Shown one piece after another: positions 1-64,000 of a stretch of 64,000 bases of DNA (its first letter is position 1; the number at the start of each line of letters is the position of its first letter). The DNA lies in assembly GCF_000373745.1 (NCBI RefSeq), contig NZ_KB892357.1, positions 1 to 64,000 on the forward strand, written 5' to 3'. This DNA is from Oligella ureolytica DSM 18253. Lineage in GTDB: Bacteria > Pseudomonadota > Gammaproteobacteria > Burkholderiales > Burkholderiaceae_B. The position numbers were made by a program, and so were the translations under genes. The notes beneath the pieces were generated by a model. It saw only the letters and a program-made list of their open reading frames with translations, had not been told where the DNA came from and did no database searches.

Positions 1-1
1 A

Positions 2-298
2 CTGACTTGGCTAGGTGGAGAGCTCCTTGCTGTGAACCCCAGAAACACCAGCCGGACTTGTCCCTGCTGCGGCTACGTTGCCAAGGAGAATAGGCGTAGC
101 CAAGCGTGCTTCAAGTGTATGGACTGTGATTTTGAGGAAAACGCTGACGTAGTCGGCGCGATCAATGTGTTAAGGGCGGGACACACCCGGTTAGCTTGTG
201 CAGAGACTTCGCCTGTAGGTAAGGGCGTCGGGCCAAGAACCCACCGAAGCGAGTCAGGCGATAGGCGCCTGAACGCCGTAGGAATCCCCGTTCTTTAG
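2..298 (+). CDS. tnpB: RNA-guided endonuclease TnpB, C-terminal fragment (IS200/IS605 OrfB), 5' end outside window
   Basis: The reading frame is open from the first bases of the window, so the gene continues upstream; the first in-window GTG at 32 is not its start. The visible residues include the WLGG segment and NTSRTCPCCG, then a second Cys pair (CFKCMDC), which together form the TnpB zinc ribbon. The DADVVGAINVLRAG-like segment that follows corresponds to the end of the RuvC-like nuclease core. The stop codon TAG (296-298) lies inside the terminal hairpin of the element, as usual for this family. TnpB is the guide-RNA-dependent nuclease that keeps the element at its donor site. Whether the full copy is intact cannot be judged from here. 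Confidence 0.85.
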   Translation: MTWLGGELLAVNPRNTSRTCPCCGYVAKENRRSQACFKCMDCDFEENADVVGAINVLRAGHTRLACAETSPVGKGVGPRTHRSESGDRRLNAVGIPVL

Positions 299-305
299 GA
301 CGGGG
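286..305 (+). repeat. Terminal hairpin of IS605-type right end; probable 3' scaffold of an omega/reRNA
   Basis: CCCCGTTC and GGACGGGG pair over eight positions (one G-T wobble) around a TTTA loop. In this family the right-end hairpin forms the 3' end of the TnpB guide RNA, and the bases just beyond the element serve as guide. The hairpin is seen; the RNA is inference from the family. Confidence 0.6.
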
Positions 306-1302
306 AGGATGTCAAAAACTGCTTTAATACATTAGCACTATGACGCAACGACTTGATACGGGCATCAATATCAAAAATTCGAGCATGCACCATTAATTCA
401 TCAACCGGTACTTTATTTAAAAACTGTTCTAATTGAAAAGCCACTGTTTTCTCTGAACCCACAAAAGAATACCGTAGGTGACCATCGACCGCATGCTGCT
501 CCGAAGCATTAAGTGACTCATAGTATCCCTCGATCGGTGCCTGTAATTTCTCATTACGATTACGGAATAAGGCCAATACACTCTGTTGATGTGTACTGAA
601 CCAATAACGCGCCTCCTCATCTGTTTCAGCGACAACCATATTGACCGCGGGCATCGCGTAAGGCTTTTGCCAATCCGCTGAGGACTTAAACTGCTGACGG
701 TAAACGCGTAAAGCATCGTGCAGCATATTAGGTGCGAAATGCGATGCAAAGGAGTACGGCACACCCAAATAGGCCGCTAATTGAGCACCATATAGACTAG
801 AACCCAAGATCCATGTTTGCACCTCAGAACCTACACCGGGATACGCCTTAATTCGCTGCCCCTCTTGTGGCTCACCTAGGTACATCTGCAATTCTTGGAC
901 ATCTTCCGGAAAGGACTCCGCTGCCGCTCGCAAGTCACGACGTAAAGCACGCGCTGTGGCTTGATCCGTACCCGGTGCCCGGCCCAACCCCAGATCCACA
1001 CGCCCGGGATAAAGCGCATCCAAGGTACCAAACTGCTCAGCAATCACCAAAGGCGAATGGTTTGGCAGCATCACGCCACCAGCACCGATACGAATCGTTT
1101 TAGTACCTGCGCCAATGGAAGCTAAGGCAACTGACGTAGCGGAACTGGCGATGGCCGGAAAGTTATGATGCTCCGCCATCCAGAAGCGATAATAACCGTG
1201 CTCTTCTGCCGCTTGAGCTAACTGTAATGATTTGGCGAGAGCCTCTTTGGAACCCTCACCCTCAATAATGGACGAGAAATCCAATACCGAATAGGCTTGC
1301 AT
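295..1302 (-). CDS. LLM-class flavin-dependent oxidoreductase (luciferase-like, YhbW type)
   Basis: A 335-residue protein of the bacterial luciferase-like TIM-barrel family, which uses FMN to oxidise unknown small substrates. Recognisable features are the AEHHNFP segment near residue 45, the GGVMLPNHSPLVIAEQF segment near 75-92 and the GRVDLGLGRAPG turn near 100-112, all characteristic of the YhbW/MsnO8-type subgroup. The start ATG at 1302 follows TGAGGAAT, a reasonable ribosome binding site. The last six residues (LTSSPS) and the stop codon are supplied by the IS605-type right end, so the native C-terminus has been replaced. The barrel is otherwise complete and probably functional. It lies downstream of trmD, where rplS would normally be found. 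Confidence 0.85.
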   Translation of the reverse strand: MQAYSVLDFSSIIEGEGSKEALAKSLQLAQAAEEHGYYRFWMAEHHNFPAIASSATSVALASIGAGTKTIRIGAGGVMLPNHSPLVIAEQFGTLDALYPGRVDLGLGRAPGTDQATARALRRDLRAAAESFPEDVQELQMYLGEPQEGQRIKAYPGVGSEVQTWILGSSLYGAQLAAYLGVPYSFASHFAPNMLHDALRVYRQQFKSSADWQKPYAMPAVNMVVAETDEEARYWFSTHQQSVLALFRNRNEKLQAPIEGYYESLNASEQHAVDGHLRYSFVGSEKTVAFQLEQFLNKVPVDELMVHARIFDIDARIKSLRHSANVLKQFLTSSPS

Positions 1303-1386
1303 AATCTATTCCTCATAATATAAATGATGTTGAAATCATATGAGGACAAGCGCTTAATTATCAAGCAATGACTACCGACTGAGAAA

Positions 1387-2148
1387 CTAATTCGCTATAG
1401 AGGTAGATGATAACCGCTCTAGAAAGAGCAAGTCTTTTTTTGATAAAAGGCCGTTATCTTTGGCCTGCTGAATAAGATCGGGACGGCGAGCTGCGGTTAG
1501 CGCCAAAGAGCGCTCGCGACGCCATTGCGCAATGTTGGCATGATGCCCCGACAACAACACCGGCGGCACCGACTCCCCCTCAAACACCTCGGGACGAGTG
1601 TAATGCTCACAATCCAACAAGCCCGAAAGCTCGCCATGAAAAGAATCCTGGAGCGCCGACTGTTGATCATTTAATACTCCGGGCAACAGGCGAATCGTTG
1701 CGTCCAACACAGCTAAGGCAGCAACTTCACCACCCGACAAGACAAAATCACCAAGAGAGACTTCCTCATCAACATAATGATCAATAAAGCGCTGATCAAT
1801 TCCCTCATAGCGACCACAAACAAAGGTCACCCTAGGTAACTGCGAAAGCTCTTGCGCTTTGACTTGGGTAAATGGCTTACCGGCTGGGCTTAACAAAATG
1901 ACCGGACCTGTACCACCATGCTGCTTAATATCATTAATTGAATCGACCAACGGCTGAGCCAGCATAAGCATACCCGGACCGCCCCCATAAGGCCGATCGT
2001 CAACCGTCTTATGAACATCATGGGTATAGTTACGCGGATTCCAAGCACTAAGAGACCACTTACCCTGCTCGTGCGCCCTACCTGTTACGCCCATGGTAGT
2101 GAGCGCCGAAAACATATCAGGGAATAGACTTATGACATTGACCTGCAT
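1387..2148 (-). CDS. trmD: tRNA (guanine-N1)-methyltransferase TrmD
   Basis: A 253-residue SPOUT-fold enzyme that methylates G37 of tRNAs with a G at position 36, using S-adenosylmethionine. The trefoil-knot signatures are present: [11 protein letters not shown] near residue 52, [11 protein letters not shown] near 110 and [14 protein letters not shown] near 137. The [15 protein letters not shown] substrate segment follows near 178. Length is normal. The start ATG overlaps the rimM stop by one base (TAATG), so the two are translationally coupled in the rpsP-rimM-trmD operon. Confidence 0.97.
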
Positions 2149-2825
2149 TAGAAATCCAGTGGCCAGTCAACCTTAATATATTGATTTTCTAAATCAACAA
2201 CCAACACATGCGCCTCAACAAAAGGCACCATACTTTGCTGATGTCGACCCTTAGCTGTTAGGAGTGGCTGTGCCTCACCCCCCGCGACACCATCGACATA
2301 ACGATCAACATGCAATATGGCATGAACGCCATTGTCAGATAATTCCTTGACCTGCCCCAACAACACCGGCGAGATCTCGGACTGCCCACCCTCAGCCGTG
2401 ACCTGAGCATCAACGGTATAAACCCAGCAACCGATCAAATCGACCCAATAGAACTCATCAGCGTCTTCTTGGGGAAAATCAGCACGCGACACAGAGATCA
2501 CCATCCCCTTGAGGTCTTCAGCAATATCCCTATCAGCGACACCAACAAAAGAGGCGATTAAACTATCAGAATGCCAACGACAATGCTCTACCTGCACCAA
2601 ACGATGTGGCACAGGGCTCGCCGCCACCTGAGCACTACGAGCAGCGGGCATGCGGCGTGGCTGCAACCACCATTTATCAACTTTCGCCAACACCGAATCT
2701 GCAGCGTATGGCTTAATCTTAACCATACCGCGAACGCCAAAAGCTCCTGTGATATGGCCTAACTCGACCAAATCCTCAGGAGTTGATATATCAGCTTGCG
2801 CCTTATTAGAAAATGGCTTGCTCAT
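2148..2825 (-). CDS. rimM: Ribosome maturation factor RimM
   Basis: A 225-residue 16S rRNA processing factor that binds S19 and assists 30S head assembly. The N-terminal RimM domain begins at [22 protein letters not shown], and a PRC-barrel domain starts at [13 protein letters not shown] and ends at KVDWPLDF. It is longer than enteric RimM because of extra residues in both domains, a pattern I associate with Burkholderiales. I chose the ATG at 2825 over the TTG immediately upstream. It overlaps trmD by one base. The rpsP-rimM gap is about 190 bases with no clear terminator. Confidence 0.95.
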
Positions 2826-3011
2826 CAAATATCGCTTTTACCGTAGATTAAAAACGAGATTGACCGCCAGCATACTGACGGTCAATCAAACCCCCTAAGA
2901 CAATGGCTCAGGCAGCAAACAAACTGCAACAAAACCTAAATCCTAGAAGATAAAAATCCAAACACTAACTAATCCAACTAGCGCTAATCAAGCAAACAGT
3001 GCCTAGCTCAA

Positions 3012-3266
3012 TTAGGCAGCTTGCTGCTTAGTGTACTCTTTAGCTAAGCGAGCTACAGTCTCTGACAACTGAGCACCTTGCTCTTTCCAGTACTCTAAAC
3101 GATCTAACGCGATACGTAATGACTCAGTACCTTCAGGAGCTACTGGGTTGTAAAAACCTAGACGCTCGATAAAGCGACCATCGCGGCGATCGCTACGATT
3201 AGCTGCAACAATAGTATAAAACGGACGTTTTTTAGAGCCACCACGGGCTAAACGAATAACCACCAT
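3012..3266 (-). CDS. rpsP: 30S ribosomal protein S16
   Basis: An 84-residue S16 protein that begins [17 protein letters not shown], the invariant N-terminus of the family. It has the [16 protein letters not shown] segment near residue 27. GAGGA lies about ten bases before the ATG. It is the first gene of the rpsP-rimM-trmD operon. S16 helps assemble the 30S body. Confidence 0.97.
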
Positions 3267-3362
3267 AGGTGTACTATCCTCATGAAATAATAAAAATTTA
3301 TAAAACTAAGCCCTAGAGTATAACAACTTAAGATCCATTAATGCAATCAACTCACGCACCTA

Positions 3363-3387
3363 GGGGAAAAAGTGTCGCCTTTTCCCC
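3363..3387 (-). terminator. Hairpin downstream of the DASS transporter gene / upstream of rpsP
   Basis: GGGGAAAA (3363-3370) pairs with TTTTCCCC (3380-3387) around a nine-base loop, 29 bases past the transporter stop. There is no strong U-run, so its role as a terminator is tentative. Confidence 0.4.
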
Positions 3388-3415
3388 CAACTCTTTGCCA
3401 ATGACTAACTACCGC

Positions 3416-4813
3416 CTATACGACAAAAAAATAAACAAAGAGAGAAATGACAAATACACTAATGATATTGAGCACGAGGCCCGCACTGATCATTTCTCGC
3501 TGCCTAATTAGGCCACTACCAAAAACAATCGCGTTTGGTGGTGTTGCCACCGGCAACATAAATGCACAAGAAGCACCGACACCGATCACAACGACCAAGA
3601 CCTCAGGCGGCATACCCATTTGTGTTGCCACACCGGCAAACACCGGCACCAATAAAGCCGCTGACGCTGTATTACTGGTAAACTCGGTTAAGACAATAAT
3701 AAAGACACAAACGATAAATATAATCAGTAACGGATTAGCCCCGGTAAAGGTATCCGCCACCAATTGCCCTAGCACCTGAGATGCGCCGGATACTTGCATC
3801 ACGCTACTTAGCGTAATACCGCCACCAAATAGCAGCAACACACCCCAGTCAGTATTATCAACCACATCCTTCCAACTCGCGCAACCAAGCACCACAACCA
3901 GTACTGCCGCTGCCATCGCAATCAATGAATCGGTACCGGTAGTACCTAATAATGCCGTGATTTTAGAGCTAAAAATCCAGCTTAACGCAGTCACCAAGAA
4001 AAGCAATGCGGTCACAATCCGGATGGGAGTCCACTCAACTGCCTCTTGATCCTTAAGCTCACCCACTGATTTATCGAATTTTGGTCGGAACACGAACCAC
4101 AATGTCGCGATCATGACCGGCATCAAAATAATCGTCATCGGTATGCCGATCTTCATCCACTCAGCAAAACCCCAACCTAACTCGCGCGCTGTAATCGCAT
4201 TAGGCGGTGAACCGACAAGTGTCCCTAAACCACCGATACTGGCACTATAAGCCACGCCAAGCAGCACAAACACATAACTATTATGGTGCTTGGTACGGTC
4301 CAAATGGCTCATCACTCCTAGCGCTAAAGGCAACATCATCGCAGCAGTCGCCGTATTACTGATCCACATGGACAGAAAAGCTGTCACAGCAAAAATCAGC
4401 AAAGCAGCAACCAACATATTACCACCGGCTAAAGACACCAGATAAAACGCAATCTTACGGTCCAGTTTCTGCATATGTAAGGCGGTCGCCAAAGCAAAAC
4501 CACCAAAGAAAATAAAAATCACCGGATCTGAGAAATTACTCAATGCTGACTTAGTCGTCAATCCATCAAAGCCCATGACCACCGCAATAATCGGGATCAT
4601 CAGTGCAGTCACAGAAATATGAACAACCTCACTAAACCATAAAATGGCTACAAATAGTAGAAGCGATAAGCCTTTATTGACATCATTATCAAAAGGCAAA
4701 ATCGAGTAAAGCAAATAGGACAAAACAAGAGCGATCAATGCCGTGCCGGCTGCCTTAAAGCTGCCACGCGGCATAAACCGTGTCATTTGTATATGTGGTT
4801 TGGGTTCTGTCAT
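3416..4813 (-). CDS. DASS/SLC13-family sodium-coupled anion transporter
   Basis: A roughly 465-residue inner-membrane protein with about eleven hydrophobic segments. It carries both SNT motifs that bind sodium and substrate in this family: SNTATAAMMLP near residue 152 and SNTASAALLVP near 380. Each is followed by a PPNAI motif (GTLVGSPPNAI and PVATPPNAIVFGSG). Family members import dicarboxylates, citrate or sulfate; the substrate cannot be read from the sequence. I chose the ATG at 4813 because GGAG lies eight bases before it; an upstream GTG at 4849 has no well-placed binding site. It stands alone, not in an obvious operon. Confidence 0.9.
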   Translation of the reverse strand: MTEPKPHIQMTRFMPRGSFKAAGTALIALVLSYLLYSILPFDNDVNKGLSLLLFVAILWFSEVVHISVTALMIPIIAVVMGFDGLTTKSALSNFSDPVIFIFFGGFALATALHMQKLDRKIAFYLVSLAGGNMLVAALLIFAVTAFLSMWISNTATAAMMLPLALGVMSHLDRTKHHNSYVFVLLGVAYSASIGGLGTLVGSPPNAITARELGWGFAEWMKIGIPMTIILMPVMIATLWFVFRPKFDKSVGELKDQEAVEWTPIRIVTALLFLVTALSWIFSSKITALLGTTGTDSLIAMAAAVLVVVLGCASWKDVVDNTDWGVLLLFGGGITLSSVMQVSGASQVLGQLVADTFTGANPLLIIFIVCVFIIVLTEFTSNTASAALLVPVFAGVATQMGMPPEVLVVVIGVGASCAFMLPVATPPNAIVFGSGLIRQREMISAGLVLNIISVFVISLFVYFFVV

Positions 4814-4918
4814 GATTACAACTCCATTAAATAGAAAATCGGTCTCCACCCTCTATGTCATGGTGTTCTAAACATCGCTGAAGGACTTTATAATTAATTA
4901 GCCTTCTTATGAGTAAAA

Positions 4919-5155
4919 CTAGCGACGCTTAATGTAATGCTCAACAGTGTTTTCGTTATCTTTTTGAGCGATTAATTCATTTTTAGATTGAGCACAGAAC
5001 GCCTGAAAGTCCCCCCTCGCCTTGGGATCGGTAGTGATCACTTTTAGAATCTGACCGCTCTCCATCGTCGACAACGCCTTTTTCGCTCTCAAAATAGGCA
5101 AAGGACAAAGTAAATTCTTAGCTTCAACCACCTGATCAAAAACGATCTCGGCCAT
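4919..5155 (-). CDS. tusA: TusA/SirA-family sulfur carrier protein
   Basis: A 78-residue protein of the TusA family with the LCPLPILRAKKAL motif (Cys near residue 17), where the cysteine carries persulfide sulfur. TusA relays sulfur for 2-thiouridine formation in tRNA and for molybdenum cofactor synthesis. It could also be the related YedF or YeeD type, since family members are hard to tell apart. The ATG at 5155 has a GGGGG run seven bases upstream; the adjacent TTG is a less likely start. It lies downstream of alaS but has its own probable promoter. Confidence 0.85.
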   Translation of the reverse strand: MAEIVFDQVVEAKNLLCPLPILRAKKALSTMESGQILKVITTDPKARGDFQAFCAQSKNELIAQKDNENTVEHYIKRR

Positions 5156-5201
5156 CAATCAACCCCCTATAAAAACCAATTAAATCAACCAGTTACAACA
5201 A

Positions 5202-5224
5202 TGCCCCAGCAATTTACCGGGGCA
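5202..5224 (-). terminator. Weak hairpin between alaS and tusA
   Basis: TGCCCC (5202-5207) pairs with GGGGCA (5219-5224). It lies in the 127-base gap between alaS and tusA, downstream of the tusA promoter candidate, so it may sit in the tusA leader. There is no strong U-run. Confidence 0.3.
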
Positions 5225-5243
5225 CTAATGCAAAGATTGGAAG

Positions 5244-5271
5244 AGTATACCACCTTTTAAAAAAGGTGCAA
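5244..5271 (-). promoter_or_regulatory. Probable sigma-70 promoter for tusA
   Basis: On the minus strand, TTGCAC (5271-5266) is followed after 16 bases by TATACT (5249-5244), good matches to -35 and -10. An AAGGTG-type inverted repeat (5251-5268) fills the spacer. The promoter lies about 90 bases before tusA. Confidence 0.45.
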
Positions 5272-5282
5272 GTAATTGTTAC

Positions 5283-7901
5283 TTAATTTAGTTGACCTTT
5301 AATCCAAGGCAAGACCTGTTCCAATGCGCTAGGTAAGGCAGCCACGTCAGAACCACCTCCCATGGCCATATCAGGGCGTCCTCCGCCCTTACCGCCAACC
5401 TTCGAACACACCAGAGAAACAATCTCGCCCGCTTTAAATCGATCGGTCAGATCCTTGGTCACGCCAGCGGCAACCGACACTTTATCGCCACTTGCTGTTG
5501 CCAACACAATCACCGCTGACGTTAACTGATCCTTAAGCTGATCAATCATACCGCGCAACTCTTTACTCTCAACACCATCAACTGCTTTGACCAGAAGCTG
5601 AACACCATCGACCGTCACCACCTCTGAACGCAGATCAGAGCTGGCAGCAGACGCTAATTTAGCTTTTAACTGGGCCACCTCTTTTTCTAAGCTACGGACA
5701 TGCTCCTGGGTCGACTTAACGCGCTCAACCAAATCAGCTGGACTGGCCTTTAACACCGCGGATGCTTGATGTAATTGCTGGTTAAGACCATTGACCCATG
5801 CCAAGGCATTGGTACCGGTAATCCCCTCGACACGACGAATGCCGGCAGCAATACCGCCCTCGGAGACAATCTTAAACAGACCGATATCACCGGTGCGCTC
5901 AACGTGCGTACCACCGCACAGTTCGCGAGAAGTACCGATATCCAATACACGCACCTCATCTTCGTATTTCTCGCCAAAGAGTGCCATCGCACCACCGGCA
6001 ACCGCCTCATCAAAACTCATATGCGCTGTCTGGACAGGCGTATTATTGAGAATTTCTTGATTAACAATCGCCTCAACACGAGCAATCTGCTCAGCCGTCA
6101 TCGGTGCATCATGAGAGAAGTCAAAACGCGTCTTATCTGCATCGACCAGCGAACCCTTTTGCTGCACGTGATCACCCAACACCTCGCGTAAGGCCTTGTG
6201 CATAATATGAGTGACGGAGTGATTACGGATCGTTTTCTGACGCTGGCGGACATCAATTTTTGCCTCCAGCTCATCACCTACCTTGATCGTACCCAGACTA
6301 ACCACACCATAATGGCCATGGACGTGAGGCAAAATCTTTTGCGTATCTTCTACCGAAAACTGTGTACCGAAACCACTTAACACACCGGAATCACCTACCT
6401 GACCACCGGACTCGGCATAAAACGGCGTTTGATTCAGTACAACGACTGCTTCCTGCCCTTCCTCGACCTGATCGACCTGGGTACCCTCGACATAGAGCGC
6501 AAGGACGGTGGATGTGGATTCGGCTTTTTCATAGCCTTCAAAAAGGGTTTCCTCACCCTCGTAGCTAAGCTGTTGCTTCGCTTTAAACTTACCGCTTGCA
6601 CGCGCCATTTCGCGTTGCTTATTCATGGCTAAGTCAAAGCCCTCTTCATCGACCTCAAGACCGTGCTCACGGCAAACATCTGCCGTCAAGTCAAAGGGGA
6701 AGCCATACGTATCATATAGCGTAAAGGCCACCTGACCATCCAAACGATCGCCCTCTTTGAGATCCGCGATCGCACGACCCAAGATATCCATGCCATTAGA
6801 GAGGGTCTGTAAAAAACGCTGCTCTTCTTGGAGTAAAGTTTTGCTAATACGCTCACCCTGATCTACTAAAGCCGGATACGCTTCGCCCATTTGCTCAGCA
6901 AGATCGGTCACCAGTTTATGGAAAAAAGGACTGGTTTGACCTAGTCGATAACCATGACGTAAGGCACGACGAATAATACGACGTAGTACATAGCCGCGCC
7001 CCTCATTACCCGGCACAATACCGTCAATAATCATAAAGCTACAGGCACGAATATGATCGGCGATAACTTTGAGTGAACTATTTTCTAAATCATCTGTGCC
7101 GGTTTCGCGTGCAGCCGCTTTGATTAAGTGCTGGAAAATATCAATCTCGTAATTGGAATGAACATGCTGCAGCACCGCAGAAATACGCTCTAAACCCATA
7201 CCCGTATCAACACAAGGATTAGGCAGAGGATGCATCACGCCATCCTCGTCACGATCGAACTGCATGAACACTAAGTTCCAAATTTCAATGTAGCGATCGC
7301 CATCTTCCTCGGGTGATCCCGGAGGGCCTCCCCAAACCTCAGGGCCATGGTCATAGAAAATCTCTGAACAAGGACCACAGGGACCGGTATCAGCCATCTG
7401 CCAGAAATTATCAGAGGCATAGCGCGCGCCGCCATTGTCCCCAATACGGATAATGCGCTCTTCGGGTACACCGACTTGCTTGGCCCAAATATCATATGCC
7501 TCATCATCTTCGGCATATACAGTCACCCACAATTTCTCGGCGGGCAAGCCATAAACCTCGGTCAATAACTCCCAAGCATAGGCAATGGCTTTTTCTTTAA
7601 AATAATCACCGAAACTGAAATTACCCAACATTTCAAAAAAAGTATGGTGACGTGCGGTGTAACCGACATTTTCTAAGTCGTTATGCTTACCACCTGCTCG
7701 CAAACAACGCTGTGATGATGTCGCACGCTGATAAGGTCGAGAATCACGTCCGGTAAACACATCCTTAAACTGCACCATACCTGCATTAGTAAATAACAAA
7801 GTAGGGTCATTAGACGGCACTAAAGAGGATGATGGAACAATGCTATGCCCCTTGGACTCGAAGAACTGGAGAAACTTACTACGTATTTCGGATGCTTTCA
7901 T
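5283..7901 (-). CDS. alaS: Alanine--tRNA ligase
   Basis: An 872-residue class II synthetase of normal length that charges tRNA-Ala. The catalytic domain starts at [18 protein letters not shown] and includes [13 protein letters not shown] (motif 1 region) and [19 protein letters not shown] near residue 305. The editing domain has the zinc-binding HSVTHIMH near 565 and [13 protein letters not shown] near 667. The C-terminal part has a coiled region followed by the DHHA1-like end with [15 protein letters not shown]. No lesion is visible. Confidence 0.98.
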
Positions 7902-8003
7902 TGACTACCGCTATTTAATAGAAAATATTATGATTAACCCTAGATTATAGCGACATCCATAGAAAATCGGTGTAATTTCAAGACATTGGCAGCCTAATTA
8001 CAA

Positions 8004-8390
8004 CTACTGCCCATGCTTAAAGGTGGCATAAGACTGCTCGCCCCCAACCGTAAACTGTAACTGAGGCCAATGATTTTTAATCACTAAATAGGGTAACTGA
8101 CGATGATAACTGAGCACGTGACGCTGACCATCGGTGCCTATCCCTATGATCACCGGTAGCTCTCGATACTCGGGCCACTGAACCCACAACTCATCTGAGG
8201 CGCTAAACACCTGTAACGGCTGCGCTGCAGCTGCACCACTGAGCTGCCAATCAAAAGAATAATCATGAAGCTGCCGGCTGGCATGCTCCCAACCATGGTA
8301 GTGACGCTTACGCTGCAACCAATCGGGCTGAGTGCTGCACGCAGTCAGTAAGAAAAGCAGAATAAAAAAAGAGAGAAGCTTTGAGGACAT
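8004..8390 (-). CDS. Small lipoprotein with a VirB9/TrbG-like C-terminal region
   Basis: A 128-residue predicted lipoprotein: the signal peptide ends in LLTACS, a clear lipobox with Cys at residue 18, so it should be lipidated and held in a membrane facing the periplasm. From about residue 65 the segments ELWVQWPEYRELPVIIGIG, QRHVLSYHRQLPYLVIKN and LQFTVGGEQSYATF follow the pattern of the C-terminal beta-sandwich of VirB9/TrbG-type conjugation proteins. That similarity is my pattern reading, not a search result. No other conjugation genes are nearby. Function unknown. Confidence 0.7.
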   Translation of the reverse strand: MSSKLLSFFILLFLLTACSTQPDWLQRKRHYHGWEHASRQLHDYSFDWQLSGAAAAQPLQVFSASDELWVQWPEYRELPVIIGIGTDGQRHVLSYHRQLPYLVIKNHWPQLQFTVGGEQSYATFKHGQ

Positions 8391-8513
8391 AAGTACCGCC
8401 TAGTTAATCAGATGGTACTTATTGTGAAACGATCAGCCTCCGAAGACCATACCCGCAAATACCTATGTATCCCTAACAGCCCTAATATGGCCGAAGGCTA
8501 TATCACCGAGAGA

Positions 8514-9041
8514 TTAATCGCTATCGATTTGCGTCTGAGCGATCAAACGACGGTTATGACGATTTTTAAACAAATGACGAATCACAAACCCCGGGTAAGC
8601 TAATACAATATATAAGCATAAGGCGATCGCATAAAACTGCCAATCTTGGGGGTGCGAGTTAGCATAAAAATGCTCAATAGCAAAACCGATCCCACCACTA
8701 AAAAAGAAAAAGCCTAACAGCTCAAACAACCTGACCGCAAAGCTTTTGACCCGAACTTGCTTAGCCAATACAAATATCGGTAACGCAAATAAAACCAAAC
8801 TCGCTACAATGGCAGCAAGCTTAACTGTTTGACTGTGTGGACCCGCCAGCACAGTGGCTGCATAAATAATCAAAAACCAATGTACCAAAGCACGACAAAC
8901 GAGCAACCAATAAGGTGTTTTGACGGACTCGCCCTCTTGACGCCAAGGAACAAAGACAAAAGACTTCTCAGTAAAAAAGGGCAGTAACGCAGTAACCCAA
9001 GCAATACCAATAACTAACCAAATCGAAGAATCTGGAAACAT
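8514..9041 (-). CDS. Uncharacterised membrane protein, about five transmembrane segments
   Basis: A 175-residue, very hydrophobic protein with predicted membrane spans near residues 6-24, 50-66, 73-93, 103-125 and 135-155, and a basic C-terminus (KNRHNRRLIAQ). I do not recognise a motif giving a function. It sits between the lipoprotein gene and the divergently transcribed frmA, in the same direction as the lipoprotein and 120 bases upstream of it, so they may share a transcript. The steady hydrophobic pattern and codon-like composition support a real gene. Confidence 0.75.
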   Translation of the reverse strand: MFPDSSIWLVIGIAWVTALLPFFTEKSFVFVPWRQEGESVKTPYWLLVCRALVHWFLIIYAATVLAGPHSQTVKLAAIVASLVLFALPIFVLAKQVRVKSFAVRLFELLGFFFFSGGIGFAIEHFYANSHPQDWQFYAIALCLYIVLAYPGFVIRHLFKNRHNRRLIAQTQIDSD

Positions 9042-9207
9042 AAAATCAGAGCCTAAACAAATAAAATGACTATCGCTCTAGCGTGAGCGAATCCATTATT
9101 TTAACCGAAAGCATAGCGCTTAGCGTTCAACTATTGAAAGACTTGGAGTTTACAAGCTACGTAAAGTTCAATTTTTTAACAAAACGTCGAGTTACCGGCA
9201 GGACAAA

Positions 9208-9236
9208 TTAACTCAATCACGTTTATACGCTATAGT
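9208..9236 (+). promoter_or_regulatory. Probable frmA promoter
   Basis: TTAACT (9208-9213), a 17-base spacer, and TATAGT (9231-9236) make a good sigma-70-type promoter about 105 bases before frmA. The expected start point is near 9243, at the left edge of the inverted repeat at 9242-9280. Confidence 0.5.
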
Positions 9237-9241
9237 TACTC

Positions 9242-9280
9242 ATGGTCTTCATTGCTATTTACTCAATTAATTGAGACCAT
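9242..9280. promoter_or_regulatory. Palindromic operator candidate upstream of frmA
   Basis: CTCAATTAATTGAG at 9262-9275 is a perfect 14-base palindrome. It lies inside a wider repeat whose outer arms are ATGGTCT (9242-9248) and AGACCAT (9274-9280). Placed around the expected transcription start, it would suit a repressor. No FrmR-like or other regulator gene is adjacent, so the binding protein is unknown. Confidence 0.5.
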
Positions 9281-9340
9281 CACTTAACGTGACTGATGAA
9301 GCTCAATTCATTAGTTTTGACCATTTACTAGGAGAACAAG

Positions 9341-10453
9341 ATGATTAAATCTCGTGCTGCCGTTGCCTTCGCAGCGGGTCAACCACTAGAAATCGTAGAA
9401 ATTGATGTTGCCCCACCTAAAAAGGGTGAAGTATTAATCCGTTGCACCCATACCGGCGTTTGCCACACTGATGCTTTCACTCTCTCAGGTGAAGATCCAG
9501 AGGGTGTATTCCCTGCTGTCTTAGGTCATGAAGGCGCAGGTATTGTGGTCGAGGTGGGTGAAGGTGTCACCAGTGTCAAGCCCGGCGACCATGTTATTCC
9601 TCTCTACACTGCAGAGTGTAAAGTATGTGAGTTTTGCACTTCAGGTAAAACCAACCTCTGCGTTGCCGTACGCGAAACGCAAGGTAAGGGCTTGATGCCT
9701 GATGGCACAACTCGCTTTTCTTATAAGGGTGAGCCGATCTATCACTACATGGGCTGCTCAACCTTTAGTGAATACACCGTCGTTGCTGAGGTGTCACTGG
9801 CTAAAATCAACCCAGAAGCCAATCCTGAGCATGTGTGCTTATTAGGTTGTGGCATTACCACTGGTCTAGGTGCTGTACACAATACGGCCAAAGTGCAAGA
9901 AGGTGACTCCGTGGTAGTCTTCGGTTTAGGTGCCATTGGTCTCGCCGTTATTCAGGGCGCTCGTCAAGCCAAAGCAGGTCGCATTATTGCGGTTGACATC
10001 AACGCGGATAAATTCGAACTGGCTAAGCAATTTGGCGCGACAGACTGCATCAACCCCAAGGATCACGATAAACCTATCAAAGATGTATTATTGGAAATGA
10101 GTAAATGGGGGTTTGACCATACCTTTGAGTGTATCGGTAATGTCAATGTCATGCGCGATGCCTTAGAGACTGCACATAGAGGTTGGGGTCAATCAGTTAT
10201 TATCGGCGTTGCCGGTGCCGGTCAGGAGATTTCTACTCGCCCATTCCAGTTAGTTACTGGACGCACCTGGAAAGGTACAGCCTTTGGCGGTGTCAAAGGT
10301 CGTACAGAATTACCCGGTATGGTTGAAGATGCCATGAAGGGCGACATTGAATTAGCTCCCTTTGTAACACACACCATGCCCCTAGAGCAGGTTAACGAAG
10401 CCTTTGACTTAATGCACGAAGGCAAGTCTATCCGCTCAGTTATTGTTTACTAA
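9341..10453 (+). CDS. frmA: S-(hydroxymethyl)glutathione dehydrogenase / class III alcohol dehydrogenase
   Basis: A 370-residue zinc- and NAD-dependent enzyme that oxidises S-hydroxymethylglutathione to S-formylglutathione, the first committed step of formaldehyde detoxification; it can also reduce S-nitrosoglutathione. The catalytic zinc ligands are visible in GVCHTD and GHEGAG, and the structural zinc site in [15 protein letters not shown]. The NAD-binding [12 protein letters not shown] lies near residue 200. Length and start are standard, with AGGAGAAC before the ATG. It is followed after 13 bases by fghA, and the two form an operon. Confidence 0.96.
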
Positions 10454-10466
10454 TTTGGAGGTTTTA

Positions 10467-11300
10467 ATGGAACAAAAAGAACAGCACTTGGTTTTTGGTG
10501 GCTCTCAAGAAGTTTGGGAACACCAATCCGAGATTCTTGGCTGCCCGATGAAGTTTGCAATTTTTATTCCACCTCAGGCTAAAGATAAAAAGCTGGACGT
10601 ACTATACTGGCTTTCTGGCCTGACCTGCAATGAGCAGAACTTTATCACCAAGGCTGGCTTTCATCGTTATGCCGCCGAGCAAGGCGTGATTGTCGTTTGC
10701 CCTGATACCAGCCCACGTGGTGAAGACATTGCTAATGACGAGGCCTACGATCTAGGTCAAGGCGCTGGCTTCTATGTCAATGCCACGGAAGAGCCTTGGG
10801 CTAAGCACTATCGCATGTATGATTACATCCTTGAGGAGTTGCCAGGAATTATCCGTCAGCACTTCCCTGTGACAGATAAGCAGTCCATCTTCGGTCACTC
10901 CATGGGTGGTCATGGCGCGCTAGTTTTAGCATTAAAAAACCCAGAGTTCTACACCAGTGTGTCGGCTTTCGCCCCCATCGTCTCCCCTACTCAAGTACCT
11001 TGGGGTCATAAAGCCCTCGGTGCCTACCTAGGAGACAATCAAGCTGCATGGGCTGAATACGACACCGTTAGACTGATTGAAGGTGGTGCCCGTATTCGCT
11101 CATTACTAGTGGATCAAGGTCTAGCGGATAATTTCTACGAGGAGCAGTTACGCACTCCCCTACTGGAAAAAGCATGCGCTGATGCAGGCATTGCAGCCGA
11201 TATTCGCTACCATGAGGGCTACGATCACAGCTACTACTTTATCTCTAGCTTCGTTGCCGAGCATATCGCTTATCATGCAGAAAGGTTACAACGTACTTAG
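10467..11300 (+). CDS. fghA: S-formylglutathione hydrolase
   Basis: A 277-residue alpha/beta hydrolase of the esterase D family that hydrolyses S-formylglutathione to formate and glutathione, completing the frmA pathway. The nucleophile motif GHSMGGHGAL lies near residue 148, and the catalytic His is in YDHSYYFI near the C-terminus. NEQNFITKAG near 60 is also typical. I start it at the ATG at 10467, with GGAG six bases upstream; this avoids overlap with frmA and matches family length. E. coli calls the equivalent FrmB. Confidence 0.95.
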   Translation: MEQKEQHLVFGGSQEVWEHQSEILGCPMKFAIFIPPQAKDKKLDVLYWLSGLTCNEQNFITKAGFHRYAAEQGVIVVCPDTSPRGEDIANDEAYDLGQGAGFYVNATEEPWAKHYRMYDYILEELPGIIRQHFPVTDKQSIFGHSMGGHGALVLALKNPEFYTSVSAFAPIVSPTQVPWGHKALGAYLGDNQAAWAEYDTVRLIEGGARIRSLLVDQGLADNFYEEQLRTPLLEKACADAGIAADIRYHEGYDHSYYFISSFVAEHIAYHAERLQRT

Positions 11301-11327
11301 TCAGTAATTAAGCGACTTTTTATCGTT

Positions 11328-11367
11328 AAAAATCAGGGTTCTGACGTTAAGTTGGAGCCCTGATTTT
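11328..11367. terminator. Bidirectional intrinsic terminator between fghA and hipA
   Basis: AAAATCAGGG pairs with CCCTGATTTT (11358-11367) over ten perfect pairs around a 19-base loop, between convergent genes. The same stem sequence recurs at 13589-13625. Confidence 0.7.
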
Positions 11368-11468
11368 CTGATATACAAACTTTACACTGTATTTTCATTT
11401 TACAAACCATAAGCTGTAAAGTAGACATGTACAATACAACTCCGTTTAAACAACACCTTTTAACTCGT

Positions 11469-12806
11469 TCAGTTTGTTGTTATTTCTGGCAGCTTTAACG
11501 TTGATTTTAATGACTCTAGTCCTGCTTGCCAAAACCTTAGCATATTACTTCCTACCTGATTTGCAAACTCTGGTTGCTGATGGCAGTAAATGGACAGTTC
11601 TTGTGCAGCTTGAAAAACTCCATTTTCTATTTCTGCCAGTATTTCCCTAGTACGTTCAGGCAATAAGCCACAATGTCGCAAAGCAAATAATTCTAATTTT
11701 TTACGAGTAGGATAACGTTTACTACCGTCAAGTATTAGGGCTAACATATCCTTAGGTATATAAGCGTTTGTCGTGCAAAGATCAAATGCAGGTGATAAGA
11801 GAACATCAGGTTCTTCGGCTCCACTATTCACCTCATCATAAAGAACAGAAAAGTTTTTCAAATGAGCGTCACCATTGCGAATAACACTATTAAACGCTAT
11901 GGAGCGGAATAACTCTTCCATATCATTATTACGGTAATGGGGCGACACAAAAGTTGAAAGTGTTTTTATTACTCTTTCGTAAGAAAGGGTATATTTATCT
12001 TTAGACGTTAAGCCATTCAATACACAGAAGTCTTCTAGACCTAATAATGACAACTCACTGTTTGATTCGGTTTTTCTATCAAAACGAGAGACAACAAGAA
12101 TTTGACCTCCTTTCAGAAGGAGGAAATCAGGCACACCAATATTAGACAGGCGAGCTGCACGTAAACAATAAAACTCATTAGCAGCCAACCATAGATACTC
12201 CTTTCCTGATGTTTTTATAATACTACTTGATGTTTTAAAAGTTATTTTTAGATCCTGTCCTGGTGCATCTTGATCACTTAATTTTTTAATGCTTTGTTCG
12301 TCAATATCAATTAGCGCTTTGGGTTGTACGCCAGCAATACCCGAAACATGGGCTGTCTCTGTATACAGTTGAAGCAACAAATCCTCAGTATCCTCACAGT
12401 CGACGAGTCGCTGTAAATCAAACGTTGAGTCTACTTTTTTTGCAATCCCACCATATGTAATACGACCAATCATAGTTTGGCCAACGATGGAGAGTAATGC
12501 TAACTCATTAAATGAACTAATTACCTTGCTATATTTTTGTATTAGAAATGAGCGTAACCCTCCTTCTGGTAAATTCATGTCAAAAATCGGATGTAAAGAA
12601 TCATCACGATAATGAAAATAAGGAGTGGTTCTGACGGGCATTGTGAGTGAGACGAAGTCAGTGCTTTTTGTGTTAGCGTAGTATTGGAACGCATATCCTA
12701 GTGATTGTTTTTCAATTACTCCAACCGCTCTGTTATTCACAAAAACCTCAAGAGCAATTGAGTTTTGTTGCAGTTCTTGTGCTGAGATGCTGTATGAGTT
12801 TGCCAT
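11469..12806 (-). CDS. hipA: HipA-family serine/threonine kinase toxin
   Basis: A 445-residue HipA-like protein. In the family, HipA phosphorylates the tRNA-binding loop of GltX and causes dormancy until neutralised by HipB. The N-terminal subdomain starts at IALEVFVNNRAVGVIEK; the ATP-loop segment VSGIAGVQPKALI holds the Ser that is autophosphorylated in E. coli HipA. The catalytic RNGDAHLKNFSVLY near residue 310 and the metal-binding LSPAFDLCTTNAY near 335 are intact, so the kinase looks active. GGGAGGG precedes the ATG. It lies 11 bases downstream of hipB, the normal toxin-antitoxin order. Confidence 0.9.
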   Translation of the reverse strand: MANSYSISAQELQQNSIALEVFVNNRAVGVIEKQSLGYAFQYYANTKSTDFVSLTMPVRTTPYFHYRDDSLHPIFDMNLPEGGLRSFLIQKYSKVISSFNELALLSIVGQTMIGRITYGGIAKKVDSTFDLQRLVDCEDTEDLLLQLYTETAHVSGIAGVQPKALIDIDEQSIKKLSDQDAPGQDLKITFKTSSSIIKTSGKEYLWLAANEFYCLRAARLSNIGVPDFLLLKGGQILVVSRFDRKTESNSELSLLGLEDFCVLNGLTSKDKYTLSYERVIKTLSTFVSPHYRNNDMEELFRSIAFNSVIRNGDAHLKNFSVLYDEVNSGAEEPDVLLSPAFDLCTTNAYIPKDMLALILDGSKRYPTRKKLELFALRHCGLLPERTREILAEIENGVFQAAQELSIYCHQQPEFANQVGSNMLRFWQAGLESLKSTLKLPEITTN

Positions 12807-12817
12807 CGTCCCTCCCC

Positions 12818-13117
12818 TTAAACTCGCATTTTTCTACCGCTAAGTCTTTCTAACTCTGCTTGTTTTTCCGCCGCTCTCTCTTTTTGCAATTCGTCTAAGG
12901 TAGGTCGCTTAACGCGAATAGGAGTAGCCTGTAGCTCAAGACCCAAAGCACCTAATAAGGCCATCACCTTACGAATACCCAAGTCCGATACTTGCCCCAG
13001 CTCTAGCTGGCTCACGGTACGACGACTGACACCTACCTTCTTAGCAAGAGCTTCTTGAGTCAAGCCTAGCGCTTTACGTTCAGTACGAATTAATTCACCT
13101 ATTTCAAATAAATCCAT
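12818..13117 (-). CDS. hipB: HipB-type helix-turn-helix antitoxin and autorepressor
   Basis: A 99-residue protein with an XRE-type helix-turn-helix (GLTQEALAKKVGVSRRTVSQLELGQ, read across residues 19-43). The C-terminal tail is charged (DELQKERAAEKQAELERLSGRKMRV) and could contact HipA. I use the ATG at 13117, not the TTG at 13129. There is no clear ribosome binding site. It is the first gene of hipBA and sits directly behind a perfect 20-bp inverted repeat flanking a TATAAT box, which implies autoregulation. Confidence 0.88.
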   Translation of the reverse strand: MDLFEIGELIRTERKALGLTQEALAKKVGVSRRTVSQLELGQVSDLGIRKVMALLGALGLELQATPIRVKRPTLDELQKERAAEKQAELERLSGRKMRV

Positions 13118-13130
13118 AAATATCAACAAA

Positions 13131-13194
13131 AAAAGAGAAATATACTTATCATTATATGGTTAAATGATGAAAAAGATAAGTATATTTCTCTTTT
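13131..13194. promoter_or_regulatory. hipBA operator: perfect 20-bp inverted repeat around the core promoter
   Basis: The arm at 13131-13150 and its exact complement at 13175-13194 are separated by 24 bases. On the minus strand a perfect TATAAT (13156-13151) lies in the spacer next to the downstream arm, so HipB bound to both arms would cover the promoter. Each arm contains ATACTTATC or its complement, a likely half-site. Confidence 0.75.
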
Positions 13195-13241
13195 AAGACA
13201 ATCCGAAGTTAAGGGTTTGTCTGCAACAACTCAGCAAATGC

Positions 13242-13499
13242 TCACACTAATGGCCTCTCTTTTTGCTCGGCTCGCCACAAATCATACTGTCCTTGCATCT
13301 TAATCCACATCTCAGCGCTAGTTCCTAGCGCATCCCTTAGATGCTAGGCCATATCAGCAGATATACCAGCTGAACCATTTAAAATTCGAGAAAGAGCAGC
13401 TCGAGTTACGCCTAAGCGTGAAGCAGCTTCAGTAACTGTTAAATCACCTAAGTACTCACGCAATACGATTCCTGGATGGGCTGGATTATGCATACGCAT
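13242..13499 (-). pseudogene. higA: HigA-family addiction-module antitoxin, interrupted by an in-frame amber stop
   Basis: The frame starts at ATG 13499 (AGGAGA seven bases upstream) with MRMHNPAHPGIVLREYLGD and includes the helix-turn-helix VTEAASRLGVTRAALSRILNG. It stops at TAG (13346-13344) just after GISADMA. Past the stop, the same frame continues with HLRDALGTSAEMWIKMQGQ and YDLWRAEQKERPLV to a TGA at 13242-13244, which is the normal end of HigA. The TAG sits where the family usually has Leu (ADMALRL). One substitution has therefore truncated an 85-residue HigA to about 51 residues. No HigB toxin is found upstream, so it was already an orphan. Confidence 0.85.
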
Positions 13500-13588
13500 T
13501 TGAATTCTCCTAGTGATACCATTAAAACTTTTTATTATATGTATAGTGTATAGCATCAATGCTCACAAATTCATAATCACCAACAAAA

Positions 13589-13625
13589 AAATCAGGGACC
13601 TAGCCCACCGCCAAATCCCTGATTT
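13589..13625 (-). terminator. Intrinsic terminator of the nos operon
   Basis: On the minus strand AAATCAGGGA pairs with TCCCTGATTT (ten pairs) and is followed by a run of T residues, 31 bases past the nosX stop. The stem is nearly the same as that of the terminator after fghA. Confidence 0.75.
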
Positions 13626-13655
13626 ACTCCCACCCACAACACAACAATCAAATAC

Positions 13656-14681
13656 TTACATCAACTCATACCATTGACGGTCTTGATTTAATACATATGC
13701 CTCAACCCCTGATAGCTGCTTTAATGTTTCCTTTATCACGGCTAGTGGCATCACGGAGAAAGCCGTCGCTAGTGCATCCGCCTGAGTTGCGGTATTAGCC
13801 ACTACCGTAACACTTAGGTAACGGTCATCCGACTGCAAAGTCGCAGGATTGAATATATGACCGATATTATTTTCATAGCTCAAAAAAGTGCCTTTAGCTG
13901 AAGAAGTAGCCATCGCCTGATTAGCTAAACTGAGTTGATGCAATAGCTTCTGCGCATCATCAGGGTCACTGATGCCCAACCTCCAAGCTTCTTGACCCGC
14001 TGGTAATAAACCACGTATCTCGCCCATATTAATCAAAGCATGGTCCACACCTTGTTGTTGTAGCAACGCGGTGACCCTATCGGTGATAAAACCCTGTGCA
14101 ATCCCATTAAGCGTAATGGCTTGACCCGGTTTAGCTAAGCGTATGTAGTCAGGCGCTAGTTGAATCCCCTCCCAACCAAGTAAATACTTTACTCGTTGAG
14201 CCTCGCCTAACAGCATCTCTGGTGTCGCCTTTGGCTGTGTCATCAGAAAATCTCGGTAAGTTTCCCAAAGAATCTGTACCGTTGGGTCAAAGGCACCTTG
14301 AGTTAACTTCACATGCTCGTCAGCCAAGGACATGAGCCAATAAAAATCATGGGCAAAGTCTCTCACCTCACCATCACTATTTAAGCGACTCAGCACGCTG
14401 TCGTCACGATATAAGCTAAATAATTGCTCCTGTCGTTCGACTTCGTGTAAAACTGCTTTAAGTAGTCGCTGCGCTTCCTGCTGATCCTCATGATAAATCT
14501 TGAGCTGAGCGTCAGCACCCAGGGCAATGCCACGCCACTCCAGAACCTCGATATCACTTACTAGACCGGCACCAACCGCCCTACTACTAGCCATTGCAGC
14601 CAATGGCAATTGGGACAAAACCGCTGAAGTGCAAAATAAGCCTATGATTTGTCGACGTTTTGTTTGAAAATGCGTGTTCAT
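13656..14681 (-). CDS. nosX: NosX, ApbE-family FAD:protein FMN transferase
   Basis: A 341-residue ApbE-fold protein with a Tat-like leader (KRRQIIGLF then a hydrophobic stretch), so it acts in the periplasm. NosX covalently attaches FMN to a threonine of NosR, which supplies electrons for N2O reduction. The ApbE landmarks are SRLNSDGEV, QGAFDPTVQILW near residue 145 and GQAITLNGIAQGFITDRV near 197. AAGGTGAG precedes the ATG, 13 bases after nosL. It is the last gene of the nos cluster, followed by a terminator. Confidence 0.9.
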   Translation of the reverse strand: MNTHFQTKRRQIIGLFCTSAVLSQLPLAAMASSRAVGAGLVSDIEVLEWRGIALGADAQLKIYHEDQQEAQRLLKAVLHEVERQEQLFSLYRDDSVLSRLNSDGEVRDFAHDFYWLMSLADEHVKLTQGAFDPTVQILWETYRDFLMTQPKATPEMLLGEAQRVKYLLGWEGIQLAPDYIRLAKPGQAITLNGIAQGFITDRVTALLQQQGVDHALINMGEIRGLLPAGQEAWRLGISDPDDAQKLLHQLSLANQAMATSSAKGTFLSYENNIGHIFNPATLQSDDRYLSVTVVANTATQADALATAFSVMPLAVIKETLKQLSGVEAYVLNQDRQWYELM

Positions 14682-14694
14682 GTTTACTCACCTT

Positions 14695-15270
14695 TTAGTG
14701 ATGCTGATGATGATCATGTGCTGGCGCACTATGTCCATGATGGTCGTGAGGCTGTGATTGTAATGGCTGCTGAAACACAAAGGATTCAGGCATCTCGTCA
14801 AAGGTGACGACACGCCCACCATGCTCTGCTACATATTCTTCAGCCATCGCTCGCTCTTTAAAGGGTAAGGCATCAGCACTACCCATACCACCAATAAATG
14901 AGCTTTCAATCACATAAAATGCGCTTTTAGCTTCTAGCCAATGTTGATTAGATGAGTGATCAGTCCAGTCCTGTATACCAGAAGCATCGTTAACATACAT
15001 GGCAACGATATTTTTAGGTTCTTCCGGCAATAAGTTAAAAGCAAATAGCTGATTCACCTCAGTAAACCAGATTGGCTCCTCCTGATCCGCTAAGAACAAA
15101 TGTGATTTAGGACCATCGTGCTCAGCTAAGAACATATGACAAAAATACCCGGTTGACTCATCACTGATTTGAGCCGCTTGAGGCCCTGCCTCAGGCTCGA
15201 CGCTTTGCTTACACGCCACCAGACTAAAACACAATAAGACTGCGCCCAACACTTTAAATTTTAATTTCAT
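14695..15270 (-). CDS. nosL: NosL copper-chaperone lipoprotein with a His-rich tail
   Basis: A 191-residue lipoprotein (lipobox LVAC, Cys near residue 20). NosL binds Cu(I) and delivers it to NosZ for the CuZ site together with NosDFY. The CHMFLAEHDGPKSHLFL segment is the metal-binding region, followed by WFTEVNQLFAF and GGMGSADALPF-type segments. The C-terminus is unusually His-rich (HDHHGHSAPAHDHHQHH), an apparent extra metal-binding tail. AGGAGAAGG precedes the ATG. It lies between nosY and nosX. Confidence 0.92.
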   Translation of the reverse strand: MKLKFKVLGAVLLCFSLVACKQSVEPEAGPQAAQISDESTGYFCHMFLAEHDGPKSHLFLADQEEPIWFTEVNQLFAFNLLPEEPKNIVAMYVNDASGIQDWTDHSSNQHWLEAKSAFYVIESSFIGGMGSADALPFKERAMAEEYVAEHGGRVVTFDEMPESFVFQQPLQSQPHDHHGHSAPAHDHHQHH

Positions 15271-15290
15271 TTTCCTTCTCCTGATCTGTT

Positions 15291-16121
15291 CTATAACTGC
15301 TTACGATTAAATACCACCACAGCTAATATAAAAGGTACAACAACCCATAAACTCAAGGCGGTGTATAACACACTGACCTGTAGATTCATTTGATCACTCA
15401 AACCAGCCATCCCCGCATATAGGGAGATATTTTCAGAGTCAACCAAATTCAATAGGCGATAAATATCGGCGGGGTTAAAGAGTAGAATACGGTTAAGCAT
15501 TTCGGCTGTAATCACCTGCTTAGTGTCTGCCACCAATACCCCAATTAAGGCCATATCGAAAATCACCACCATAAATAGCCAAACAAAAAGCGCTAAGCCT
15601 GCCGCAGTGGCACGCTCTCTAACAAGCGTACTCAGCAAGTAACCTAAACTCAAAAAGCTCGCCCCCAAGAAAATACTGAGGCCAATCATGCGTGAGAAAT
15701 CAAACCAAGCCGTAGTACTTGAACCACCGTGTATAAAATGCAGAACCACACCGGCCAAGCCATAACCCACGACAGTGGCAATCGCCAAAATAACAACATG
15801 GCCAATAAACTTGCCAGCCAATACCTGCCAACGAGCCACTGGATAACTCAGGAGCAACGACATCGTGCCTCGTTCCACCTCACCGACAATCGCGTCATAA
15901 CTGAGTAGCAAAGCGATTAAAGGAATTAAAAAGATCGATAAACTGGATAAACTGACTAAAGTTACCGTCAAGGGATCGACCTTAACCGTTCCGGTCGGTG
16001 CCGTACCCATCATCCCTAGCACCAAGGCAAAGATGACCAATAATAAGGTCGTTGCCAGTACCCAACGGTTACGTAAACCGTCGTGAATTTCTTTAATACT
16101 AATAGACAGGATTTGCCTCAT
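15291..16121 (-). CDS. nosY: NosY, ABC transporter permease for NosZ maturation
   Basis: A 276-residue membrane protein with six hydrophobic segments. It is the permease of the NosDFY complex, which drives copper-site assembly of N2O reductase in the periplasm. The cytoplasmic coupling segment GEVERGTMSLLLSYPVARWQ follows the second span, as in other ABC-2-type permeases. It overlaps nosF by four bases. Confidence 0.94.
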   Translation of the reverse strand: MRQILSISIKEIHDGLRNRWVLATTLLLVIFALVLGMMGTAPTGTVKVDPLTVTLVSLSSLSIFLIPLIALLLSYDAIVGEVERGTMSLLLSYPVARWQVLAGKFIGHVVILAIATVVGYGLAGVVLHFIHGGSSTTAWFDFSRMIGLSIFLGASFLSLGYLLSTLVRERATAAGLALFVWLFMVVIFDMALIGVLVADTKQVITAEMLNRILLFNPADIYRLLNLVDSENISLYAGMAGLSDQMNLQVSVLYTALSLWVVVPFILAVVVFNRKQL

Positions 16122-17020
16122 ACATCCTCTCTTTCTAAATAATGTGCATAAATTTCATCTAAGCTTGGCGCATGTGTATTGACATCAAGCACCTCAGGAT
16201 TTTTCAGTAAGCGACCTAATAAGGACATCTTTTCATTTTGTTCGCAATTAAATCGATATAAATTAGGTGCGATGCGCTGCCACTCATGCATCGTATCTGG
16301 CGGACTGTCTTTACTCGTCTTGACCTGAACCCGATAAGTCAGACCACTCTCGCTGCGTAAGCTTTCCATGCTGCCATCGGCAACTTTTTGACCCTGATTC
16401 ATGACCAACACGCGATCAACATTGCGCTCAAGTTCGGCCAACGCATGGGTACACAAAAGAATGGTTGCACCACGCTCTCGTAACTCACGTACAATGCCAT
16501 AAAACTGCTGTCGAGAAGCCGGATCCAAACCAGTCGTTGGTTCATCAAAGAGTAAAATCTTTGGATCACCTAATAAAGCTTGTGCTAGAGCCAAACGCTG
16601 CTTCATTCCCTTAGAATACGTATTAACCCGCTGCTTGGCGGCATTGGCAATACCAACCTTAGCTAGCAACTCAGGATAAGATTTATCCTTGATTTGCTTC
16701 AATTTAGCATAGAAATCCAAGGTTTCTTTGCCAGTTAAGTTCGGGTACAAAGACACCACCTCGGGCAAATAACCGATATCAAAGCGCAATTTGACCGACT
16801 GACTCCCAGAAGCCTGATGCCCTAATAGACGAACCTCACCCTCACTCGGACTGATGAGACCTAAAATTAACTTCATTACGGTACTTTTACCAGCACCATT
16901 ATGACCAGCTAGGGCCACACATTCACCCTCTCGTAAAACCATGTCCAGCGAGTCAATAACGGTGCGCTTCCCATAGCGCATCTTGACCTTTTCAAGACAA
17001 ACTAATTCATTGGCGCTCAT
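16118..17020 (-). CDS. nosF: NosF, ABC transporter ATP-binding protein
   Basis: A 300-residue ATPase of the NosDFY complex. Walker A is GHNGAGKST near residue 39, the signature is YSKGMKQRLALAQALL near 133 and Walker B is KILLFDEPT near 153. A C-terminal extension of about 90 residues contacts partner subunits in this family. Its start overlaps the end of nosD by 14 bases, and its stop overlaps nosY by four. Confidence 0.94.
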   Translation of the reverse strand: MSANELVCLEKVKMRYGKRTVIDSLDMVLREGECVALAGHNGAGKSTVMKLILGLISPSEGEVRLLGHQASGSQSVKLRFDIGYLPEVVSLYPNLTGKETLDFYAKLKQIKDKSYPELLAKVGIANAAKQRVNTYSKGMKQRLALAQALLGDPKILLFDEPTTGLDPASRQQFYGIVRELRERGATILLCTHALAELERNVDRVLVMNQGQKVADGSMESLRSESGLTYRVQVKTSKDSPPDTMHEWQRIAPNLYRFNCEQNEKMSLLGRLLKNPEVLDVNTHAPSLDEIYAHYLEREDV

Positions 17021-18314
17021 GCAATAACTCCTGTAATTTTTGATAGCTAATGCTCTCTGGCATTTTCATAATCGGCGTACTATCCATCAAGCCACCAGGC
17101 AATAAAGCCGGAAACTGTGATTGGGCCCAACGCACCACGGCTACCGCCGGACTATTTAATAAAATTCGACTGCTCGGCGCTCGCCAGACCACCTGGTCAA
17201 TGATGTCATTAGGTCGATAAGCGGTATCGGAAATCCCGTCACCATCTAGGTCAAAACCGCTATGATCACTCCAGTAATTACCTCTACCCTCATGACTCCA
17301 ATCCTCATAGCGCGTACCTACGTACTTAACTTGAGTCTGGTTATAGACAAAGGCATTATCATAAATAACGTTACCTTGTGCTGCACCGGTATAGTGAATG
17401 CCTATTTCACATTGTTCAAAATGATTATTATGAATCTGATTAATATTAGCGTTATAAAAATAAACACATTTTTCAGCTTGATAAACTGAGTTACCCTCAA
17501 CCCTAGAGTGATTGGCATAGTTCATCATGATGCCTTGATCTCTACTATTTAGTGAGATATTACGCAAGGCTTGGATACGATCGGAGAACATGATCGCATA
17601 GCCAATATTATTATCGATAGAAATATTATCTGACACCTCACTATCGTTGGTGTACATATAGTGCACGCCGTAGCGCAAGTCTTTAAACGTATTACCAGAA
17701 AAAGTATTTTGCTTACTATAGTTGGTAAAAATACCGTCACGACCATAATGGATTTTATTATTAACGATTCGACTACCTGGTGAGTTCCAGATGGTCACGC
17801 CATTACCACGTTCGGACATTCTTAAATCTTGGTTACCCGTAATGTAATTTGCATTAACCAAGACATTGTCTGGTCCCCAAACATAGACCCCGACTAAATT
17901 ATCCAGTAACTGATTATTTTCAACCACAGCACGATCGGCTCCTTGGTCTAAAAAAATAGCAGCATCCATTTCTGACAAGCTGAGTCCAGATTTAGTCACG
18001 GTCAAATTACGTACAGTAACATCGGCTGACTTGACCCACAGTGCTCGACCTTTGCGCGCACCATTGATGATGGCGCTGAAATCCTCAGGACCAGTCAAGG
18101 TGATGCCATCAACCTCAACAACAAATTGACCCTCGTACTCACCCGAGCTCAATTGAACTGTATCACCGGACTGCGCCGAGTCCAGGATGGCTTGTAAATC
18201 ATCACCCTCCTGAACCACATGCACAGCACCGTAGGCTATTGACTGTGCAAAAACCACAGTCAATAGCCCAACAGATACTAGACTTAAAAGACGTTGCCAT
18301 CTAAAAAAAGTCAT
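17007..18314 (-). CDS. nosD: NosD, periplasmic beta-helix copper-maturation protein
   Basis: A 435-residue exported protein: a basic start (MTFFRWQRLL) and a hydrophobic core end in AYGA, a plausible signal-peptidase site. The body is a right-handed parallel beta-helix of repeated NxxxxN-type turns (for example NNQLLDNLVGVYVWGPDN, NNKIHYGRDGIFTNYSKQN). NosD docks on the NosFY ABC complex and helps load copper into NosZ. I start at ATG 18314, giving a proper signal peptide and 14 bases after the nosZ stop; a longer frame from 18407 would overlap nosZ. Confidence 0.93.
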   Translation of the reverse strand: MTFFRWQRLLSLVSVGLLTVVFAQSIAYGAVHVVQEGDDLQAILDSAQSGDTVQLSSGEYEGQFVVEVDGITLTGPEDFSAIINGARKGRALWVKSADVTVRNLTVTKSGLSLSEMDAAIFLDQGADRAVVENNQLLDNLVGVYVWGPDNVLVNANYITGNQDLRMSERGNGVTIWNSPGSRIVNNKIHYGRDGIFTNYSKQNTFSGNTFKDLRYGVHYMYTNDSEVSDNISIDNNIGYAIMFSDRIQALRNISLNSRDQGIMMNYANHSRVEGNSVYQAEKCVYFYNANINQIHNNHFEQCEIGIHYTGAAQGNVIYDNAFVYNQTQVKYVGTRYEDWSHEGRGNYWSDHSGFDLDGDGISDTAYRPNDIIDQVVWRAPSSRILLNSPAVAVVRWAQSQFPALLPGGLMDSTPIMKMPESISYQKLQELLHERQ

Positions 18315-18328
18315 ATATCGCCACCCAT

Positions 18329-20263
18329 TTAAGCCTTGGGATTCACGTACATTTGCCCAGACATCTCCATGTGTAAAGCATGGCAGAACCACTGACAATA
18401 GTACCAATGAACACCTGGGCGTGATGCTACGAAGGTGACAGAGGCTGTTTGCCCTGGAGAAACCTCCATGGCAATACCATGATTTTCTAGCGTAAAGCCA
18501 TGGGTCAAGTCCTCAATCACTTCAACGTTAGACACAATCACTGTCACTTCATCACCTTGATTGACGGTAAAATTATTCAAACCAAATTGGGGCGCAGTTG
18601 ATGTCATATACACACGCACCTTATTACCATCTCTGATTACTTCATTGGCAGTATCTAAATCAAGACCATCTGCCTCAGCTTGCTTTCTCGCTGTCGCCCA
18701 TTGTGGGTCATCACGATCCCAGATATTTTTAGGGTTTACAAAGCGTCGATGCACCAGCAACATATCATGTGGTTCAGCAAAGCTCGGCACGTCTGCTACT
18801 AATTTCATCTCATCACCGGAAATATCAATTAACTGATCATTTTCAGGTTTTAACGGACCGGCATTAAGGAAACGGTCTTTAGAGAATTTATTCAATGACA
18901 CTAGCCACTTACCATCGGCATCTTTAGTTTCACCCATCGTACTATGGTTATGACCTGGCTGATAGTGAACATCTAGTTTCTGAATCACTGGTTCCACATC
19001 TTCACCCGCATATTGACGCTTAGCTAAATCAATATTCCACTTAACCATCTGGCTGTCAATAAAAAGTGTGGTGTAGGCATTACCACGACCATCAAAGGCA
19101 GTATGTAGAGGACCTAAACCTAATTGAGGCTCAGCCACCACACAATCACGTGGCTCGATCTTGTCATCAAACAGGTCATCCAAAGTACGTACATCAAGTA
19201 CAGTCACTGTCGGTGAAATCTTACCGTTAAGCATCACGTGAATACCATCAGGCGCTGCGTTACAACCGTGAGGTGAGTTAGGTACTGGGATATAACGTGT
19301 GTAAGGCGAACCTTTGCGACCATTAACTACCTTAACACCATTAATCTCTTCGTAATCACCCTTTTCAATGGCTTCTTCAATACGTTTGATATTAAAGACC
19401 ACAACCCAGTCTTGCTCATAAGCAGAAGACTCAGCCAAGCTTAGCCCTTGTTCACCGTTATAGCAAGTTGCAAATGAATATTTACCTTGGTAGTCTGCAT
19501 CACCGTTATCAAGGTTACCGTCAACTTTGACCTGCCACGCAATCTCCATGGTTTCACCATCAACCGCAGTATAGACAGCAAAGAAGTTTTCCTTGTGATT
19601 ATCCATCACGGTACCGTCGTTAGGTAGAGGTACGATATGCTCACCGTTAGCAAACACATAACCGGTCTTAGGATAACGTTGTGGACGTAAACCATGCACT
19701 GCGGCAACGTTAGGAATCTCAACAATCTTGTCCGTTTTCATCACATCACAACGAACACGCGCTACTCGGTTATTGGCCTTGTCATTAATATAAATATAGC
19801 GACCATCATAGGTTCTATCAGTAAATGACATATGCGGGTGGTGAGCGTCACCGTTAGGCATACAACGCAGGTTTTGATCTTTTAAAAACTGAGCTGTTTG
19901 TGGTGTGATATTGCCATTAAGTACTTCTAGGCTTTCATTAGTACGGCCCCAACCGGTCGCGCTACACATATTGAAAACCGGAATACGCATGATCTCACGC
20001 ATTGATGGTAAGCCCATGATGCGGATCTCACCAGACTGACCGCCGGAGTTAAACGCATAGTATTCGTCTAGCTCACCTGGACCAACTAAGTGATTCAAAC
20101 CGCCTTCCTCACCTTTAGATTGAGCTAAAGCCTCCTTACCCCCCAACATCTTGGGCAACCCCATACCGCCGGCAAAGCCTGCGGCACCAGTAGCTGCTGC
20201 TGCACCTAAAAAGCGACGACGCTTCATTTCTAGAATTGGTTGTTTCTCATTCTGATCTTTCAT
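18329..20263 (-). CDS. nosZ: Nitrous-oxide reductase NosZ (clade I, Tat-exported)
   Basis: The terminal oxidoreductase of denitrification, reducing N2O to N2 in the periplasm. About 644 residues. The N-terminus has a twin-arginine leader ([20 protein letters not shown]), which marks clade I. A seven-bladed propeller follows with His residues for the CuZ cluster (GDAHHPHMS near 140, NSPHGCN near 335). The CuA domain ends in [17 protein letters not shown], with both Cys, the His and the Met ligand. I start at ATG 20263 with GAGG six bases upstream. The gene appears intact; its electron donor NosR does not. Confidence 0.96.
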
Positions 20264-20322
20264 CATAGACCTCATAGATAAATGTGCATAAAGCACGGTA
20301 AATAAAACTAATGAACGACATA

Positions 20323-22026
20323 CTATTCATCGTCTTCTTTCTTTTTGGGTTTTGCTTCAAAAGCGGTGGCATTGGGCATAAAGCGCAACACCTCTTCATT
20401 AAACACCGGCTCTTGCTTCGCTTGTTTACCCGGTGCCGGGCGACGGCGACGCTTAGCCGAACGTTGAATTAATTCAGGACACTTCTTCTCATGGTGATAA
20501 AGCATCTGACAGTGCAAACACTGTATACACTCATTAGGTTCGATAGGCCCCTCAGGCGTAATCGCATCCACCGGACACTCCACTGCGCATCGTTGACAGG
20601 GGTCACCGCACATTTTGTAACGACGTAACCAATCGAAAATACGTAAACGCGCAGGAATAGCCAAGCCTGCACCTAAAGCACATAAGTATCGACAGTAGAA
20701 ACGTTCAATAAATAGCCCTGCAACCAATAGCAAGACAGCAAAAGTTACAAAAGGCCAACTACGGAAAAACTTCAGAATAATGGCTGTTTTAAACGGTTCT
20801 ACTTCTGCAAGCTTCTCTGCAAACGCCAAGTCGTAGAGCGAAAAGCCGAATAAAGCAATAAAAATAACGTATTTAATCGCTGCCGCTCGGTGGTGAATAG
20901 CGTAAGGCACCTTTACTTGCTTGATTTTCAGTTTTTTAGCTAATTTATTGAGCAATTCTTGTAACGATCCAAATGGGCATAACCAACCACAAAACGCGCC
21001 ACGATTCCAGAACACCATAGAGATGGCTGTTGCACACCACAAGATAAAGACAATGGGATCCATCAGGAAGTACTCCCAACTGAACTCCGTCCGTAACGAG
21101 GTGGTAAAGGTCAAGACATTAACTACGGATAACTGTGCATTGGCGTACCAACCGATATAGAACAGACTGAACATCAAAAAGCCAGTACGAAAATAGTTAT
21201 AGAACTTCTCATGCTTAACCAATTGGTGCTGGAAGAAGAAGACAAATAAAAGCACGACTAGCGCCAAACTCACCACAGCAATTTGATGGACTTTAGATTT
21301 CCAGATAATTTGCCAGAGAGGAATCTCGTCTGCAAACATATCCGCAGGACCAGCCGCTTGGTGCTCAATAGGACCGACAACCTCTGCTGGGGGTACAGCT
21401 TGAGAAATTGCAGAGGTTGCCGGAGGGGGCTCTACTTTTTCAGTTAGTACAGGCGCTGATGGATCATCAATAGTATAAATTGACGGTACTTGATAATTTA
21501 ATTCGACTGGCAAGAAAATTTTCTCATGCACCGTAATTTCACGCTGCACTAACAATTGAAAACGCCACATTTCTGTCGGATCAAAGAAATCATTTTCTTC
21601 AGACACGAAGAACAATCCCACTTCCTTGAAGTGCGGTGAACCATCAGCCAGAACATCATAAAGGCGTCGATGTTGTAAATCGGTAAAACGGAAACTATGT
21701 AAGCCCTGGATAATATCAAAGCGGTCAAACACACCACCTCGTACATAACCAGAGCCCTTAAATGAGTAGAGGCCATTACCGGCGATCAGAATTGCTTGCT
21801 GTCCCTCTTTGAGTCTGGACTGCATATATTCATACTCGGACTCGCCCAAAAGACTACGACCAATTGAAGGTACCGAAACCACAGCGGTATAAATATCGAA
21901 GAATGTATCTTCAGGATTACCTGATTGTGGCTTATCACCGGCACCCGGACGACCGGACTCCTCGAACAGTTGGTTAACTTCGCCAATCGTCATATGTAGA
22001 TGACCAACGGCCCCTTCTTGAACCAA
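20323..22026 (-). pseudogene. nosR: NosR, C-terminal part (membrane ferredoxin-like domains), separated by an in-frame amber codon
   Basis: This is the distal two-thirds of NosR, the membrane flavo-iron-sulfur protein that supplies electrons to NosZ and supports its expression. From VQEGAVGHLHMTIGEVN it holds the rest of the periplasmic domain, then about five membrane spans near residues 245-440. Two Cys-containing loops follow (WLCPFGSLQELL and CRYLCALGAGLAIPARL), then a bacterial ferredoxin-type domain (CQRCAVECPVDAI and CIQCLHCQMLYH). It is in the same frame as the N-terminal part. The only break is TAG at 22035-22033, and nothing visible between suggests a normal start; reinitiation at TTG 22026 or ATG 21993 would lack a signal peptide. 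Confidence 0.85.
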
Positions 22027-22032
22027 GGTGTC

Positions 22033-22686
22033 CTAAGATTTTATTTCTAACAAGTCTTGATTAATCACCTGTGGCGTTGGTTCTGCTTCAGTACTACTAG
22101 CAGCTAATGCAGCAGCCTCTTGTGACATACCGATTTGATAGGCTTGACCCAAGATGCGTGAGGAACGGAGGATACTATCGCCTATCACCATGAGAGTGAC
22201 AGTCGCCCCACTTATCATGTCTACTGGTGGCGGTGAACCAATAGGCAACGGATTTTTAATGAAGTTCATACCAATGTAACCTTCAATAAACTCTACCATC
22301 CGAGATTCCGGAATACCAATCAAAACAATCGGTTCATGGTGTTCAACTAATTTGGCACCAACAATAGCGCCATCATTATCCAAGGCAACTAAAGTATCAA
22401 TAGGCTTACTTGAATAACCGCGTGTATTGACAATATCAGTCGTCAAATACACATAACCGACTGCATCTTGTCCTTTAAAAACGCGAGCAATCGGTAATTC
22501 ATCACCCTCGACAGGACCATAGCCATCAGCCCCCGGGAATATGTCAGCGGCTTGTACCTTAGGCAAAAATGCAGCTAAACGGGAATCCGCTTGCGCAATA
22601 GAACTAAAAAACATACAGGAGAAAAGCAGCAGCAGACTCACAACAATTCGCCTGAAAAACTGCAAATACGATGGTGATTCAACCAT
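22033..22686 (-). pseudogene. nosR: NosR, N-terminal part (signal peptide and FMN-binding domain), ended by an amber codon
   Basis: About 217 residues. I start it at ATG 22686, which gives a hydrophobic leader ending in SSIAQA; the frame is open up to 22812. The mature part starts RLAAFLPKVQAADIFPGADGYG, typical of NosR, and includes the FMN-attachment motif PVDMISGATVTLMVI near residue 166, the Thr that NosX flavinylates. It ends LLEIKS-TAG. The next in-frame residues are DTLVQEGAVGHLH, and homologs commonly have Trp at the stop position, so TGG to TAG is the likely change. Confidence 0.85.
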
Positions 22687-22952
22687 AGCTGAATGACTGA
22701 AACCATTTAATTGACTATGTTCGGGATGTTCCAAGGTTCTCTCCTCTGCTCCTGTGAAGAAAAGCTGCTTGAGGCAAACGCTGCTTCTTAGGAATTTCAC
22801 TATCAAAATCATAACATATATTATAAATACATGTTATATATAAATAAAAAAGGTGCGCACTCAAGCCAAAATTTACTTCGCTCGCAACCTCTAATGATCT
22901 ATGCTTAGTATGACAAAAATTGCTATGAATGTGAAGAGCCAAATAAATAAAA

Positions 22953-22966
22953 TTGATCTATAACAA
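22953..22966 (-). promoter_or_regulatory. FNR/DNR-like box upstream of nosR
   Basis: TTGAT-CTAT-AACAA matches the FNR/DNR consensus TTGAT-N4-ATCAA at nine of ten positions. It lies about 270 bases before the chosen nosR start and 140 before the furthest upstream ATG of that frame. This suits oxygen- or NO-responsive control of the nos genes. Confidence 0.5.
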
Positions 22967-23251
22967 AAGCCTCTCAAGAAGCGGTTGAAGATTCTTATTT
23001 ATCTTTTGTTTTATTGATGGCCAATTCAAATTCTCAGCGAAATCCTCCACACTAACGTATAATCTACTGCTGTCGCAGGAGAGTGGTAACCACCTACCCG
23101 CCGAAGGCGAAAACTCCCATAAACGCTCAGGCTCAAGCACTGCACAGCTCGTATCCGCCAACTGGAGAGCGGTTGTCAAATCAACCCACCGAAGGGGCAA
23201 GTGGCGCCAGCTACACAAACTCTCAGGTACCAAGAACAGAGGGAGTGGCAT
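22958..23251 (-). CDS. Hypothetical protein, unrecognised
   Basis: A possible 97-residue protein starting MPLPLFLVPESLCSWRHLP and ending NLQPLLERLLL. It has no membrane span, signal peptide or motif I recognise. No ribosome binding site precedes the ATG, and its 3' end overlaps the FNR-like box, which argues for caution. The residue composition (Leu, Trp, Pro, Ser) is compatible with a real protein, and it is the only good frame between nosR and the divergent TRIC-family gene. Confidence 0.4.
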   Translation of the reverse strand: MPLPLFLVPESLCSWRHLPLRWVDLTTALQLADTSCAVLEPERLWEFSPSAGRWLPLSCDSSRLYVSVEDFAENLNWPSIKQKINKNLQPLLERLLL

Positions 23252-23273
23252 AACAATCACTAGGATTTATTAA

Positions 23274-23894
23274 ATGCTAACCTATATTTTTGTTATTGCT
23301 ATTACTGCAGAAGCCATGTCCGGCGCCCTTGCGGCCGGCCGTCGTAATATGGACTTGTTCGGTGTCGCTTTAATCGCTTTTATTACCGCCTTGGGTGGCG
23401 GAACCGTACGTGATATGTTGCTTGGCAACTACCCTGTCACATGGACTCAGCACCCCTTTTATATCTACATCACTATTGGTGCCGGCTTATTCACCATTAT
23501 CATCGCTAAGTACATGCGCAAACTCAACAGGATTTTCTTATTAGTTGATGCCATGGGTTTAGTAGCCTTTACCATCATCGGCTGCAATGTCGCCATGAAA
23601 CTCGACTATACTCTGCCGGTGGTGGTTATGGCCGGAATTATCACGGGGATTTTTGGCGGCATTTTGCGTGATATTATGTGTAACCGTACACCACTCGTAC
23701 TGCGTCACGAACTCTATGCAAGCGTGTCTTTTATTGTTGCAAACTTCTACTTGCTTTTGATTTACTTTGAAGTTGATGAGAATCTGACCCTTGTACTGCC
23801 TTTTATTGTGGGGCTTAGCTTACGCATGGCAGCACTTAAATGGAAGTGGTCCTTGCCGGTTTTCACCTACTCACCGGATCGTTGGGATAACTAG
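23274..23894 (+). CDS. UPF0126/TRIC-family membrane channel protein (YicG/YadS-like)
   Basis: A 206-residue protein with about seven hydrophobic segments and two copies of the UPF0126 repeat: AITAEAMSGALAAGRRNMDLFG with GGGTVRDMLLG, and GCNVAMK then FGGILRDIMCNRTP. The GGG-x-RD-x-L signature in each half marks the prokaryotic TRIC cation channel family. AGGA lies eight bases before the ATG. The substrate in this organism is unknown. Divergent from the hypothetical gene at 22958. Confidence 0.88.
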   Translation: MLTYIFVIAITAEAMSGALAAGRRNMDLFGVALIAFITALGGGTVRDMLLGNYPVTWTQHPFYIYITIGAGLFTIIIAKYMRKLNRIFLLVDAMGLVAFTIIGCNVAMKLDYTLPVVVMAGIITGIFGGILRDIMCNRTPLVLRHELYASVSFIVANFYLLLIYFEVDENLTLVLPFIVGLSLRMAALKWKWSLPVFTYSPDRWDN

Positions 23895-23981
23895 CACCCT
23901 ACAAAACAGCTTTCTTCAATATCGCCTATACTATATGATTAATTACTATAAGTTTTAATTATTTTTTAGATGGAGATAGTG

Positions 23982-24317
23982 ATGAGTTACCCTGCCTGTC
24001 CTAAATGTCAATCAGAGTTCACCTACAGTGATGGCATACAGCTTGTTTGCCCCGAATGTGCGCATGAGTGGCTTGAGTCCGAAGAACTAGTAGAGCAAGA
24101 TGACGGCTTAAAAGTACTGGATGCACATGGAACACCCTTGGCAGATGGTGATGACGTAACCCTTATCAAGGACTTGAAGGTCAAAGGCAGTTCGATGATC
24201 ATTAAGCAAGGTACTCGCGTCAAATCTATCCGCCTCCAAGAAGGTGATCACAACTTTTCCGGTCGTGTAGACGGTCAAGCAATGGACTTGAAGTCTGAGT
24301 TTGTCAAAAAGTCCTAA
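23982..24317 (+). CDS. yjdM: YjdM/PhnA-family zinc-ribbon protein
   Basis: A 111-residue protein with an N-terminal zinc ribbon ([25 protein letters not shown]) and a C-terminal domain with the typical [23 protein letters not shown] segment and a DLKSEFVKK end. The family is often called alkylphosphonate uptake protein PhnA, but its link to phosphonates is historical and its function is not established. I use the ATG at 23982, preceded by GGAGATAG. It is followed by a perfect ten-pair hairpin. It is not in the phn operon 6 kb away. Confidence 0.9.
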
Positions 24318-24335
24318 TCAATTCTAATCAAAATG

Positions 24336-24361
24336 AATAGACGAGCCCCTTCGTCTATTCG
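24336..24361. terminator. Hairpin after yjdM
   Basis: GAATAGACGA (24336-24345) pairs perfectly with TCGTCTATTC (24352-24361) around GCCCCT, 19 bases past the yjdM stop. There is no clear U-run, so it may be a weak or Rho-assisted terminator. Confidence 0.5.
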
Positions 24362-24510
24362 ATCAATCTGCTAGTCAAATCAAACCACCGCTAATTAACG
24401 ATAAAGCGATTAAAAAGCGGAATTAGCCATTATTAAATCCTGCGCAAAGCATTATTGTGTGAAATTTTTTTTCAAATTAATTTACAATGGCATAAAATTC
24501 TAAATAGAAA

Positions 24511-24525
24511 TCATTCTTATTATCA
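24511..24525. promoter_or_regulatory. Fur-box-like site upstream of the TonB-dependent receptor
   Basis: TCATTCTTATTATCA reads TGATAATAAGAATGA on the other strand; the TGATAAT half matches the Fur 7-1-7 consensus exactly and the other half partly. It lies 25 bases before the receptor start, in an A+T-rich promoter region. Confidence 0.55.
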
Positions 24526-24550
24526 TTAATGTTCAGTTATTGAGGTTTTG

Positions 24551-26650
24551 ATGCGCGTAAAACTATCAGTACTCGTTGTTGCGAGTGCTTTTTCCATGCC
24601 TGTTTATTCACAAGGCTCCTCTTCCACTTCTCAGTCAACTCCAGTCGTCGAGCTGATTGGTATTAATATACAAACAAGTGCTAATCCCACCAACAATCAG
24701 TTAGACGAAGAAGACCTGCAAATAAAAAATGCCGGTAATCCACAGCGTGCTTTACGAAGCATGCCGGGTGTATTTACCAATCAACTGAGTAACCAGCCGG
24801 GTATTGAGATTAGTATTCGTGGTTTAAGCGGCTATGGTCGAATCAATAGTATGATTGACGGGGTTCCGCAAAACTTTAAAAACGTTGCCGGTCACAGTTC
24901 TACCGGGAACAATCTACTTTATGTCCATCCTGAGTTATTAGCCGGAATTAGCGTCACCCGCGGTGTAGTTAGTGGTGCTCATGGTACCGGTGCATTGGCA
25001 GGTGCGGCAAATATGCGCACGCTTAGTGAAGAAGACGTTTTAACCTTTGGCAATACTGGCGGTCTAACCAGAATGCGTTTTGGCAATAACGGCGCTCACG
25101 CTTCGGGCGTTGCCGCAGTCGGCCATCGCTTTACCGGTGTAGGTGGCGATGACGGCACTCTCAGTATCATTGCCGCAGGTGCCTACAAAAACGAGGGCAA
25201 CTATAAAACAGGTGATGGTTCCAAGTTAGCTGACAACCGCTCATCAGACAACTCTCCAAAAGGCGGCTTGGTTAAAATGCGCTTTAAGCCCAATGACAGA
25301 CACCAATTTGACTTAGGCAGCGTATGGTACCGCAATACATTTAATAACTCTAATTACGAGTGGGACGTTGATAACACAACCGTCACCGCTGATTACGCTT
25401 ACACACCCAACAATCCACTAATTTCATTTAAAGCCCAAGCTTATTATAATCAAACAGTACTAGATTATGCCGACCACATTGGTGGTACCTATGCCGGTAG
25501 ACGCATTGATAATGACACATGGGGTATCAATATTACCAACGACTCCGTTTTATCAGTGCTGGATCCCTATGATTTGCTTTTGAGTTATGGTCTTGCATGG
25601 GATCACAACAGCTACGCACCCAAGAAAAATCGCGGTGGTAACCACCCCGGCAAAATAGATAAAGGCAGTGTGTTCTCCAACCTGCAATGGACATTCGGTC
25701 GTACAACCCTACTAGCCGGTCTACGCTATGATCACTATCGTCTCAACGGTTATCGCCCGCCCTATGCCGCTGGTCTAGCCGGTTGCCCAAGTGGCGGAGG
25801 CGCTTGCGGTGATTCTTGGGAAACAACATCTGATGGCAAATTACTACCAAGTATTGGTTTCCAGTTTGACTTAACCGAGCAGTGGAGCTTATACGGTATG
25901 TACGCACATACTTTCCGTCCACCCAGCACCCATGAGGTTTTCTATGCAGGAACTCCCTTTGGTGACGGTATAGGTAACGGTCAAGTTAATAACTTGGCTC
26001 TCAAAGGTGAAACCAGCGATGGCTTTGATTTTGCTGTTTCTTATCAAAATAACAATGTATTTCTTGATAACGACAACTTAAATTTCCGCTTAGGTTATTT
26101 TAATAACCGCATCAAAGACTACATCTTCAATGATATGGGGCCTGTAGATGGTCTGAGTTACCCTGCCATCATGTGGATTAACTCGACCAACGATGTCCGT
26201 ATGCGAGGAGTCGAATTAAGTGCGGGCTATGACGCCGGTGTAGCCTACATCAACCTGTCATATTCGCACAGTAAACTAACTGATCAGCCAATTGGTTTCG
26301 GCACAGGATTCAATGGTGGTAATGCGACTTTAGCACCTGAAACTATCTGGACTCTCGACGTTGGTACCAGACTATTTAATGAGCGCGTAAATCTGGGTGC
26401 TCAGGTTCGATACTTTGGCAAAAGTAAAGCAGCAGCCGGACAGTTTACCGGCAACTCACACTGGGATGATTTACCGGGCTACACACTTGTTGATCTATAT
26501 GGCAATTTCAAAGTCAACAAGCATATTGACCTATTTGTCAACGTAGAAAACCTCTCAGATCGTCACTACGGCTATGCCGGTTCACAGGATTACAGTTCTT
26601 TAGCCGGACGTGGACGCACTGTCAGCGCAGGTATACAAGCCCGCTTCTAA
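24551..26650 (+). CDS. TonB-dependent outer-membrane receptor, probably for heme (HasR-like)
   Basis: A 699-residue receptor. A signal peptide ends near VYSQG; the plug domain includes GNPQRALRSMPGVFTNQ, GIEISIRGLSGYGRINSMIDGVPQ and TRGVVSGAHGTGALAGAANMRT. The 22-strand barrel follows, ending in SAGIQARF with the terminal Phe expected for barrel insertion. The segment TFRPPSTHEVFYAGTPFGDG resembles HasR-type heme receptors. A Fur-like box precedes it, and an ABC transporter plus a HutZ-like gene follow, which supports heme uptake. The substrate is inference. The ATG at 24551 has GAGG five bases upstream. Confidence 0.88.
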   Translation: MRVKLSVLVVASAFSMPVYSQGSSSTSQSTPVVELIGINIQTSANPTNNQLDEEDLQIKNAGNPQRALRSMPGVFTNQLSNQPGIEISIRGLSGYGRINSMIDGVPQNFKNVAGHSSTGNNLLYVHPELLAGISVTRGVVSGAHGTGALAGAANMRTLSEEDVLTFGNTGGLTRMRFGNNGAHASGVAAVGHRFTGVGGDDGTLSIIAAGAYKNEGNYKTGDGSKLADNRSSDNSPKGGLVKMRFKPNDRHQFDLGSVWYRNTFNNSNYEWDVDNTTVTADYAYTPNNPLISFKAQAYYNQTVLDYADHIGGTYAGRRIDNDTWGINITNDSVLSVLDPYDLLLSYGLAWDHNSYAPKKNRGGNHPGKIDKGSVFSNLQWTFGRTTLLAGLRYDHYRLNGYRPPYAAGLAGCPSGGGACGDSWETTSDGKLLPSIGFQFDLTEQWSLYGMYAHTFRPPSTHEVFYAGTPFGDGIGNGQVNNLALKGETSDGFDFAVSYQNNNVFLDNDNLNFRLGYFNNRIKDYIFNDMGPVDGLSYPAIMWINSTNDVRMRGVELSAGYDAGVAYINLSYSHSKLTDQPIGFGTGFNGGNATLAPETIWTLDVGTRLFNERVNLGAQVRYFGKSKAAAGQFTGNSHWDDLPGYTLVDLYGNFKVNKHIDLFVNVENLSDRHYGYAGSQDYSSLAGRGRTVSAGIQARF

Positions 26651-26666
26651 GCATTAGCAAAAAACC

Positions 26667-26703
26667 AAAACCACTTTCAAAGACAGTATTTGAAAGTGGT
26701 TTT
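26667..26703 (+). terminator. Strong intrinsic terminator after the TonB-dependent receptor
   Basis: AAAACCACTTTCAAA (26667-26681) pairs perfectly over 15 bases with 26689-26703 around a seven-base loop, followed by TCTTTATTTTTC. The next gene starts only 26 bases later, so transcription into it depends on readthrough. Confidence 0.8.
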
Positions 26704-26729
26704 CTCTTTATTTTTCAAAAACACATTAT

Positions 26730-28469
26730 ATGCAACGATTCTTTTATCCCTTCTTCCGACTAATGCGTTTATGCACGCATAGTAAAGCCGGAGCCATTGG
26801 GATTGCTCAATTTATTTTTGTCTTGTTACTGAGTTTAGTGGGGCTTGCCATCTCGCTTCGCATGATTCGCTGGAGTAATGACTTTTATAATGCACTTCAA
26901 GAAATTAATGGTGAAGAAATTATTCATCAAATCGGTATTTTTGTGCTCTTAGTGCTCGCTAGCGCCACACTACACCTAGTCGGTAAATACGTACAAAACT
27001 TATTAGAAATACGTTGGCGAAAGCTATTAACTACTGCGGTCGTAAACCGTTGGTTAACTGACCATCAACATTGGTACCTCAAACTTGATAGCAATTCAGA
27101 AAACATTGATAACCCGGAGCAACGTATTGCCGAGGACTGTCGCATCTTTATCCATCTGACCGTGACCCAAGTACACGCGTTAATTATGGCTATCATCTCC
27201 GTGGTATCCTACTTTGCTGTTCTATGGTCATTATCTACCTTTGCACTATCCTTTACGGTGCTTGGTTATGCTGTTGAAATCCCACGCTACATGGTATGGG
27301 CGGCTCCTCTCTACGTCTTGATATCCAGTGGTGTAACTCACTATTTAGGTTCACCATTAAGAAACCTCACGGTCAAACAACAGCGCCGTGAAGGTGACTT
27401 TCGCTACGCCCTCACTCATGTCCGTGATTCGAGTGAGGCTATTGCACTACAGCGCGGTGAAAAGCAAGAACATAAGCACCTAGCTAATTTATTTAAAGCC
27501 ATTGAAGAAAACTGGCGTCAATTAAACATTCGTAATCTTATCTTAGGCTGCTTTACCCGCCCTTACTATCAGACGGTACTGCGTATTCCCATGTTTTTAG
27601 CGTTACCTGCCTTCATCGTCGGTAAAGTCACTTTAGGTGGTCTGATGCAGTTAGCCAGCGCATTTACTAATGTGGTCACTACCCTCTCATGGTTTATTTT
27701 CTCTTATCGAGATTTGGCAGAATTGGCCGCATCGACACGCCGTCTTGATCAATTACTCAAACAGCTTGATAACAATTTATCCGAAGGCTCGGACTACACA
27801 CTGCAGGCTGATAATCATCTATCAATCAGGAGCGTGCAATTATATACACCAACTAAAAAACCTTTACTATTCGTCGAGTCTCTTGATATTCATCCAGGCG
27901 AACGTGTATGGTTACAGGGAAATTCGGGTATAGGCAAAAGTACCTTACTTAAATCTATTGCGGGTATCTGGCCTTTTACCAAGGGCGAGATACACTCTCC
28001 ACAGCAAAAAGACAGTCTTTATTTACCACAAACTCCCTATATTCCTAAACAGGGTATTTTGGCCGCCTTATGCTATCCCTTAGCTAAAGAAGAATTAAGC
28101 CATGAAAAGGCTGAAAAACTACTAATGGCTGTTGGCTTGGAGCACTTGATTGATAAGTTGCCACTTCCTCAGGAAGAGCAACAATCCATATTAAGCGCTT
28201 TATCTGGTGGTGAACGGCAGCGTTTAGCCTTGGCGCGAGCTATTTATTTAGCACCAAAATGGTTATTTTTGGATGAGGCAACAAGTGCATTAGATGCCAA
28301 TAGTGAGAGCAAAATTCTCCGTATCATTGCAGAGAAATTACCTGATAGTGCCATTATTTTACTCTCACACCATCAACCACAAGGTTTTGATTACTCTCGC
28401 CATATTGTCTTTGAAACTGATACTCAAAGCAATCCGGACAAGAATACAGAAAACCCAAGTTTTAGTTAA
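26730..28469 (+). CDS. Fused ABC transporter, SbmA/YddA type (permease plus ATPase)
   Basis: A 579-residue half-transporter. The N-terminal 330 residues form an SbmA/BacA-like membrane domain with about six spans, with typical segments MIRWSNDFYNALQ and WRKLLTTAVVNRWL near its start. The C-terminal ATPase has Walker A GNSGIGKSTLL near residue 396, signature LSGGERQRLALARA near 490 and Walker B WLFLDEATSALD. It is of the YddA kind; E. coli yddA also lies next to a TonB-receptor gene. Here it probably moves the receptor's ligand, possibly heme, across the inner membrane, though transport direction is unproven. No clear ribosome binding site precedes the ATG. Confidence 0.85.
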   Translation: MQRFFYPFFRLMRLCTHSKAGAIGIAQFIFVLLLSLVGLAISLRMIRWSNDFYNALQEINGEEIIHQIGIFVLLVLASATLHLVGKYVQNLLEIRWRKLLTTAVVNRWLTDHQHWYLKLDSNSENIDNPEQRIAEDCRIFIHLTVTQVHALIMAIISVVSYFAVLWSLSTFALSFTVLGYAVEIPRYMVWAAPLYVLISSGVTHYLGSPLRNLTVKQQRREGDFRYALTHVRDSSEAIALQRGEKQEHKHLANLFKAIEENWRQLNIRNLILGCFTRPYYQTVLRIPMFLALPAFIVGKVTLGGLMQLASAFTNVVTTLSWFIFSYRDLAELAASTRRLDQLLKQLDNNLSEGSDYTLQADNHLSIRSVQLYTPTKKPLLFVESLDIHPGERVWLQGNSGIGKSTLLKSIAGIWPFTKGEIHSPQQKDSLYLPQTPYIPKQGILAALCYPLAKEELSHEKAEKLLMAVGLEHLIDKLPLPQEEQQSILSALSGGERQRLALARAIYLAPKWLFLDEATSALDANSESKILRIIAEKLPDSAIILLSHHQPQGFDYSRHIVFETDTQSNPDKNTENPSFS

Positions 28470-28489
28470 TTTTTAAAGAAGGAATAGTG

Positions 28490-28975
28490 ATGTCTGAACA
28501 AGATAATTTAGTACCACAATTGCAGCAATTGCTGCGTACTAAGCGCAGTGCCTCTCTTGCCACACTGACCAACCAAGGCGAACCTTTTGCCTCAATGGTG
28601 CCCTTTGCCATTGATAAAAAAACGGCCAATTTGGTCATTCATATCAGTGAATTTGCAGCCCATACACGCTACATACAACAGCGTCCGACTGCTTCATTGA
28701 TGATTTGCACCAGTGAAGAAGCGGACAAGCCTGTGCACGATCTCTCACGCGTGACTTTTGCAGTCAAGGCCACAGAACCTGAACGTGATAGTGAAGAATG
28801 GAGCTACTATCGTGATATTTATTTAGAACGCTTTCCTGATGTAGAGTTTATGACCCACTTCAAAGATTTCCATTTCTTTGTCTTGGAAATTACTCGCGTC
28901 AGACAAGTCGCAGGATTTGGGGCAGCCAAAACGCTCAATGTTGATGACGTTAAAGAATTGATTCAGAAGCTGTAA
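28490..28975 (+). CDS. HutZ/HugZ-like heme-utilisation protein (pyridoxamine-phosphate-oxidase fold)
   Basis: A 161-residue split-barrel protein. The N-terminal RSASLATLTNQGEPFASMVPFAID is typical of the family, and the segment RVRQVAGFGAAKTL near residue 140 is the HugZ/HutZ C-terminal signature. Such proteins bind heme and take part in its breakdown or handling. AAGGAATA precedes the ATG at 28490. It ends the receptor-ABC-HutZ cluster and is followed by a terminator. The length suits the short HutZ type rather than long HugZ. Confidence 0.85.
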   Translation: MSEQDNLVPQLQQLLRTKRSASLATLTNQGEPFASMVPFAIDKKTANLVIHISEFAAHTRYIQQRPTASLMICTSEEADKPVHDLSRVTFAVKATEPERDSEEWSYYRDIYLERFPDVEFMTHFKDFHFFVLEITRVRQVAGFGAAKTLNVDDVKELIQKL

Positions 28976-28988
28976 TTTCAAATTAAAA

Positions 28989-29005
28989 GGGGCTTTCAAA
29001 GCCCC
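28989..29005 (+). terminator. Terminator after the hutZ-like gene
   Basis: GGGGCT pairs with AGCCCC around TTCAA, followed by CTTCT. It lies 14 bases past the stop and in front of the convergent porin gene. Confidence 0.55.
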
Positions 29006-29080
29006 CTTCTATCACAAATCTTTATTACTATTTTCCAACTGATTACTCAATATCGACACTGAACACGTTTTTCTTTTTTA

Positions 29081-30181
29081 CTAAAAACGATGGCGGATAC
29101 CAACACTGACTAACCTCGATTTCAACCCATCTTGAAAGAATGCATTTTTAGCATAAGAGGCGTAGGTATATAAATTTGTGCGTTTCGACAGTTTATAGCT
29201 ATAACCTAGGGCGAAAACATTTTGTTTTTCCAACTCATCACCCACTAAGTAGACGGATTTGCTACTAATCGCCGCTCTTCTTGGATCGGCCATCCGCCAA
29301 GCAGCACCGATTTGCCCATTACCCATTGGAATAGCTAGACCTACATGATATGAATTCAAGTCAAAGCCTTCAGCCGCTACGAAGCTACCAGTCTTTAAAT
29401 CACCCACGTTGCCCCCGGCAAACCAACCGTCTTTGGTTTTACCAAAACCAAGAGACAAGGTCAGGGCATCAAAATCATAGGACATACCGGCAGCCCATGC
29501 TTGAAGCCTATGACTCATACCCTCTTTTTTTAGTCTAATCCTGTCATAGACAAGAAAAGCCTTGACTGCCCCTTGGTTATAACGCAAACCTGTAGTGATG
29601 GCCTTATCATCGGTACTACCTTCTTCACCATCAATGGTGGAAGAATAACCTATACCTCCTTGAAAACCAGAGATAGTTGGGCTTTGATACATAACCATAT
29701 TGTCATAACGCACAGAATCTAAAGAGCTGAATGCCATCCCAATTGATAATTGGTTATAACTGGAACCTAATGGATCCAGGATATTTTTCCCGTACTTATT
29801 GGAAATATTGGTCTGCCGTCCAAACTCTAAGCGCCCCCAGTCTTTATTGGACAGTCCCAGGGTACTCTGACGACCAAATAATCTACCACCTTGCTTACTT
29901 TCGCCAGTCAAAAGGTTAAACCCGCTTTCGAGTTGAGCAACTACAGTGGTTCCATTACCTATATCTTCTTCAATTTTTAAACCCCAACGACTGCCAGGTT
30001 GTCCGGCATCAATGGCGCCGGTTTTTGTATTTGAGTAATAACCTCCATGTAATGGCCCACTCACTTTTTCATAGGCGTAACCAGCAGTCACCGACCCGTA
30101 TAAAGTAACACTTGTGTCCGCCTGTGCCGTTGTAAAAGGTAGCACACACAAAGCTCCACATAAAACAAAATTTTTTCTCAT
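29081..30181 (-). CDS. Gram-negative porin, Burkholderiales type
   Basis: A 366-residue trimeric-porin-family protein. The signal peptide is MRKNFVLCGALCVLPFTTAQA, and the mature protein begins with the invariant SVTLYGSVTAGYAYE. It has the EDIGNGTTVVAQLESGFNLLTGESKQGGRLFGRQ stretch and ends in SVGIRHRF with the terminal Phe needed for barrel assembly. It differs clearly from the two porins at 57-60 kb. It lies just after the end of the phn operon in the same direction, 31 bases from phnL, without shared function evident. Confidence 0.93.
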   Translation of the reverse strand: MRKNFVLCGALCVLPFTTAQADTSVTLYGSVTAGYAYEKVSGPLHGGYYSNTKTGAIDAGQPGSRWGLKIEEDIGNGTTVVAQLESGFNLLTGESKQGGRLFGRQSTLGLSNKDWGRLEFGRQTNISNKYGKNILDPLGSSYNQLSIGMAFSSLDSVRYDNMVMYQSPTISGFQGGIGYSSTIDGEEGSTDDKAITTGLRYNQGAVKAFLVYDRIRLKKEGMSHRLQAWAAGMSYDFDALTLSLGFGKTKDGWFAGGNVGDLKTGSFVAAEGFDLNSYHVGLAIPMGNGQIGAAWRMADPRRAAISSKSVYLVGDELEKQNVFALGYSYKLSKRTNLYTYASYAKNAFFQDGLKSRLVSVGIRHRF

Positions 30182-30212
30182 AAAATAAACCTTTATTAAC
30201 TATAAAAACCCA

Positions 30213-30824
30213 CTAAAACAATTGAATCGACTGGTCAACCCAAGTTTCATGAGTGTGACTACTAAAGATCACTAGCTTCTGTCGGTCTTTTTCTTTTTTA
30301 AGAAGTCTAACAACCTGATGGAAGCGCTTAGGATCCAAGCCCGTACAGGGCTCATCAAGTAACAGGATTGGTGTCTCGGAAAAAACAGCTCGTAACAACA
30401 CAAATCGCTGCAATTCACCACCCGATAAATCGGTGGCACAGCGTTGTAAGAGCTCCGGCGCCAAGTCGAGATAAAACAGTCTTTCATGGAGTTCATCTAT
30501 AGAGTAATCAGTGAACCAGTCAGACATTCTGCTTCGCGGCAACACCAGGGGGTTTTGAGCTACATAAGTCATTAGTCTTGGCCGTACAAAAGCAAGTTGA
30601 GCTGGCGACATCTTGCCCAGGTCAAGACTTTGTCCATTGTCAAAGTTAATAATCAGACTACCCTTGCCAATACTTCGGCTGCCCCAAATCCGTGCCAATA
30701 AAGTCGATTTACCAACACCCGAAGGTCCCCACAGGTGCACTAGCTGCCCGCTGTCAGCTCTAATTTCTAACGGTATGGAAGCGGTTTCACTTTGAAAGAA
30801 AAGTTGAAGAGTCTTAGTGTTCAT
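30213..30824 (-). CDS. phnL: PhnL, ABC-type ATPase of the carbon-phosphorus lyase system
   Basis: A 203-residue ABC ATPase. Walker A is GPSGVGKSTLL near residue 33, the signature is LSGGELQRFVLLRA near 133 and Walker B is TPILLLDEPCTGLD. PhnL is required for the C-P lyase pathway and binds the PhnGHIJK complex as a dimer after PhnK. It is about 20 residues shorter than E. coli PhnL. The start overlaps the phnK stop by one base. Last gene of the operon. Confidence 0.9.
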   Translation of the reverse strand: MNTKTLQLFFQSETASIPLEIRADSGQLVHLWGPSGVGKSTLLARIWGSRSIGKGSLIINFDNGQSLDLGKMSPAQLAFVRPRLMTYVAQNPLVLPRSRMSDWFTDYSIDELHERLFYLDLAPELLQRCATDLSGGELQRFVLLRAVFSETPILLLDEPCTGLDPKRFHQVVRLLKKEKDRQKLVIFSSHTHETWVDQSIQLF

Positions 30825-31588
30825 TAGATCATCGCTTTAACTAGCGCCTCGGCGGTAGGATGCTCGGGTTCCGTTAGCATGCGGTCAATGACGGCTTGGC
30901 TTACCACCTTACCCTTATCCATCACCAATACACGATCGGCAATCAACCGTACAAGACGTAAATCGTGGGTAACAAACACCATAGAAAGATTCCGCTCGGT
31001 TTTAAGGTCTAATAAACAATCAATAAACTCTGCTTGAGACACTGAATCTAAGGCTGAAGTCGGTTCATCCAAAAACAGTATTTCAGGTTCATGCACTATG
31101 GCTGCGGCAATCTGAACACGCTGTCTCATCCCGCCGGAATAGGTTGCTACCGAATCATCTAACCTTTCCAACGGTAGCCCCAAACGCTCACTCAAAGCTT
31201 TTGCGCGAGACAATGCATCACTCGCACTATTAAGACCAAGATCAAATAAGCGCTGCGCTATGTTAGCGGCTGCTGAGAGTTTCAAATTTAGTGTTTTGTC
31301 GGCATCTTGCGCGACATAGCCCATTAATTGTCTACGTAGTTGATAAATCCTGTGCGTATCCGTCCTTTGTATATCATGCTCTTTGAGCTTAAATAGATGA
31401 CACTCACTTGGACTATCCTTACCAACCAGGATATTTAACAAGCTTGATTTACCAGCGCCCGAAGGCCCTACTATCGCTAATACTTCTGAGGGGTAAAGTT
31501 GCAAATCACATGCGCTAAGGATTTGACGATCAGACTTGACTAAACTCACCTGCTGAATATCAAGCACTGGTGGTGGCAACTTAAACAT
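30824..31588 (-). CDS. phnK: PhnK, ABC-type ATPase of the carbon-phosphorus lyase complex
   Basis: A 254-residue ABC ATPase that docks on PhnJ in the C-P lyase core complex. Walker A is GPSGAGKSSLLN near residue 39, the signature is YSGGMRQRVQIAAAI near 156 and Walker B is EILFLDEPTSALD. I start at ATG 31588, which overlaps the phnJ stop by eight bases and gives the family length; an open frame reaches 31738 but lies inside phnJ. Confidence 0.93.
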   Translation of the reverse strand: MFKLPPPVLDIQQVSLVKSDRQILSACDLQLYPSEVLAIVGPSGAGKSSLLNILVGKDSPSECHLFKLKEHDIQRTDTHRIYQLRRQLMGYVAQDADKTLNLKLSAAANIAQRLFDLGLNSASDALSRAKALSERLGLPLERLDDSVATYSGGMRQRVQIAAAIVHEPEILFLDEPTSALDSVSQAEFIDCLLDLKTERNLSMVFVTHDLRLVRLIADRVLVMDKGKVVSQAVIDRMLTEPEHPTAEALVKAMI

Positions 31589-32393
31589 TGGCACGACTCC
31601 AACAAGCTTCAGAATCTGAACAAACCCAATCAGGCTTCTCACCGGTACCAATATTGTCCAGATAATGGGTACTCGTTCCGCAAACCTTGCACATGCCCGA
31701 AACCTTAGGTGGAATGCAACTAACATCGCTAAACGCAATACTTTCTACCTGTGTGTACGCCGGTAAAGCGTAAATCCTACGTTCACGTGCCGCACCAAAG
31801 ACCTGAATCGCCGGCATCTGGTTCATGCGCGCATTATCCATGACAGGTATAGGTGAAGGTGACATTAATGCGCCCCCCTCAATCAAGACCGGATGATCGT
31901 ATCCAAGACTACCCTCTCCTTGCTTTAACCAACGCTCAAATAAAGAGGTCAAAATCAAACCATAATCATGATGCGCATGCCGCATTCGCGACTCCTTGGC
32001 ATTATTAATAAAACCACGCAGGGGATCAGGACGTGGCACCTGATAAACTAATACCTGCCCTTCTTTGAGAGGTGTCTCAGGAATACGCTGACGAGTTTGA
32101 ATCAAGGTCGCCTCAGCAGTCGATTCAGTGGCCACAACATTAGCTGTTTTAAGAAAAAAATCACGAATATTCAACGCATTAACAGTATCGTCTGAACCAT
32201 GGTCAACCACTTTAAGCTTATCCTTTGGGTGTAATAGCGATGCCGTCACCGCTATACCCCCTACGCCCCAACCATAGGCAATAGGTAATTCAGGTATGAC
32301 AAAGGGAATTTGTCGCCCGGGCAAGCACAGGGCTTTGATAATTTTTCGGCGCACTTCGCGCTTGGACAACTGATCAAGGTAAGCGTAATTCAT
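31581..32393 (-). CDS. phnJ: PhnJ, radical-SAM carbon-phosphorus lyase
   Basis: The 270-residue catalytic subunit that cleaves the C-P bond of ribose-1-phosphonate 5-phosphate using an Fe-S cluster and S-adenosylmethionine. It begins YAYLDQLSKREVRRKIIKAL. The cluster Cys residues are near the C-terminus: GMCKVCGTSTHYL and WVCSDSEACW. These match the PhnJ-type (non-CX3CX2C) arrangement and are intact. It overlaps phnI by four bases (ATGA). Confidence 0.96.
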   Translation of the reverse strand: MNYAYLDQLSKREVRRKIIKALCLPGRQIPFVIPELPIAYGWGVGGIAVTASLLHPKDKLKVVDHGSDDTVNALNIRDFFLKTANVVATESTAEATLIQTRQRIPETPLKEGQVLVYQVPRPDPLRGFINNAKESRMRHAHHDYGLILTSLFERWLKQGEGSLGYDHPVLIEGGALMSPSPIPVMDNARMNQMPAIQVFGAARERRIYALPAYTQVESIAFSDVSCIPPKVSGMCKVCGTSTHYLDNIGTGEKPDWVCSDSEACWSRANV

Positions 32394-33421
32394 AGTTTTT
32401 TCTGAGCATGGACTCGACGTAATCTAGCGATGTCCGCATCAAAGTCCGAATAATGTGGTAATTTCAAATGACTAACGTAGCCCGAAGAAGCGACGCCATC
32501 GACATGCATCAGCACATCCGCAGAAAGGTTTTGATCGCTTTTCACCGCTAGGTCTACAACACCCATGGCGACCGCTTTACGTTCATTGGCACCAAAAGCA
32601 ATCCCAAAGCCTTCGAGCAATTGGGCTTCTTGCCCAAAGTCCGGCATCAGGGTAGTACACGCAGTTAAATCAATCTCACCCACTGAAACCGTCAAGCCAA
32701 GTTCTTCTACTGCCACCATCACCTCAATAGCACCGGCGCTAAGCTCGGCCACATAAGGATGGGTTGAAGATGCCCGACGTAAACTCTCATATGCTAAACC
32801 AGTCAAATAACCTTCTTCACCACGCACCAGAGTTGCCAATCTCTCACTGCTTCCAACTTCAAGCGCAGTCACTTTACGGGTAATATCAACCGGCTCTTGC
32901 GGCGCTTCTCGTCTAATTAAATCCTCATAATGAGTGGTTTGTGTAGAGTTTTTATCGACGGCGACTGCCGGTGATTCAGACACACTCTCTGATGACTCTG
33001 CGTTGGGCTGTGATGAATTAGCTAAACTAAAATCAAGCAGTCGATGAGTATAGTCATAGGTTGCACCAAGGATCTGACCACCAACCAATTCTTTTTGAGT
33101 CGCTGAAATATGGCGTGTTCGCTTTAAATGATTCAAATCCAGCATTTCCGCCGCACCAAAATCAACCAACTGCGCACGATGAGCTCGTAACAGAAAAACC
33201 GCTTCGGCCATGTCACCTTGAGACTGTTTTAAGGCAATTGCCGCTAAACGCCGGTCATAAAGCCCGCCTTCAGTCATAACTCGATCAACAGCTAAAGCCA
33301 TTTGCTCAATAATTTGTTCTATAGCTATTTCATCTAGGCCTAAATCACCGCGTCTCGCTTTGTCCACAGCAGCTCGAGAAGCCGCTATTGCTTCAGCCCC
33401 ACCTTTTACCGGCACATACAT
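32390..33421 (-). CDS. phnI: PhnI, C-P lyase core subunit
   Basis: A 343-residue subunit; with PhnG, H and L it catalyses attachment of alkylphosphonate to ribose triphosphate, and alone it has nucleosidase activity. It begins MYVPVKGGAEAIAASRAAVD, the family N-terminus. The segments VYxx-type SRAAVDKARRGD and QIIEQMALAVDRVMTEGGLY follow. The start overlaps the phnH stop by one base. Length is close to E. coli PhnI. Confidence 0.95.
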   Translation of the reverse strand: MYVPVKGGAEAIAASRAAVDKARRGDLGLDEIAIEQIIEQMALAVDRVMTEGGLYDRRLAAIALKQSQGDMAEAVFLLRAHRAQLVDFGAAEMLDLNHLKRTRHISATQKELVGGQILGATYDYTHRLLDFSLANSSQPNAESSESVSESPAVAVDKNSTQTTHYEDLIRREAPQEPVDITRKVTALEVGSSERLATLVRGEEGYLTGLAYESLRRASSTHPYVAELSAGAIEVMVAVEELGLTVSVGEIDLTACTTLMPDFGQEAQLLEGFGIAFGANERKAVAMGVVDLAVKSDQNLSADVLMHVDGVASSGYVSHLKLPHYSDFDADIARLRRVHAQKKL

Positions 33422-33978
33422 TAGAGCAACTCCAAACGCAGATGACGGGGTATAGCTACCATTTTCTTACCCGCGCAAAGCAATAAATCTATCCCACACG
33501 GATAAGAATCATGTAAAGCAATATGGTCAGTAATAACCCCTTCATTTAAACCAGAAAAAAACATTCGTCGCGCAGCGGGCAAACCAGCTCCTGTTGCTTC
33601 GACACATAAAGAGCCGCTGGACTCTGAAATGGCATCAATTTCTATCACAACCATCGCACCATCTTCCGGCGCCTCACGGCTTCCAATGGGTATATCAGTT
33701 AAATCAACAAGTGTTGATGTCGCAAAAAACCATTCAGCTTGACTACTAATCGTCGCTCCGGTAGCCAGTACCTCATGCTCTAGTTTTAAGCTGTCATTGC
33801 TTAATACAGCACCTGTTGTACTATCCAAGAAGCAAGCAATAACCCCATAAACAACATCAATATCTAATTCATAAACGCGCATAGGATAACCAAAAGCCTG
33901 CAAAAAACGACGGTAGCGCTGTGTATTTTGATGCAGAATTTGAGGACTATCAATTTCTGTATTTAAAGGAATCTTCAT
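33421..33978 (-). CDS. phnH: PhnH, C-P lyase core subunit
   Basis: A 185-residue subunit of the PhnGHIJ core. Typical features are QRYRRFLQAFGYPMRVYEL near residue 20, DIPIGSREAPEDGAMVVIEI near 96 and ATGAGLPAARRMFFSGL near 127. It lies five bases after phnG and overlaps phnI by one base. Confidence 0.93.
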   Translation of the reverse strand: MKIPLNTEIDSPQILHQNTQRYRRFLQAFGYPMRVYELDIDVVYGVIACFLDSTTGAVLSNDSLKLEHEVLATGATISSQAEWFFATSTLVDLTDIPIGSREAPEDGAMVVIEIDAISESSGSLCVEATGAGLPAARRMFFSGLNEGVITDHIALHDSYPCGIDLLLCAGKKMVAIPRHLRLELL

Positions 33979-33983
33979 TTAAA

Positions 33984-34433
33984 TCACGATGTTTTAGTAG
34001 TAAAAAATTGCACTGAGGTGGATGACACCAACATTTCTCGCTCAACGTTTATTTGAGCAAGACGCTCTCGAATCGGCACTAATATGATGTGCCTCTGTTC
34101 ATCACCCAGCTCCTGGAATAAGGCATCAAGGTAAGCCGCTAATTCAGCTTTGCGAAGATTTGAACCCAGCTGTACTGCATAACCTCGAACCTTACCCAGT
34201 TGAATTACACAACGACTGCAAGTTGCTTCACCAAACTGAAAAGCGACGGCACCACCACCTGCACGAGTAGTCAACTGCAATAAGCCGGTTTCCGGTCCAG
34301 ATATGATCTGCGGTTGTTTATTTTTACCCAAATCAGCCCATAGGCTCTCAAGGTACTCACACTCCGCTCTAGCTAACAAAGCAAGCCATTCTGCCCGTTG
34401 TGGATTGCTTGCCTGGCTGTTCAGCTCCTTCAT
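33984..34433 (-). CDS. phnG: PhnG, C-P lyase core subunit
   Basis: A 149-residue subunit of the PhnGHIJ core complex. RAEWLALLARAECEYLESLW near the start and GATCSRCVIQLGKVRGYAVQLGSNLRKAELAAYLDAL near residue 70-105 fit the family. The start overlaps the stop of the upstream ABC ATPase gene by four bases (ATGA), placing the C-P lyase genes in the same transcript as the importer. Confidence 0.93.
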   Translation of the reverse strand: MKELNSQASNPQRAEWLALLARAECEYLESLWADLGKNKQPQIISGPETGLLQLTTRAGGGAVAFQFGEATCSRCVIQLGKVRGYAVQLGSNLRKAELAAYLDALFQELGDEQRHIILVPIRERLAQINVEREMLVSSTSVQFFTTKTS

Positions 34434-35254
34434 TGTTGCCCCTTGGCATATCTACAATCAACACCCAAGTTCAAATTGTCATAGCTTTGATTTAATCCAA
34501 AGATTGGGCACACAGTACTTTGTCGATACTCGCCTTCTTGCATCTGCAAACGACGCAAGCGGATTTTATATAGCCGTGATAATTCGGCCTCGCTTAATAA
34601 TTTATCCGCTGCACCAAAGCGTATTTCATCCTTTTCATGCATCAACAGCACCTTATCGGCTAGATAAAGGGCGTGTTGCGGATTATGGGTAGTAAAAATA
34701 ACTGTATGACTGCGCTCAGAGCGCAACTCATACAAAACGCTCAGTAGCAAGTCCTGATTAGCAAGATCCAGGGCTGCGGCAGGTTCATCTAAAATCAACA
34801 GATCAGCTCCGGTTGCTAGCGCTCTTGCTAATAACACCAACTGACGCTCACCTCCAGACAATGAACCAAAACGTTGATTAGCCAAGTGACTTGCACCTAC
34901 TCGCTCCAAGGCATCAAACGCTCTTTCCTGATCTCGGCGAGTCGGTAGAGAAAACATTGGAAGCAATGCAGCGCGCGCCATTAAAACCACATCTAAACTG
35001 CGATGCTCTTCACTGCCATGTTGATGCTGTGGCACATAACCGATTAAACGCGGTATTTTCCGTCGACCGCGAGTTAGCGTCTGAGTACCGATTAATGATT
35101 TTAGCAAGGTAGTTTTGCCACGGCCATTAGGCCCTAAGATAACCATCGTCTCGCCTTTAGTAAGATGGAAACTGAGATTGTCAAATACTACGCGAGAACC
35201 AAAACGCACTTCAGCTTGCTCTACGCTAACATGAGCAGTTTTTAATTCATTCAT
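34430..35254 (-). CDS. Iron-siderophore/cobalamin-type ABC transporter ATPase (FecE/BtuD-like)
   Basis: A 274-residue ATPase of the FecCDE group. Walker A is GPNGRGKTTLLKS near residue 39, the signature is SLSGGERQLVLLARALA near 130 and Walker B is LLILDEPAAALD. The C-terminus carries an extra tail of about 40 residues after LLSEAELSRLYKI. I use ATG 35254 with AAGGGG six bases upstream. It overlaps the permease stop by one base and phnG by four. Confidence 0.9.
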   Translation of the reverse strand: MNELKTAHVSVEQAEVRFGSRVVFDNLSFHLTKGETMVILGPNGRGKTTLLKSLIGTQTLTRGRRKIPRLIGYVPQHQHGSEEHRSLDVVLMARAALLPMFSLPTRRDQERAFDALERVGASHLANQRFGSLSGGERQLVLLARALATGADLLILDEPAAALDLANQDLLLSVLYELRSERSHTVIFTTHNPQHALYLADKVLLMHEKDEIRFGAADKLLSEAELSRLYKIRLRRLQMQEGEYRQSTVCPIFGLNQSYDNLNLGVDCRYAKGQQ

Positions 35255-36312
35255 CACCAGCCCCTTCTTTTGCGGGTGCAGAGTAAATATACAAAAACGG
35301 GAGCACCAATTAAGGCTGTCAATACTCCCAAAGGTATTTCTGCTGCCACTAAACTACGCGCTAAAGTATCAATAAAAATCATAAAAGTAGCCCCTAAAAT
35401 AATGGTGGTCGGGTATAACTTAAATTGATCTTCTCCTACTAAGAGTCGAGCCATATGAGGAATCACCAACCCTACCCAGCCAACTACACCAGACGCAGTG
35501 ACGCAGGTACCAATGACCAAAGAAACCAGGCCAAACACCATCAATCGCGATTGCTTAACCTTGATGCCAAAGGCCTGAGCCTCGTCATCACCCATGGCCA
35601 ATACTGCAATACGAAAACGCATTTGGTTAAGCAGAAAAATACCGACTATTAATGGAATAGACGTTAGTGCGACTTTGTTCCAACTGGCAGTGGCAAAGCT
35701 ACCCATCAACCAAAAAACAATGGCTGGTAAACTATCCTCAGGATCTGCTACGAATTGAACCAAGGACACCCCTGCAGCAAATAAAGCATCAATTACTATC
35801 CCTGCCAACACAATGGTCATCAATGTTCGACCAGCAACATTTGAGATGAACACCACCAAAAATAATGCGCCGAAAGCAGTAATAAAAGTCGCCCCCATCA
35901 ACATAGGCCCACTTATACCGATCAGGATAGCTAAGGTACCGCCCAGTGCTGAACCGGATGAAAGCCCCAAGACCTTGGGAGAAACCAAGGGGTTACGAAA
36001 CAGTGTCTGCAGCGCCACCCCACTAATCGCCAAGCCGGCACCAGTAATACCTGCTAAAAGAATTCGCGGTAAGCGCACATTTAGTACCACCAATTCTTGA
36101 ATGCTGCCGCTACCCAACCCTAAAACTCCACGGTATAAAATTGAAAAGACCTCGGGGTATGAGATGTTATAACGGCCTGCAACTAAGCCAACAAAAGCAG
36201 CAAGCAGTAAAAGCATCACTAGCACAGGCCAGTAAACATATCGAAAAGAGCTAAAATCCACTCGCGATTTTTGTTGATTGTCCGTATTCACTAAAGTTTG
36301 GCTATTACTCAT
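35254..36312 (-). CDS. Iron-siderophore/cobalamin-type ABC transporter permease (FecCD family)
   Basis: A 352-residue inner-membrane protein with about ten hydrophobic segments. The FecCD family landmarks are RLPRILLAGITGAGLAISGVALQ near residue 80, NPLVSPKVLGLSSGSALGG near 108 and VGLVIPHMARLLVG near 280. It should import a metal chelate or corrinoid. It overlaps the binding-protein gene by four bases. Confidence 0.93.
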   Translation of the reverse strand: MSNSQTLVNTDNQQKSRVDFSSFRYVYWPVLVMLLLLAAFVGLVAGRYNISYPEVFSILYRGVLGLGSGSIQELVVLNVRLPRILLAGITGAGLAISGVALQTLFRNPLVSPKVLGLSSGSALGGTLAILIGISGPMLMGATFITAFGALFLVVFISNVAGRTLMTIVLAGIVIDALFAAGVSLVQFVADPEDSLPAIVFWLMGSFATASWNKVALTSIPLIVGIFLLNQMRFRIAVLAMGDDEAQAFGIKVKQSRLMVFGLVSLVIGTCVTASGVVGWVGLVIPHMARLLVGEDQFKLYPTTIILGATFMIFIDTLARSLVAAEIPLGVLTALIGAPVFVYLLCTRKRRGW

Positions 36313-37403
36313 TTCTTACTAAAGACCTGATAGCCTCTAGCCTCACCATTCATCTCAACCCGTAAAATCTGATCGATTTCGGCTTCCGATAACGCGTAGT
36401 TATATAAAAGCTGAAAACGCTCGGGCAATTCTGCACGTAAGTCAAACTGGAAAATTTCAGGATGAGTCAAGTTAGCTAACCACATCCATGTAAATGGGCT
36501 CTCATGCGAGGCACTATCCCAGATATAACCACCCACCGGCGTTTTATAAACACGCTTTTCTTTGGCTGCAGTTAATTGTGAAAACAATGGATGGTCGTAA
36601 ATAACTTCAAGCCCAGCATCAATTTCTTCAGAGGAGAGCATGATAATATCGGGATCCCATTCTAAAATTTGCTCAATACTGACTACTTTTTCTACACCAA
36701 CGCCATCGGCTACATTAACGGCACCGACCAACTCAATAAAGGTCTGCTGCCAGCTTTTTTCACCAGTTGCCCGTAAACGTGATTTAGCAGAACGCAAATG
36801 CAAAATACTTGGCTTGTCTTTTATATCAGCTGCCGCTAGTGCCGAAGTAATCTCGTTAATAACCTCGTCACGCCACTCAATCAAGCGATTATATTTTTCA
36901 GTTTGTCCCGTGATTTCGGCCGCCATGCGCATATTTTCTCGTGCTAACTCTTCTGTTCCGTTATTGCCACCACCGACCATAAGTGCAACCGGAATACCAG
37001 CATTACGTAAGGGCGCAATTAAATCGTCTCCACGACCACCCCACTGAATCACCAAATCCGGTTCTAATGCAGCTATCCCTTCAACATTGGGCATCCAACC
37101 ACCACTTTCAGCAACTACATCACTACTGATATCGAGTGCTTCAGGAAACATGACGCTCATCATCCCGTTATTAAAGGCTCGTTTGGAACCTTGATTCATA
37201 CCCACAATACGTTTGGAAGAACCTTCGATAGCGATAAACGTCGGAGCGGCAGGATTAGGTAAAGTAACAATACGCTCAGGCTGTGCTTTCAAAACAATTT
37301 TTTGACCAGTCACATCGGTAAATGTAAATTCCTCTGCTAAAGGGCTAGCCGATAAACAAAACAGCATGGCGAAACTGGCAACACACTTCTTTTTCAAATT
37401 CAT
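36309..37403 (-). CDS. Periplasmic substrate-binding protein, siderophore/cobalamin type (Peripla_BP_2)
   Basis: A 364-residue protein with a signal peptide (MNLKKKCVASFAMLFCLSASPLAEE). It has the class III binding-protein pattern: VTDVTGQKIVLKAQPERIVTLP-like start, ALEPDLVIQWGG near residue 110, and ILEWDPDIIMLSS near 235. The family binds ferric siderophores, heme or cobalamin. The ATG at 37403 gives a proper signal peptide. First gene of the nine-gene operon and directly behind a Fur-like box. The ligand is unknown; the fused C-P lyase genes hint that it carries a phosphonate. Confidence 0.9.
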   Translation of the reverse strand: MNLKKKCVASFAMLFCLSASPLAEEFTFTDVTGQKIVLKAQPERIVTLPNPAAPTFIAIEGSSKRIVGMNQGSKRAFNNGMMSVMFPEALDISSDVVAESGGWMPNVEGIAALEPDLVIQWGGRGDDLIAPLRNAGIPVALMVGGGNNGTEELARENMRMAAEITGQTEKYNRLIEWRDEVINEITSALAAADIKDKPSILHLRSAKSRLRATGEKSWQQTFIELVGAVNVADGVGVEKVVSIEQILEWDPDIIMLSSEEIDAGLEVIYDHPLFSQLTAAKEKRVYKTPVGGYIWDSASHESPFTWMWLANLTHPEIFQFDLRAELPERFQLLYNYALSEAEIDQILRVEMNGEARGYQVFSKK

Positions 37404-37425
37404 ATGACTTTCCAATAAAACCAAA

Positions 37426-37452
37426 TAAGAATGATTATGATAATTAGTATCA
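37426..37452 (-). promoter_or_regulatory. Fur-box-like site upstream of the importer/C-P lyase operon
   Basis: The stretch starting GAATGATTATGATAATTAG contains overlapping matches to the Fur hexamer array (GATTAT, GATAAT), 23 bases before the binding-protein start. It suggests iron repression of the whole nine-gene operon. Confidence 0.55.
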
Positions 37453-37461
37453 AAACTTTAA

Positions 37462-37490
37462 TTGATATCAATTCGTATCGGTATTATAGA
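37462..37490 (+). promoter_or_regulatory. Probable lysR promoter with an overlapping palindrome
   Basis: TTGATA (37462-37467), a 17-base spacer and TATAGA (37485-37490) form a plausible promoter for the rightward LysR gene. The -35 box lies in AATTGATATCAATT (37460-37473), a perfect 14-base palindrome that could bind the regulator in the divergent region. Confidence 0.45.
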
Positions 37491-37522
37491 AAAAGTGAAT
37501 TATTTATGGGAGTTTATAAATT

Positions 37523-37691
37523 TTGACGGTACGTGAAGTAATCTCGAACAAATTAGCCTCTGTTTCCATCCGTGACCTGCTTTTGGTTGAGGCGGTTGCC
37601 AAGCATAATAGCTTCCGACTTGCTGCTACAGCGATGGATATCTCGACCTCTGGTCTTTCCCATCAAATCCGTAAAGTCGAGGAAATTCTAG
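37523..37691 (+). pseudogene. LysR-family regulator, 5' fragment interrupted by an IS5-family element
   Basis: The frame starts at TTG 37523 (GGGAG ten bases upstream) and reads the LysR helix-turn-helix: SIRDLLLVEAVAKHNSFRLA followed by ATAMDISTSGLSHQIRKVEE. It is cut after VEEIL by the IS. The 3' half resumes exactly in frame past the element (38867), giving a 302-residue LysR protein when rejoined. It lies divergent to the importer/C-P lyase operon, the normal place for its regulator. Confidence 0.85.
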
Positions 37692-38862
37692 GGAACCTCT
37701 GAATAACTCCCCACTTTTTGCGATAATAGCCGCATCGACCATTTTTTAGCCCAGCGAGCCGAATCATGAGCCAGTTGACCTTTGCCGAAGCAGAATACCA
37801 GAACAAAAAGCGTAAGACGCGTCGTGAGATTTTCTTGGAAAGAATGGATGCCATTATTCCTTGGAAGCGCTTGGAGAATCGCGCCGCTAAGCATTACCCA
37901 AAAGGTGAAATGGGGCGTCCCCCTTATCCGCTCAGTGTGATGCTGCGTGTGCATTGCTTGCAACTATTCTACAACCTCAGCGATCCAGCTCTGGAAGATT
38001 CGCTGTATGAAATTGAATCAATGCGCCGCTTTGCAGGATTGCGTTTGTCAGACAATATTCCTGATGAAACAACGATTTTAAACTTCCGTCACTTCCTTGA
38101 AAAGCATGGGCTGGGCAAGCTATTTCTGAAGGAAATTAACAAGCACTTGCAGCATCAAGGCTTGCTGTTTCGCGAAGGCACCATTGTGGATGCCAGCATT
38201 ATTTCCGCACCGAGCTCAACGAAAAATCAAAGCCGCAAGCGCGACCCAGAAATGCACTCCAGCAAGAAAGGCAACCAATGGCACTTTGGCATGAAGATGC
38301 ATATCGGCGTGGATGATGTCACAGGTATGATTCATAGTGTGGAAAGTACGGCTGCCAATGTGCACGACGTAACCATGACGGCAAGCTTACTGCATGGCGA
38401 AGAAAAACGCGTATTTGGTGATGCTGGATACCTAGGTGTTGAAAAACGTAAAGAAAACAAAGAGCGCAAAAATCTTGCTTGGTTGATCAGTGCTCGAATC
38501 AGTAAACGTAAAACCATGACCGAAAATGAGCAGGAAATTGAAAAAATGAAAGCCAAGCTACGCGCTAAAGTTGAGCATCCGTTTCGCTACATCAAGTGCG
38601 TATTTGGCTATAACAAAGTTCGTTACAAAGGGCTTGATAAAAACCATAACCGTTTGTGTCTGCTGGCGGGGCTAACGAACCTCATGATCGGCAGAAAACA
38701 CTTGCTAGCTTAGGGTTAGTGCGCCCTTAATCCGCCAAAACGGCGAATTAAGGGCTAAAAGAGGTGATTTTACCTTGAAAGCGATCTTTTTTAGCTGTTT
38801 TTTTGAGTTTTCGAGTCGTTTTCAGAAAAGCTCAAGAATAAGCTGAGATTTTCAGAGGCTCC
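37692..38862 (+). mobile_element. IS5-family insertion sequence, complete, in a lysR gene
   Basis: The element is 1171 bases, with terminal inverted repeats GGAACCTCTGAA (left) and TTCAGAGGCTCC (right), matching at eleven of twelve bases. It is flanked by the 4-base target duplication CTAG (37688-37691 and 38863-38866), which fits the IS5 target consensus YTAR. Removing the element and one CTAG rejoins the LysR frame exactly. It carries one transposase gene. Confidence 0.93.
37766..38713 (+). CDS. IS5-family DDE transposase
   Basis: A 315-residue transposase. The N-terminal DUF772-type region reads LENRAAKHYPKGEMGRPPYP, and the DDE residues are in GTIVDASII (first Asp), VFGDAGYLG (second Asp) and KVEHPFRYIKCVFGYNKVRY (Glu). 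The length is complete and there is no frameshift, so the element may be active. Confidence 0.95.
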   Translation: MSQLTFAEAEYQNKKRKTRREIFLERMDAIIPWKRLENRAAKHYPKGEMGRPPYPLSVMLRVHCLQLFYNLSDPALEDSLYEIESMRRFAGLRLSDNIPDETTILNFRHFLEKHGLGKLFLKEINKHLQHQGLLFREGTIVDASIISAPSSTKNQSRKRDPEMHSSKKGNQWHFGMKMHIGVDDVTGMIHSVESTAANVHDVTMTASLLHGEEKRVFGDAGYLGVEKRKENKERKNLAWLISARISKRKTMTENEQEIEKMKAKLRAKVEHPFRYIKCVFGYNKVRYKGLDKNHNRLCLLAGLTNLMIGRKHLLA

Positions 38863-39606
38863 CTAGGTCAGGCAATCTTTGAACGTGGCAATAGGGTTTC
38901 CCCAACCACTTACGGCAATACAGTATTAGATGTTATTGCTTCTGTTTTAGCCAGTATTACGCAGCTTGAAAATCTACGTAATGACAGCCCTATTCCCTTC
39001 GGACCAACCTTGCGTGTTGGGGTGATTTCATCGCTCTCTCCTAATGATTTGCTGCATATCATAGAGAAGTGCCAACAAGACTCAAATCAAACCAAGGTTG
39101 AGGTTGTTAGCGGTAAGCACCACGGTCTTTTACGTCGCCTACAGGAACGAGAGATTGATTTTCTTATTACTGCTTCAACGGAGGTGCCGGACGGCTTTTC
39201 CCATGCCGAGTTATTTCATGAGTCTTTTGTTCTGCTCTGCCGCTCTGATTTAGAAAAACCGCTATTGGATCCCGTCACCCCATCCGCCCTCAGTTTGTTA
39301 CCATTGAGTGAGGACGACTTTATACCCGAGATAATCACTCGAGGTTTAGAACCTATGCTGAACTCGGCCTTGACCCGAAGTTATGGTCTTAGCATCAGCC
39401 ATCGGCTAGCGCTGGTATTAGCAGGTTATGGTTTTGCTCTCATGCCTAAAAGGTGGGTCGAGAGCATACCACTACCGAACAATATCTCTATTATTCAATT
39501 GCCCCAAGCATTATCCGAAGAAAGAACCATCACTTGCATTTGGCGAGAGTCATTTACGATAGGGGCAAAAATTGTTAAAACACTAAACGCTGACTTAGCC
39601 AATTAG
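38863..39606 (+). pseudogene. LysR-family regulator, 3' fragment (effector-binding domain)
   Basis: The frame continues from the IS junction with GQAIFERGNRVSPTTYGNTV, the end of the LysR DNA-binding domain, then an effector domain starting near GPTLRVGVISSLSPNDL and ending in ALSEERTITCIWRESF and a short helix. An internal ATG-like start (GTG region near 39010) could in principle express the effector domain alone, but without the helix-turn-helix it would not bind DNA. The fragment keeps normal coding character, so the insertion is recent. Confidence 0.85.
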
Positions 39607-39624
39607 AAATAAAAAATAATTTGT

Positions 39625-39657
39625 TTGACTTCGTACGATATTTTCGTACGAAGTCAA
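39625..39657. repeat. Perfect 14-bp inverted repeat after lysR
   Basis: TTGACTTCGTACGA (39625-39638) pairs exactly with TCGTACGAAGTCAA (39644-39657) around TATTT. It lies between the lysR stop and the promoter at 39671, so it could be the lysR terminator, an operator for the next genes, or both. Confidence 0.7.
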
Positions 39658-39670
39658 CGAAAATACCATT

Positions 39671-39699
39671 TTGACAGTCCAGGGCTTTTCCTATGTAAT
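39671..39699 (+). promoter_or_regulatory. Strong sigma-70 promoter for the three-paralog cluster
   Basis: A perfect TTGACA (39671-39676), a 17-base spacer and TGTAAT (39694-39699) form a near-consensus promoter 72 bases before the first paralog's start. Confidence 0.7.
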
Positions 39700-39712
39700 A
39701 TTTTTGTGCATA

Positions 39713-39735
39713 GGGATTTCAATTAGAGAAATTCC
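39713..39735 (+). terminator. Leader hairpin with U-run (possible attenuator)
   Basis: GGGATTTC (39713-39720) pairs with GAAATTCC (39728-39735) around AATTAGA, one G-U pair included, then GTGTTTTT follows. Its place in the expected leader suggests attenuation of the downstream genes. Confidence 0.45.
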
Positions 39736-39770
39736 GTGTTTTTAACAATCGTATGAATAAGGATCAACAC

Positions 39771-40286
39771 ATGTCAACACTGACCGTTTCTGAAAATGAC
39801 AACTTAATGACTTTCACCTATGATGATTTTATCAAATACCATGGCTACAAATCGCCATGCGGTCTATCACAAGCGTTTAAGGTACTTGAACTTGCTTTGC
39901 CACTATTAGAAGATGGTAAACCAGTCGAGCGTCGTGAGCTACAAATTACGACAGCATTTCCAGGTCCAGGCGCCAGAGACGCCTTCGAAATGCTCGCACG
40001 CGCCGTAACTAGCGGTCGTTACAAGATAGACACCTCACTCGGTGGTGACGATGTGACCGAGGGTCCAACTGGTAAATACTATTTCCGCCTTGAGTATCGC
40101 GGCAAAGTCGTCGAGACACGCATTAAACCAGAGCACATTCGTGACGATTATATTGCCTTAGCCAGAAAGCCAAAACGCAATGATGAAGAAAACGAGTTAC
40201 TCGCAGAACTTCGACTTGAATTGGCCGATAGAATCCTGCCACTAAGCTCTGACGAACTATTTGAAGTGGTTCTAGTTGAAGCTTAA
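39771..40286 (+). CDS. Unrecognised FmdE-like protein, tandem paralog 1
   Basis: A 171-residue soluble protein. It shares with the next two genes the segments FIKYHGYKSPCGLSQAFKVL, ERRELQITTAFPGPGARDAFEM, LARAVTSGRYKID, YYFRLEYRGKVV and a C-terminal LADRILPLSSDELFEVV. The HG-x4-P-x-G-x3-AF pattern with a Cys in this copy recalls the HGHxCPGxA motif of FmdE-family metal-binding proteins, but this is a pattern reading, not a search. It is the most divergent of the three. ATG 39771 has AAGGA seven bases upstream and brings the length in line with its paralogs. No signal peptide, so cytoplasmic. Confidence 0.8.
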   Translation: MSTLTVSENDNLMTFTYDDFIKYHGYKSPCGLSQAFKVLELALPLLEDGKPVERRELQITTAFPGPGARDAFEMLARAVTSGRYKIDTSLGGDDVTEGPTGKYYFRLEYRGKVVETRIKPEHIRDDYIALARKPKRNDEENELLAELRLELADRILPLSSDELFEVVLVEA

Positions 40287-40339
40287 TCATCTACGTCAAG
40301 TAGACATTTAATCACTCGCCATAAAACTAAATGGCAAAG

Positions 40340-40366
40340 AAAAAGACCATGATTCATGGTCTTTTT
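40340..40366 (+). terminator. Intrinsic terminator between paralogs 1 and 2
   Basis: AAAAAGACCATG pairs with CATGGTCTTTTT (12 pairs) around ATT, with the U-run inside the 3' arm. Only 27 bases separate it from the next start codon, too few for a separate promoter. Confidence 0.8.
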
Positions 40367-40393
40367 GATATGTAGAAACAGGAGTTACTCTCA

Positions 40394-40903
40394 ATGAACA
40401 CAGCTGAAATAACTGTCAAAGAAAACGGTCAACTTTTTACCTACCGTCACAAAGATCTAACTAACTACCACGGTACCGGTTTTCCTGGCGGTGTTGCTCA
40501 TGCTTTTCAGGTACTGCGACGCGCAATCCCTTTGCTGGATAATGGTAATCCACCAGAGCGTCGCGAAATTGAAATTCACACTGCCTTTCAAGGACCCGGT
40601 GGCCGAGATGGTATAGAAATGGTCACTCGCGCCACCACCGATGGCCGGTACCACATCGATCCAAACTTAGCTCGCACTGAAAGAGGTCCATTGTTAGCCA
40701 GATATTATTTTGTTTTTAACTATCGTGGTACAACAGTTAAACTACAAGTTAAAGAGGGCTTGGTACGAGAGGAGTTCGTTACGCTCGAACACAAAAAAGA
40801 TCGAACAGCAGAAGAAGACGCACGACTTGAAGTACTCAAAGTGGACATGTCAGATAGGCTACTCGGTGCTCCTTGCGAGGATATCTACGAGCTCGTTGAT
40901 TAA
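40394..40903 (+). CDS. Unrecognised FmdE-like protein, tandem paralog 2
   Basis: A 169-residue paralog with the same layout: DLTNYHGTGFPGGVAHAFQV, ERREIEIHTAFQGPGGRDGI, EMVTRATTDGRYHIDP, YYFVFNYRGTTVKLQV and MSDRLLGAPCEDIYELV. The Cys of copy 1 in the HG-x4-P motif is absent here, while a Cys appears near the C-terminus (GAPCEDIYE) as in copy 3. AGGAG lies nine bases before the ATG. Confidence 0.82.
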   Translation: MNTAEITVKENGQLFTYRHKDLTNYHGTGFPGGVAHAFQVLRRAIPLLDNGNPPERREIEIHTAFQGPGGRDGIEMVTRATTDGRYHIDPNLARTERGPLLARYYFVFNYRGTTVKLQVKEGLVREEFVTLEHKKDRTAEEDARLEVLKVDMSDRLLGAPCEDIYELVD

Positions 40904-40917
40904 GAGTTAGGCAGCGA

Positions 40918-40968
40918 GTCGCACCTACTAGGAAATTCAAGTTCCATCGGTGCGACAAAGAAGTTTTT
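40918..40968 (+). terminator. Terminator between paralogs 2 and 3
   Basis: GTCGCACC (40918-40925) pairs with GGTGCGAC (40949-40956), and GGAA/TTCC pair inside the loop; a six-T run follows at 40963-40968. Confidence 0.7.
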
Positions 40969-40995
40969 TGTTTCAAACTATAGGATCTTATCAAT

Positions 40996-41508
40996 ATGAA
41001 ATCAGCGACAATAATTGTTAAAGAAAATGGTCAACTTTTTAGCTACACCCACGAGGATTTACTCCGCTATCATGGTACTGTTCTTCTAAATGGTGTTGCC
41101 CATGCTTTTCAAGTCATGCGGCTGGCACTGCCTCTTCTAGATAACGGCAATCCACCGGAACGTCGTGAAATTGAAGTTCGCACACCATTTACTCCCGGAC
41201 GCGGAGCTCGCGATGCAATAGAAATGGTGACCCGTGCTGTCACCGATAATCGATATCACATTGACCCCAGTTTGCGTCGAAGCGGACGCGGTCCGCGAGT
41301 AGAACTGTATTATTTTGAGTTTTCCTATCGTGGCAAGACAGTAAAATTACAAGTCAAAGACGGTTTACTTCTACCGGAATTTATTGCGATCGTAGATAAG
41401 GAAAATAAAACGCCAGAAGAAAAAGCTCGCATAGTTGAACTCAGAGCAGAGATGGCAGCAAAATTGCTTAGCTTACCTTGCGACGAAGTCTACGAAGTAG
41501 TCAATTGA
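40996..41508 (+). CDS. Unrecognised FmdE-like protein, tandem paralog 3
   Basis: A 170-residue paralog closest to copy 2: DLLRYHGTVLLNGVAHAFQV, ERREIEVRTPFTPGRGARDA, EMVTRAVTDNRYHIDPSL, YYFEFSYRGKTVKLQVKDG and AKLLSLPCDEVYEVV. The Pro-Gly of the HG-x4-PG motif is replaced here (HGTVLLNG), while ARDAIEMVTRAV is kept, so the central segment may be the functional core. AGGA precedes the ATG by ten bases. Confidence 0.82.
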   Translation: MKSATIIVKENGQLFSYTHEDLLRYHGTVLLNGVAHAFQVMRLALPLLDNGNPPERREIEVRTPFTPGRGARDAIEMVTRAVTDNRYHIDPSLRRSGRGPRVELYYFEFSYRGKTVKLQVKDGLLLPEFIAIVDKENKTPEEKARIVELRAEMAAKLLSLPCDEVYEVVN

Positions 41509-41559
41509 TAAAACACTCAAAAAAACAAAAAACAGCCTTGAAAACGGCAAAGGCTCCAT

Positions 41560-41618
41560 GGGAACTATCAGATTCACGAGTTCAAGGGTCATGTTACGAA
41601 GGCTCTTGAACAGTTCCC
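41560..41618. repeat. Nested imperfect inverted repeat after paralog 3
   Basis: Outer arms GGGAACT (41560-41566) and AGTTCCC (41612-41618) enclose inner arms GTTCAAG (41580-41586) and CTTGAAC (41605-41611). The 193-base gap between paralog 3 and the helix-turn-helix gene otherwise holds no gene I can see. Confidence 0.4.
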
Positions 41619-41701
41619 CTCTTTCAGAATTCAGAGTTCAGAGTGGAATTTTCGATCATTCAAGCACGTTCAAAGCGAATCTTTAAACCGAGTGCTTTCT
41701 A

Positions 41702-42007
41702 TTAAATCTTTATTACTATTTTCTTGGAGCTAGGAAGCTCAACACTAAGGGAAACCTTGCCACCGATTGCTTCAATATATTTTTTGAGGGTTGTTAATTT
41801 CATATTGAGATTAATCTTTTCCATAGCAGACAGTGATGGCTGAGAAATTCCCATTCTTTTAGCAAGCTCTTGCTGAGATAGTCGAACTTCATTTCTTAAC
41901 TGCATCAAAGCATTATCCAAGAGGATCTCATCGCATAACTGGTTAATTCGCTCTTGACTCTCTTCGGAACGTTTAGTTATTAATTCTTTTAAATTTACGA
42001 CTTCCAT
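41702..42007 (-). CDS. XRE-family helix-turn-helix protein, antitoxin-like
   Basis: A 101-residue protein with a helix-turn-helix (RLSQQELAKRMGISQPSLSAMEK) near residues 43-65, followed by a short C-terminal strand region ending KVSLSVELPSSKKIVIKI. The layout is like antitoxins paired with RelE/HigB toxins, where the antitoxin follows the toxin. No toxin gene is visible on either side, so it may be orphan or act as a plain regulator. GGAG lies seven bases before ATG 42007. Confidence 0.82.
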   Translation of the reverse strand: MEVVNLKELITKRSEESQERINQLCDEILLDNALMQLRNEVRLSQQELAKRMGISQPSLSAMEKINLNMKLTTLKKYIEAIGGKVSLSVELPSSKKIVIKI

Positions 42008-42092
42008 ATTATTGCTCCACTTAATACACAAAGCATATTATAGCCTACAAGCTATAATTTTATATAACTTAAAACTCATTTACTCAGCACCC

Positions 42093-42132
42093 CCAAAAAA
42101 AACACCGAACTCCTCTCAAGGAATTCGGTGTT
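42093..42132 (-). terminator. Intrinsic terminator of the nuo operon
   Basis: On the minus strand AACACCGAA and TTCGGTGTT pair over nine bases with TCC/GGA pairing inside, followed by eight T residues. It lies 34 bases past the nuoN stop. Confidence 0.8.
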
Positions 42133-42165
42133 ATTCAATGTTCAAAGTGCCACAGCACTCGGTAA

Positions 42166-43650
42166 TTAGAACTTCAATGAAGCATCAATAACCTGTACAC
42201 ATAGAGCCATTAAGCCGCCTGGCAAGATACCTAAAACAAGAATTAATAAATTATTGATAGATAACACACCTTCGCGGAAACTCAATGATGAGTTTAATGC
42301 AGGTGCGTCCTTTTCAGGCTCATCGAAGTACATCACTTTCACTACACGCAAGTAGTAGAATGCACCGATAAGAGAGAAGAGAACGGCAACCACCGCTAAC
42401 CAAACGTGACCGGCACTAACTGCTGACTGCAACACCGCTAACTTGGCGTAGAAGCCAACAAAAGGCGGGATACCGGCCAGTGAGAACATCAGGATTAACA
42501 CACCAAAGGCTAACCAAGGACTACGACGGTTTAAGCCCTTGAAGTCAGAGATTTCTTCTGATTCAAAGCCCGCGCGGCTCAAGATCAAAATGATACCGAA
42601 GCTGGCTAATGTGGTTAACACATAAGTCACTAGGTAGAACAAGGCAGTGGCATAAGCACCGCTCGTCACCTGACCATTAGCATCGACACCGGCGAGTAAG
42701 CCTAAGAGAACAAAACCGATATGAGAAATGGTTGAGTAACCCAATAAACGCTTAAAGTTAGTCTGTAAAAGCGCCGTGATATTACCAATGGCTAAAGACA
42801 ACACAGCCATAATGATCAGCATTGGCTGCCAGCTAATCGCTACTTCACTTAGCCCTTCAATTAAGAAGCGTAAAGCCATCGCCATCACGGCGAACTTAGG
42901 AGCGGAACCAATAGTCAGCGCAACAGCAGTTGGCGCACCTTGGTAAACGTCAGGCACCCACATATGGAACGGTACCGCACCAAACTTAAAGGCAATCCCT
43001 GACACCACAAACACCAAACCAAGCAGTAAGACAGTTAACTCTGCCTCACCACTCTGCAAGCTTTGCATAATGGCAGCCAAGTGAATTGCACCGGTTGCAC
43101 CGTAGATAAGTGAAATACCGTACAACAACACACCGGAAGCTAGAGAGCCTAAGATGAAGTACTTCATTGCCGCTTCGGCGCTGTTTAGCGAGTCACGACG
43201 TAAAGCCACTAAGGCGTAAAGTGATAAAGACATCAACTCTAAACCTAAGTAAATCGTCAGGGTGCTGGAGGCCGAAATCATCACAAACTGGCCTAATAAA
43301 CAGAATAAGACCAAACCGTAAAACTCATTACCTTTGACCATACTACGGTCAACTAAGTATTGACGGCTGTAAATCAAGGTCACAATCACGGCAATGACTG
43401 AGCCGACCTTAAGGAAATGGCCGAGTGAGTCTGCTACATACATTTGATAGAAGGTAGAACCGCTAACACCGGCATTCCACTGGAACAAAACTACCAACAA
43501 TATCAAAATTAACGAAGCCAAACTAGCGGCATAAGACAACACACTGTCCTTACTGCGAGCAAAGGCATCGACCAACAACACACCCATTGCCAAGAGACAA
43601 AGCAAGATCTCCGGCAAGGCCATGGCAAAATTAAATTGATTTTCTATCAT
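42166..43650 (-). CDS. nuoN: NADH-quinone oxidoreductase subunit N
   Basis: A 494-residue antiporter-like membrane subunit with about 14 spans, one of the proton channels of complex I. It has the conserved [14 protein letters not shown] segment with the key Glu near residue 132, a Lys-bearing span and [21 protein letters not shown] near 225. Last gene of the nuo operon, ten bases after nuoM, with a terminator after it. Confidence 0.97.
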
Positions 43651-43659
43651 TGTTCTAAC

Positions 43660-45138
43660 CTACAGTTTGGATTGTGCAACCTGTTCTAGCAAATGCTGAA
43701 CTGAAACATGCATCACATCAGTAAATGGTTTCGGATGAATACCCATATACAACACAAAGATTGCAAACAGACCTAGGACCAAAAACTCACGATTATCGAT
43801 ATCGAGCATTTTTGAAACCTCAGGATTTGTCACAGGACCGTAAGCCACTCGTTTAACCATCCATAGTGAGTAAGAGGCACTTAAAATCAATGACGTTGCA
43901 GCTAACAGACCAACCCAGAAGTTGAAATCAACCGCACCCATGATCACGTAAAACTCACCGACGAAACCCGATGTCGCAGGTAGACCACTATTAGCCATTG
44001 AGAACAGCACAAAGAAAGTCACAAACTTAGGCATGACCTTGACCACACCACCGTAATCGGCAATCTGGCGGCTATGTAAACGGTCATACAGCACACCGAT
44101 ACACATAAACATCGCACCGGAGACAAAACCGTGAGAGATCATTTGAACAATGGCACCCTCAACACCGGCTTCAGTAAATAGGAAAGCACCTAAGGTCACG
44201 AAACCCATATGAGCAACGGATGAATAAGCGACCAGCTTCTTCATATCGTCTTGAACAATGGCCACTAGACCAATGTAGATTAATGCCACTAGCGACAAAG
44301 CGATCATCAACCAAGCAAGCTCGTGAGAGGCATCCGGCGCAATGGGTAAAGAAAAACGCAAGAAACCGTAAGCACCCAGTTTCAGCATGATCGCTGCTAA
44401 GACGATAGAACCACCGGTCGGCGCTTCAACGTGAGCATCAGGTAACCACGTATGTACCGGCCACATAGGCACTTTGACCGCAAAGGCTGCAAAAAGCGCA
44501 ACGAAGATAAACAGCTGTTCATTGAGCGTTAGCGGTAATGCATGCCAAGCGGCGATATCAAAGGTACCGGCCTTGGTGTATAGGTAGATGAAAGCAACTA
44601 GGGTCAATAAAGAACCTAATAAGGTATATAGGAAGAACTTAAAGGCTGCGTAAACACGATTTGGACCACCCCATACACCGATGATGATGTACATAGGGAT
44701 TAGAGTCGCCTCGAAAAACACGTAGAACAATAAGCCGTTGAGTGCCGCAAATACACCGACCATCATGCCTGACAAGATCAGGAAAGATGCAAAGTACTGT
44801 GCGACACGGTCAGTGATCACCTTCCAACCGGCAATCACTACCATAATGGTAATAAATGCGGTTAAAAGCACTAACCAAACGGAAATACCGTCAATACCCA
44901 GATGATAGTGTGCGTTAAATGCCGAAATCCAACGCACACTTTCCACAAACTGCATTTCTGCAGTCGTTGAGTCAAAACCGATTAGTAACGGCAGAGTGAC
45001 TAAGAAACTAACGATCGCACCGACCAAGGCCATTTTCTTGGTGTACTCAGCTCGGTCATCATGACCGAACACGAGTACAAAGATACCGGCAATAATTGGC
45101 ACAAAAATCGATAAGGAAAGCCAAGGAAATGTTGTCAT
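43660..45138 (-). CDS. nuoM: NADH-quinone oxidoreductase subunit M
   Basis: A 492-residue antiporter-like subunit of complex I. It carries YVFFEATLIPMYIIIGVWGG with the conserved Glu near residue 140 and KVPMWPVHTWLPDAHVEAPT near 230. I start at ATG 45138, just past the nuoL stop, with GGTG eight bases upstream; a longer frame overlaps nuoL. Confidence 0.97.
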   Translation of the reverse strand: MTTFPWLSLSIFVPIIAGIFVLVFGHDDRAEYTKKMALVGAIVSFLVTLPLLIGFDSTTAEMQFVESVRWISAFNAHYHLGIDGISVWLVLLTAFITIMVVIAGWKVITDRVAQYFASFLILSGMMVGVFAALNGLLFYVFFEATLIPMYIIIGVWGGPNRVYAAFKFFLYTLLGSLLTLVAFIYLYTKAGTFDIAAWHALPLTLNEQLFIFVALFAAFAVKVPMWPVHTWLPDAHVEAPTGGSIVLAAIMLKLGAYGFLRFSLPIAPDASHELAWLMIALSLVALIYIGLVAIVQDDMKKLVAYSSVAHMGFVTLGAFLFTEAGVEGAIVQMISHGFVSGAMFMCIGVLYDRLHSRQIADYGGVVKVMPKFVTFFVLFSMANSGLPATSGFVGEFYVIMGAVDFNFWVGLLAATSLILSASYSLWMVKRVAYGPVTNPEVSKMLDIDNREFLVLGLFAIFVLYMGIHPKPFTDVMHVSVQHLLEQVAQSKL

Positions 45139-45139
45139 C

Positions 45140-47143
45140 TTATCGCACCAATACAAAGAAAGAGATTAAAACAATAACACCTACCAACATGGACGCTGCA
45201 TAGTGATAGACATAACCGGATTGTAGCTTACGGCTAATCGCCGCAATACCGGCAATCAGCTTGGTACTACCACCAATGATGAAGCCGTCAATCACGCCTC
45301 TATCGCCGCCCTTCCAGAAGCCCTTACCAATCACGCGCGCACCACGGGCAAAGACATTCTCATAAACCCAGTCAACATAGTATTTGTTTTCCAAAATACG
45401 GTTAACACCGGAGAAGGCATTGTAAATTTTAGCGGGTGTTGTTGGGCTAATCACATAGAGATAGAGCGCTACGACAAAACCGGCCACCACTAACCAGAAT
45501 GGTACTGTCTGAACAGCATGTAAGCCGTAAGCATACCAACCATGGAAAGTTGATGCAATCGTAGCCATCGCAGGATGCAGTGCACCATCAACGTAAATCA
45601 CGTTATTGAAGAAATCACCGAATAACATCGGCTCAATCGCCCATGCCCCAACAAGTACTGAAGGAATGGCCAACAGAATCAATGGCAAAGTAACCACCCA
45701 AGAAGATTCTTTTGGCTTCTCACCTTCTGCCAAGCGATGCGGATCGTCGGCAGGTACCTGATCAAAGCGCTCTTTACCGTGGAACACGACAAAGTACAAG
45801 CGGAACGAGTAGAGCGACGTAACAAACACACCGATGAGTACACAGTAGTACGCGAAGCTTGCACCCCAGACATTGGCTGCGTGAGCTGCTTCAATGATGT
45901 GCTCTTTGGAATAGTAACCTGAGAAGAAAGGTGTACCGACCAAAGACAGCGTACCGATCAAGAAGGTAATCCATGTAATCGGCATATACTTACGAATCGC
46001 ACCCATGTAGCGGATATCTTGATTGTGGTGCATACCGATAATGACTGAACCCGCGCCTAAGAACAATAACGCCTTGAAGAAAGCGTGAGTCATTAGATGG
46101 AATACTGCTGCACTGTAGGCTGAAGCACCCAGCGCTACGGTCATATAACCTAATTGCGATAAAGTCGAGTAAGCAACGACACGCTTAATATCGTTTTGAA
46201 TTAAACCAAGAATACCGAGGAATAACGCACCAATCGCACCCACAATAATCACTAAGGACAACGCAGTGTTAGATAACTCAAACACCGGAGAGAAACGCGC
46301 CACCATAAAGATACCGGCGGTTACCATGGTTGCCGCGTGAATTAACGCAGAGATCGGCGTAGGACCTTCCATCGAGTCAGGTAACCAAGCATGTAATGGC
46401 ACCTGAGCTGATTTACCCATCGCACCGATAAACAAACAAATCGCTGCCACGGTAACGATGGTCCAATCCGTACCTGGTAAATAAGTAAATGACAATAAAG
46501 AGCTGCTCGCAAATACCTGCTCGTAGTTAAGACTGCCGCTATAAGCAAATAACAGACCGATACCTAATAAGAAACCGAAGTCACCGACACGGTTAACTAA
46601 GAAGGCCTTCATATTGGCAAAAATAGCCGTTGGTCTTTCGTACCAGAAACCAATCAATAGATAAGACACTAAACCTACTGCCTCCCAGCCGAAGAATAGT
46701 AAAAGCATATTGTTTGCCATTACTAACATCAACATAGAGAAAGTAAAGAGTGAAATATAACTAAAGAAACGGTTATAGCCGGGATCGTCAGACATGTAGC
46801 CGATGGTATAAATATGAACCATCAGTGACACCGAAGTCACCACAACCATCATTGTGGCTGTCAGTGAATCCACTAAAAACCCGATCTCAATAGGTACCGT
46901 ACCGATAAGCGCCCACGTATAGATCGTCTCATTGAAGTACGCATCGTTGACAACGACTTGGTACAACACATATAAGGAAGCAATGGTAGAAAAAGCTACT
47001 AGTGCAATCGTAAGGCCATGTCCGCCGGTACGTGTTACTTGGCGACCGAAAAAGCCGGTACCAAATAAACCCACCACAATCGACCCCAGCAAAGGCGCTA
47101 AGGCGATAGCGAGTAAGAACATTGGAGATAAAGTTGATTCCAT
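45140..47143 (-). CDS. nuoL: NADH-quinone oxidoreductase subunit L
   Basis: A 667-residue antiporter-like subunit with the long amphipathic lateral helix that couples the membrane arm. It includes LFFGWEAVGLVSYLLIGFW, GKSAQVPLHAWLPDSMEGPTP and HAATMVTAGIFMVAR. The C-terminal region ends with a transmembrane anchor (MLVGVIVLISFFVLVR). Confidence 0.97.
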   Translation of the reverse strand: MESTLSPMFLLAIALAPLLGSIVVGLFGTGFFGRQVTRTGGHGLTIALVAFSTIASLYVLYQVVVNDAYFNETIYTWALIGTVPIEIGFLVDSLTATMMVVVTSVSLMVHIYTIGYMSDDPGYNRFFSYISLFTFSMLMLVMANNMLLLFFGWEAVGLVSYLLIGFWYERPTAIFANMKAFLVNRVGDFGFLLGIGLLFAYSGSLNYEQVFASSSLLSFTYLPGTDWTIVTVAAICLFIGAMGKSAQVPLHAWLPDSMEGPTPISALIHAATMVTAGIFMVARFSPVFELSNTALSLVIIVGAIGALFLGILGLIQNDIKRVVAYSTLSQLGYMTVALGASAYSAAVFHLMTHAFFKALLFLGAGSVIIGMHHNQDIRYMGAIRKYMPITWITFLIGTLSLVGTPFFSGYYSKEHIIEAAHAANVWGASFAYYCVLIGVFVTSLYSFRLYFVVFHGKERFDQVPADDPHRLAEGEKPKESSWVVTLPLILLAIPSVLVGAWAIEPMLFGDFFNNVIYVDGALHPAMATIASTFHGWYAYGLHAVQTVPFWLVVAGFVVALYLYVISPTTPAKIYNAFSGVNRILENKYYVDWVYENVFARGARVIGKGFWKGGDRGVIDGFIIGGSTKLIAGIAAISRKLQSGYVYHYAASMLVGVIVLISFFVLVR

Positions 47144-47154
47144 GGTTTACCCCC

Positions 47155-47481
47155 TTAGCCTTGCAGACGACCAATGTCGTCAACGTTAATCGAGTTAATC
47201 TTACGGAATAGCATCACTAAAATAGCTAAACCAATAGCAGCTTCAGCAGCAGCAACCGTCAAGACAAAAAACACAAAGATTTGTCCTGCCGTATCCGGTA
47301 GCCCATCAGGCCCGGGATGCCATTGAGAAAATGCCACAAAGTTCATATTGACCGATAACAAAATCAATTCAATTGACATCAAAATACCAATCATATTGCG
47401 ACGGTTTAAGACAATTCCAAAAACCCCAATGGCAAATAGCACTGCGCCTAATATCAAATAATGCGCCAAACTCAATGTCAT
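47155..47481 (-). CDS. nuoK: NADH-quinone oxidoreductase subunit K
   Basis: A 108-residue three-span subunit of the membrane arm. It has [18 protein letters not shown] with the conserved Glu in span 2, and [14 protein letters not shown] with the second conserved Glu. Overlaps nuoJ by four bases. Confidence 0.96.
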
Positions 47482-48131
47482 TTGCTCTCTCCCTCTTGAT
47501 TTTCAGCGACAGCTAGCTGTTGAGCCTCTGCTTCCGAAGCAATATTCACTAAACGTACGCGCTCTTTTGGATTAGCTCTTAGTTGCTCGCTAACGCTAGT
47601 GTATTTACGATTTTTACGCTCACGTAAGGTGATACCTACGGCAGCAATCATACCGACTAATAAAACTAAAGCACCGACTTGGATCGCATAGCTATACTCG
47701 GTGTACATCGCATTACCGATTTCAACCACGTTGTTATAGGACGAAGGTAAGTCCTGAGCAATCGGTCCGCCAGTACCAAAATAGACAGTACCCAACACAG
47801 AAGCAATTTCTAATACCATCACCCCACCAACCACCAGGCCGAGCGGCAAATAAGCACGGAAACCGCGACGTAAACTCTCCGGTACGATATCAATCATCAT
47901 CACCACGAAGAGGAACATCACCATCACGGCACCGACGTAAATAATGACCAGCAATAGGCCGAGATACTCTGCGCCAATTAAAATCCACAGCATAGACGCA
48001 GTGAAGAAAGTCAGCATCAGATGTAAGGCGGCAACCACCGGACTACGTGACAGAACGACGCGTGCTCCCGCGACGATTGCCACAAAGGCCAAAATATAAA
48101 AAAGAACTGTTGAAAAAATCATGATCTCCAC
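47478..48131 (-). CDS. nuoJ: NADH-quinone oxidoreductase subunit J
   Basis: A 217-residue membrane subunit with five spans. It has [29 protein letters not shown], including the pi-bulge-type third span of the family. The hydrophilic C-terminal tail (about 50 residues, ending [11 protein letters not shown]) is long but common in this order. Three bases after nuoI. Confidence 0.95.
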
Positions 48132-48134
48132 CTA

Positions 48135-48623
48135 TTAGCGATACGGCGCATCTGCTTCACGACGCTTAGCGATTTCGTCTTCATAACGATCGCCAATCGC
48201 CAGCAACATGTCTTTTGTGAAGTACAAATCACCGCGCTTTTCACCGTGATACTCGTGAATGTGCGTCTCGACAATTGAGTCAACCGGGCAACTTTCTTCA
48301 CAAAAACCACAGAAAATGCACTTGGTTAAATCAATATCGTATCGGCTTGTGCGACGTGTACCGTCTTCGCGTTCATGCGATTCAATGGTGATCGCCATGG
48401 CCGGACACACCGCCTCACACAATTTACAGGCAATACAACGCTCTTCCCCATTAGGGTAGCGACGTAAAGCATGTAAACCACGGAAACGAGGAGACATTGG
48501 TGTTTTCTCGTAGGGATACTTAAGGGTGAACTTCGGCTTAAAGAAATAACCGCCGGTGAGCATCATCCCTTTTAGCAACTCTTTCAGCATAAAGCTGTCA
48601 ACAAAGCGTTTAAATTTACTCAT
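48135..48623 (-). CDS. nuoI: NADH-quinone oxidoreductase subunit I
   Basis: A 162-residue peripheral subunit with two 4Fe-4S clusters: [16 protein letters not shown] near residue 61 and [16 protein letters not shown] near 100. It carries clusters N6a and N6b toward quinone. An amphipathic N-terminal helix anchors it. Confidence 0.97.
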
Positions 48624-48633
48624 AATTTCACCC

Positions 48634-49734
48634 TTAATTCCAAATACTTAATGGTGTTTGCATCCAAACCGCCACCACCAAGAACCAGACCACGGTAACA
48701 GGAATGAACACCTTCCAACCTAAGCGCATGATCTGGTCATAACGGAAGCGTGGGAACGATGCACGGAACCAAATAAATAGTGATACCACGCAGAAGGTCT
48801 TAAGACCTAACCACAACCAGCCCGGGATCCATGTGAATGGAATAATATCGAACGGCGCTGACCAACCACCTAAGAAGAAGATGGAGCAGAGAGCCGACAA
48901 TAAAATCATATTGGCGTACTCTGCCAGGAAGAACATGGCAAAGCCCATGCCGGAGTACTCAACCATGTGACCCGCAACAATCTCAGACTCGCCCTCTACC
49001 ACGTCAAAGGGGTGACGGTTAGTCTCAGCTACGATCGAGATAATGTACACAATGAATAAAGGGAATAATGGGATAAAGTTCCAAGAAAGGATAGTTAAGC
49101 CCTTATCTGCAAAAAACCCTTCGGTCTGCTGGAAGACAATGCCGTTCATGTTCATCGTGCCGGAAACTAAAATCACCGTCACCAAAACCATGGTTAGCGA
49201 TAACTCATAAGAAATCATTTGCGCTGATGCACGCATCGCACCCAAAAACGGATACTTAGAGTTAGATGCCCAACCGGCAAAAATCACCCCGTAAACACCT
49301 AAGGCAGTAATCGCTGCAATGTATAAAATACCTGCGTTGACATTGGCCAACACCGCTTCGGGACCAAAGGGAATCACAGCCCAAGCGGCGAGTGCCGGAA
49401 CCAAAGTCATAATAGGTGATAACTTATACATGACCTTGTGCGCTTTGGACGGTACGATCACTTCCTTAGTCAGTAGCTTAAGAACGTCAGCAAAAGGCTG
49501 TAAAATACCACCGGGACCCACACGGTTAGGACCACGACGCATATGCATATAACCAATCATGCGACGCTCCCAAAGTGTTAAGAAAGCCACACAAATAATA
49601 ATCGGCATCGCGATCACAAGGATCAAGATAACTGTCCAGATGACCAACCACAGGGTTTCGCCAAGCAAACCGGCACCCCATGTGTCAATTGCTGAAACAG
49701 CATCAGTAAACCAGCCCCAAATATTAGTATTCAT
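48634..49734 (-). CDS. nuoH: NADH-quinone oxidoreductase subunit H
   Basis: A 366-residue eight-span subunit that forms part of the quinone site. It has [47 protein letters not shown] and [20 protein letters not shown], all conserved loops. Overlaps nuoG by one base. Confidence 0.97.
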
Positions 49735-52034
49735 TAGACTTTCTCCACTGATAATTGAACAAGGGCACCACCAAGTACAGCAGTTTGCTCATAGCCCAAT
49801 GGTACGCTGACCGTGTTATCAACCAGCTGATTTTGCAATTTAACCGGTAGAACGACCTCGCCACGATTACTCTTAACAAGTACCTGATCGCCCTCTTCAA
49901 CCTCTAATGCGGCCATGGTAGCGGCATTAAGACCGGCAACCAACTTAGGCGTTTGTTGCTGTAACGCCGGCGCACGACGAACAACCGCATCCGAGCGGTA
50001 AATTGGCATATTAGCCACACGCTCAAAAGCATTTACCGCGACATTAGGATTATAAGGCTCTGCCTTGACTTGATTATTAAACTGACCGGTATAGTTTTGT
50101 GCTAAGACGACATCACGAATCGCTTCAGAACTTTCAGCGTCGAAATCCGCTAATTTTAATAAATTACCGATAACGCGTAATACCTTCCAAGCCGGGCGAC
50201 TATTACCCAGCGCCGGAACCACGCCTTTAAAGCTTTGCGCACGGCCCTCAGCATTAATAAAGGTACCTGAGGTCTCTGTAAACGGACCGACCGGTAGCAT
50301 GACTTTGGCCCACTGCTTAGCATCAGAAGCATAAGAAGTTAACGCAATGGTTGAGGCTTGAGCAAACAACTCGCGAGCGCGAATCGGATCATCAAAGTCC
50401 AAGCTCTCTGCATGCAATACAACATAGGCACTGAGTGGATTCTTCATCATTTGTGCTGCATTCATTCCGCCATTTTGAGGGGCGGCACCGGCAACACATG
50501 CTCCCACGTGGTTAGCACCACGGGTCAAGTAACCTAAAGGTGCTTCCAAAGCTTGCGCAAGAACATGGCTGTGCGCGAGGACATTACTCGCAGAAGACTT
50601 ACTCAATACGCCGTTACCCATAAATACAGCAGGCTTTGTACCGCTGATTAAGATATTGGCAATTTGACTGAACTGATCGTTTTCATCAACCTCAGCACCT
50701 TCTTGAAGCTTAGCGATTGCTTTGCCAATGCTATCAATCGCAGCACATAGCTGGCTAGGTGCGACGGTTAGGCGAGCGGCGACCGGGAACAATGGGTCCT
50801 CACCGTTACTGTCCAGTAACACAATACGCGCACCGGCTTTAGCTGCCTGACGTAAGCGCTGAGCAAATAATGGGTGGTCTTGACGTAAATTACTATCAAC
50901 AATTAACACGCCATCAAGCGTATTTAACTCGGCAATCGGCATACCCAACCAAGGTGTACCCTCTAATGCCTTGTCGATATTTTCATCACCCAGACGTAGA
51001 CGGCTATCAATATGGTCAGAACCTAAACCACGAATCAACTTACTGAGTAAGCTCATTTCTTCGAGTGTAGCGTATTCAGCGGCAAACGCACCGATACTGC
51101 CAACACCTTGCTGTTCGTTGGCCTTAATTAGCAGATCGGTAGCGGCAACTAAGGCATCTTCCCAAGAGGTTTCGCGCCAGACGCCATCATCGCTCTTGAC
51201 CATCGGTGTGGTTAGACGATCTTCGGCATATAAACCTTCGTAGGAGAAACGATCCTTGTCGCTAATCCAACACTCGTTAACTGCTTCATTTTCAAATGGC
51301 ACCACACGGAGTACGCGCTCATTTTTAACCTGAACCACGATATTGGAACCCACGCTATCGTGCGGGCTCACTGAGCGACGTCGTGCTAATTCCCAAGTAC
51401 GGGCTTGGTAACGGAAAGGCTTAGAAGTCAAGGCACCAACCGGGCATAAATCAATCATATTACCCGAAAGCTCAGAGCTTACTGCCTCACCTAAATATGA
51501 GGTAATTTCAGCATGCTCACCGCGATGTACCATACCTAATTCCATGACGCCGCCAATCTCTTGGCCAAAGCGCACGCAACGAGTACAGTGGATACAACGC
51601 GTCATCTCCTCTGCGGAGATCAGTGGACCCATTGACTTATGGAAAACCACACGCTTTTCTTCTTTATAGTTACTGGCATCGTGGCCGTAACCCACAGCCA
51701 AGTCTTGTAACTGACACTCACCGCCCTGGTCACAGATTGGACAATCGAGGGGGTGATTAATTAATAAAAACTCCATCACAGCTTGCTGTGCTGCTAAGGC
51801 CTTGGGCGATTTAGTGTGCACCACCATGCCCTCGGCAACAGGTGTCGCACAAGCCGGTAACGCCTTAGGCGCTTTTTCAACCTCCACTAAGCACATACGG
51901 CAGTTAGCGGCAATGGATAATTTTTTGTGATAACAAAAGTGTGGCACGTAAAGACCTAATTCCGTGGCCGCATGCATAACGAAGCTGCCCTCAGGAACTG
52001 ATACTTTCTTGCCATCAACGGTAAGTTCAACCAT
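49734..52034 (-). CDS. nuoG: NADH-quinone oxidoreductase subunit G
   Basis: A 766-residue iron-sulfur subunit. The 2Fe-2S ferredoxin domain has [22 protein letters not shown], then [14 protein letters not shown] (N5 region) and [17 protein letters not shown] molybdopterin-oxidoreductase-like domain follows, without cofactor-binding function in this family. The middle carries [22 protein letters not shown]. Confidence 0.96.
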
Positions 52035-52046
52035 GGTAAAAACCTA

Positions 52047-53414
52047 TTAAATATATGGCGCTACGACACATTGCTTATGTTCAATGTGGTACGCGAACTC
52101 ATCACGGAAATGCTTTAAGAAACCCTTAACCGGCATGGCAGCTGCGTCACCAAGGGCACAAATCGTGCGACCCATGATGTTGCCGGCGATACGATCAAGC
52201 TCATCCAGATCCTCCGGACGACCTTCCCCGTGTTCGATACGGTTAACAACTCGCCATAACCAACCGGTCCCCTCACGACAAGGAGTACACTGACCGCAGC
52301 TCTCGTGCATATAGAAGTAAGACAAACGCAGTAACGAACGAACCATGCAACGGCTATCGTCCATCACGGTCACCGCGCCGGAACCCAACATCGAGCCGGC
52401 TTTGGCAATGCTGTCATAGTCCATCGTACAGTCCATCATGATGTCTGCCGGCAACACCGGCGCACTTGAACCGCCCGGAATGACTGCTTTTAGCTTGGCG
52501 CCATTACGCATACCGCCTGCGAGCTCTAATAAGGTCGCAAAGGGTGTACCCATAGGGATTTCATACACGCCGGGACGCTCAACGTCACCTGTAATAGAAA
52601 ATAACTTAGTACCACCGTTGTTAGGCTTACCAAGCTCTAAATACTGCTGACCACCCATCGCTAGCGCATAAGGTACACTGGCAAAGGTTTCTGTGTTGTT
52701 AATCGTGGTCGGCTTGCCATAGACACCGAAACCGGCTGGGAATGGCGGTTTAAAGCGTGGCTGACCCTTTTTGCCCTCTAGTGACTCCAGCAAAGCGGTC
52801 TCTTCACCACAAATATAAGCTCCATAACCATGATGTGCATGCAATTGGAAGCTGAAATCACTACCGAGTAGGTTATCGCCTAAGAAGCCATGTGCACGAG
52901 CCTGCTCAAGCGCTTCTTCAAAACGCTCATAGACCTCAAAAATCTCACCGTGGATGTAGTTGTAACCCACCGATGCGCCCATGGCAAAACCGGCAATGAT
53001 CATGCCCTCAATCACAGAGTGAGGATTAAAACGCAAGATATCGCGGTCTTTAAATGTACCCGGCTCACCCTCGTCAGAGTTACAGACAACATACATCTGC
53101 CCCTCGTAGGACTTAGGCATAAAGCTCCACTTCAGACCCGTAGGGAAGCCTGCCCCACCACGGCCACGCAAAGCAGAAAGCTTTAACTCATTGATAACGG
53201 TTTCTCGATCTAACTCGCCGGAGCAGATTTTGCGTAGGACCTCATAGCCACCACGCGCCATATAACCCTCGATACCCCAGTTAGTACCGTCTAAACCTTT
53301 TAGAATTTGGGGATTAATATGACGACCATGAAAAATCATGCTGTTCGCCAAATCACCACCCGGGTTAATTTCCAGTCCGCCGCTATACTTTTGGATAATT
53401 CGTTGTAAACCCAT
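52047..53414 (-). CDS. nuoF: NADH-quinone oxidoreductase subunit F
   Basis: A 455-residue NADH-binding subunit with FMN and one 4Fe-4S cluster. The [17 protein letters not shown] segment near residue 83 and [20 protein letters not shown] near 205 form the nucleotide sites; [16 protein letters not shown] near 375 holds the cluster Cys residues. Five bases after nuoE. Confidence 0.97.
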
Positions 53415-53419
53415 AACGA

Positions 53420-53905
53420 TTAACCCTCACTTTGAATATCGGCTAACAACTCATCGATACGCTCTTTGTCCATGCGGACACACATATGATGGTTATTAAT
53501 TAATAAAACAGGTGAATCACCGCACGCGCCTTGACACTCACTTTCTTGTAAAGTAATCAAGCCGTCTGCAGTTGTTTCGCCAATTGCAATACCTAATTTT
53601 TCACTAATGTAGTGCGCAGTTTTTTCGCCATCTCTTAAAGCACAGGGCAGGTTAGTACAGACTGTGAGCTTGTATTTACCTACCGGCTTTAATTCATACA
53701 TATCGTAAAAGGTGGCGACCTCTTGTACAGCAATTGCCGGCATACCGATATACTCGGCCACATCGACAATCACCTCATCCGAAACCCAGCCTTTTTCCAC
53801 TTGGGCAATACGCAATGCAGCCATCACTGCTGATTGACGCTGATCGGCAGGATACTTAGCCAATTCCTTGTCAATCTGTTTATAAGCCTGTTCAGAAAGT
53901 AACAT
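53420..53905 (-). CDS. nuoE: NADH-quinone oxidoreductase subunit E
   Basis: A 161-residue thioredoxin-fold subunit with a 2Fe-2S cluster (N1a). The four Cys residues are in [11 protein letters not shown] near residue 94 and [14 protein letters not shown] near 133. It lies 42 bases after nuoD, the largest gap inside the operon. Confidence 0.96.
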
Positions 53906-53947
53906 TTTTAATTCCTGTAATTCATTGATGCTGTGAAGCGTGGCTCC

Positions 53948-55204
53948 CTAGCGGTCAATCTCACCAAATACAATATCCTGCGTACCAATAATGGTGACCG
54001 CATCCGCCAGCATATGACCGCGTGACATTTCGTCTAGGCCCTGTAAATGCACAAAGCCCGGTGCACGGATCTTCATACGATATGGCTTATTAGCACCATC
54101 GGAAATCATATAAATACCAAACTCACCCTTGGGGTGCTCAACGCCGGCGTACGCCTCACCCTCAGGCACAGGGTAACCCTCGGAGAATAACTTGAAGTGA
54201 TGGATCAACTCCTCCATACCGGTTTTCATATCGACACGCTTAGGGGGTGCGATTTTATGGTCTTCGACAATTACCGGACCGGGGTTGGCACGTAACCACT
54301 GTACACACTGCTTAATGATCTTGGTGCTCTCGCGTAACTCTGCGATACGACATAAGTAACGATCGTAGCTGTCGCCATTGACACCGACAGGAATATCAAA
54401 GTCCAACTCATCATATGCGGCATAAGGCTGCTTACGACGGATATCCCACTCGACTCCTGAACCGCGTAACATCACACCTGTAAAGCCCTTATTGAGCGCA
54501 CGCTCAGGTGTCACCACACCCACATCAACCAAACGCTGCTTCCAGATACGGTTATCAGTCAGTAGGGTCTCGTACTCATCAATAGCGGAAGGATAATAAT
54601 CAACGAAGGCCTCGATAAAATCGAGCAAAGAACCCTGACGCCATTCGTTTAATCGCTTCATCTCGCGAACGCTGCGATACTTAGAGTCAATCTCGTGCTT
54701 CGGCATGCTATCAGGCAAGTCACGGTAAACACCACCGGGACGATAATAGGCCGCATGCAAGCGCGCACCGGAAACTGCCTCATAACAGTCCATGAGGTAC
54801 TCACGGTCACGGAAAGCATATAAGAAAACGGCCATCGCGCCTACGTCAAGCGCATGAGAACCGACGGACATCAAGTGATTCAGGATACGAGTGATCTCGT
54901 CAAACATAGTGCGAATATACTGCGCACGCTTAGGTACCTCGATACCTAAAAGCTTTTCGGTGGCCAAGCAAAACGCATGCTCATTGACCATCATAGAAAC
55001 ATAGTCCAAACGGTCCATATACGGCAACGCTTGGAGGTAGGTACGCTGCTCTGCGAGCTTTTCGGTACCGCGGTGTAATAAACCGATATGCGGGTCAGCG
55101 CGTAAAATCACCTCACCATTAAGCTCAAGAATCAAGCGTAATACGCCGTGAGCTGCCGGGTGCTGTGGACCAAAGTTTAAGTTATAACTTTTAATATCTG
55201 CCAT
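53948..55204 (-). CDS. nuoD: NADH-quinone oxidoreductase subunit D
   Basis: A 418-residue subunit at the quinone site. It begins [20 protein letters not shown], with the conserved His in [12 protein letters not shown]. It is separate from NuoC, unlike the fused enterobacterial form. Confidence 0.97.
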
Positions 55205-55206
55205 AA

Positions 55207-55905
55207 TTACTCTTGCCCTGCTCCATAACCCTCTTCGCGAATCACACGTGGCGTGATCTCACGATTTTCAATTGTGACGGGTTGATAAACTACACGTTGA
55301 GTTTCAGGATCATAAATCATCTCAACATGACCAATCACCGGGAAGTCCTTGCGGAAAGGATGACCAATAAAGCCATAGTCAGTCAAAATACGTCGTAAAT
55401 CCGGATGACCCTCAAAAACAATACCGAACAGGTCAAACGCTTCGCGCTCAAACCAATCAAGACCATTCCAGATATTGACCAGACTCGGTACAACCGGGAA
55501 ATCATTACTTTGAGGGAAGGTGCGTACACGTAAGCGCCAATTATGCTTAAGAGATAACAAGTGCAACACCACGGCAAAGCGACCCGGGAACTGACTTGGC
55601 TGCTCAGTCTGCATCATGTCGGAAGCCTCTGCAACCACCTCTTCACCCTGACCATCTGCGCCATGCAATATCGGCTGATTATCCTCGGGATGAACTGATA
55701 CGCCACCGTAGGTAAGATAGTCCACACCGCAAAGATCAATGGCCTGCTCAAAATGCAAATCCTCATGCTCTCGTAGCATTGAGCAGGTTTGAATCCAATG
55801 CTCCGGACTCACTGTCAGTGTCAATTGATTGGCATGCTCTACTAATTGAGCCTGCTCACCCAAAAGATTGACTAAGGTTTGCTGTAAATTATGTAAGCGT
55901 GTCAT
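55207..55905 (-). CDS. nuoC: NADH-quinone oxidoreductase subunit C
   Basis: A 232-residue subunit with the typical [19 protein letters not shown] and [24 protein letters not shown] segments. An acidic insertion near residue 75-100 ([22 protein letters not shown]) is present. ATG 55905 has GGGGG five bases upstream, overlapping the nuoB stop region. Confidence 0.95.
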
Positions 55906-55914
55906 CAAAGCCCC

Positions 55915-56400
55915 CTACGCTTCACGAGCAACCGTCTTGGAATGACGGATCTTGTTTTGTAACTGAAGCAAGCCATAAATCAACGCCTCAGATGTCGGCG
56001 GACAGCCCGGCACATAGATATCGACCGGCACTACACGGTCACAGCCTCGAACCACCGAATAAGAATAATGATAATAACCGCCACCATTGGCACAGGAGCC
56101 CATAGATACAACCCAACGCGGCTCGGCCATTTGGTCATAGACCTTGCGCAATGCAGGCGCCATTTTGTTACATAAGGTACCGGCAACAATCATCACATCT
56201 GACTGACGCGGTGTGGGACGGAAAATAATACCAAATTGGTCCATGTCATAACGAGCCGCACCCGCATGCATCATCTCCACCGCACAACAGGCCAAACCGA
56301 AGGTAACGGGCCACATAGAACCGGTCTGGTACCAATTCATGACCGCATCCACTGAGGTTACCAGGAAGCCCTTTTCTTTTAATTGAGTTTGTTCAGACAT
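55915..56400 (-). CDS. nuoB: NADH-quinone oxidoreductase subunit B
   Basis: A 161-residue subunit that holds the terminal 4Fe-4S cluster N2. Cys ligands are in [13 protein letters not shown] near residue 37, VAGTLCNKM near 100 and [14 protein letters not shown] near 131. Six bases upstream of the preferred nuoC start region. Confidence 0.97.
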
Positions 56401-56421
56401 TTTCTAACCCTTTTCTGAAAA

Positions 56422-56781
56422 TTAATCCCAATCCAGCGCGCCTTTCTTCCACTCATAGATAAAGCCAACGGTCAAGATGACTAAAAATGCTAGGACTGTA
56501 AAGAAACCGACTAGACCAACTTGATCATTGGCAATCGCCCATGGGAACAAAAAGGCAATCTCTAAGTCGAATAGGATAAACAAAATGGCGACTAAGTAGT
56601 AACGAATATCGAATCGCATGCGCGCATCATCGAAGGCCTCGAAACCACACTCGAACTGGGACAGCTTCGCATCATATGGGTTTCTGGGACCTAATACGAC
56701 CCCAAGCAACAACAATAGGACCCCAAGGCCCCCTGCTACCAGCACAAACATAAGTACCGGAAAATACTCAGCTATATTCAT
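56422..56781 (-). CDS. nuoA: NADH-quinone oxidoreductase subunit A
   Basis: A 119-residue three-span subunit and the first gene of the operon. It has [33 protein letters not shown], with the conserved Cys in the loop of the quinone region. The secG-tRNA arrangement common upstream of nuoA in other Burkholderiales is not seen here; a porin gene lies upstream. Confidence 0.96.
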
Positions 56782-57229
56782 GAAACACCTTTTTACTAAA
56801 GCTTATGAATCGTCAAATCTAAGGCAAACATCAAGGCTAAGTTACAACCTGCATACTACATAACCCCACCAAAACATAGCGCTTAAATAAACTTTTCTAT
56901 TGTATCATTTTCTAACACCCTAAGGGTAGTTAGAATATTGCTAAAGCATTACAAAACCCGACTATTAATTGTAAATACACAGCACCTAAGTGGCGAAGTA
57001 GATAGCTGAACACCACAAGCGACGACGTTACAATAAAATTCAAAGATTTCGTATTGTGTTGTAAATTACACCAAGTTATTGACTAGGCAATGATACGACA
57101 GATTAGTAATTAGAGAAAAGAGAACAATCAGAACAGATCAGAAATAGGAACAGAAAGACAAATGTAAAAAGCCACTCCGAAGAGTGGCTTTTTTAGCTAT
57201 TTATCTACACGGTTAGACCATGCGGATAA
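56782..57229. other. 448-base intergenic region between nuoA and a porin gene
   Basis: It contains the porin terminator at 57166-57194 and, on the minus strand about 120 bases before nuoA, a TACAAT hexamer (near 56902) that could be the -10 of the nuo promoter, without a convincing -35. I see no RNA gene or coding frame. Confidence 0.5.
57166..57194 (-). terminator. Porin 1 terminator
   Basis: AAAAAGCCACTC pairs with GAGTGGCTTTTT around CGAA, with T-runs on both strands. It lies 36 bases past the porin stop. The GCCACTC/GAGTGGC core is the same as that of the second porin's terminator. Confidence 0.85.
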
Positions 57230-58447
57230 TTAGAAACGGTGTTGTAAACCGATAATCGCTTGAGTGCGCTTAGTTTCAACTTCATGGCTAGTGCGATTGT
57301 TGTCTAAATCAGACCAACCGTAAGAAGCTACACCGTAAACAGAGGTACGCTTAGATAAAGCGTGACGGTAACCTAAAGCAAAGTTATGAGTCTTAGCCTT
57401 TAACTTACCAGCAACACCATTAATAGTTACTTTATCGTTATCAGCAACTGAGCCAGCGTAAGAGAACATTACCTTACCGGCATCACCCACAGGAGCAGAC
57501 AAACCTGCCAACCAAGAGTGCTGAGTGTAACCATCACCGAAGAACTCATTACCACCTAAACCAGTAGTGTAGAAATCATAAGCCTCACCAACACCATAAG
57601 CTGTTAAAGCAGGGTTAGAGATAGAGCCGTCTTTTTGACCACCGTACAATAAGTGCAACTTAACTACGTCGAAATCATACGTACCACCGATGTTCCAAGC
57701 TTTAGTCTTACGATCAATTTCGTTCTTGATGTTGCCAACAGTTCTTGTATCTTCGTTTCTTAAGTAATCAAAGCTACCACCAACATATAAGGCACCAGCA
57801 GTGTAACCTAAACCAAAGGTAACACCAGTTTGGGTATTTTCTTCCTTAACAGTAGGAGCACCAAAACCTTTAGTCTTAACGTCCTTGTCACTGTAAACAA
57901 GACCCAAACCGGCTTGGAAACCAGCAAAGTTAGGCGTTACATATTTGATTACGCTGTCGTAACGGTCAGATACTGAACCACCAAATACATTTTCCATACC
58001 AGCAAAACCCCAGCCAGTACCGAATGGATCGATAGGAGCTACGAAGGCATCACCGGCGTTATACTGACGACCGATGGTGAAGGTACCCCAGCTATCACCA
58101 GTTAAACCAACATAGGCTTGACGACCGAATAAACGACCATCTTGTTGAGATCTACCGTTCATCACATCAAAACCGCTCTCTAATACGAAGATAGCAGATG
58201 TACCGTTACCTAAGTCTTCAGAGCCTTTTAAACCCCAACGGCTACCGTTTTGAACACCGCTGTGACCACCAATTTTATTAGTAGTGATTTTACCATTTTG
58301 AGTAGCAGTACCGCCCTTGAACTTGGCTTCCTCTTGCTGGTAACCGTAACCAGCATCAACGATACCGTATAAAGTGACAGATGATTCTGCGTGAGCAACG
58401 CCGGCGAAACCGGTAACAAGAGCTGCAGCTAGCAAAGTCTTTTTCAT
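57230..58447 (-). CDS. Gram-negative porin, tandem copy 1
   Basis: A 405-residue outer-membrane porin. The signal peptide is MKKTLLAAALVTGFAGVAHA, then ESSVTLYGIVDAGYGYQ. Conserved segments include SRWGLKGSEDLGNGTSAIFV, DGRLFGRQAYVGLTGDSWGT and the C-terminal AIIGLQHRF with terminal Phe. GGAGATTTAACAA precedes the ATG. It shares most of its segments with the upstream copy at 58985. Confidence 0.95.
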   Translation of the reverse strand: MKKTLLAAALVTGFAGVAHAESSVTLYGIVDAGYGYQQEEAKFKGGTATQNGKITTNKIGGHSGVQNGSRWGLKGSEDLGNGTSAIFVLESGFDVMNGRSQQDGRLFGRQAYVGLTGDSWGTFTIGRQYNAGDAFVAPIDPFGTGWGFAGMENVFGGSVSDRYDSVIKYVTPNFAGFQAGLGLVYSDKDVKTKGFGAPTVKEENTQTGVTFGLGYTAGALYVGGSFDYLRNEDTRTVGNIKNEIDRKTKAWNIGGTYDFDVVKLHLLYGGQKDGSISNPALTAYGVGEAYDFYTTGLGGNEFFGDGYTQHSWLAGLSAPVGDAGKVMFSYAGSVADNDKVTINGVAGKLKAKTHNFALGYRHALSKRTSVYGVASYGWSDLDNNRTSHEVETKRTQAIIGLQHRF

Positions 58448-58984
58448 TTGTTAAATCTCCGTAGATTTGAGTAATTAGAACAGTATCTGCAATATTCACT
58501 TGTCAGAATGACTGCCCTCTAAATTTTCCACAAAGGGAAGATGTGTTTATTGCACCAAATTTTGAGCTACTTGACTACTACTAAACTCAAAATCTGCCCT
58601 TTTTTGCTGTTTTAGTTTAGCTTCTGTTGCCGCATGACAACAAAGACACCCTAAACTGAAACAACTTCTAGTTCTAGCTGTACCGCCACTCATCTTAAGA
58701 AATTACATTAAGTTAAGTTGCTAATTACTTAATAGCCGAACTAGAACAACAACTGTAGTTTAACGCGCCTAAACTCAAAAACAACAGTTTCGTTGTAAAA
58801 AAAACACAAAAACAACGATTTTCGTATCAAAAACACAACAAAGCATCCCTTTTGCTCAGATTTAACAACACCTAAATCACATCAATACCGTCTTTGCTAC
58901 TTAGCTCATAAAGAAAAGCCACTCTTCTAGAGAGTGGCTTTTCAACTTATTAATTTAGCTTCTACCTATAAGGCATAGGATTGA
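58448..58984. other. 537-base intergenic region between the two porin genes
   Basis: Near its right end (58914-58942) is the terminator of porin copy 2. The rest is A+T-rich with many CAAAAACAAC-type stretches and no coding frame, RNA gene or clear operator that I can identify. It should hold the copy 1 promoter. Confidence 0.5.
58914..58942 (-). terminator. Porin 2 terminator
   Basis: AAAAGCCACTCT pairs perfectly with AGAGTGGCTTTT around TCTAG, 42 bases past the porin 2 stop. The core matches the porin 1 terminator. Confidence 0.8.
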
Positions 58985-60163
58985 TTAGAAGCGATGCTGC
59001 AAACCGACAATAGCTTGTGTCGCAGTCACTTTGACTTTACCAGTACCATTGGCTAAGTGACGCTCTTTACCCTCAGACCAACCATAAGTAGCAACACCAT
59101 ACACCGATGTGCGCTTAGATAAATTATGGCGATAGCCTAAACCAAAGTTATGTGACTTCACTTTAAAATTATCCGCCACTTCTTCATTTTTAACCACATT
59201 ACCGGCATAAGAGAACATCAAGTTACCTGCATCACCCACCGGCGCCGTGATACCGGCCAACCAAGAATGCTGCTTCAAACCGTCACCATCAAAACCTGTG
59301 GTAACAATCGGCGCATCTGCTGCCACTCTAGCAGCGAACATACCCACACCACCGATCGAGCCATCACGCTGACCGCCATACAACAAATGAAGCTTAGCTA
59401 CATCAAAGTCGTAAGTACCACCGATGTTCCACGCTTTTGTCTTATGTCTGCTATCAATAGGAGTCGGGAGCGCATCAGGGTCTCTATCTTTTTGATCAAT
59501 GTAATCAAAGGTAGCACCGATATAGATAGGACCGTTAGAGTAGCTCAAACCAGTAGACACACCCACTCTGCGGCTGGTGACCTTGTAATCACCGAACGAT
59601 CCGCTATATTTAGTCTCGCTATCATCATGCACAGCGGACACACCAAACTTGAAGCCACCAAGATTTGGAGTCATGTACTTAATCGAGCTGTCATAGCGAT
59701 CAAAAATCGAGTTGCCGAAAATGCTGTTTGCAGCTGCAAAACCACCCCCGGTACCAAAAGGATCAATAGGCGCTACAAATGTCTCACCGGCGTTATACTG
59801 ACGACCGATACTGAAAGTACCCCAGTTTTCGCTAGTTAGACCAACTAAGGCTTGGCGACCAAACAAACGACCACCTTGAATGGACTCACCATTTGCAAGA
59901 TCAAAACCGCTTTCCAAAATAAAGATAGCTGAGGTACCGTTACCTAAATCTTCAGAGCCCTTTAGACCCCAGCGGTTACCATTCATCACACCGCTATGTA
60001 CGTTAATATTGCTCCGCTTGATCTTACCGTGCTCATACGCACCACGACGCTTTGTTTCGGTATGTTGGTAACCATAGCCTGCATCGACTAAGCCATATAG
60101 AGTGACAGATGACTCTGCCTGTGAGACACCGGCCATACCAACTAGAATTGCTGCCGCTAGCAA
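58985..60163 (-). CDS. Gram-negative porin, tandem copy 2, start codon apparently lost
   Basis: A 392-residue frame beginning at TTG 60163 (LAAAILVGMAGVSQA, then ESSVTLYGLVDAGYGYQ). It shares with copy 1 NRWGLKGSEDLGNGTSAIFI, GRLFGRQALVGLTSENWGT and AIVGLQHRF. Upstream of TTG the same frame reads GTC AAA AAA ACT, the equivalent of the copy 1 start ATG AAA AAG ACT, so the ATG is replaced by GTC. A TAA lies two codons before. The GGAG at the ribosome site is conserved, nine bases from the GTC but 21 from the TTG. Initiation at TTG would remove both lysines of the signal peptide. Probably silenced or poorly expressed; the barrel itself is intact. Confidence 0.8.
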   Translation of the reverse strand: MLAAAILVGMAGVSQAESSVTLYGLVDAGYGYQHTETKRRGAYEHGKIKRSNINVHSGVMNGNRWGLKGSEDLGNGTSAIFILESGFDLANGESIQGGRLFGRQALVGLTSENWGTFSIGRQYNAGETFVAPIDPFGTGGGFAAANSIFGNSIFDRYDSSIKYMTPNLGGFKFGVSAVHDDSETKYSGSFGDYKVTSRRVGVSTGLSYSNGPIYIGATFDYIDQKDRDPDALPTPIDSRHKTKAWNIGGTYDFDVAKLHLLYGGQRDGSIGGVGMFAARVAADAPIVTTGFDGDGLKQHSWLAGITAPVGDAGNLMFSYAGNVVKNEEVADNFKVKSHNFGLGYRHNLSKRTSVYGVATYGWSEGKERHLANGTGKVKVTATQAIVGLQHRF

Positions 60164-60295
60164 AGTTTTTTTGACGAATTAAATCTCCGACTGTTTTTAT
60201 ATTAGTGTTTAGTTTATTGCATTTATGTTACATTTCATCAAAAAAACAGTCGCAAACGGACTGCTTTAAGCAAGCGCAACCTCTGACAAGATCAC

Positions 60296-60327
60296 AAAAG
60301 GCACAACCAAACTTGATTGTGCCTTTT
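60296..60327. terminator. Azurin gene terminator
   Basis: AAAAGGCACAA (60296-60306) pairs perfectly with TTGTGCCTTTT (60317-60327), 11 bases, about 40 bases past the azurin stop. Confidence 0.8.
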
Positions 60328-60366
60328 AATAGTAACTAAACAACAAGCGTCATCAGCGCCAAGCAA

Positions 60367-60819
60367 TTAGTCAACTAACTTGATATCGCCCTTCATGATG
60401 GCAAAGTGACCAGGGAAGGTGCAGAAGAAGGTATACTCCTCGCCTTCAGCTAAATCAGCAGGCTTAAAGGTAGTAGAAGAAGTCTCGCCACCACCGATCA
60501 TTTCTGTGTGAGCAACGATACGCTCGTCGTCTTTGTTTAGGTAGTCGTTAGCCGGACCTGCAGCAGCGGCTTCAGTGGCAATAGCTTGTGCATCAGCAGC
60601 TTTAGAAACAACAACGTTATGACCCATGGCTGCTTTTGGAAGATTACCAACGTGCTTCAAGTTGATAGTTACTTCGTCACATGACTTGCTGACAGAAATC
60701 TCTTTGGTATTGAACTGCATCATGTCGTTAGCTTCGATATCGATCGCGCAGTCAGCAGCCATCGCCGGTGCAGCAGCGAAAGATAATAAAGCAGTTAAAG
60801 CTAATGTTTTTAATTTCAT
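60367..60819 (-). CDS. azu: Azurin, blue copper electron-transfer protein
   Basis: A 150-residue periplasmic cupredoxin. The signal peptide is MKLKTLALTALLSFAAAPAMA and the mature protein starts ADCAIDIEAND. Copper ligands are visible: His in MGHNVVV, and Cys, His and Met in FFCTFPGHFAIMKG. Azurin carries electrons among periplasmic oxidoreductases, which fits a denitrifier. ATG 60819 has AGGAG eight bases upstream; an open frame reaches 60849. Confidence 0.96.
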   Translation of the reverse strand: MKLKTLALTALLSFAAAPAMAADCAIDIEANDMMQFNTKEISVSKSCDEVTINLKHVGNLPKAAMGHNVVVSKAADAQAIATEAAAAGPANDYLNKDDERIVAHTEMIGGGETSSTTFKPADLAEGEEYTFFCTFPGHFAIMKGDIKLVD

Positions 60820-60869
60820 AGTATTTACTCCTTGAGAGTGGTAAATCAAATAAAAGCTATTTGAGTATT

Positions 60870-60883
60870 GATTACTAGTAATC
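60870..60883. promoter_or_regulatory. Palindrome upstream of azurin
   Basis: GATTACTAGTAATC is a perfect 14-base palindrome, 51 bases before the azurin start. It could be an operator; no regulator is known. Confidence 0.35.
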
Positions 60884-61035
60884 GTATCACTAATAAATAA
60901 ACTACTTGCCTACATAATAGTAACAATTTCTAAAACAAGCACTGTCACTAAACACACCCTCTATGATAAGGGCTGTCTACTTAATTTCAAGTAAAAACCC
61001 TAATAAAGACTTGAGTTTCGTCAAAGCAATGTCGA

Positions 61036-61986
61036 TTAACCTTCTACCATCTTACGAGAAAGCTCTCGTGGCAGCGGAAAAGACACATTCTCCTCAATAC
61101 CTCGCATTTTACGCACAGAAATAGCGCCCAGCGACTTAAGGCGAGCAATCACATCTTGAACCAGCACCTCCGGCGCCGACGCTCCGGCTGTAATACCAAT
61201 ACGCTGCGCGCCCGCAAGCCATTGCGGATCGATACACTCCGGACCATCTACCAAATAAGAAGGACAACCCAAACGCTCAGCCACCTCACGCAAACGGTTA
61301 GAGTTGGAGCTGTTAATGCTACCTACGACAAAAAAGACATCACAATCGGGCGCCATCAACTTCACAGCGTCCTGACGATTTTGTGTGGCATAACAAATAT
61401 CGCTCTTTTTGGGCTCAATAATATTAGGAAAACGCACCTTGAGCGCTGCCGTCACCGCTGCCGCATCATCTACTGATAACGTCGTTTGAGTTACTACCGC
61501 TAAACTATCAGGATCATTAACGACTAAATTAGCGACATCCTCAGGTGTCTCGACCAAATGAATTAAGCCATCGGACTGACCTAAGGTACCCTCAACCTCC
61601 GGGTGACCACGATGGCCAATCATCACCACCTCACGATTATCTCGGTGCATTTTTTTAACTTCCATATGCACCTTAGTCACCAGTGGGCAGGTCGCATCAA
61701 AGACCTGTAAACCACGGCGCTCAGCTTCTTCACGCACAGCAAGAGCCACACCGTGAGCTGAAAACACTACGATTGACCCCGCAGGCGCTTCGTCCAGCTC
61801 CTCAATAAAGATAGCCCCCTTATCGCGCAGTGAATCCACTACAAAGCGATTATGCACAATCTCATGGCGCACATAAATCGGCGCCCCATGAATCTCTAAC
61901 GCCCGCTCGACAATATCGATCGCACGATCGACACCGGCACAGAAACCGCGGGGCTCTGCCAAATAAATCTCTGCATCTTGAGGCAT
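61036..61986 (-). CDS. ispH: 4-hydroxy-3-methylbut-2-enyl diphosphate reductase
   Basis: A 316-residue iron-sulfur enzyme of the last step of the non-mevalonate isoprenoid pathway, producing IPP and DMAPP. The three cluster Cys residues are in [22 protein letters not shown] and [11 protein letters not shown]. The substrate motif NSSNSNRL near residue 223 is present. It lies two bases after fkpB, an arrangement also seen in E. coli. Confidence 0.97.
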
Positions 61987-61988
61987 GA

Positions 61989-62474
61989 TTACATCACTCC
62001 TAAAATCTCTACATCCACCTTGAGATCTAAGCCACTCAAGGGATGATTAAAATCAAATAGGGCCTTATCACCCTCCCAGCCCTTAAACACACCGGAATAC
62101 TTACTGCCGTTGGGGGCAGCAAACTCAACCACCTCATCGGCTTCAAACTCAGAGCCCACACCCGCATGCTCAACCAGCATTTGCTTAGTTAAGTAGATCA
62201 ATAAATCCGGATTACGCTCACCATAAGCATGCGAAGCAACCACATGATAGGTCAGAAGATCGCCCTCTTTTAAACCAATCAGTGGCTCTTCAAGACCCGC
62301 CAACCACTGACCGGAACCCATCAACAGGGTCGCAGGATTGGTATCGAAGGTCTCAATAAACACCTGCCCCCTACCCTCACCCGAATCGATACTGATTCGG
62401 TAATGCAAGGTGACATATGATTCTGCATGGACAATATTACTCACTTTTGTTTTTTCCCTGAGGCCTTGGCCCAT
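61989..62474 (-). CDS. fkpB: FKBP-type peptidyl-prolyl isomerase, FkpB/SlpA-like
   Basis: A 161-residue short FKBP: an FKBP core ([36 protein letters not shown]) with an inserted IF-type flap ([16 protein letters not shown]). It ends [17 protein letters not shown]. The family catalyses proline isomerisation and has chaperone activity. The start is uncertain: ATG 62474 gives an atypical leader, and GTG 62444 ([10 protein letters not shown]) has a GAGGG upstream and matches homolog starts better. Confidence 0.9.
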
Positions 62475-62508
62475 AGTTAAGTTTTACCAACCACTTATTG
62501 TACCTAAA

Positions 62509-63186
62509 ATGAACACTCAACACGTCTTTCACAATCAAGAACGCCCCAGAGAGCGCTTATTGCAGCATGGCCCCAAGGTACTCACCACCCCCGAATTACT
62601 GGCTGTCGTACTTGGCACCGGCGCCAAGGGGCGTGACGCCGTAAAATTCAGCGCTGATCTACTGGAGCAGTTTAGTGGCCTACGCAACCTATTGGCCGCT
62701 GAGCACAAAAGCCTGCGCAATGTTAAGGGGATGGGCGATGCCAAGATCTGCCAATTACAAGCAATTAACGAACTTGCCTGCCGCAGCATGGAGGAGGAAC
62801 TGCGTCGCAGTGACACCCTAAGCAATTCTCAACTAGTAAAGCGCTATTGCATCAATCGACTGGGTCACCTTGGCGTAGAGCATTGTATTGCGATATATCT
62901 GGATGCCCGTTATCAGCTCATTTGCTGCAAAGAGGTATCCAGAGGCACGCTCACCAAGACGTCAGTATACCCCCGCGAGGTGGCAATCGACGCCTTAAAG
63001 CTTAATGCCGCTGCGGTTATTCTCTCGCACAACCACCCATCAGGCGTGGCTGAGGCCAGCGATTCCGACATTCGCCTGACAAAGCATTTGCAAAAAGCAC
63101 TGGCACTGATTGATGTCAGCCTGTTAGACCATATTGTCGTCAGCGGCAAAGAAGCATCCTCGATGTCTGAACAGGGACTATTTTAA
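62509..63186 (+). CDS. radC: RadC-family (JAMM/MPN+) DNA-repair-associated protein
   Basis: A 225-residue protein with a helix-hairpin-helix region (NLLAAEHKSLRNVKGMGDAK) and the JAMM zinc motif HNHPSGVAEASDSDIRLT near residue 172. I use ATG 62509; the longer frame from 62410 overlaps fkpB. No clear ribosome binding site. The RadC function is not settled despite the name. It converges with nagB, with only two bases between the stop codons. Confidence 0.93.
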   Translation: MNTQHVFHNQERPRERLLQHGPKVLTTPELLAVVLGTGAKGRDAVKFSADLLEQFSGLRNLLAAEHKSLRNVKGMGDAKICQLQAINELACRSMEEELRRSDTLSNSQLVKRYCINRLGHLGVEHCIAIYLDARYQLICCKEVSRGTLTKTSVYPREVAIDALKLNAAAVILSHNHPSGVAEASDSDIRLTKHLQKALALIDVSLLDHIVVSGKEASSMSEQGLF

Positions 63187-63188
63187 AC

Positions 63189-63938
63189 TTACTCAACAAA
63201 CTCACAAGCAGCTGCAGGTAGCAAAGCCGCTGCTTTTTTATCAATAATAAATAAGGTATTAGGATGATCCTTGAGCATGGAAGCTGGCATCTGCTCATCG
63301 ACCTCGCTCTCATATAAATCAAGCATCACCTGTGCTTTGTTATCACCGGTGGCAATAAAAACGATTTGCTTAGCCTCCATGATATCTCGCATACCCATGG
63401 TAATTGCCTGAGTTGGCACCTCATCCATTGAATCAAAGAAGCGACCATTATCAATACGTGTCGTCTCACTTAATTCGACAACATGCGTGCGACTATCAAA
63501 TGACGTACCCGGCTCATTAAAGCCGATATGACCATTAGTGCCCACACCTAATAACTGCAAATCAATCCCGCCATGATCCGCAATTTTTTGTGAATACTCT
63601 TGGCAATGGGCGTCAACATTTTCCGGCACCCCATTAGGTAAGAAGTTTTTGTGCGCATCAAAACCCAAATGCTTAAATAAATGCTGATTCATGTAGTAGT
63701 GATAGCTCTGAGGATGCTCGTGTGATAAACCGATGTACTCGTCCAAATTAAAAGAGGTAATTTGTGACACATCAAGCGCCTGTTGTTTGGCATCAACACA
63801 AAACTGGTGATATAACGGCTCCATCGTGCTACCTGTCGCCAGACCCAACACCGATTGAGGTTTAGTTTTAATTAAGTTGATAAAACGCTCACTAAGGTAT
63901 TGAGCAATGGCTTGCGGATCGTTAAATACTAGAAACAT
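63189..63938 (-). CDS. nagB: Glucosamine-6-phosphate deaminase
   Basis: A 249-residue enzyme that converts glucosamine-6-phosphate to fructose-6-phosphate and ammonia. It has VLGLATGSTMEPLYHQF near residue 30, TSFNLDEYIGL near 62 and LGVGTNGHIGFNEPGTSFDSRTHVV near 122, with the catalytic Asp, His and Glu region intact. It is shorter than the E. coli enzyme because it lacks the C-terminal extension used for allostery. Convergent with radC. Confidence 0.95.
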   Translation of the reverse strand: MFLVFNDPQAIAQYLSERFINLIKTKPQSVLGLATGSTMEPLYHQFCVDAKQQALDVSQITSFNLDEYIGLSHEHPQSYHYYMNQHLFKHLGFDAHKNFLPNGVPENVDAHCQEYSQKIADHGGIDLQLLGVGTNGHIGFNEPGTSFDSRTHVVELSETTRIDNGRFFDSMDEVPTQAITMGMRDIMEAKQIVFIATGDNKAQVMLDLYESEVDEQMPASMLKDHPNTLFIIDKKAAALLPAAACEFVE

Positions 63939-64000
63939 GATGGTAGCAACATAAAGATGAGTAGATAGAAATTATAAATTAATACAATGCCTTTGGAAAA

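Follow-up and report, generated by a model that had tools for sequence, protein, structure and literature searches.

A FecCD-type importer coupled to a divergent C-P lyase core in Oligella ureolytica: a candidate iron-linked cassette

C-P lyase is seen as a pathway for scavenging phosphorus. A locus of Oligella ureolytica DSM 18253 raises the question of what such an enzyme does when its genes are joined to a siderophore-type importer. The window analysed here is a stretch of 64,000 nucleotides; an earlier note had proposed that the system imports and degrades a phosphonate-containing metal chelate, with iron as the signal. The results suggest that certain bacteria take a phosphonate-type chelate apart for its iron, not for phosphorus. 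We give an even chance to the general reading, in which the cassette is an iron-starvation uptake-and-dismantle system for an imported chelate.

Organization of the operon

Genes for a substrate-binding protein (SBP), a FecCD permease, an ATPase and phnG-H-I-J-K-L form nine tightly coupled minus-strand genes in the window (Table 1). The junctions are overlaps of 4, 4, 4, 1, 4, 8 and 1 bases and one 5-base gap, exactly as the earlier note had described. The phnK start is at 31588, within the end of phnJ, and not at the TTG given by the ORF finder. All four Pfam families of the PhnGHIJ core are above cut-off. PhnI and PhnJ have strong Pfam matches and no NCBIfam match; PhnH passes the Pfam cut-off and is below that of NCBIfam (77 vs 91.5). 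PhnK and PhnL score under their NCBIfam cut-offs, and NikE is nominally the best match of PhnK. With its FecCD permease and Peripla_BP_2 SBP, the importer is of the siderophore/metal class, as had been claimed, and takes the place of PhnCDE. Homologues of the porin gene that follows phnL, full or partial, are found at four other loci (L038, L041, L022 and L021). The porin gene, the LysR gene interrupted by an IS5-family element and the three FmdE-like genes add to what the earlier note listed.

Table 1. Features of the operon and its surroundings, with positions in the window
Feature	Position	Strand	Evidence
Trimeric porin, probably last operon gene	29081..30181	-	Porin_4 5.5e-44; 31 bp after phnL
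phnL-like ATPase	30213..30824	-	TIGR02324 best match, below cut-off; Walker A and B present
phnK-like ATPase	30824..31588	-	TIGR02323 below cut-off; Walker A and B present
phnJ	31581..32393	-	PF06007 1.4e-97; four Cys and Gly32 kept; R40P, T50V, Q71H, H108Q, Y158F
phnI, Zn-site histidines kept	32390..33421	-	PF05861 5.6e-102
phnH (divergent)	33421..33978	-	PF05845 4.1e-20
phnG	33984..34433	-	PF06754 2.6e-29; TIGR03293 above cut-off
Importer ATPase	34430..35257	-	PF00005 1.5e-26
FecCD-type permease	35254..36312	-	PF01032 9e-79
Substrate-binding protein (SBP), Peripla_BP_2	36309..37403	-	PF01497, Pfam 3.5e-23; AF2 mean pLDDT 77
Fur-like operator upstream of SBP gene	37433..37451		16/19 to consensus; shuffle p 0.006
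Divergent LysR-family gene, 5' part	37523..37691	+	Matches N-terminus of cassette LysR
IS5-family element inside LysR gene	37692..38862	+	Transposase NF033581 3.4e-99; CTAG at each side
LysR-family gene, 3' part	38863..39606	+	tblastn with cassette LysR
FmdE-like gene, copy 1	39753..40286	+	Model match 9.2e-60
FmdE-like gene, copy 2	40394..40903	+	Model match 1.8e-62; AF2 pLDDT 91; Z 12.8 to FmdE-like 2glz
FmdE-like gene, copy 3	40996..41508	+	Model match 1.7e-51

Recurrence and mobility of the cassette

The arrangement is not new. It was published as ProteoRUSTI, HGT group 7 of cheese bacteria (Bonham et al. 2017; PMC5526665), which that text, in its available portion, reports in Vibrio, Halomonas and uropathogenic E. 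coli, with a similar sequence in Oligella urethralis. ProteoRUSTI combines a siderophore-type ABC transporter (SBP, permease, ATPase) and Phn genes in one island; the window has both. One of our loci (L037) is Halomonas sp. JB37 of the same study (identical BioSample number); apart from an FmdE-like gene, the genes of its cassette are ordered as in the window. The portion of PMC5526665 available does not discuss PhnM loss, FmdE, active-site changes, operators or alphaproteobacterial copies. What is added here is recurrence, PhnM absence, enzyme clades, residue changes and operator motifs.

The earlier note had proposed recurrence in other genomes as a check, and the cassette is indeed present in 18 of 77 phnI-bearing loci. 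Its order and partners are alike in alpha-, beta- and gammaproteobacteria, and its PhnJ, PhnI and PhnG, which form separate clades in the tree, are accompanied by the FecCD-type importer in all 18 loci. Mere linkage, with an iron importer picked up next to an iron-dependent C-P lyase and transcribed along with it, had been put forward as an alternative. Importer modules of the same family do occur without phn genes, but this explanation is highly improbable because the three enzymes have clades of their own and the importer is constant at these loci; the shared order and partners across three proteobacterial classes also argue against it. Sister operons of Rhizobium, A. vitis and Methylosinus have the order SBP-FecCD-ATPase-436-aa protein-FmdE-like, with importers 42-54% and FmdE-like proteins 51-61% identical to those of the cassette. 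Several of them carry IRO boxes, as cassettes do; they contain no phn genes and have a protein of unknown family instead.

Eighteen plasmid records, which head both the SBP search and the PhnJ search, hold the SBP and PhnJ types of the cassette; gene order was inspected in seven of these. The Klebsiella/Halomonas type shows 99.3-99.95% DNA identity in ten records of nine genera, and carriers of this >99%-identical type include plasmids from Klebsiella, E. coli, Proteus and Morganella. Judged from its sequence, this type is horizontally mobile; identity above 99% in nine genera implies that the spread is recent and that its benefit is testable. The copy in the window has only a patchy distribution (one of eight species of its genus). 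Where it can be aligned with the Klebsiella/Halomonas type (5.4 of 8.7 kb), DNA identity is about 67%; unlike that type, it has no FmdE-like gene within the operon. Two of the hosts, Halomonas JB37 and Morganella, have a documented origin in cheese, which is iron-limited according to PMC5526665.

Divergence of the C-P lyase core

The cassette shares with canonical C-P lyase (phnCDE-FGHIJKLMNOP of E. coli) homologues of PhnG, H, I, J, K and L, the Fe-S cysteines, Gly32 and the Zn histidines. It differs in having no PhnM/N/P/CDE/F in the stretches covered, another importer class, changed phosphate contacts and iron-type operators. A fully canonical C-P lyase operon is ruled out by the missing PhnM/N/P/CDE and the changed residues.

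Residues were counted in 24 cassettes, which include eight near-identical Klebsiella-type records and represent about eight independent lineages by tree. The canonical set of 77 combines sequences from the phnI pattern scan that gave the loci with 18 relatives from the family, E. coli and Acidovorax; two of 103 loci were dropped, having no PhnJ at 70% coverage. PhnJ carries both T50V and H108Q in all 24 cassettes and in none of the 77 canonical sequences (T and H in 77/77). R40 is likewise changed in 24/24 and 0/77, respectively. Positions 50 and 108 contact phosphates of the bound ligand, as described in PMC9947105. The four cysteines and Gly32 of PhnJ and His328/333 of PhnI are kept in 24/24 cassettes; PhnI His219 and the PhnJ ribose contacts R107 and Q124 are also kept.

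With two phosphate contacts altered and PhnM missing from the cassette, the core may no longer carry out the standard C-P lyase reaction. It can be read in two ways. In the first, which is possible though doubtful, PhnGHIJKL would be a radical-SAM chelate-dismantling enzyme: a ribosyl-triphosphate derived from ATP would be coupled to the imported iron chelator and the chelator then cleaved without PhnM, releasing iron rather than phosphorus. This would be the first iron-acquisition pathway with C-P lyase chemistry. In the second, which we consider unlikely, the core has been repurposed and cleaves no phosphonate; it would transfer the ribosyl-triphosphate to, or cleave by radical chemistry, a different metal-binding ligand. 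The fixation of R40P and Q71H together with T50V and H108Q (24/24 cassettes, 0/77 canonical PhnJ), the long separate branch and the lack of PhnM in the cassette are consistent with such repurposing, while the retention of the Fe-S cysteines, Gly32, Zn histidines, R107 and Q124, and of intact Walker motifs in PhnK and PhnL of the window, argues against it.

Phn genes in host genomes

PhnM (RPnTP diphosphatase) normally trims the 5'-triphosphate ahead of PhnJ action. phnM, phnN, phnP, phnCDE and phnF are absent from the 18 cassette stretches, apart from one distant phnE match, and a phnO query gave no kept match there. The stretches extend at most 10 kb on each side of phnI, and those of L041, L043, L044, L045 and L052 are truncated where their contigs stop, which bounds the absence of phnM beside the cassette.

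Six of 19 host genomes, including that of the window, have the cassette PhnJ as their sole PhnJ and no PhnM over the cut-off; apart from the window's, these genomes are drafts or MAGs whose completeness is not stated. Among the hosts without PhnM, those of the Klebsiella type carry one and the same cassette type and do not count as independent for the cassette. PhnM has no match in the genome of the window, which does contain an orphan phnP.

The remaining hosts leave room for phosphorus scavenging, in which phosphonates would be imported as metal complexes and PhnM/N/P of the host would finish the normal pathway. PhnM is over the cut-off in 13/19 hosts, so hosts other than the six could supply it; a second PhnJ is found in 12/19, and the orphan PhnP also fits. 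This explanation is nonetheless improbable: six hosts have neither PhnM over the cut-off nor another PhnJ, PhnN exceeds its cut-off in just 12/19 and PhnP in 3/19, and the operators are of the iron type, with no Pho box recognisable in what is a weak test.

Predicted iron control

The earlier note had placed a Fur-like site before the SBP gene. No other site in the 64 kb, on either strand, scores as high (16/19 to a Fur consensus); the runner-up, at 3713, has 15/19. Read on the minus strand, it has 15/19, a score that 0.6% of shuffles reach. A score of at least 15 occurs in 0.025% of random 90-bp windows of gamma- and betaproteobacterial loci. At least 13/19 is reached by nine of ten gamma/beta cassette copies, with uneven support (p <0.05 in 4/10 rows only); in the shuffle scan, those that miss this threshold include the copies of Klebsiella, E. 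coli and Rappaport. In alphaproteobacteria, the RirA IRO box TGA-N9-TCA lies upstream of all 12 copies scanned (six distinct sequences), against a background of 2.3% of random windows. The operator scan omitted L021, L023, L025, L045 and L052, whose stretches lack the region upstream of the SBP gene.

Neither motif is found upstream of canonical phnG (0/57); these control regions are richer in G+C, and in some of the operons another gene precedes phnG, so matches are less likely in the canonical set. Among nine importer operons that are related but contain no phn genes, five have an IRO box and one a strong Fur site; these operons differ in kinship, and all except SL42 operon 1 were compared by sequence. 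The highest Pho-box score ahead of the window operon was 9/14; phnC of E. coli, the control, itself reached just 10/14, so the test is weak. Across the window there are six matches where five are expected.

Since Fur-like sites (gamma/beta) and IRO boxes (alpha) precede the cassette and neither occurs at the 57 canonical phnG genes, the operon is predicted to belong to the Fur/RirA iron regulon, with iron as the likely signal, in line with the earlier proposal. On this motif evidence, the cassette is probably switched on by iron shortage.

Candidate ligand and proposed route

The nearest folds of known ligand to the SBP are binders of metals, siderophores or molybdate. For the AF2 model, the structural neighbours are 4ovk, MolA (Z 27.3), YiuA (Z 26.0) and HpCeuE (Z 22.9). 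The cassette shares the SBP fold, FecCD permease and single ATPase with metal-chelate importers that use MolA, YiuA or H. pylori CeuE; unlike them, it is joined to a machine resembling C-P lyase and to an FmdE-like protein. As MolA binds molybdate, another metal or oxyanion (molybdate, tungstate, nickel) might be imported, with C-P lyase acting on an oxyanion-like ligand; the closeness of H. pylori CeuE and the name of FmdE, taken from a molybdenum/tungsten enzyme operon, would agree. Such a cargo is very unlikely, as operators of the Fur and IRO types indicate iron and YiuA, whose structure contains iron together with a siderophore fragment, comes about as close to the SBP as MolA.

In the uptake-and-dismantle reading, low iron would lift the block by Fur (RirA in rhizobia). 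A small metal chelate would pass the outer membrane by way of the linked porin (a TonB receptor in Stutzerimonas), be bound by the SBP and be imported by the FecCD permease and ATPase. In the cytoplasm, the separate-clade PhnGHIJKL would modify and cleave the chelator, most likely a phosphonate, and iron would be released; the FmdE-like protein may assist, perhaps by holding metal or ligand. Phosphorus supply would not be the purpose.

A separate clade with an iron-type importer, iron operators matching the host class, hosts without PhnM and changed phosphate contacts would shift part of the C-P lyase family to metal acquisition. If true, this predicts phosphonate-type iron chelators, natural or man-made, where carriers live. 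A literature search found no natural phosphonate siderophore, and nothing pertinent on C-P lyase with Fur or iron, on incomplete C-P lyase operons or on FmdE together with FecCD; searches for expression measurements of this cassette returned none. The available text of a cheese iron review (PMC12096840) does not mention phosphonate.

Genes beside the operon

Heme uptake was considered as a part of the system and rejected: a TonB heme receptor, an SbmA-like transporter and a HutZ-like gene (24548-28975) are convergent to the operon, and queries with all three gave no kept match at the cassette loci compared. A TonB receptor is not a constant part either, being present at just one of 26 other cassette loci (L036).

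The FmdE-like gene lies between the ATPase gene and phnG elsewhere, whereas the window has three copies outside the operon. Sequence search of the family against solved structures gave no match; fold search alone succeeded, with Z scores of 12.8, 10.4 and 10.3 to three FmdE-like structures and 4.7 for the next row; the modelled protein has the FmdE fold. When four homologues from other genomes were scanned with PF02663, the best reached 22.2 bits (cut-off 22.9) and three had no match. Distant FmdE-like genes (L132, L133, L134, L136 and L137) have neighbourhoods without an importer of the cassette type. At L133, a canonical phnG-M cluster lies about 2 kb from the FmdE-like gene.

Organisation of the cassette in Oligella ureolytica

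The earlier note described nine minus-strand genes, for an importer (substrate-binding protein, SBP; FecCD permease; ATPase) and phnGHIJKL, as one tightly packed unit behind a Fur-like site. This observation is confirmed with the same packing, and its extent is greater than first reported: a porin gene, a split LysR gene and three FmdE-like genes also lie at the locus. The Fur-like site is present, matches a 19-position consensus at 16/19 and is the top match on both strands of the 64 kb.

Features of the cassette region (positions in the window)
Feature	Position	Strand	Remark
TonB heme/hemoglobin receptor, SbmA/BacA-like ABC protein, HutZ/HugZ-like heme protein	24548-28975	plus	convergent with the cassette
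porin	29081-30181		31 bp beyond phnL
phnL	30213-30824	minus
phnK	30824-31588	minus
phnJ	31581-32393	minus
phnI	32390-33421	minus
phnH	33421-33978	minus
phnG	33984-34433	minus
ATPase (importer)	34430-35257	minus
FecCD	35254-36312	minus
SBP	36309-37403	minus
Fur-like site	37433-37451		upstream of the SBP gene
IS5-family element	37692-38862	plus	splits the divergent LysR gene; CTAG at both sides
inverted repeat	39617-39665		22-nt arms, 86% complementary, 5-nt spacer; between LysR remnant and FmdE-like genes
three FmdE-like genes	39753-41508	plus	beyond the LysR gene

The porin is probably in the same transcript as the cassette. The IS5-family insertion may have removed LysR control in this isolate and left the Fur-like site. 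The inverted repeat is a possible operator or terminator.

The 170-aa FmdE-like protein is assigned by its model (AF2 mean pLDDT 91), which matches three FmdE-like structures (Z 12.8, 10.4 and 10.3) before similarity falls to 4.7. Its gene is rare, with 4/398 genomes of the phylum (its own included) and 8/385 in an alphaproteobacterial class sample.

Distribution

A cassette PhnI alignment, used to scan 84,980 species genomes, gave 77 loci, whose neighbourhoods fall into two clean groups. The arrangement recurs, as the earlier note's reading needed: in 18 loci the importer is followed by the FmdE-like gene and phnGHIJKL, as far as contigs extend (L052 has only the importer ATPase, L045 only part of the SBP). 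No phnM, phnN, phnP, phnF or DUF1045 was found in the examined stretches of these 18; the Stutzerimonas stretch has a distant phnE match (38%). Such an importer is absent from the other 59, and 57 of these have clear matches to phnM, phnN, phnF, phnCDE or DUF1045; the exceptions are a 4 kb contig (L104) and a locus with a weak phnC match only (L107). Carriers include Halomonas, Psychrobacter, Vibrio, Advenella, Rappaport and Stutzerimonas, as well as Rhizobium, Agrobacterium, Martelella, Metarhizobium, Peteryoungia and Nitratireductor. The SBP was found in 1/8 species of Oligella.

Among plasmids, the same 18 records head the tblastn lists for PhnJ and SBP as separate queries; beneath them identity drops to 52% for PhnJ (canonical type, one record checked) and 45% for SBP. 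Gene order was inspected in 7/18 records, three of which are truncated where the record ends. In E. coli, at least 80% of the cassette is present in 3/5426 complete genomes, always plasmid-borne. The Klebsiella-type copy appears to have spread recently, since its DNA is 99.3-99.95% identical in nine further records (3.8 to 9.5 kb aligned); the window copy shares ~67% DNA identity with it over 5.4 of 8.7 kb. Between loci L037-L041 and L100 from other genomes and the Klebsiella plasmid locus (L022), most cassette proteins are 99-100% identical; what varies most is the SBP (96-99%) and, immediately 5' of it, the operator, as if ligand or regulation were changing. In Psychrobacter FME6 (L040), there is a partial tandem duplication of the ATPase and FmdE-like genes. 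In L022, genes annotated for microcin B17 processing and export adjoin the cassette (16300-20319).

The gene arrangement is already published. Bonham et al. (2017; PMC5526665) gave the name ProteoRUSTI to this island in Vibrio and Halomonas from cheese and noted Phn genes on it; they report that uropathogenic E. coli has identical DNA and Oligella urethralis similar DNA. No other paper using the name, and no experimental test, was found in the literature searched, mostly titles and abstract openings. As far as searches of that literature show, the enzyme clade with an altered active site, the PhnM-less hosts and the matched iron operators have not been described there.

Enzyme clade and host genomes

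FastTree trees place cassette PhnJ, PhnI and PhnG in monophyletic groups (support 1.0, 1.0 and 0.99); PhnK is also monophyletic (0.76) and PhnL not quite (25 tips for 24). All 24 cassettes keep PhnJ Cys 241, 244, 266 and 272, Gly32 and the ribose contacts R107 and Q124, as well as PhnI His219, 328 and 333. PhnJ T50V, H108Q, R40P, Q71H and Y158F occur in 24/24 cassettes and 0/77 canonical sequences. In the 2023 cryo-EM study (PMC9947105), PhnJ loop 47-50 lies at the 5'-phosphate and His108 at the 1,2-cyclic phosphate, next to Zn; the pocket is lined by loop 37-49, and the Y158A substitution leaves cells unable to grow on phosphonate. By these residue counts and that contact map, cassette PhnJ retains the ribose contacts and has altered phosphate contacts. 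In Rhizobium sp. CG5, a third, divergent PhnJ lacks three of the four Fe-S cysteines in the alignment (L135, 16993-17907); it is part of a phnF-GHIJKL cluster, with phnM lying immediately outside and an importer operon of the phn-less sister type ~2.3 kb away.

PhnM exceeds the family cut-off in 13/19 cassette genomes. It has no match at all in the window's genome, H. colorata and Rappaport israeli, and only weak matches (<=28 bits, the cut-off being 390) in Halomonas JB37, Psychrobacter FME6 and Vibrio hibernica. These six have no second PhnJ, which 12 of the remaining 13 possess (Fisher test p 0.0003, assuming independent genomes, which they are not fully). PhnM is the maker of the standard 5'-monophosphate intermediate, and its absence would fit a core that no longer binds this compound. 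PhnN is over cut-off in 12/19 genomes and PhnP in 3/19.

On the best reading, the cassette scavenges iron by importing a chelate and dismantling it; we regard this as evenly balanced between right and wrong. An orphan phnP over cut-off in the window's genome (C1:26096-26839; L119 8085-8840), which has neither PhnM nor a second PhnJ, counts against it and speaks for a remnant of the normal pathway. The orphan adjoins a large carbamoyl-phosphate-synthase-like gene, so labelled from its translation.

Candidate iron operators

TGA-N9-TCA, the RirA IRO box according to PMC6386902, is found in 12/12 alphaproteobacterial copies with the upstream region available (six distinct sequences), starting 31-43 bp upstream of where the SBP is estimated to begin. 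It occurs in 2.3% of 4500 random 90-bp windows from such loci. In gamma- and betaproteobacteria, 9/10 copies score at least 13/19 to Fur (random windows: 2.1% reach 13, 0.025% reach 15), and only 4/10 exceed their own shuffles at 5%: the window, Stutzerimonas and two Halomonas. Klebsiella, E. coli and Rappaport copies score weakly. Neither TGA-N9-TCA nor a Fur score of 13 is found in 57 canonical phnG upstream regions. This control is imperfect, the canonical loci being mostly more G+C-rich and not all of them opening with phnG. The motifs overlap in form, and 5/10 gamma/beta copies (L037, L038, L039, L041 and the window) also fit TGA-N9-TCA. We read this as a single iron-type element that both branches have retained, serving whichever regulator the host class uses.

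Importer and possible outer membrane partner

A porin homologue also follows phnL in Advenella (full length), Vibrio (partial), and Klebsiella and Proteus (remnants). Stutzerimonas frequens has a TonB-receptor-like gene in its place, ~58 bp after phnL (L036, 13286-15466); the other 21/26 loci have neither near the cassette. Because the porin is linked to the phnL end, a small substrate would be favoured in some beta/gamma copies. The SBP model (AF2 mean pLDDT 77) is nearest in fold to 4ovk (Z 33.2), MolA (27.3), YiuA (26.0) and H. pylori CeuE (22.9). These neighbours would fit either a metal chelate or an oxyanion as ligand.

SBP homologues at 41-45% head sister operons without phn genes, in the order SBP, FecCD, ATPase, a 436-aa protein of unknown family and an FmdE-like protein; in Methylosinus the 436-aa protein is split in two. 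Cassette and sister operon are adjacent in Agrobacterium vitis. Among nine related importer operons, five have IRO boxes, one, more distant, on a Providencia plasmid has a 16/19 Fur site, and three have neither. Since operators occur on related importer operons without phn genes, it seems to be the importer that carries the iron control. There appear to be two alternative modules for processing, of which the C-P lyase clade is one. The Providencia operon (L030, 8998-13006) includes cupin and methyltransferase genes and lies near two permease genes, two ATPase genes and a TonB receptor.
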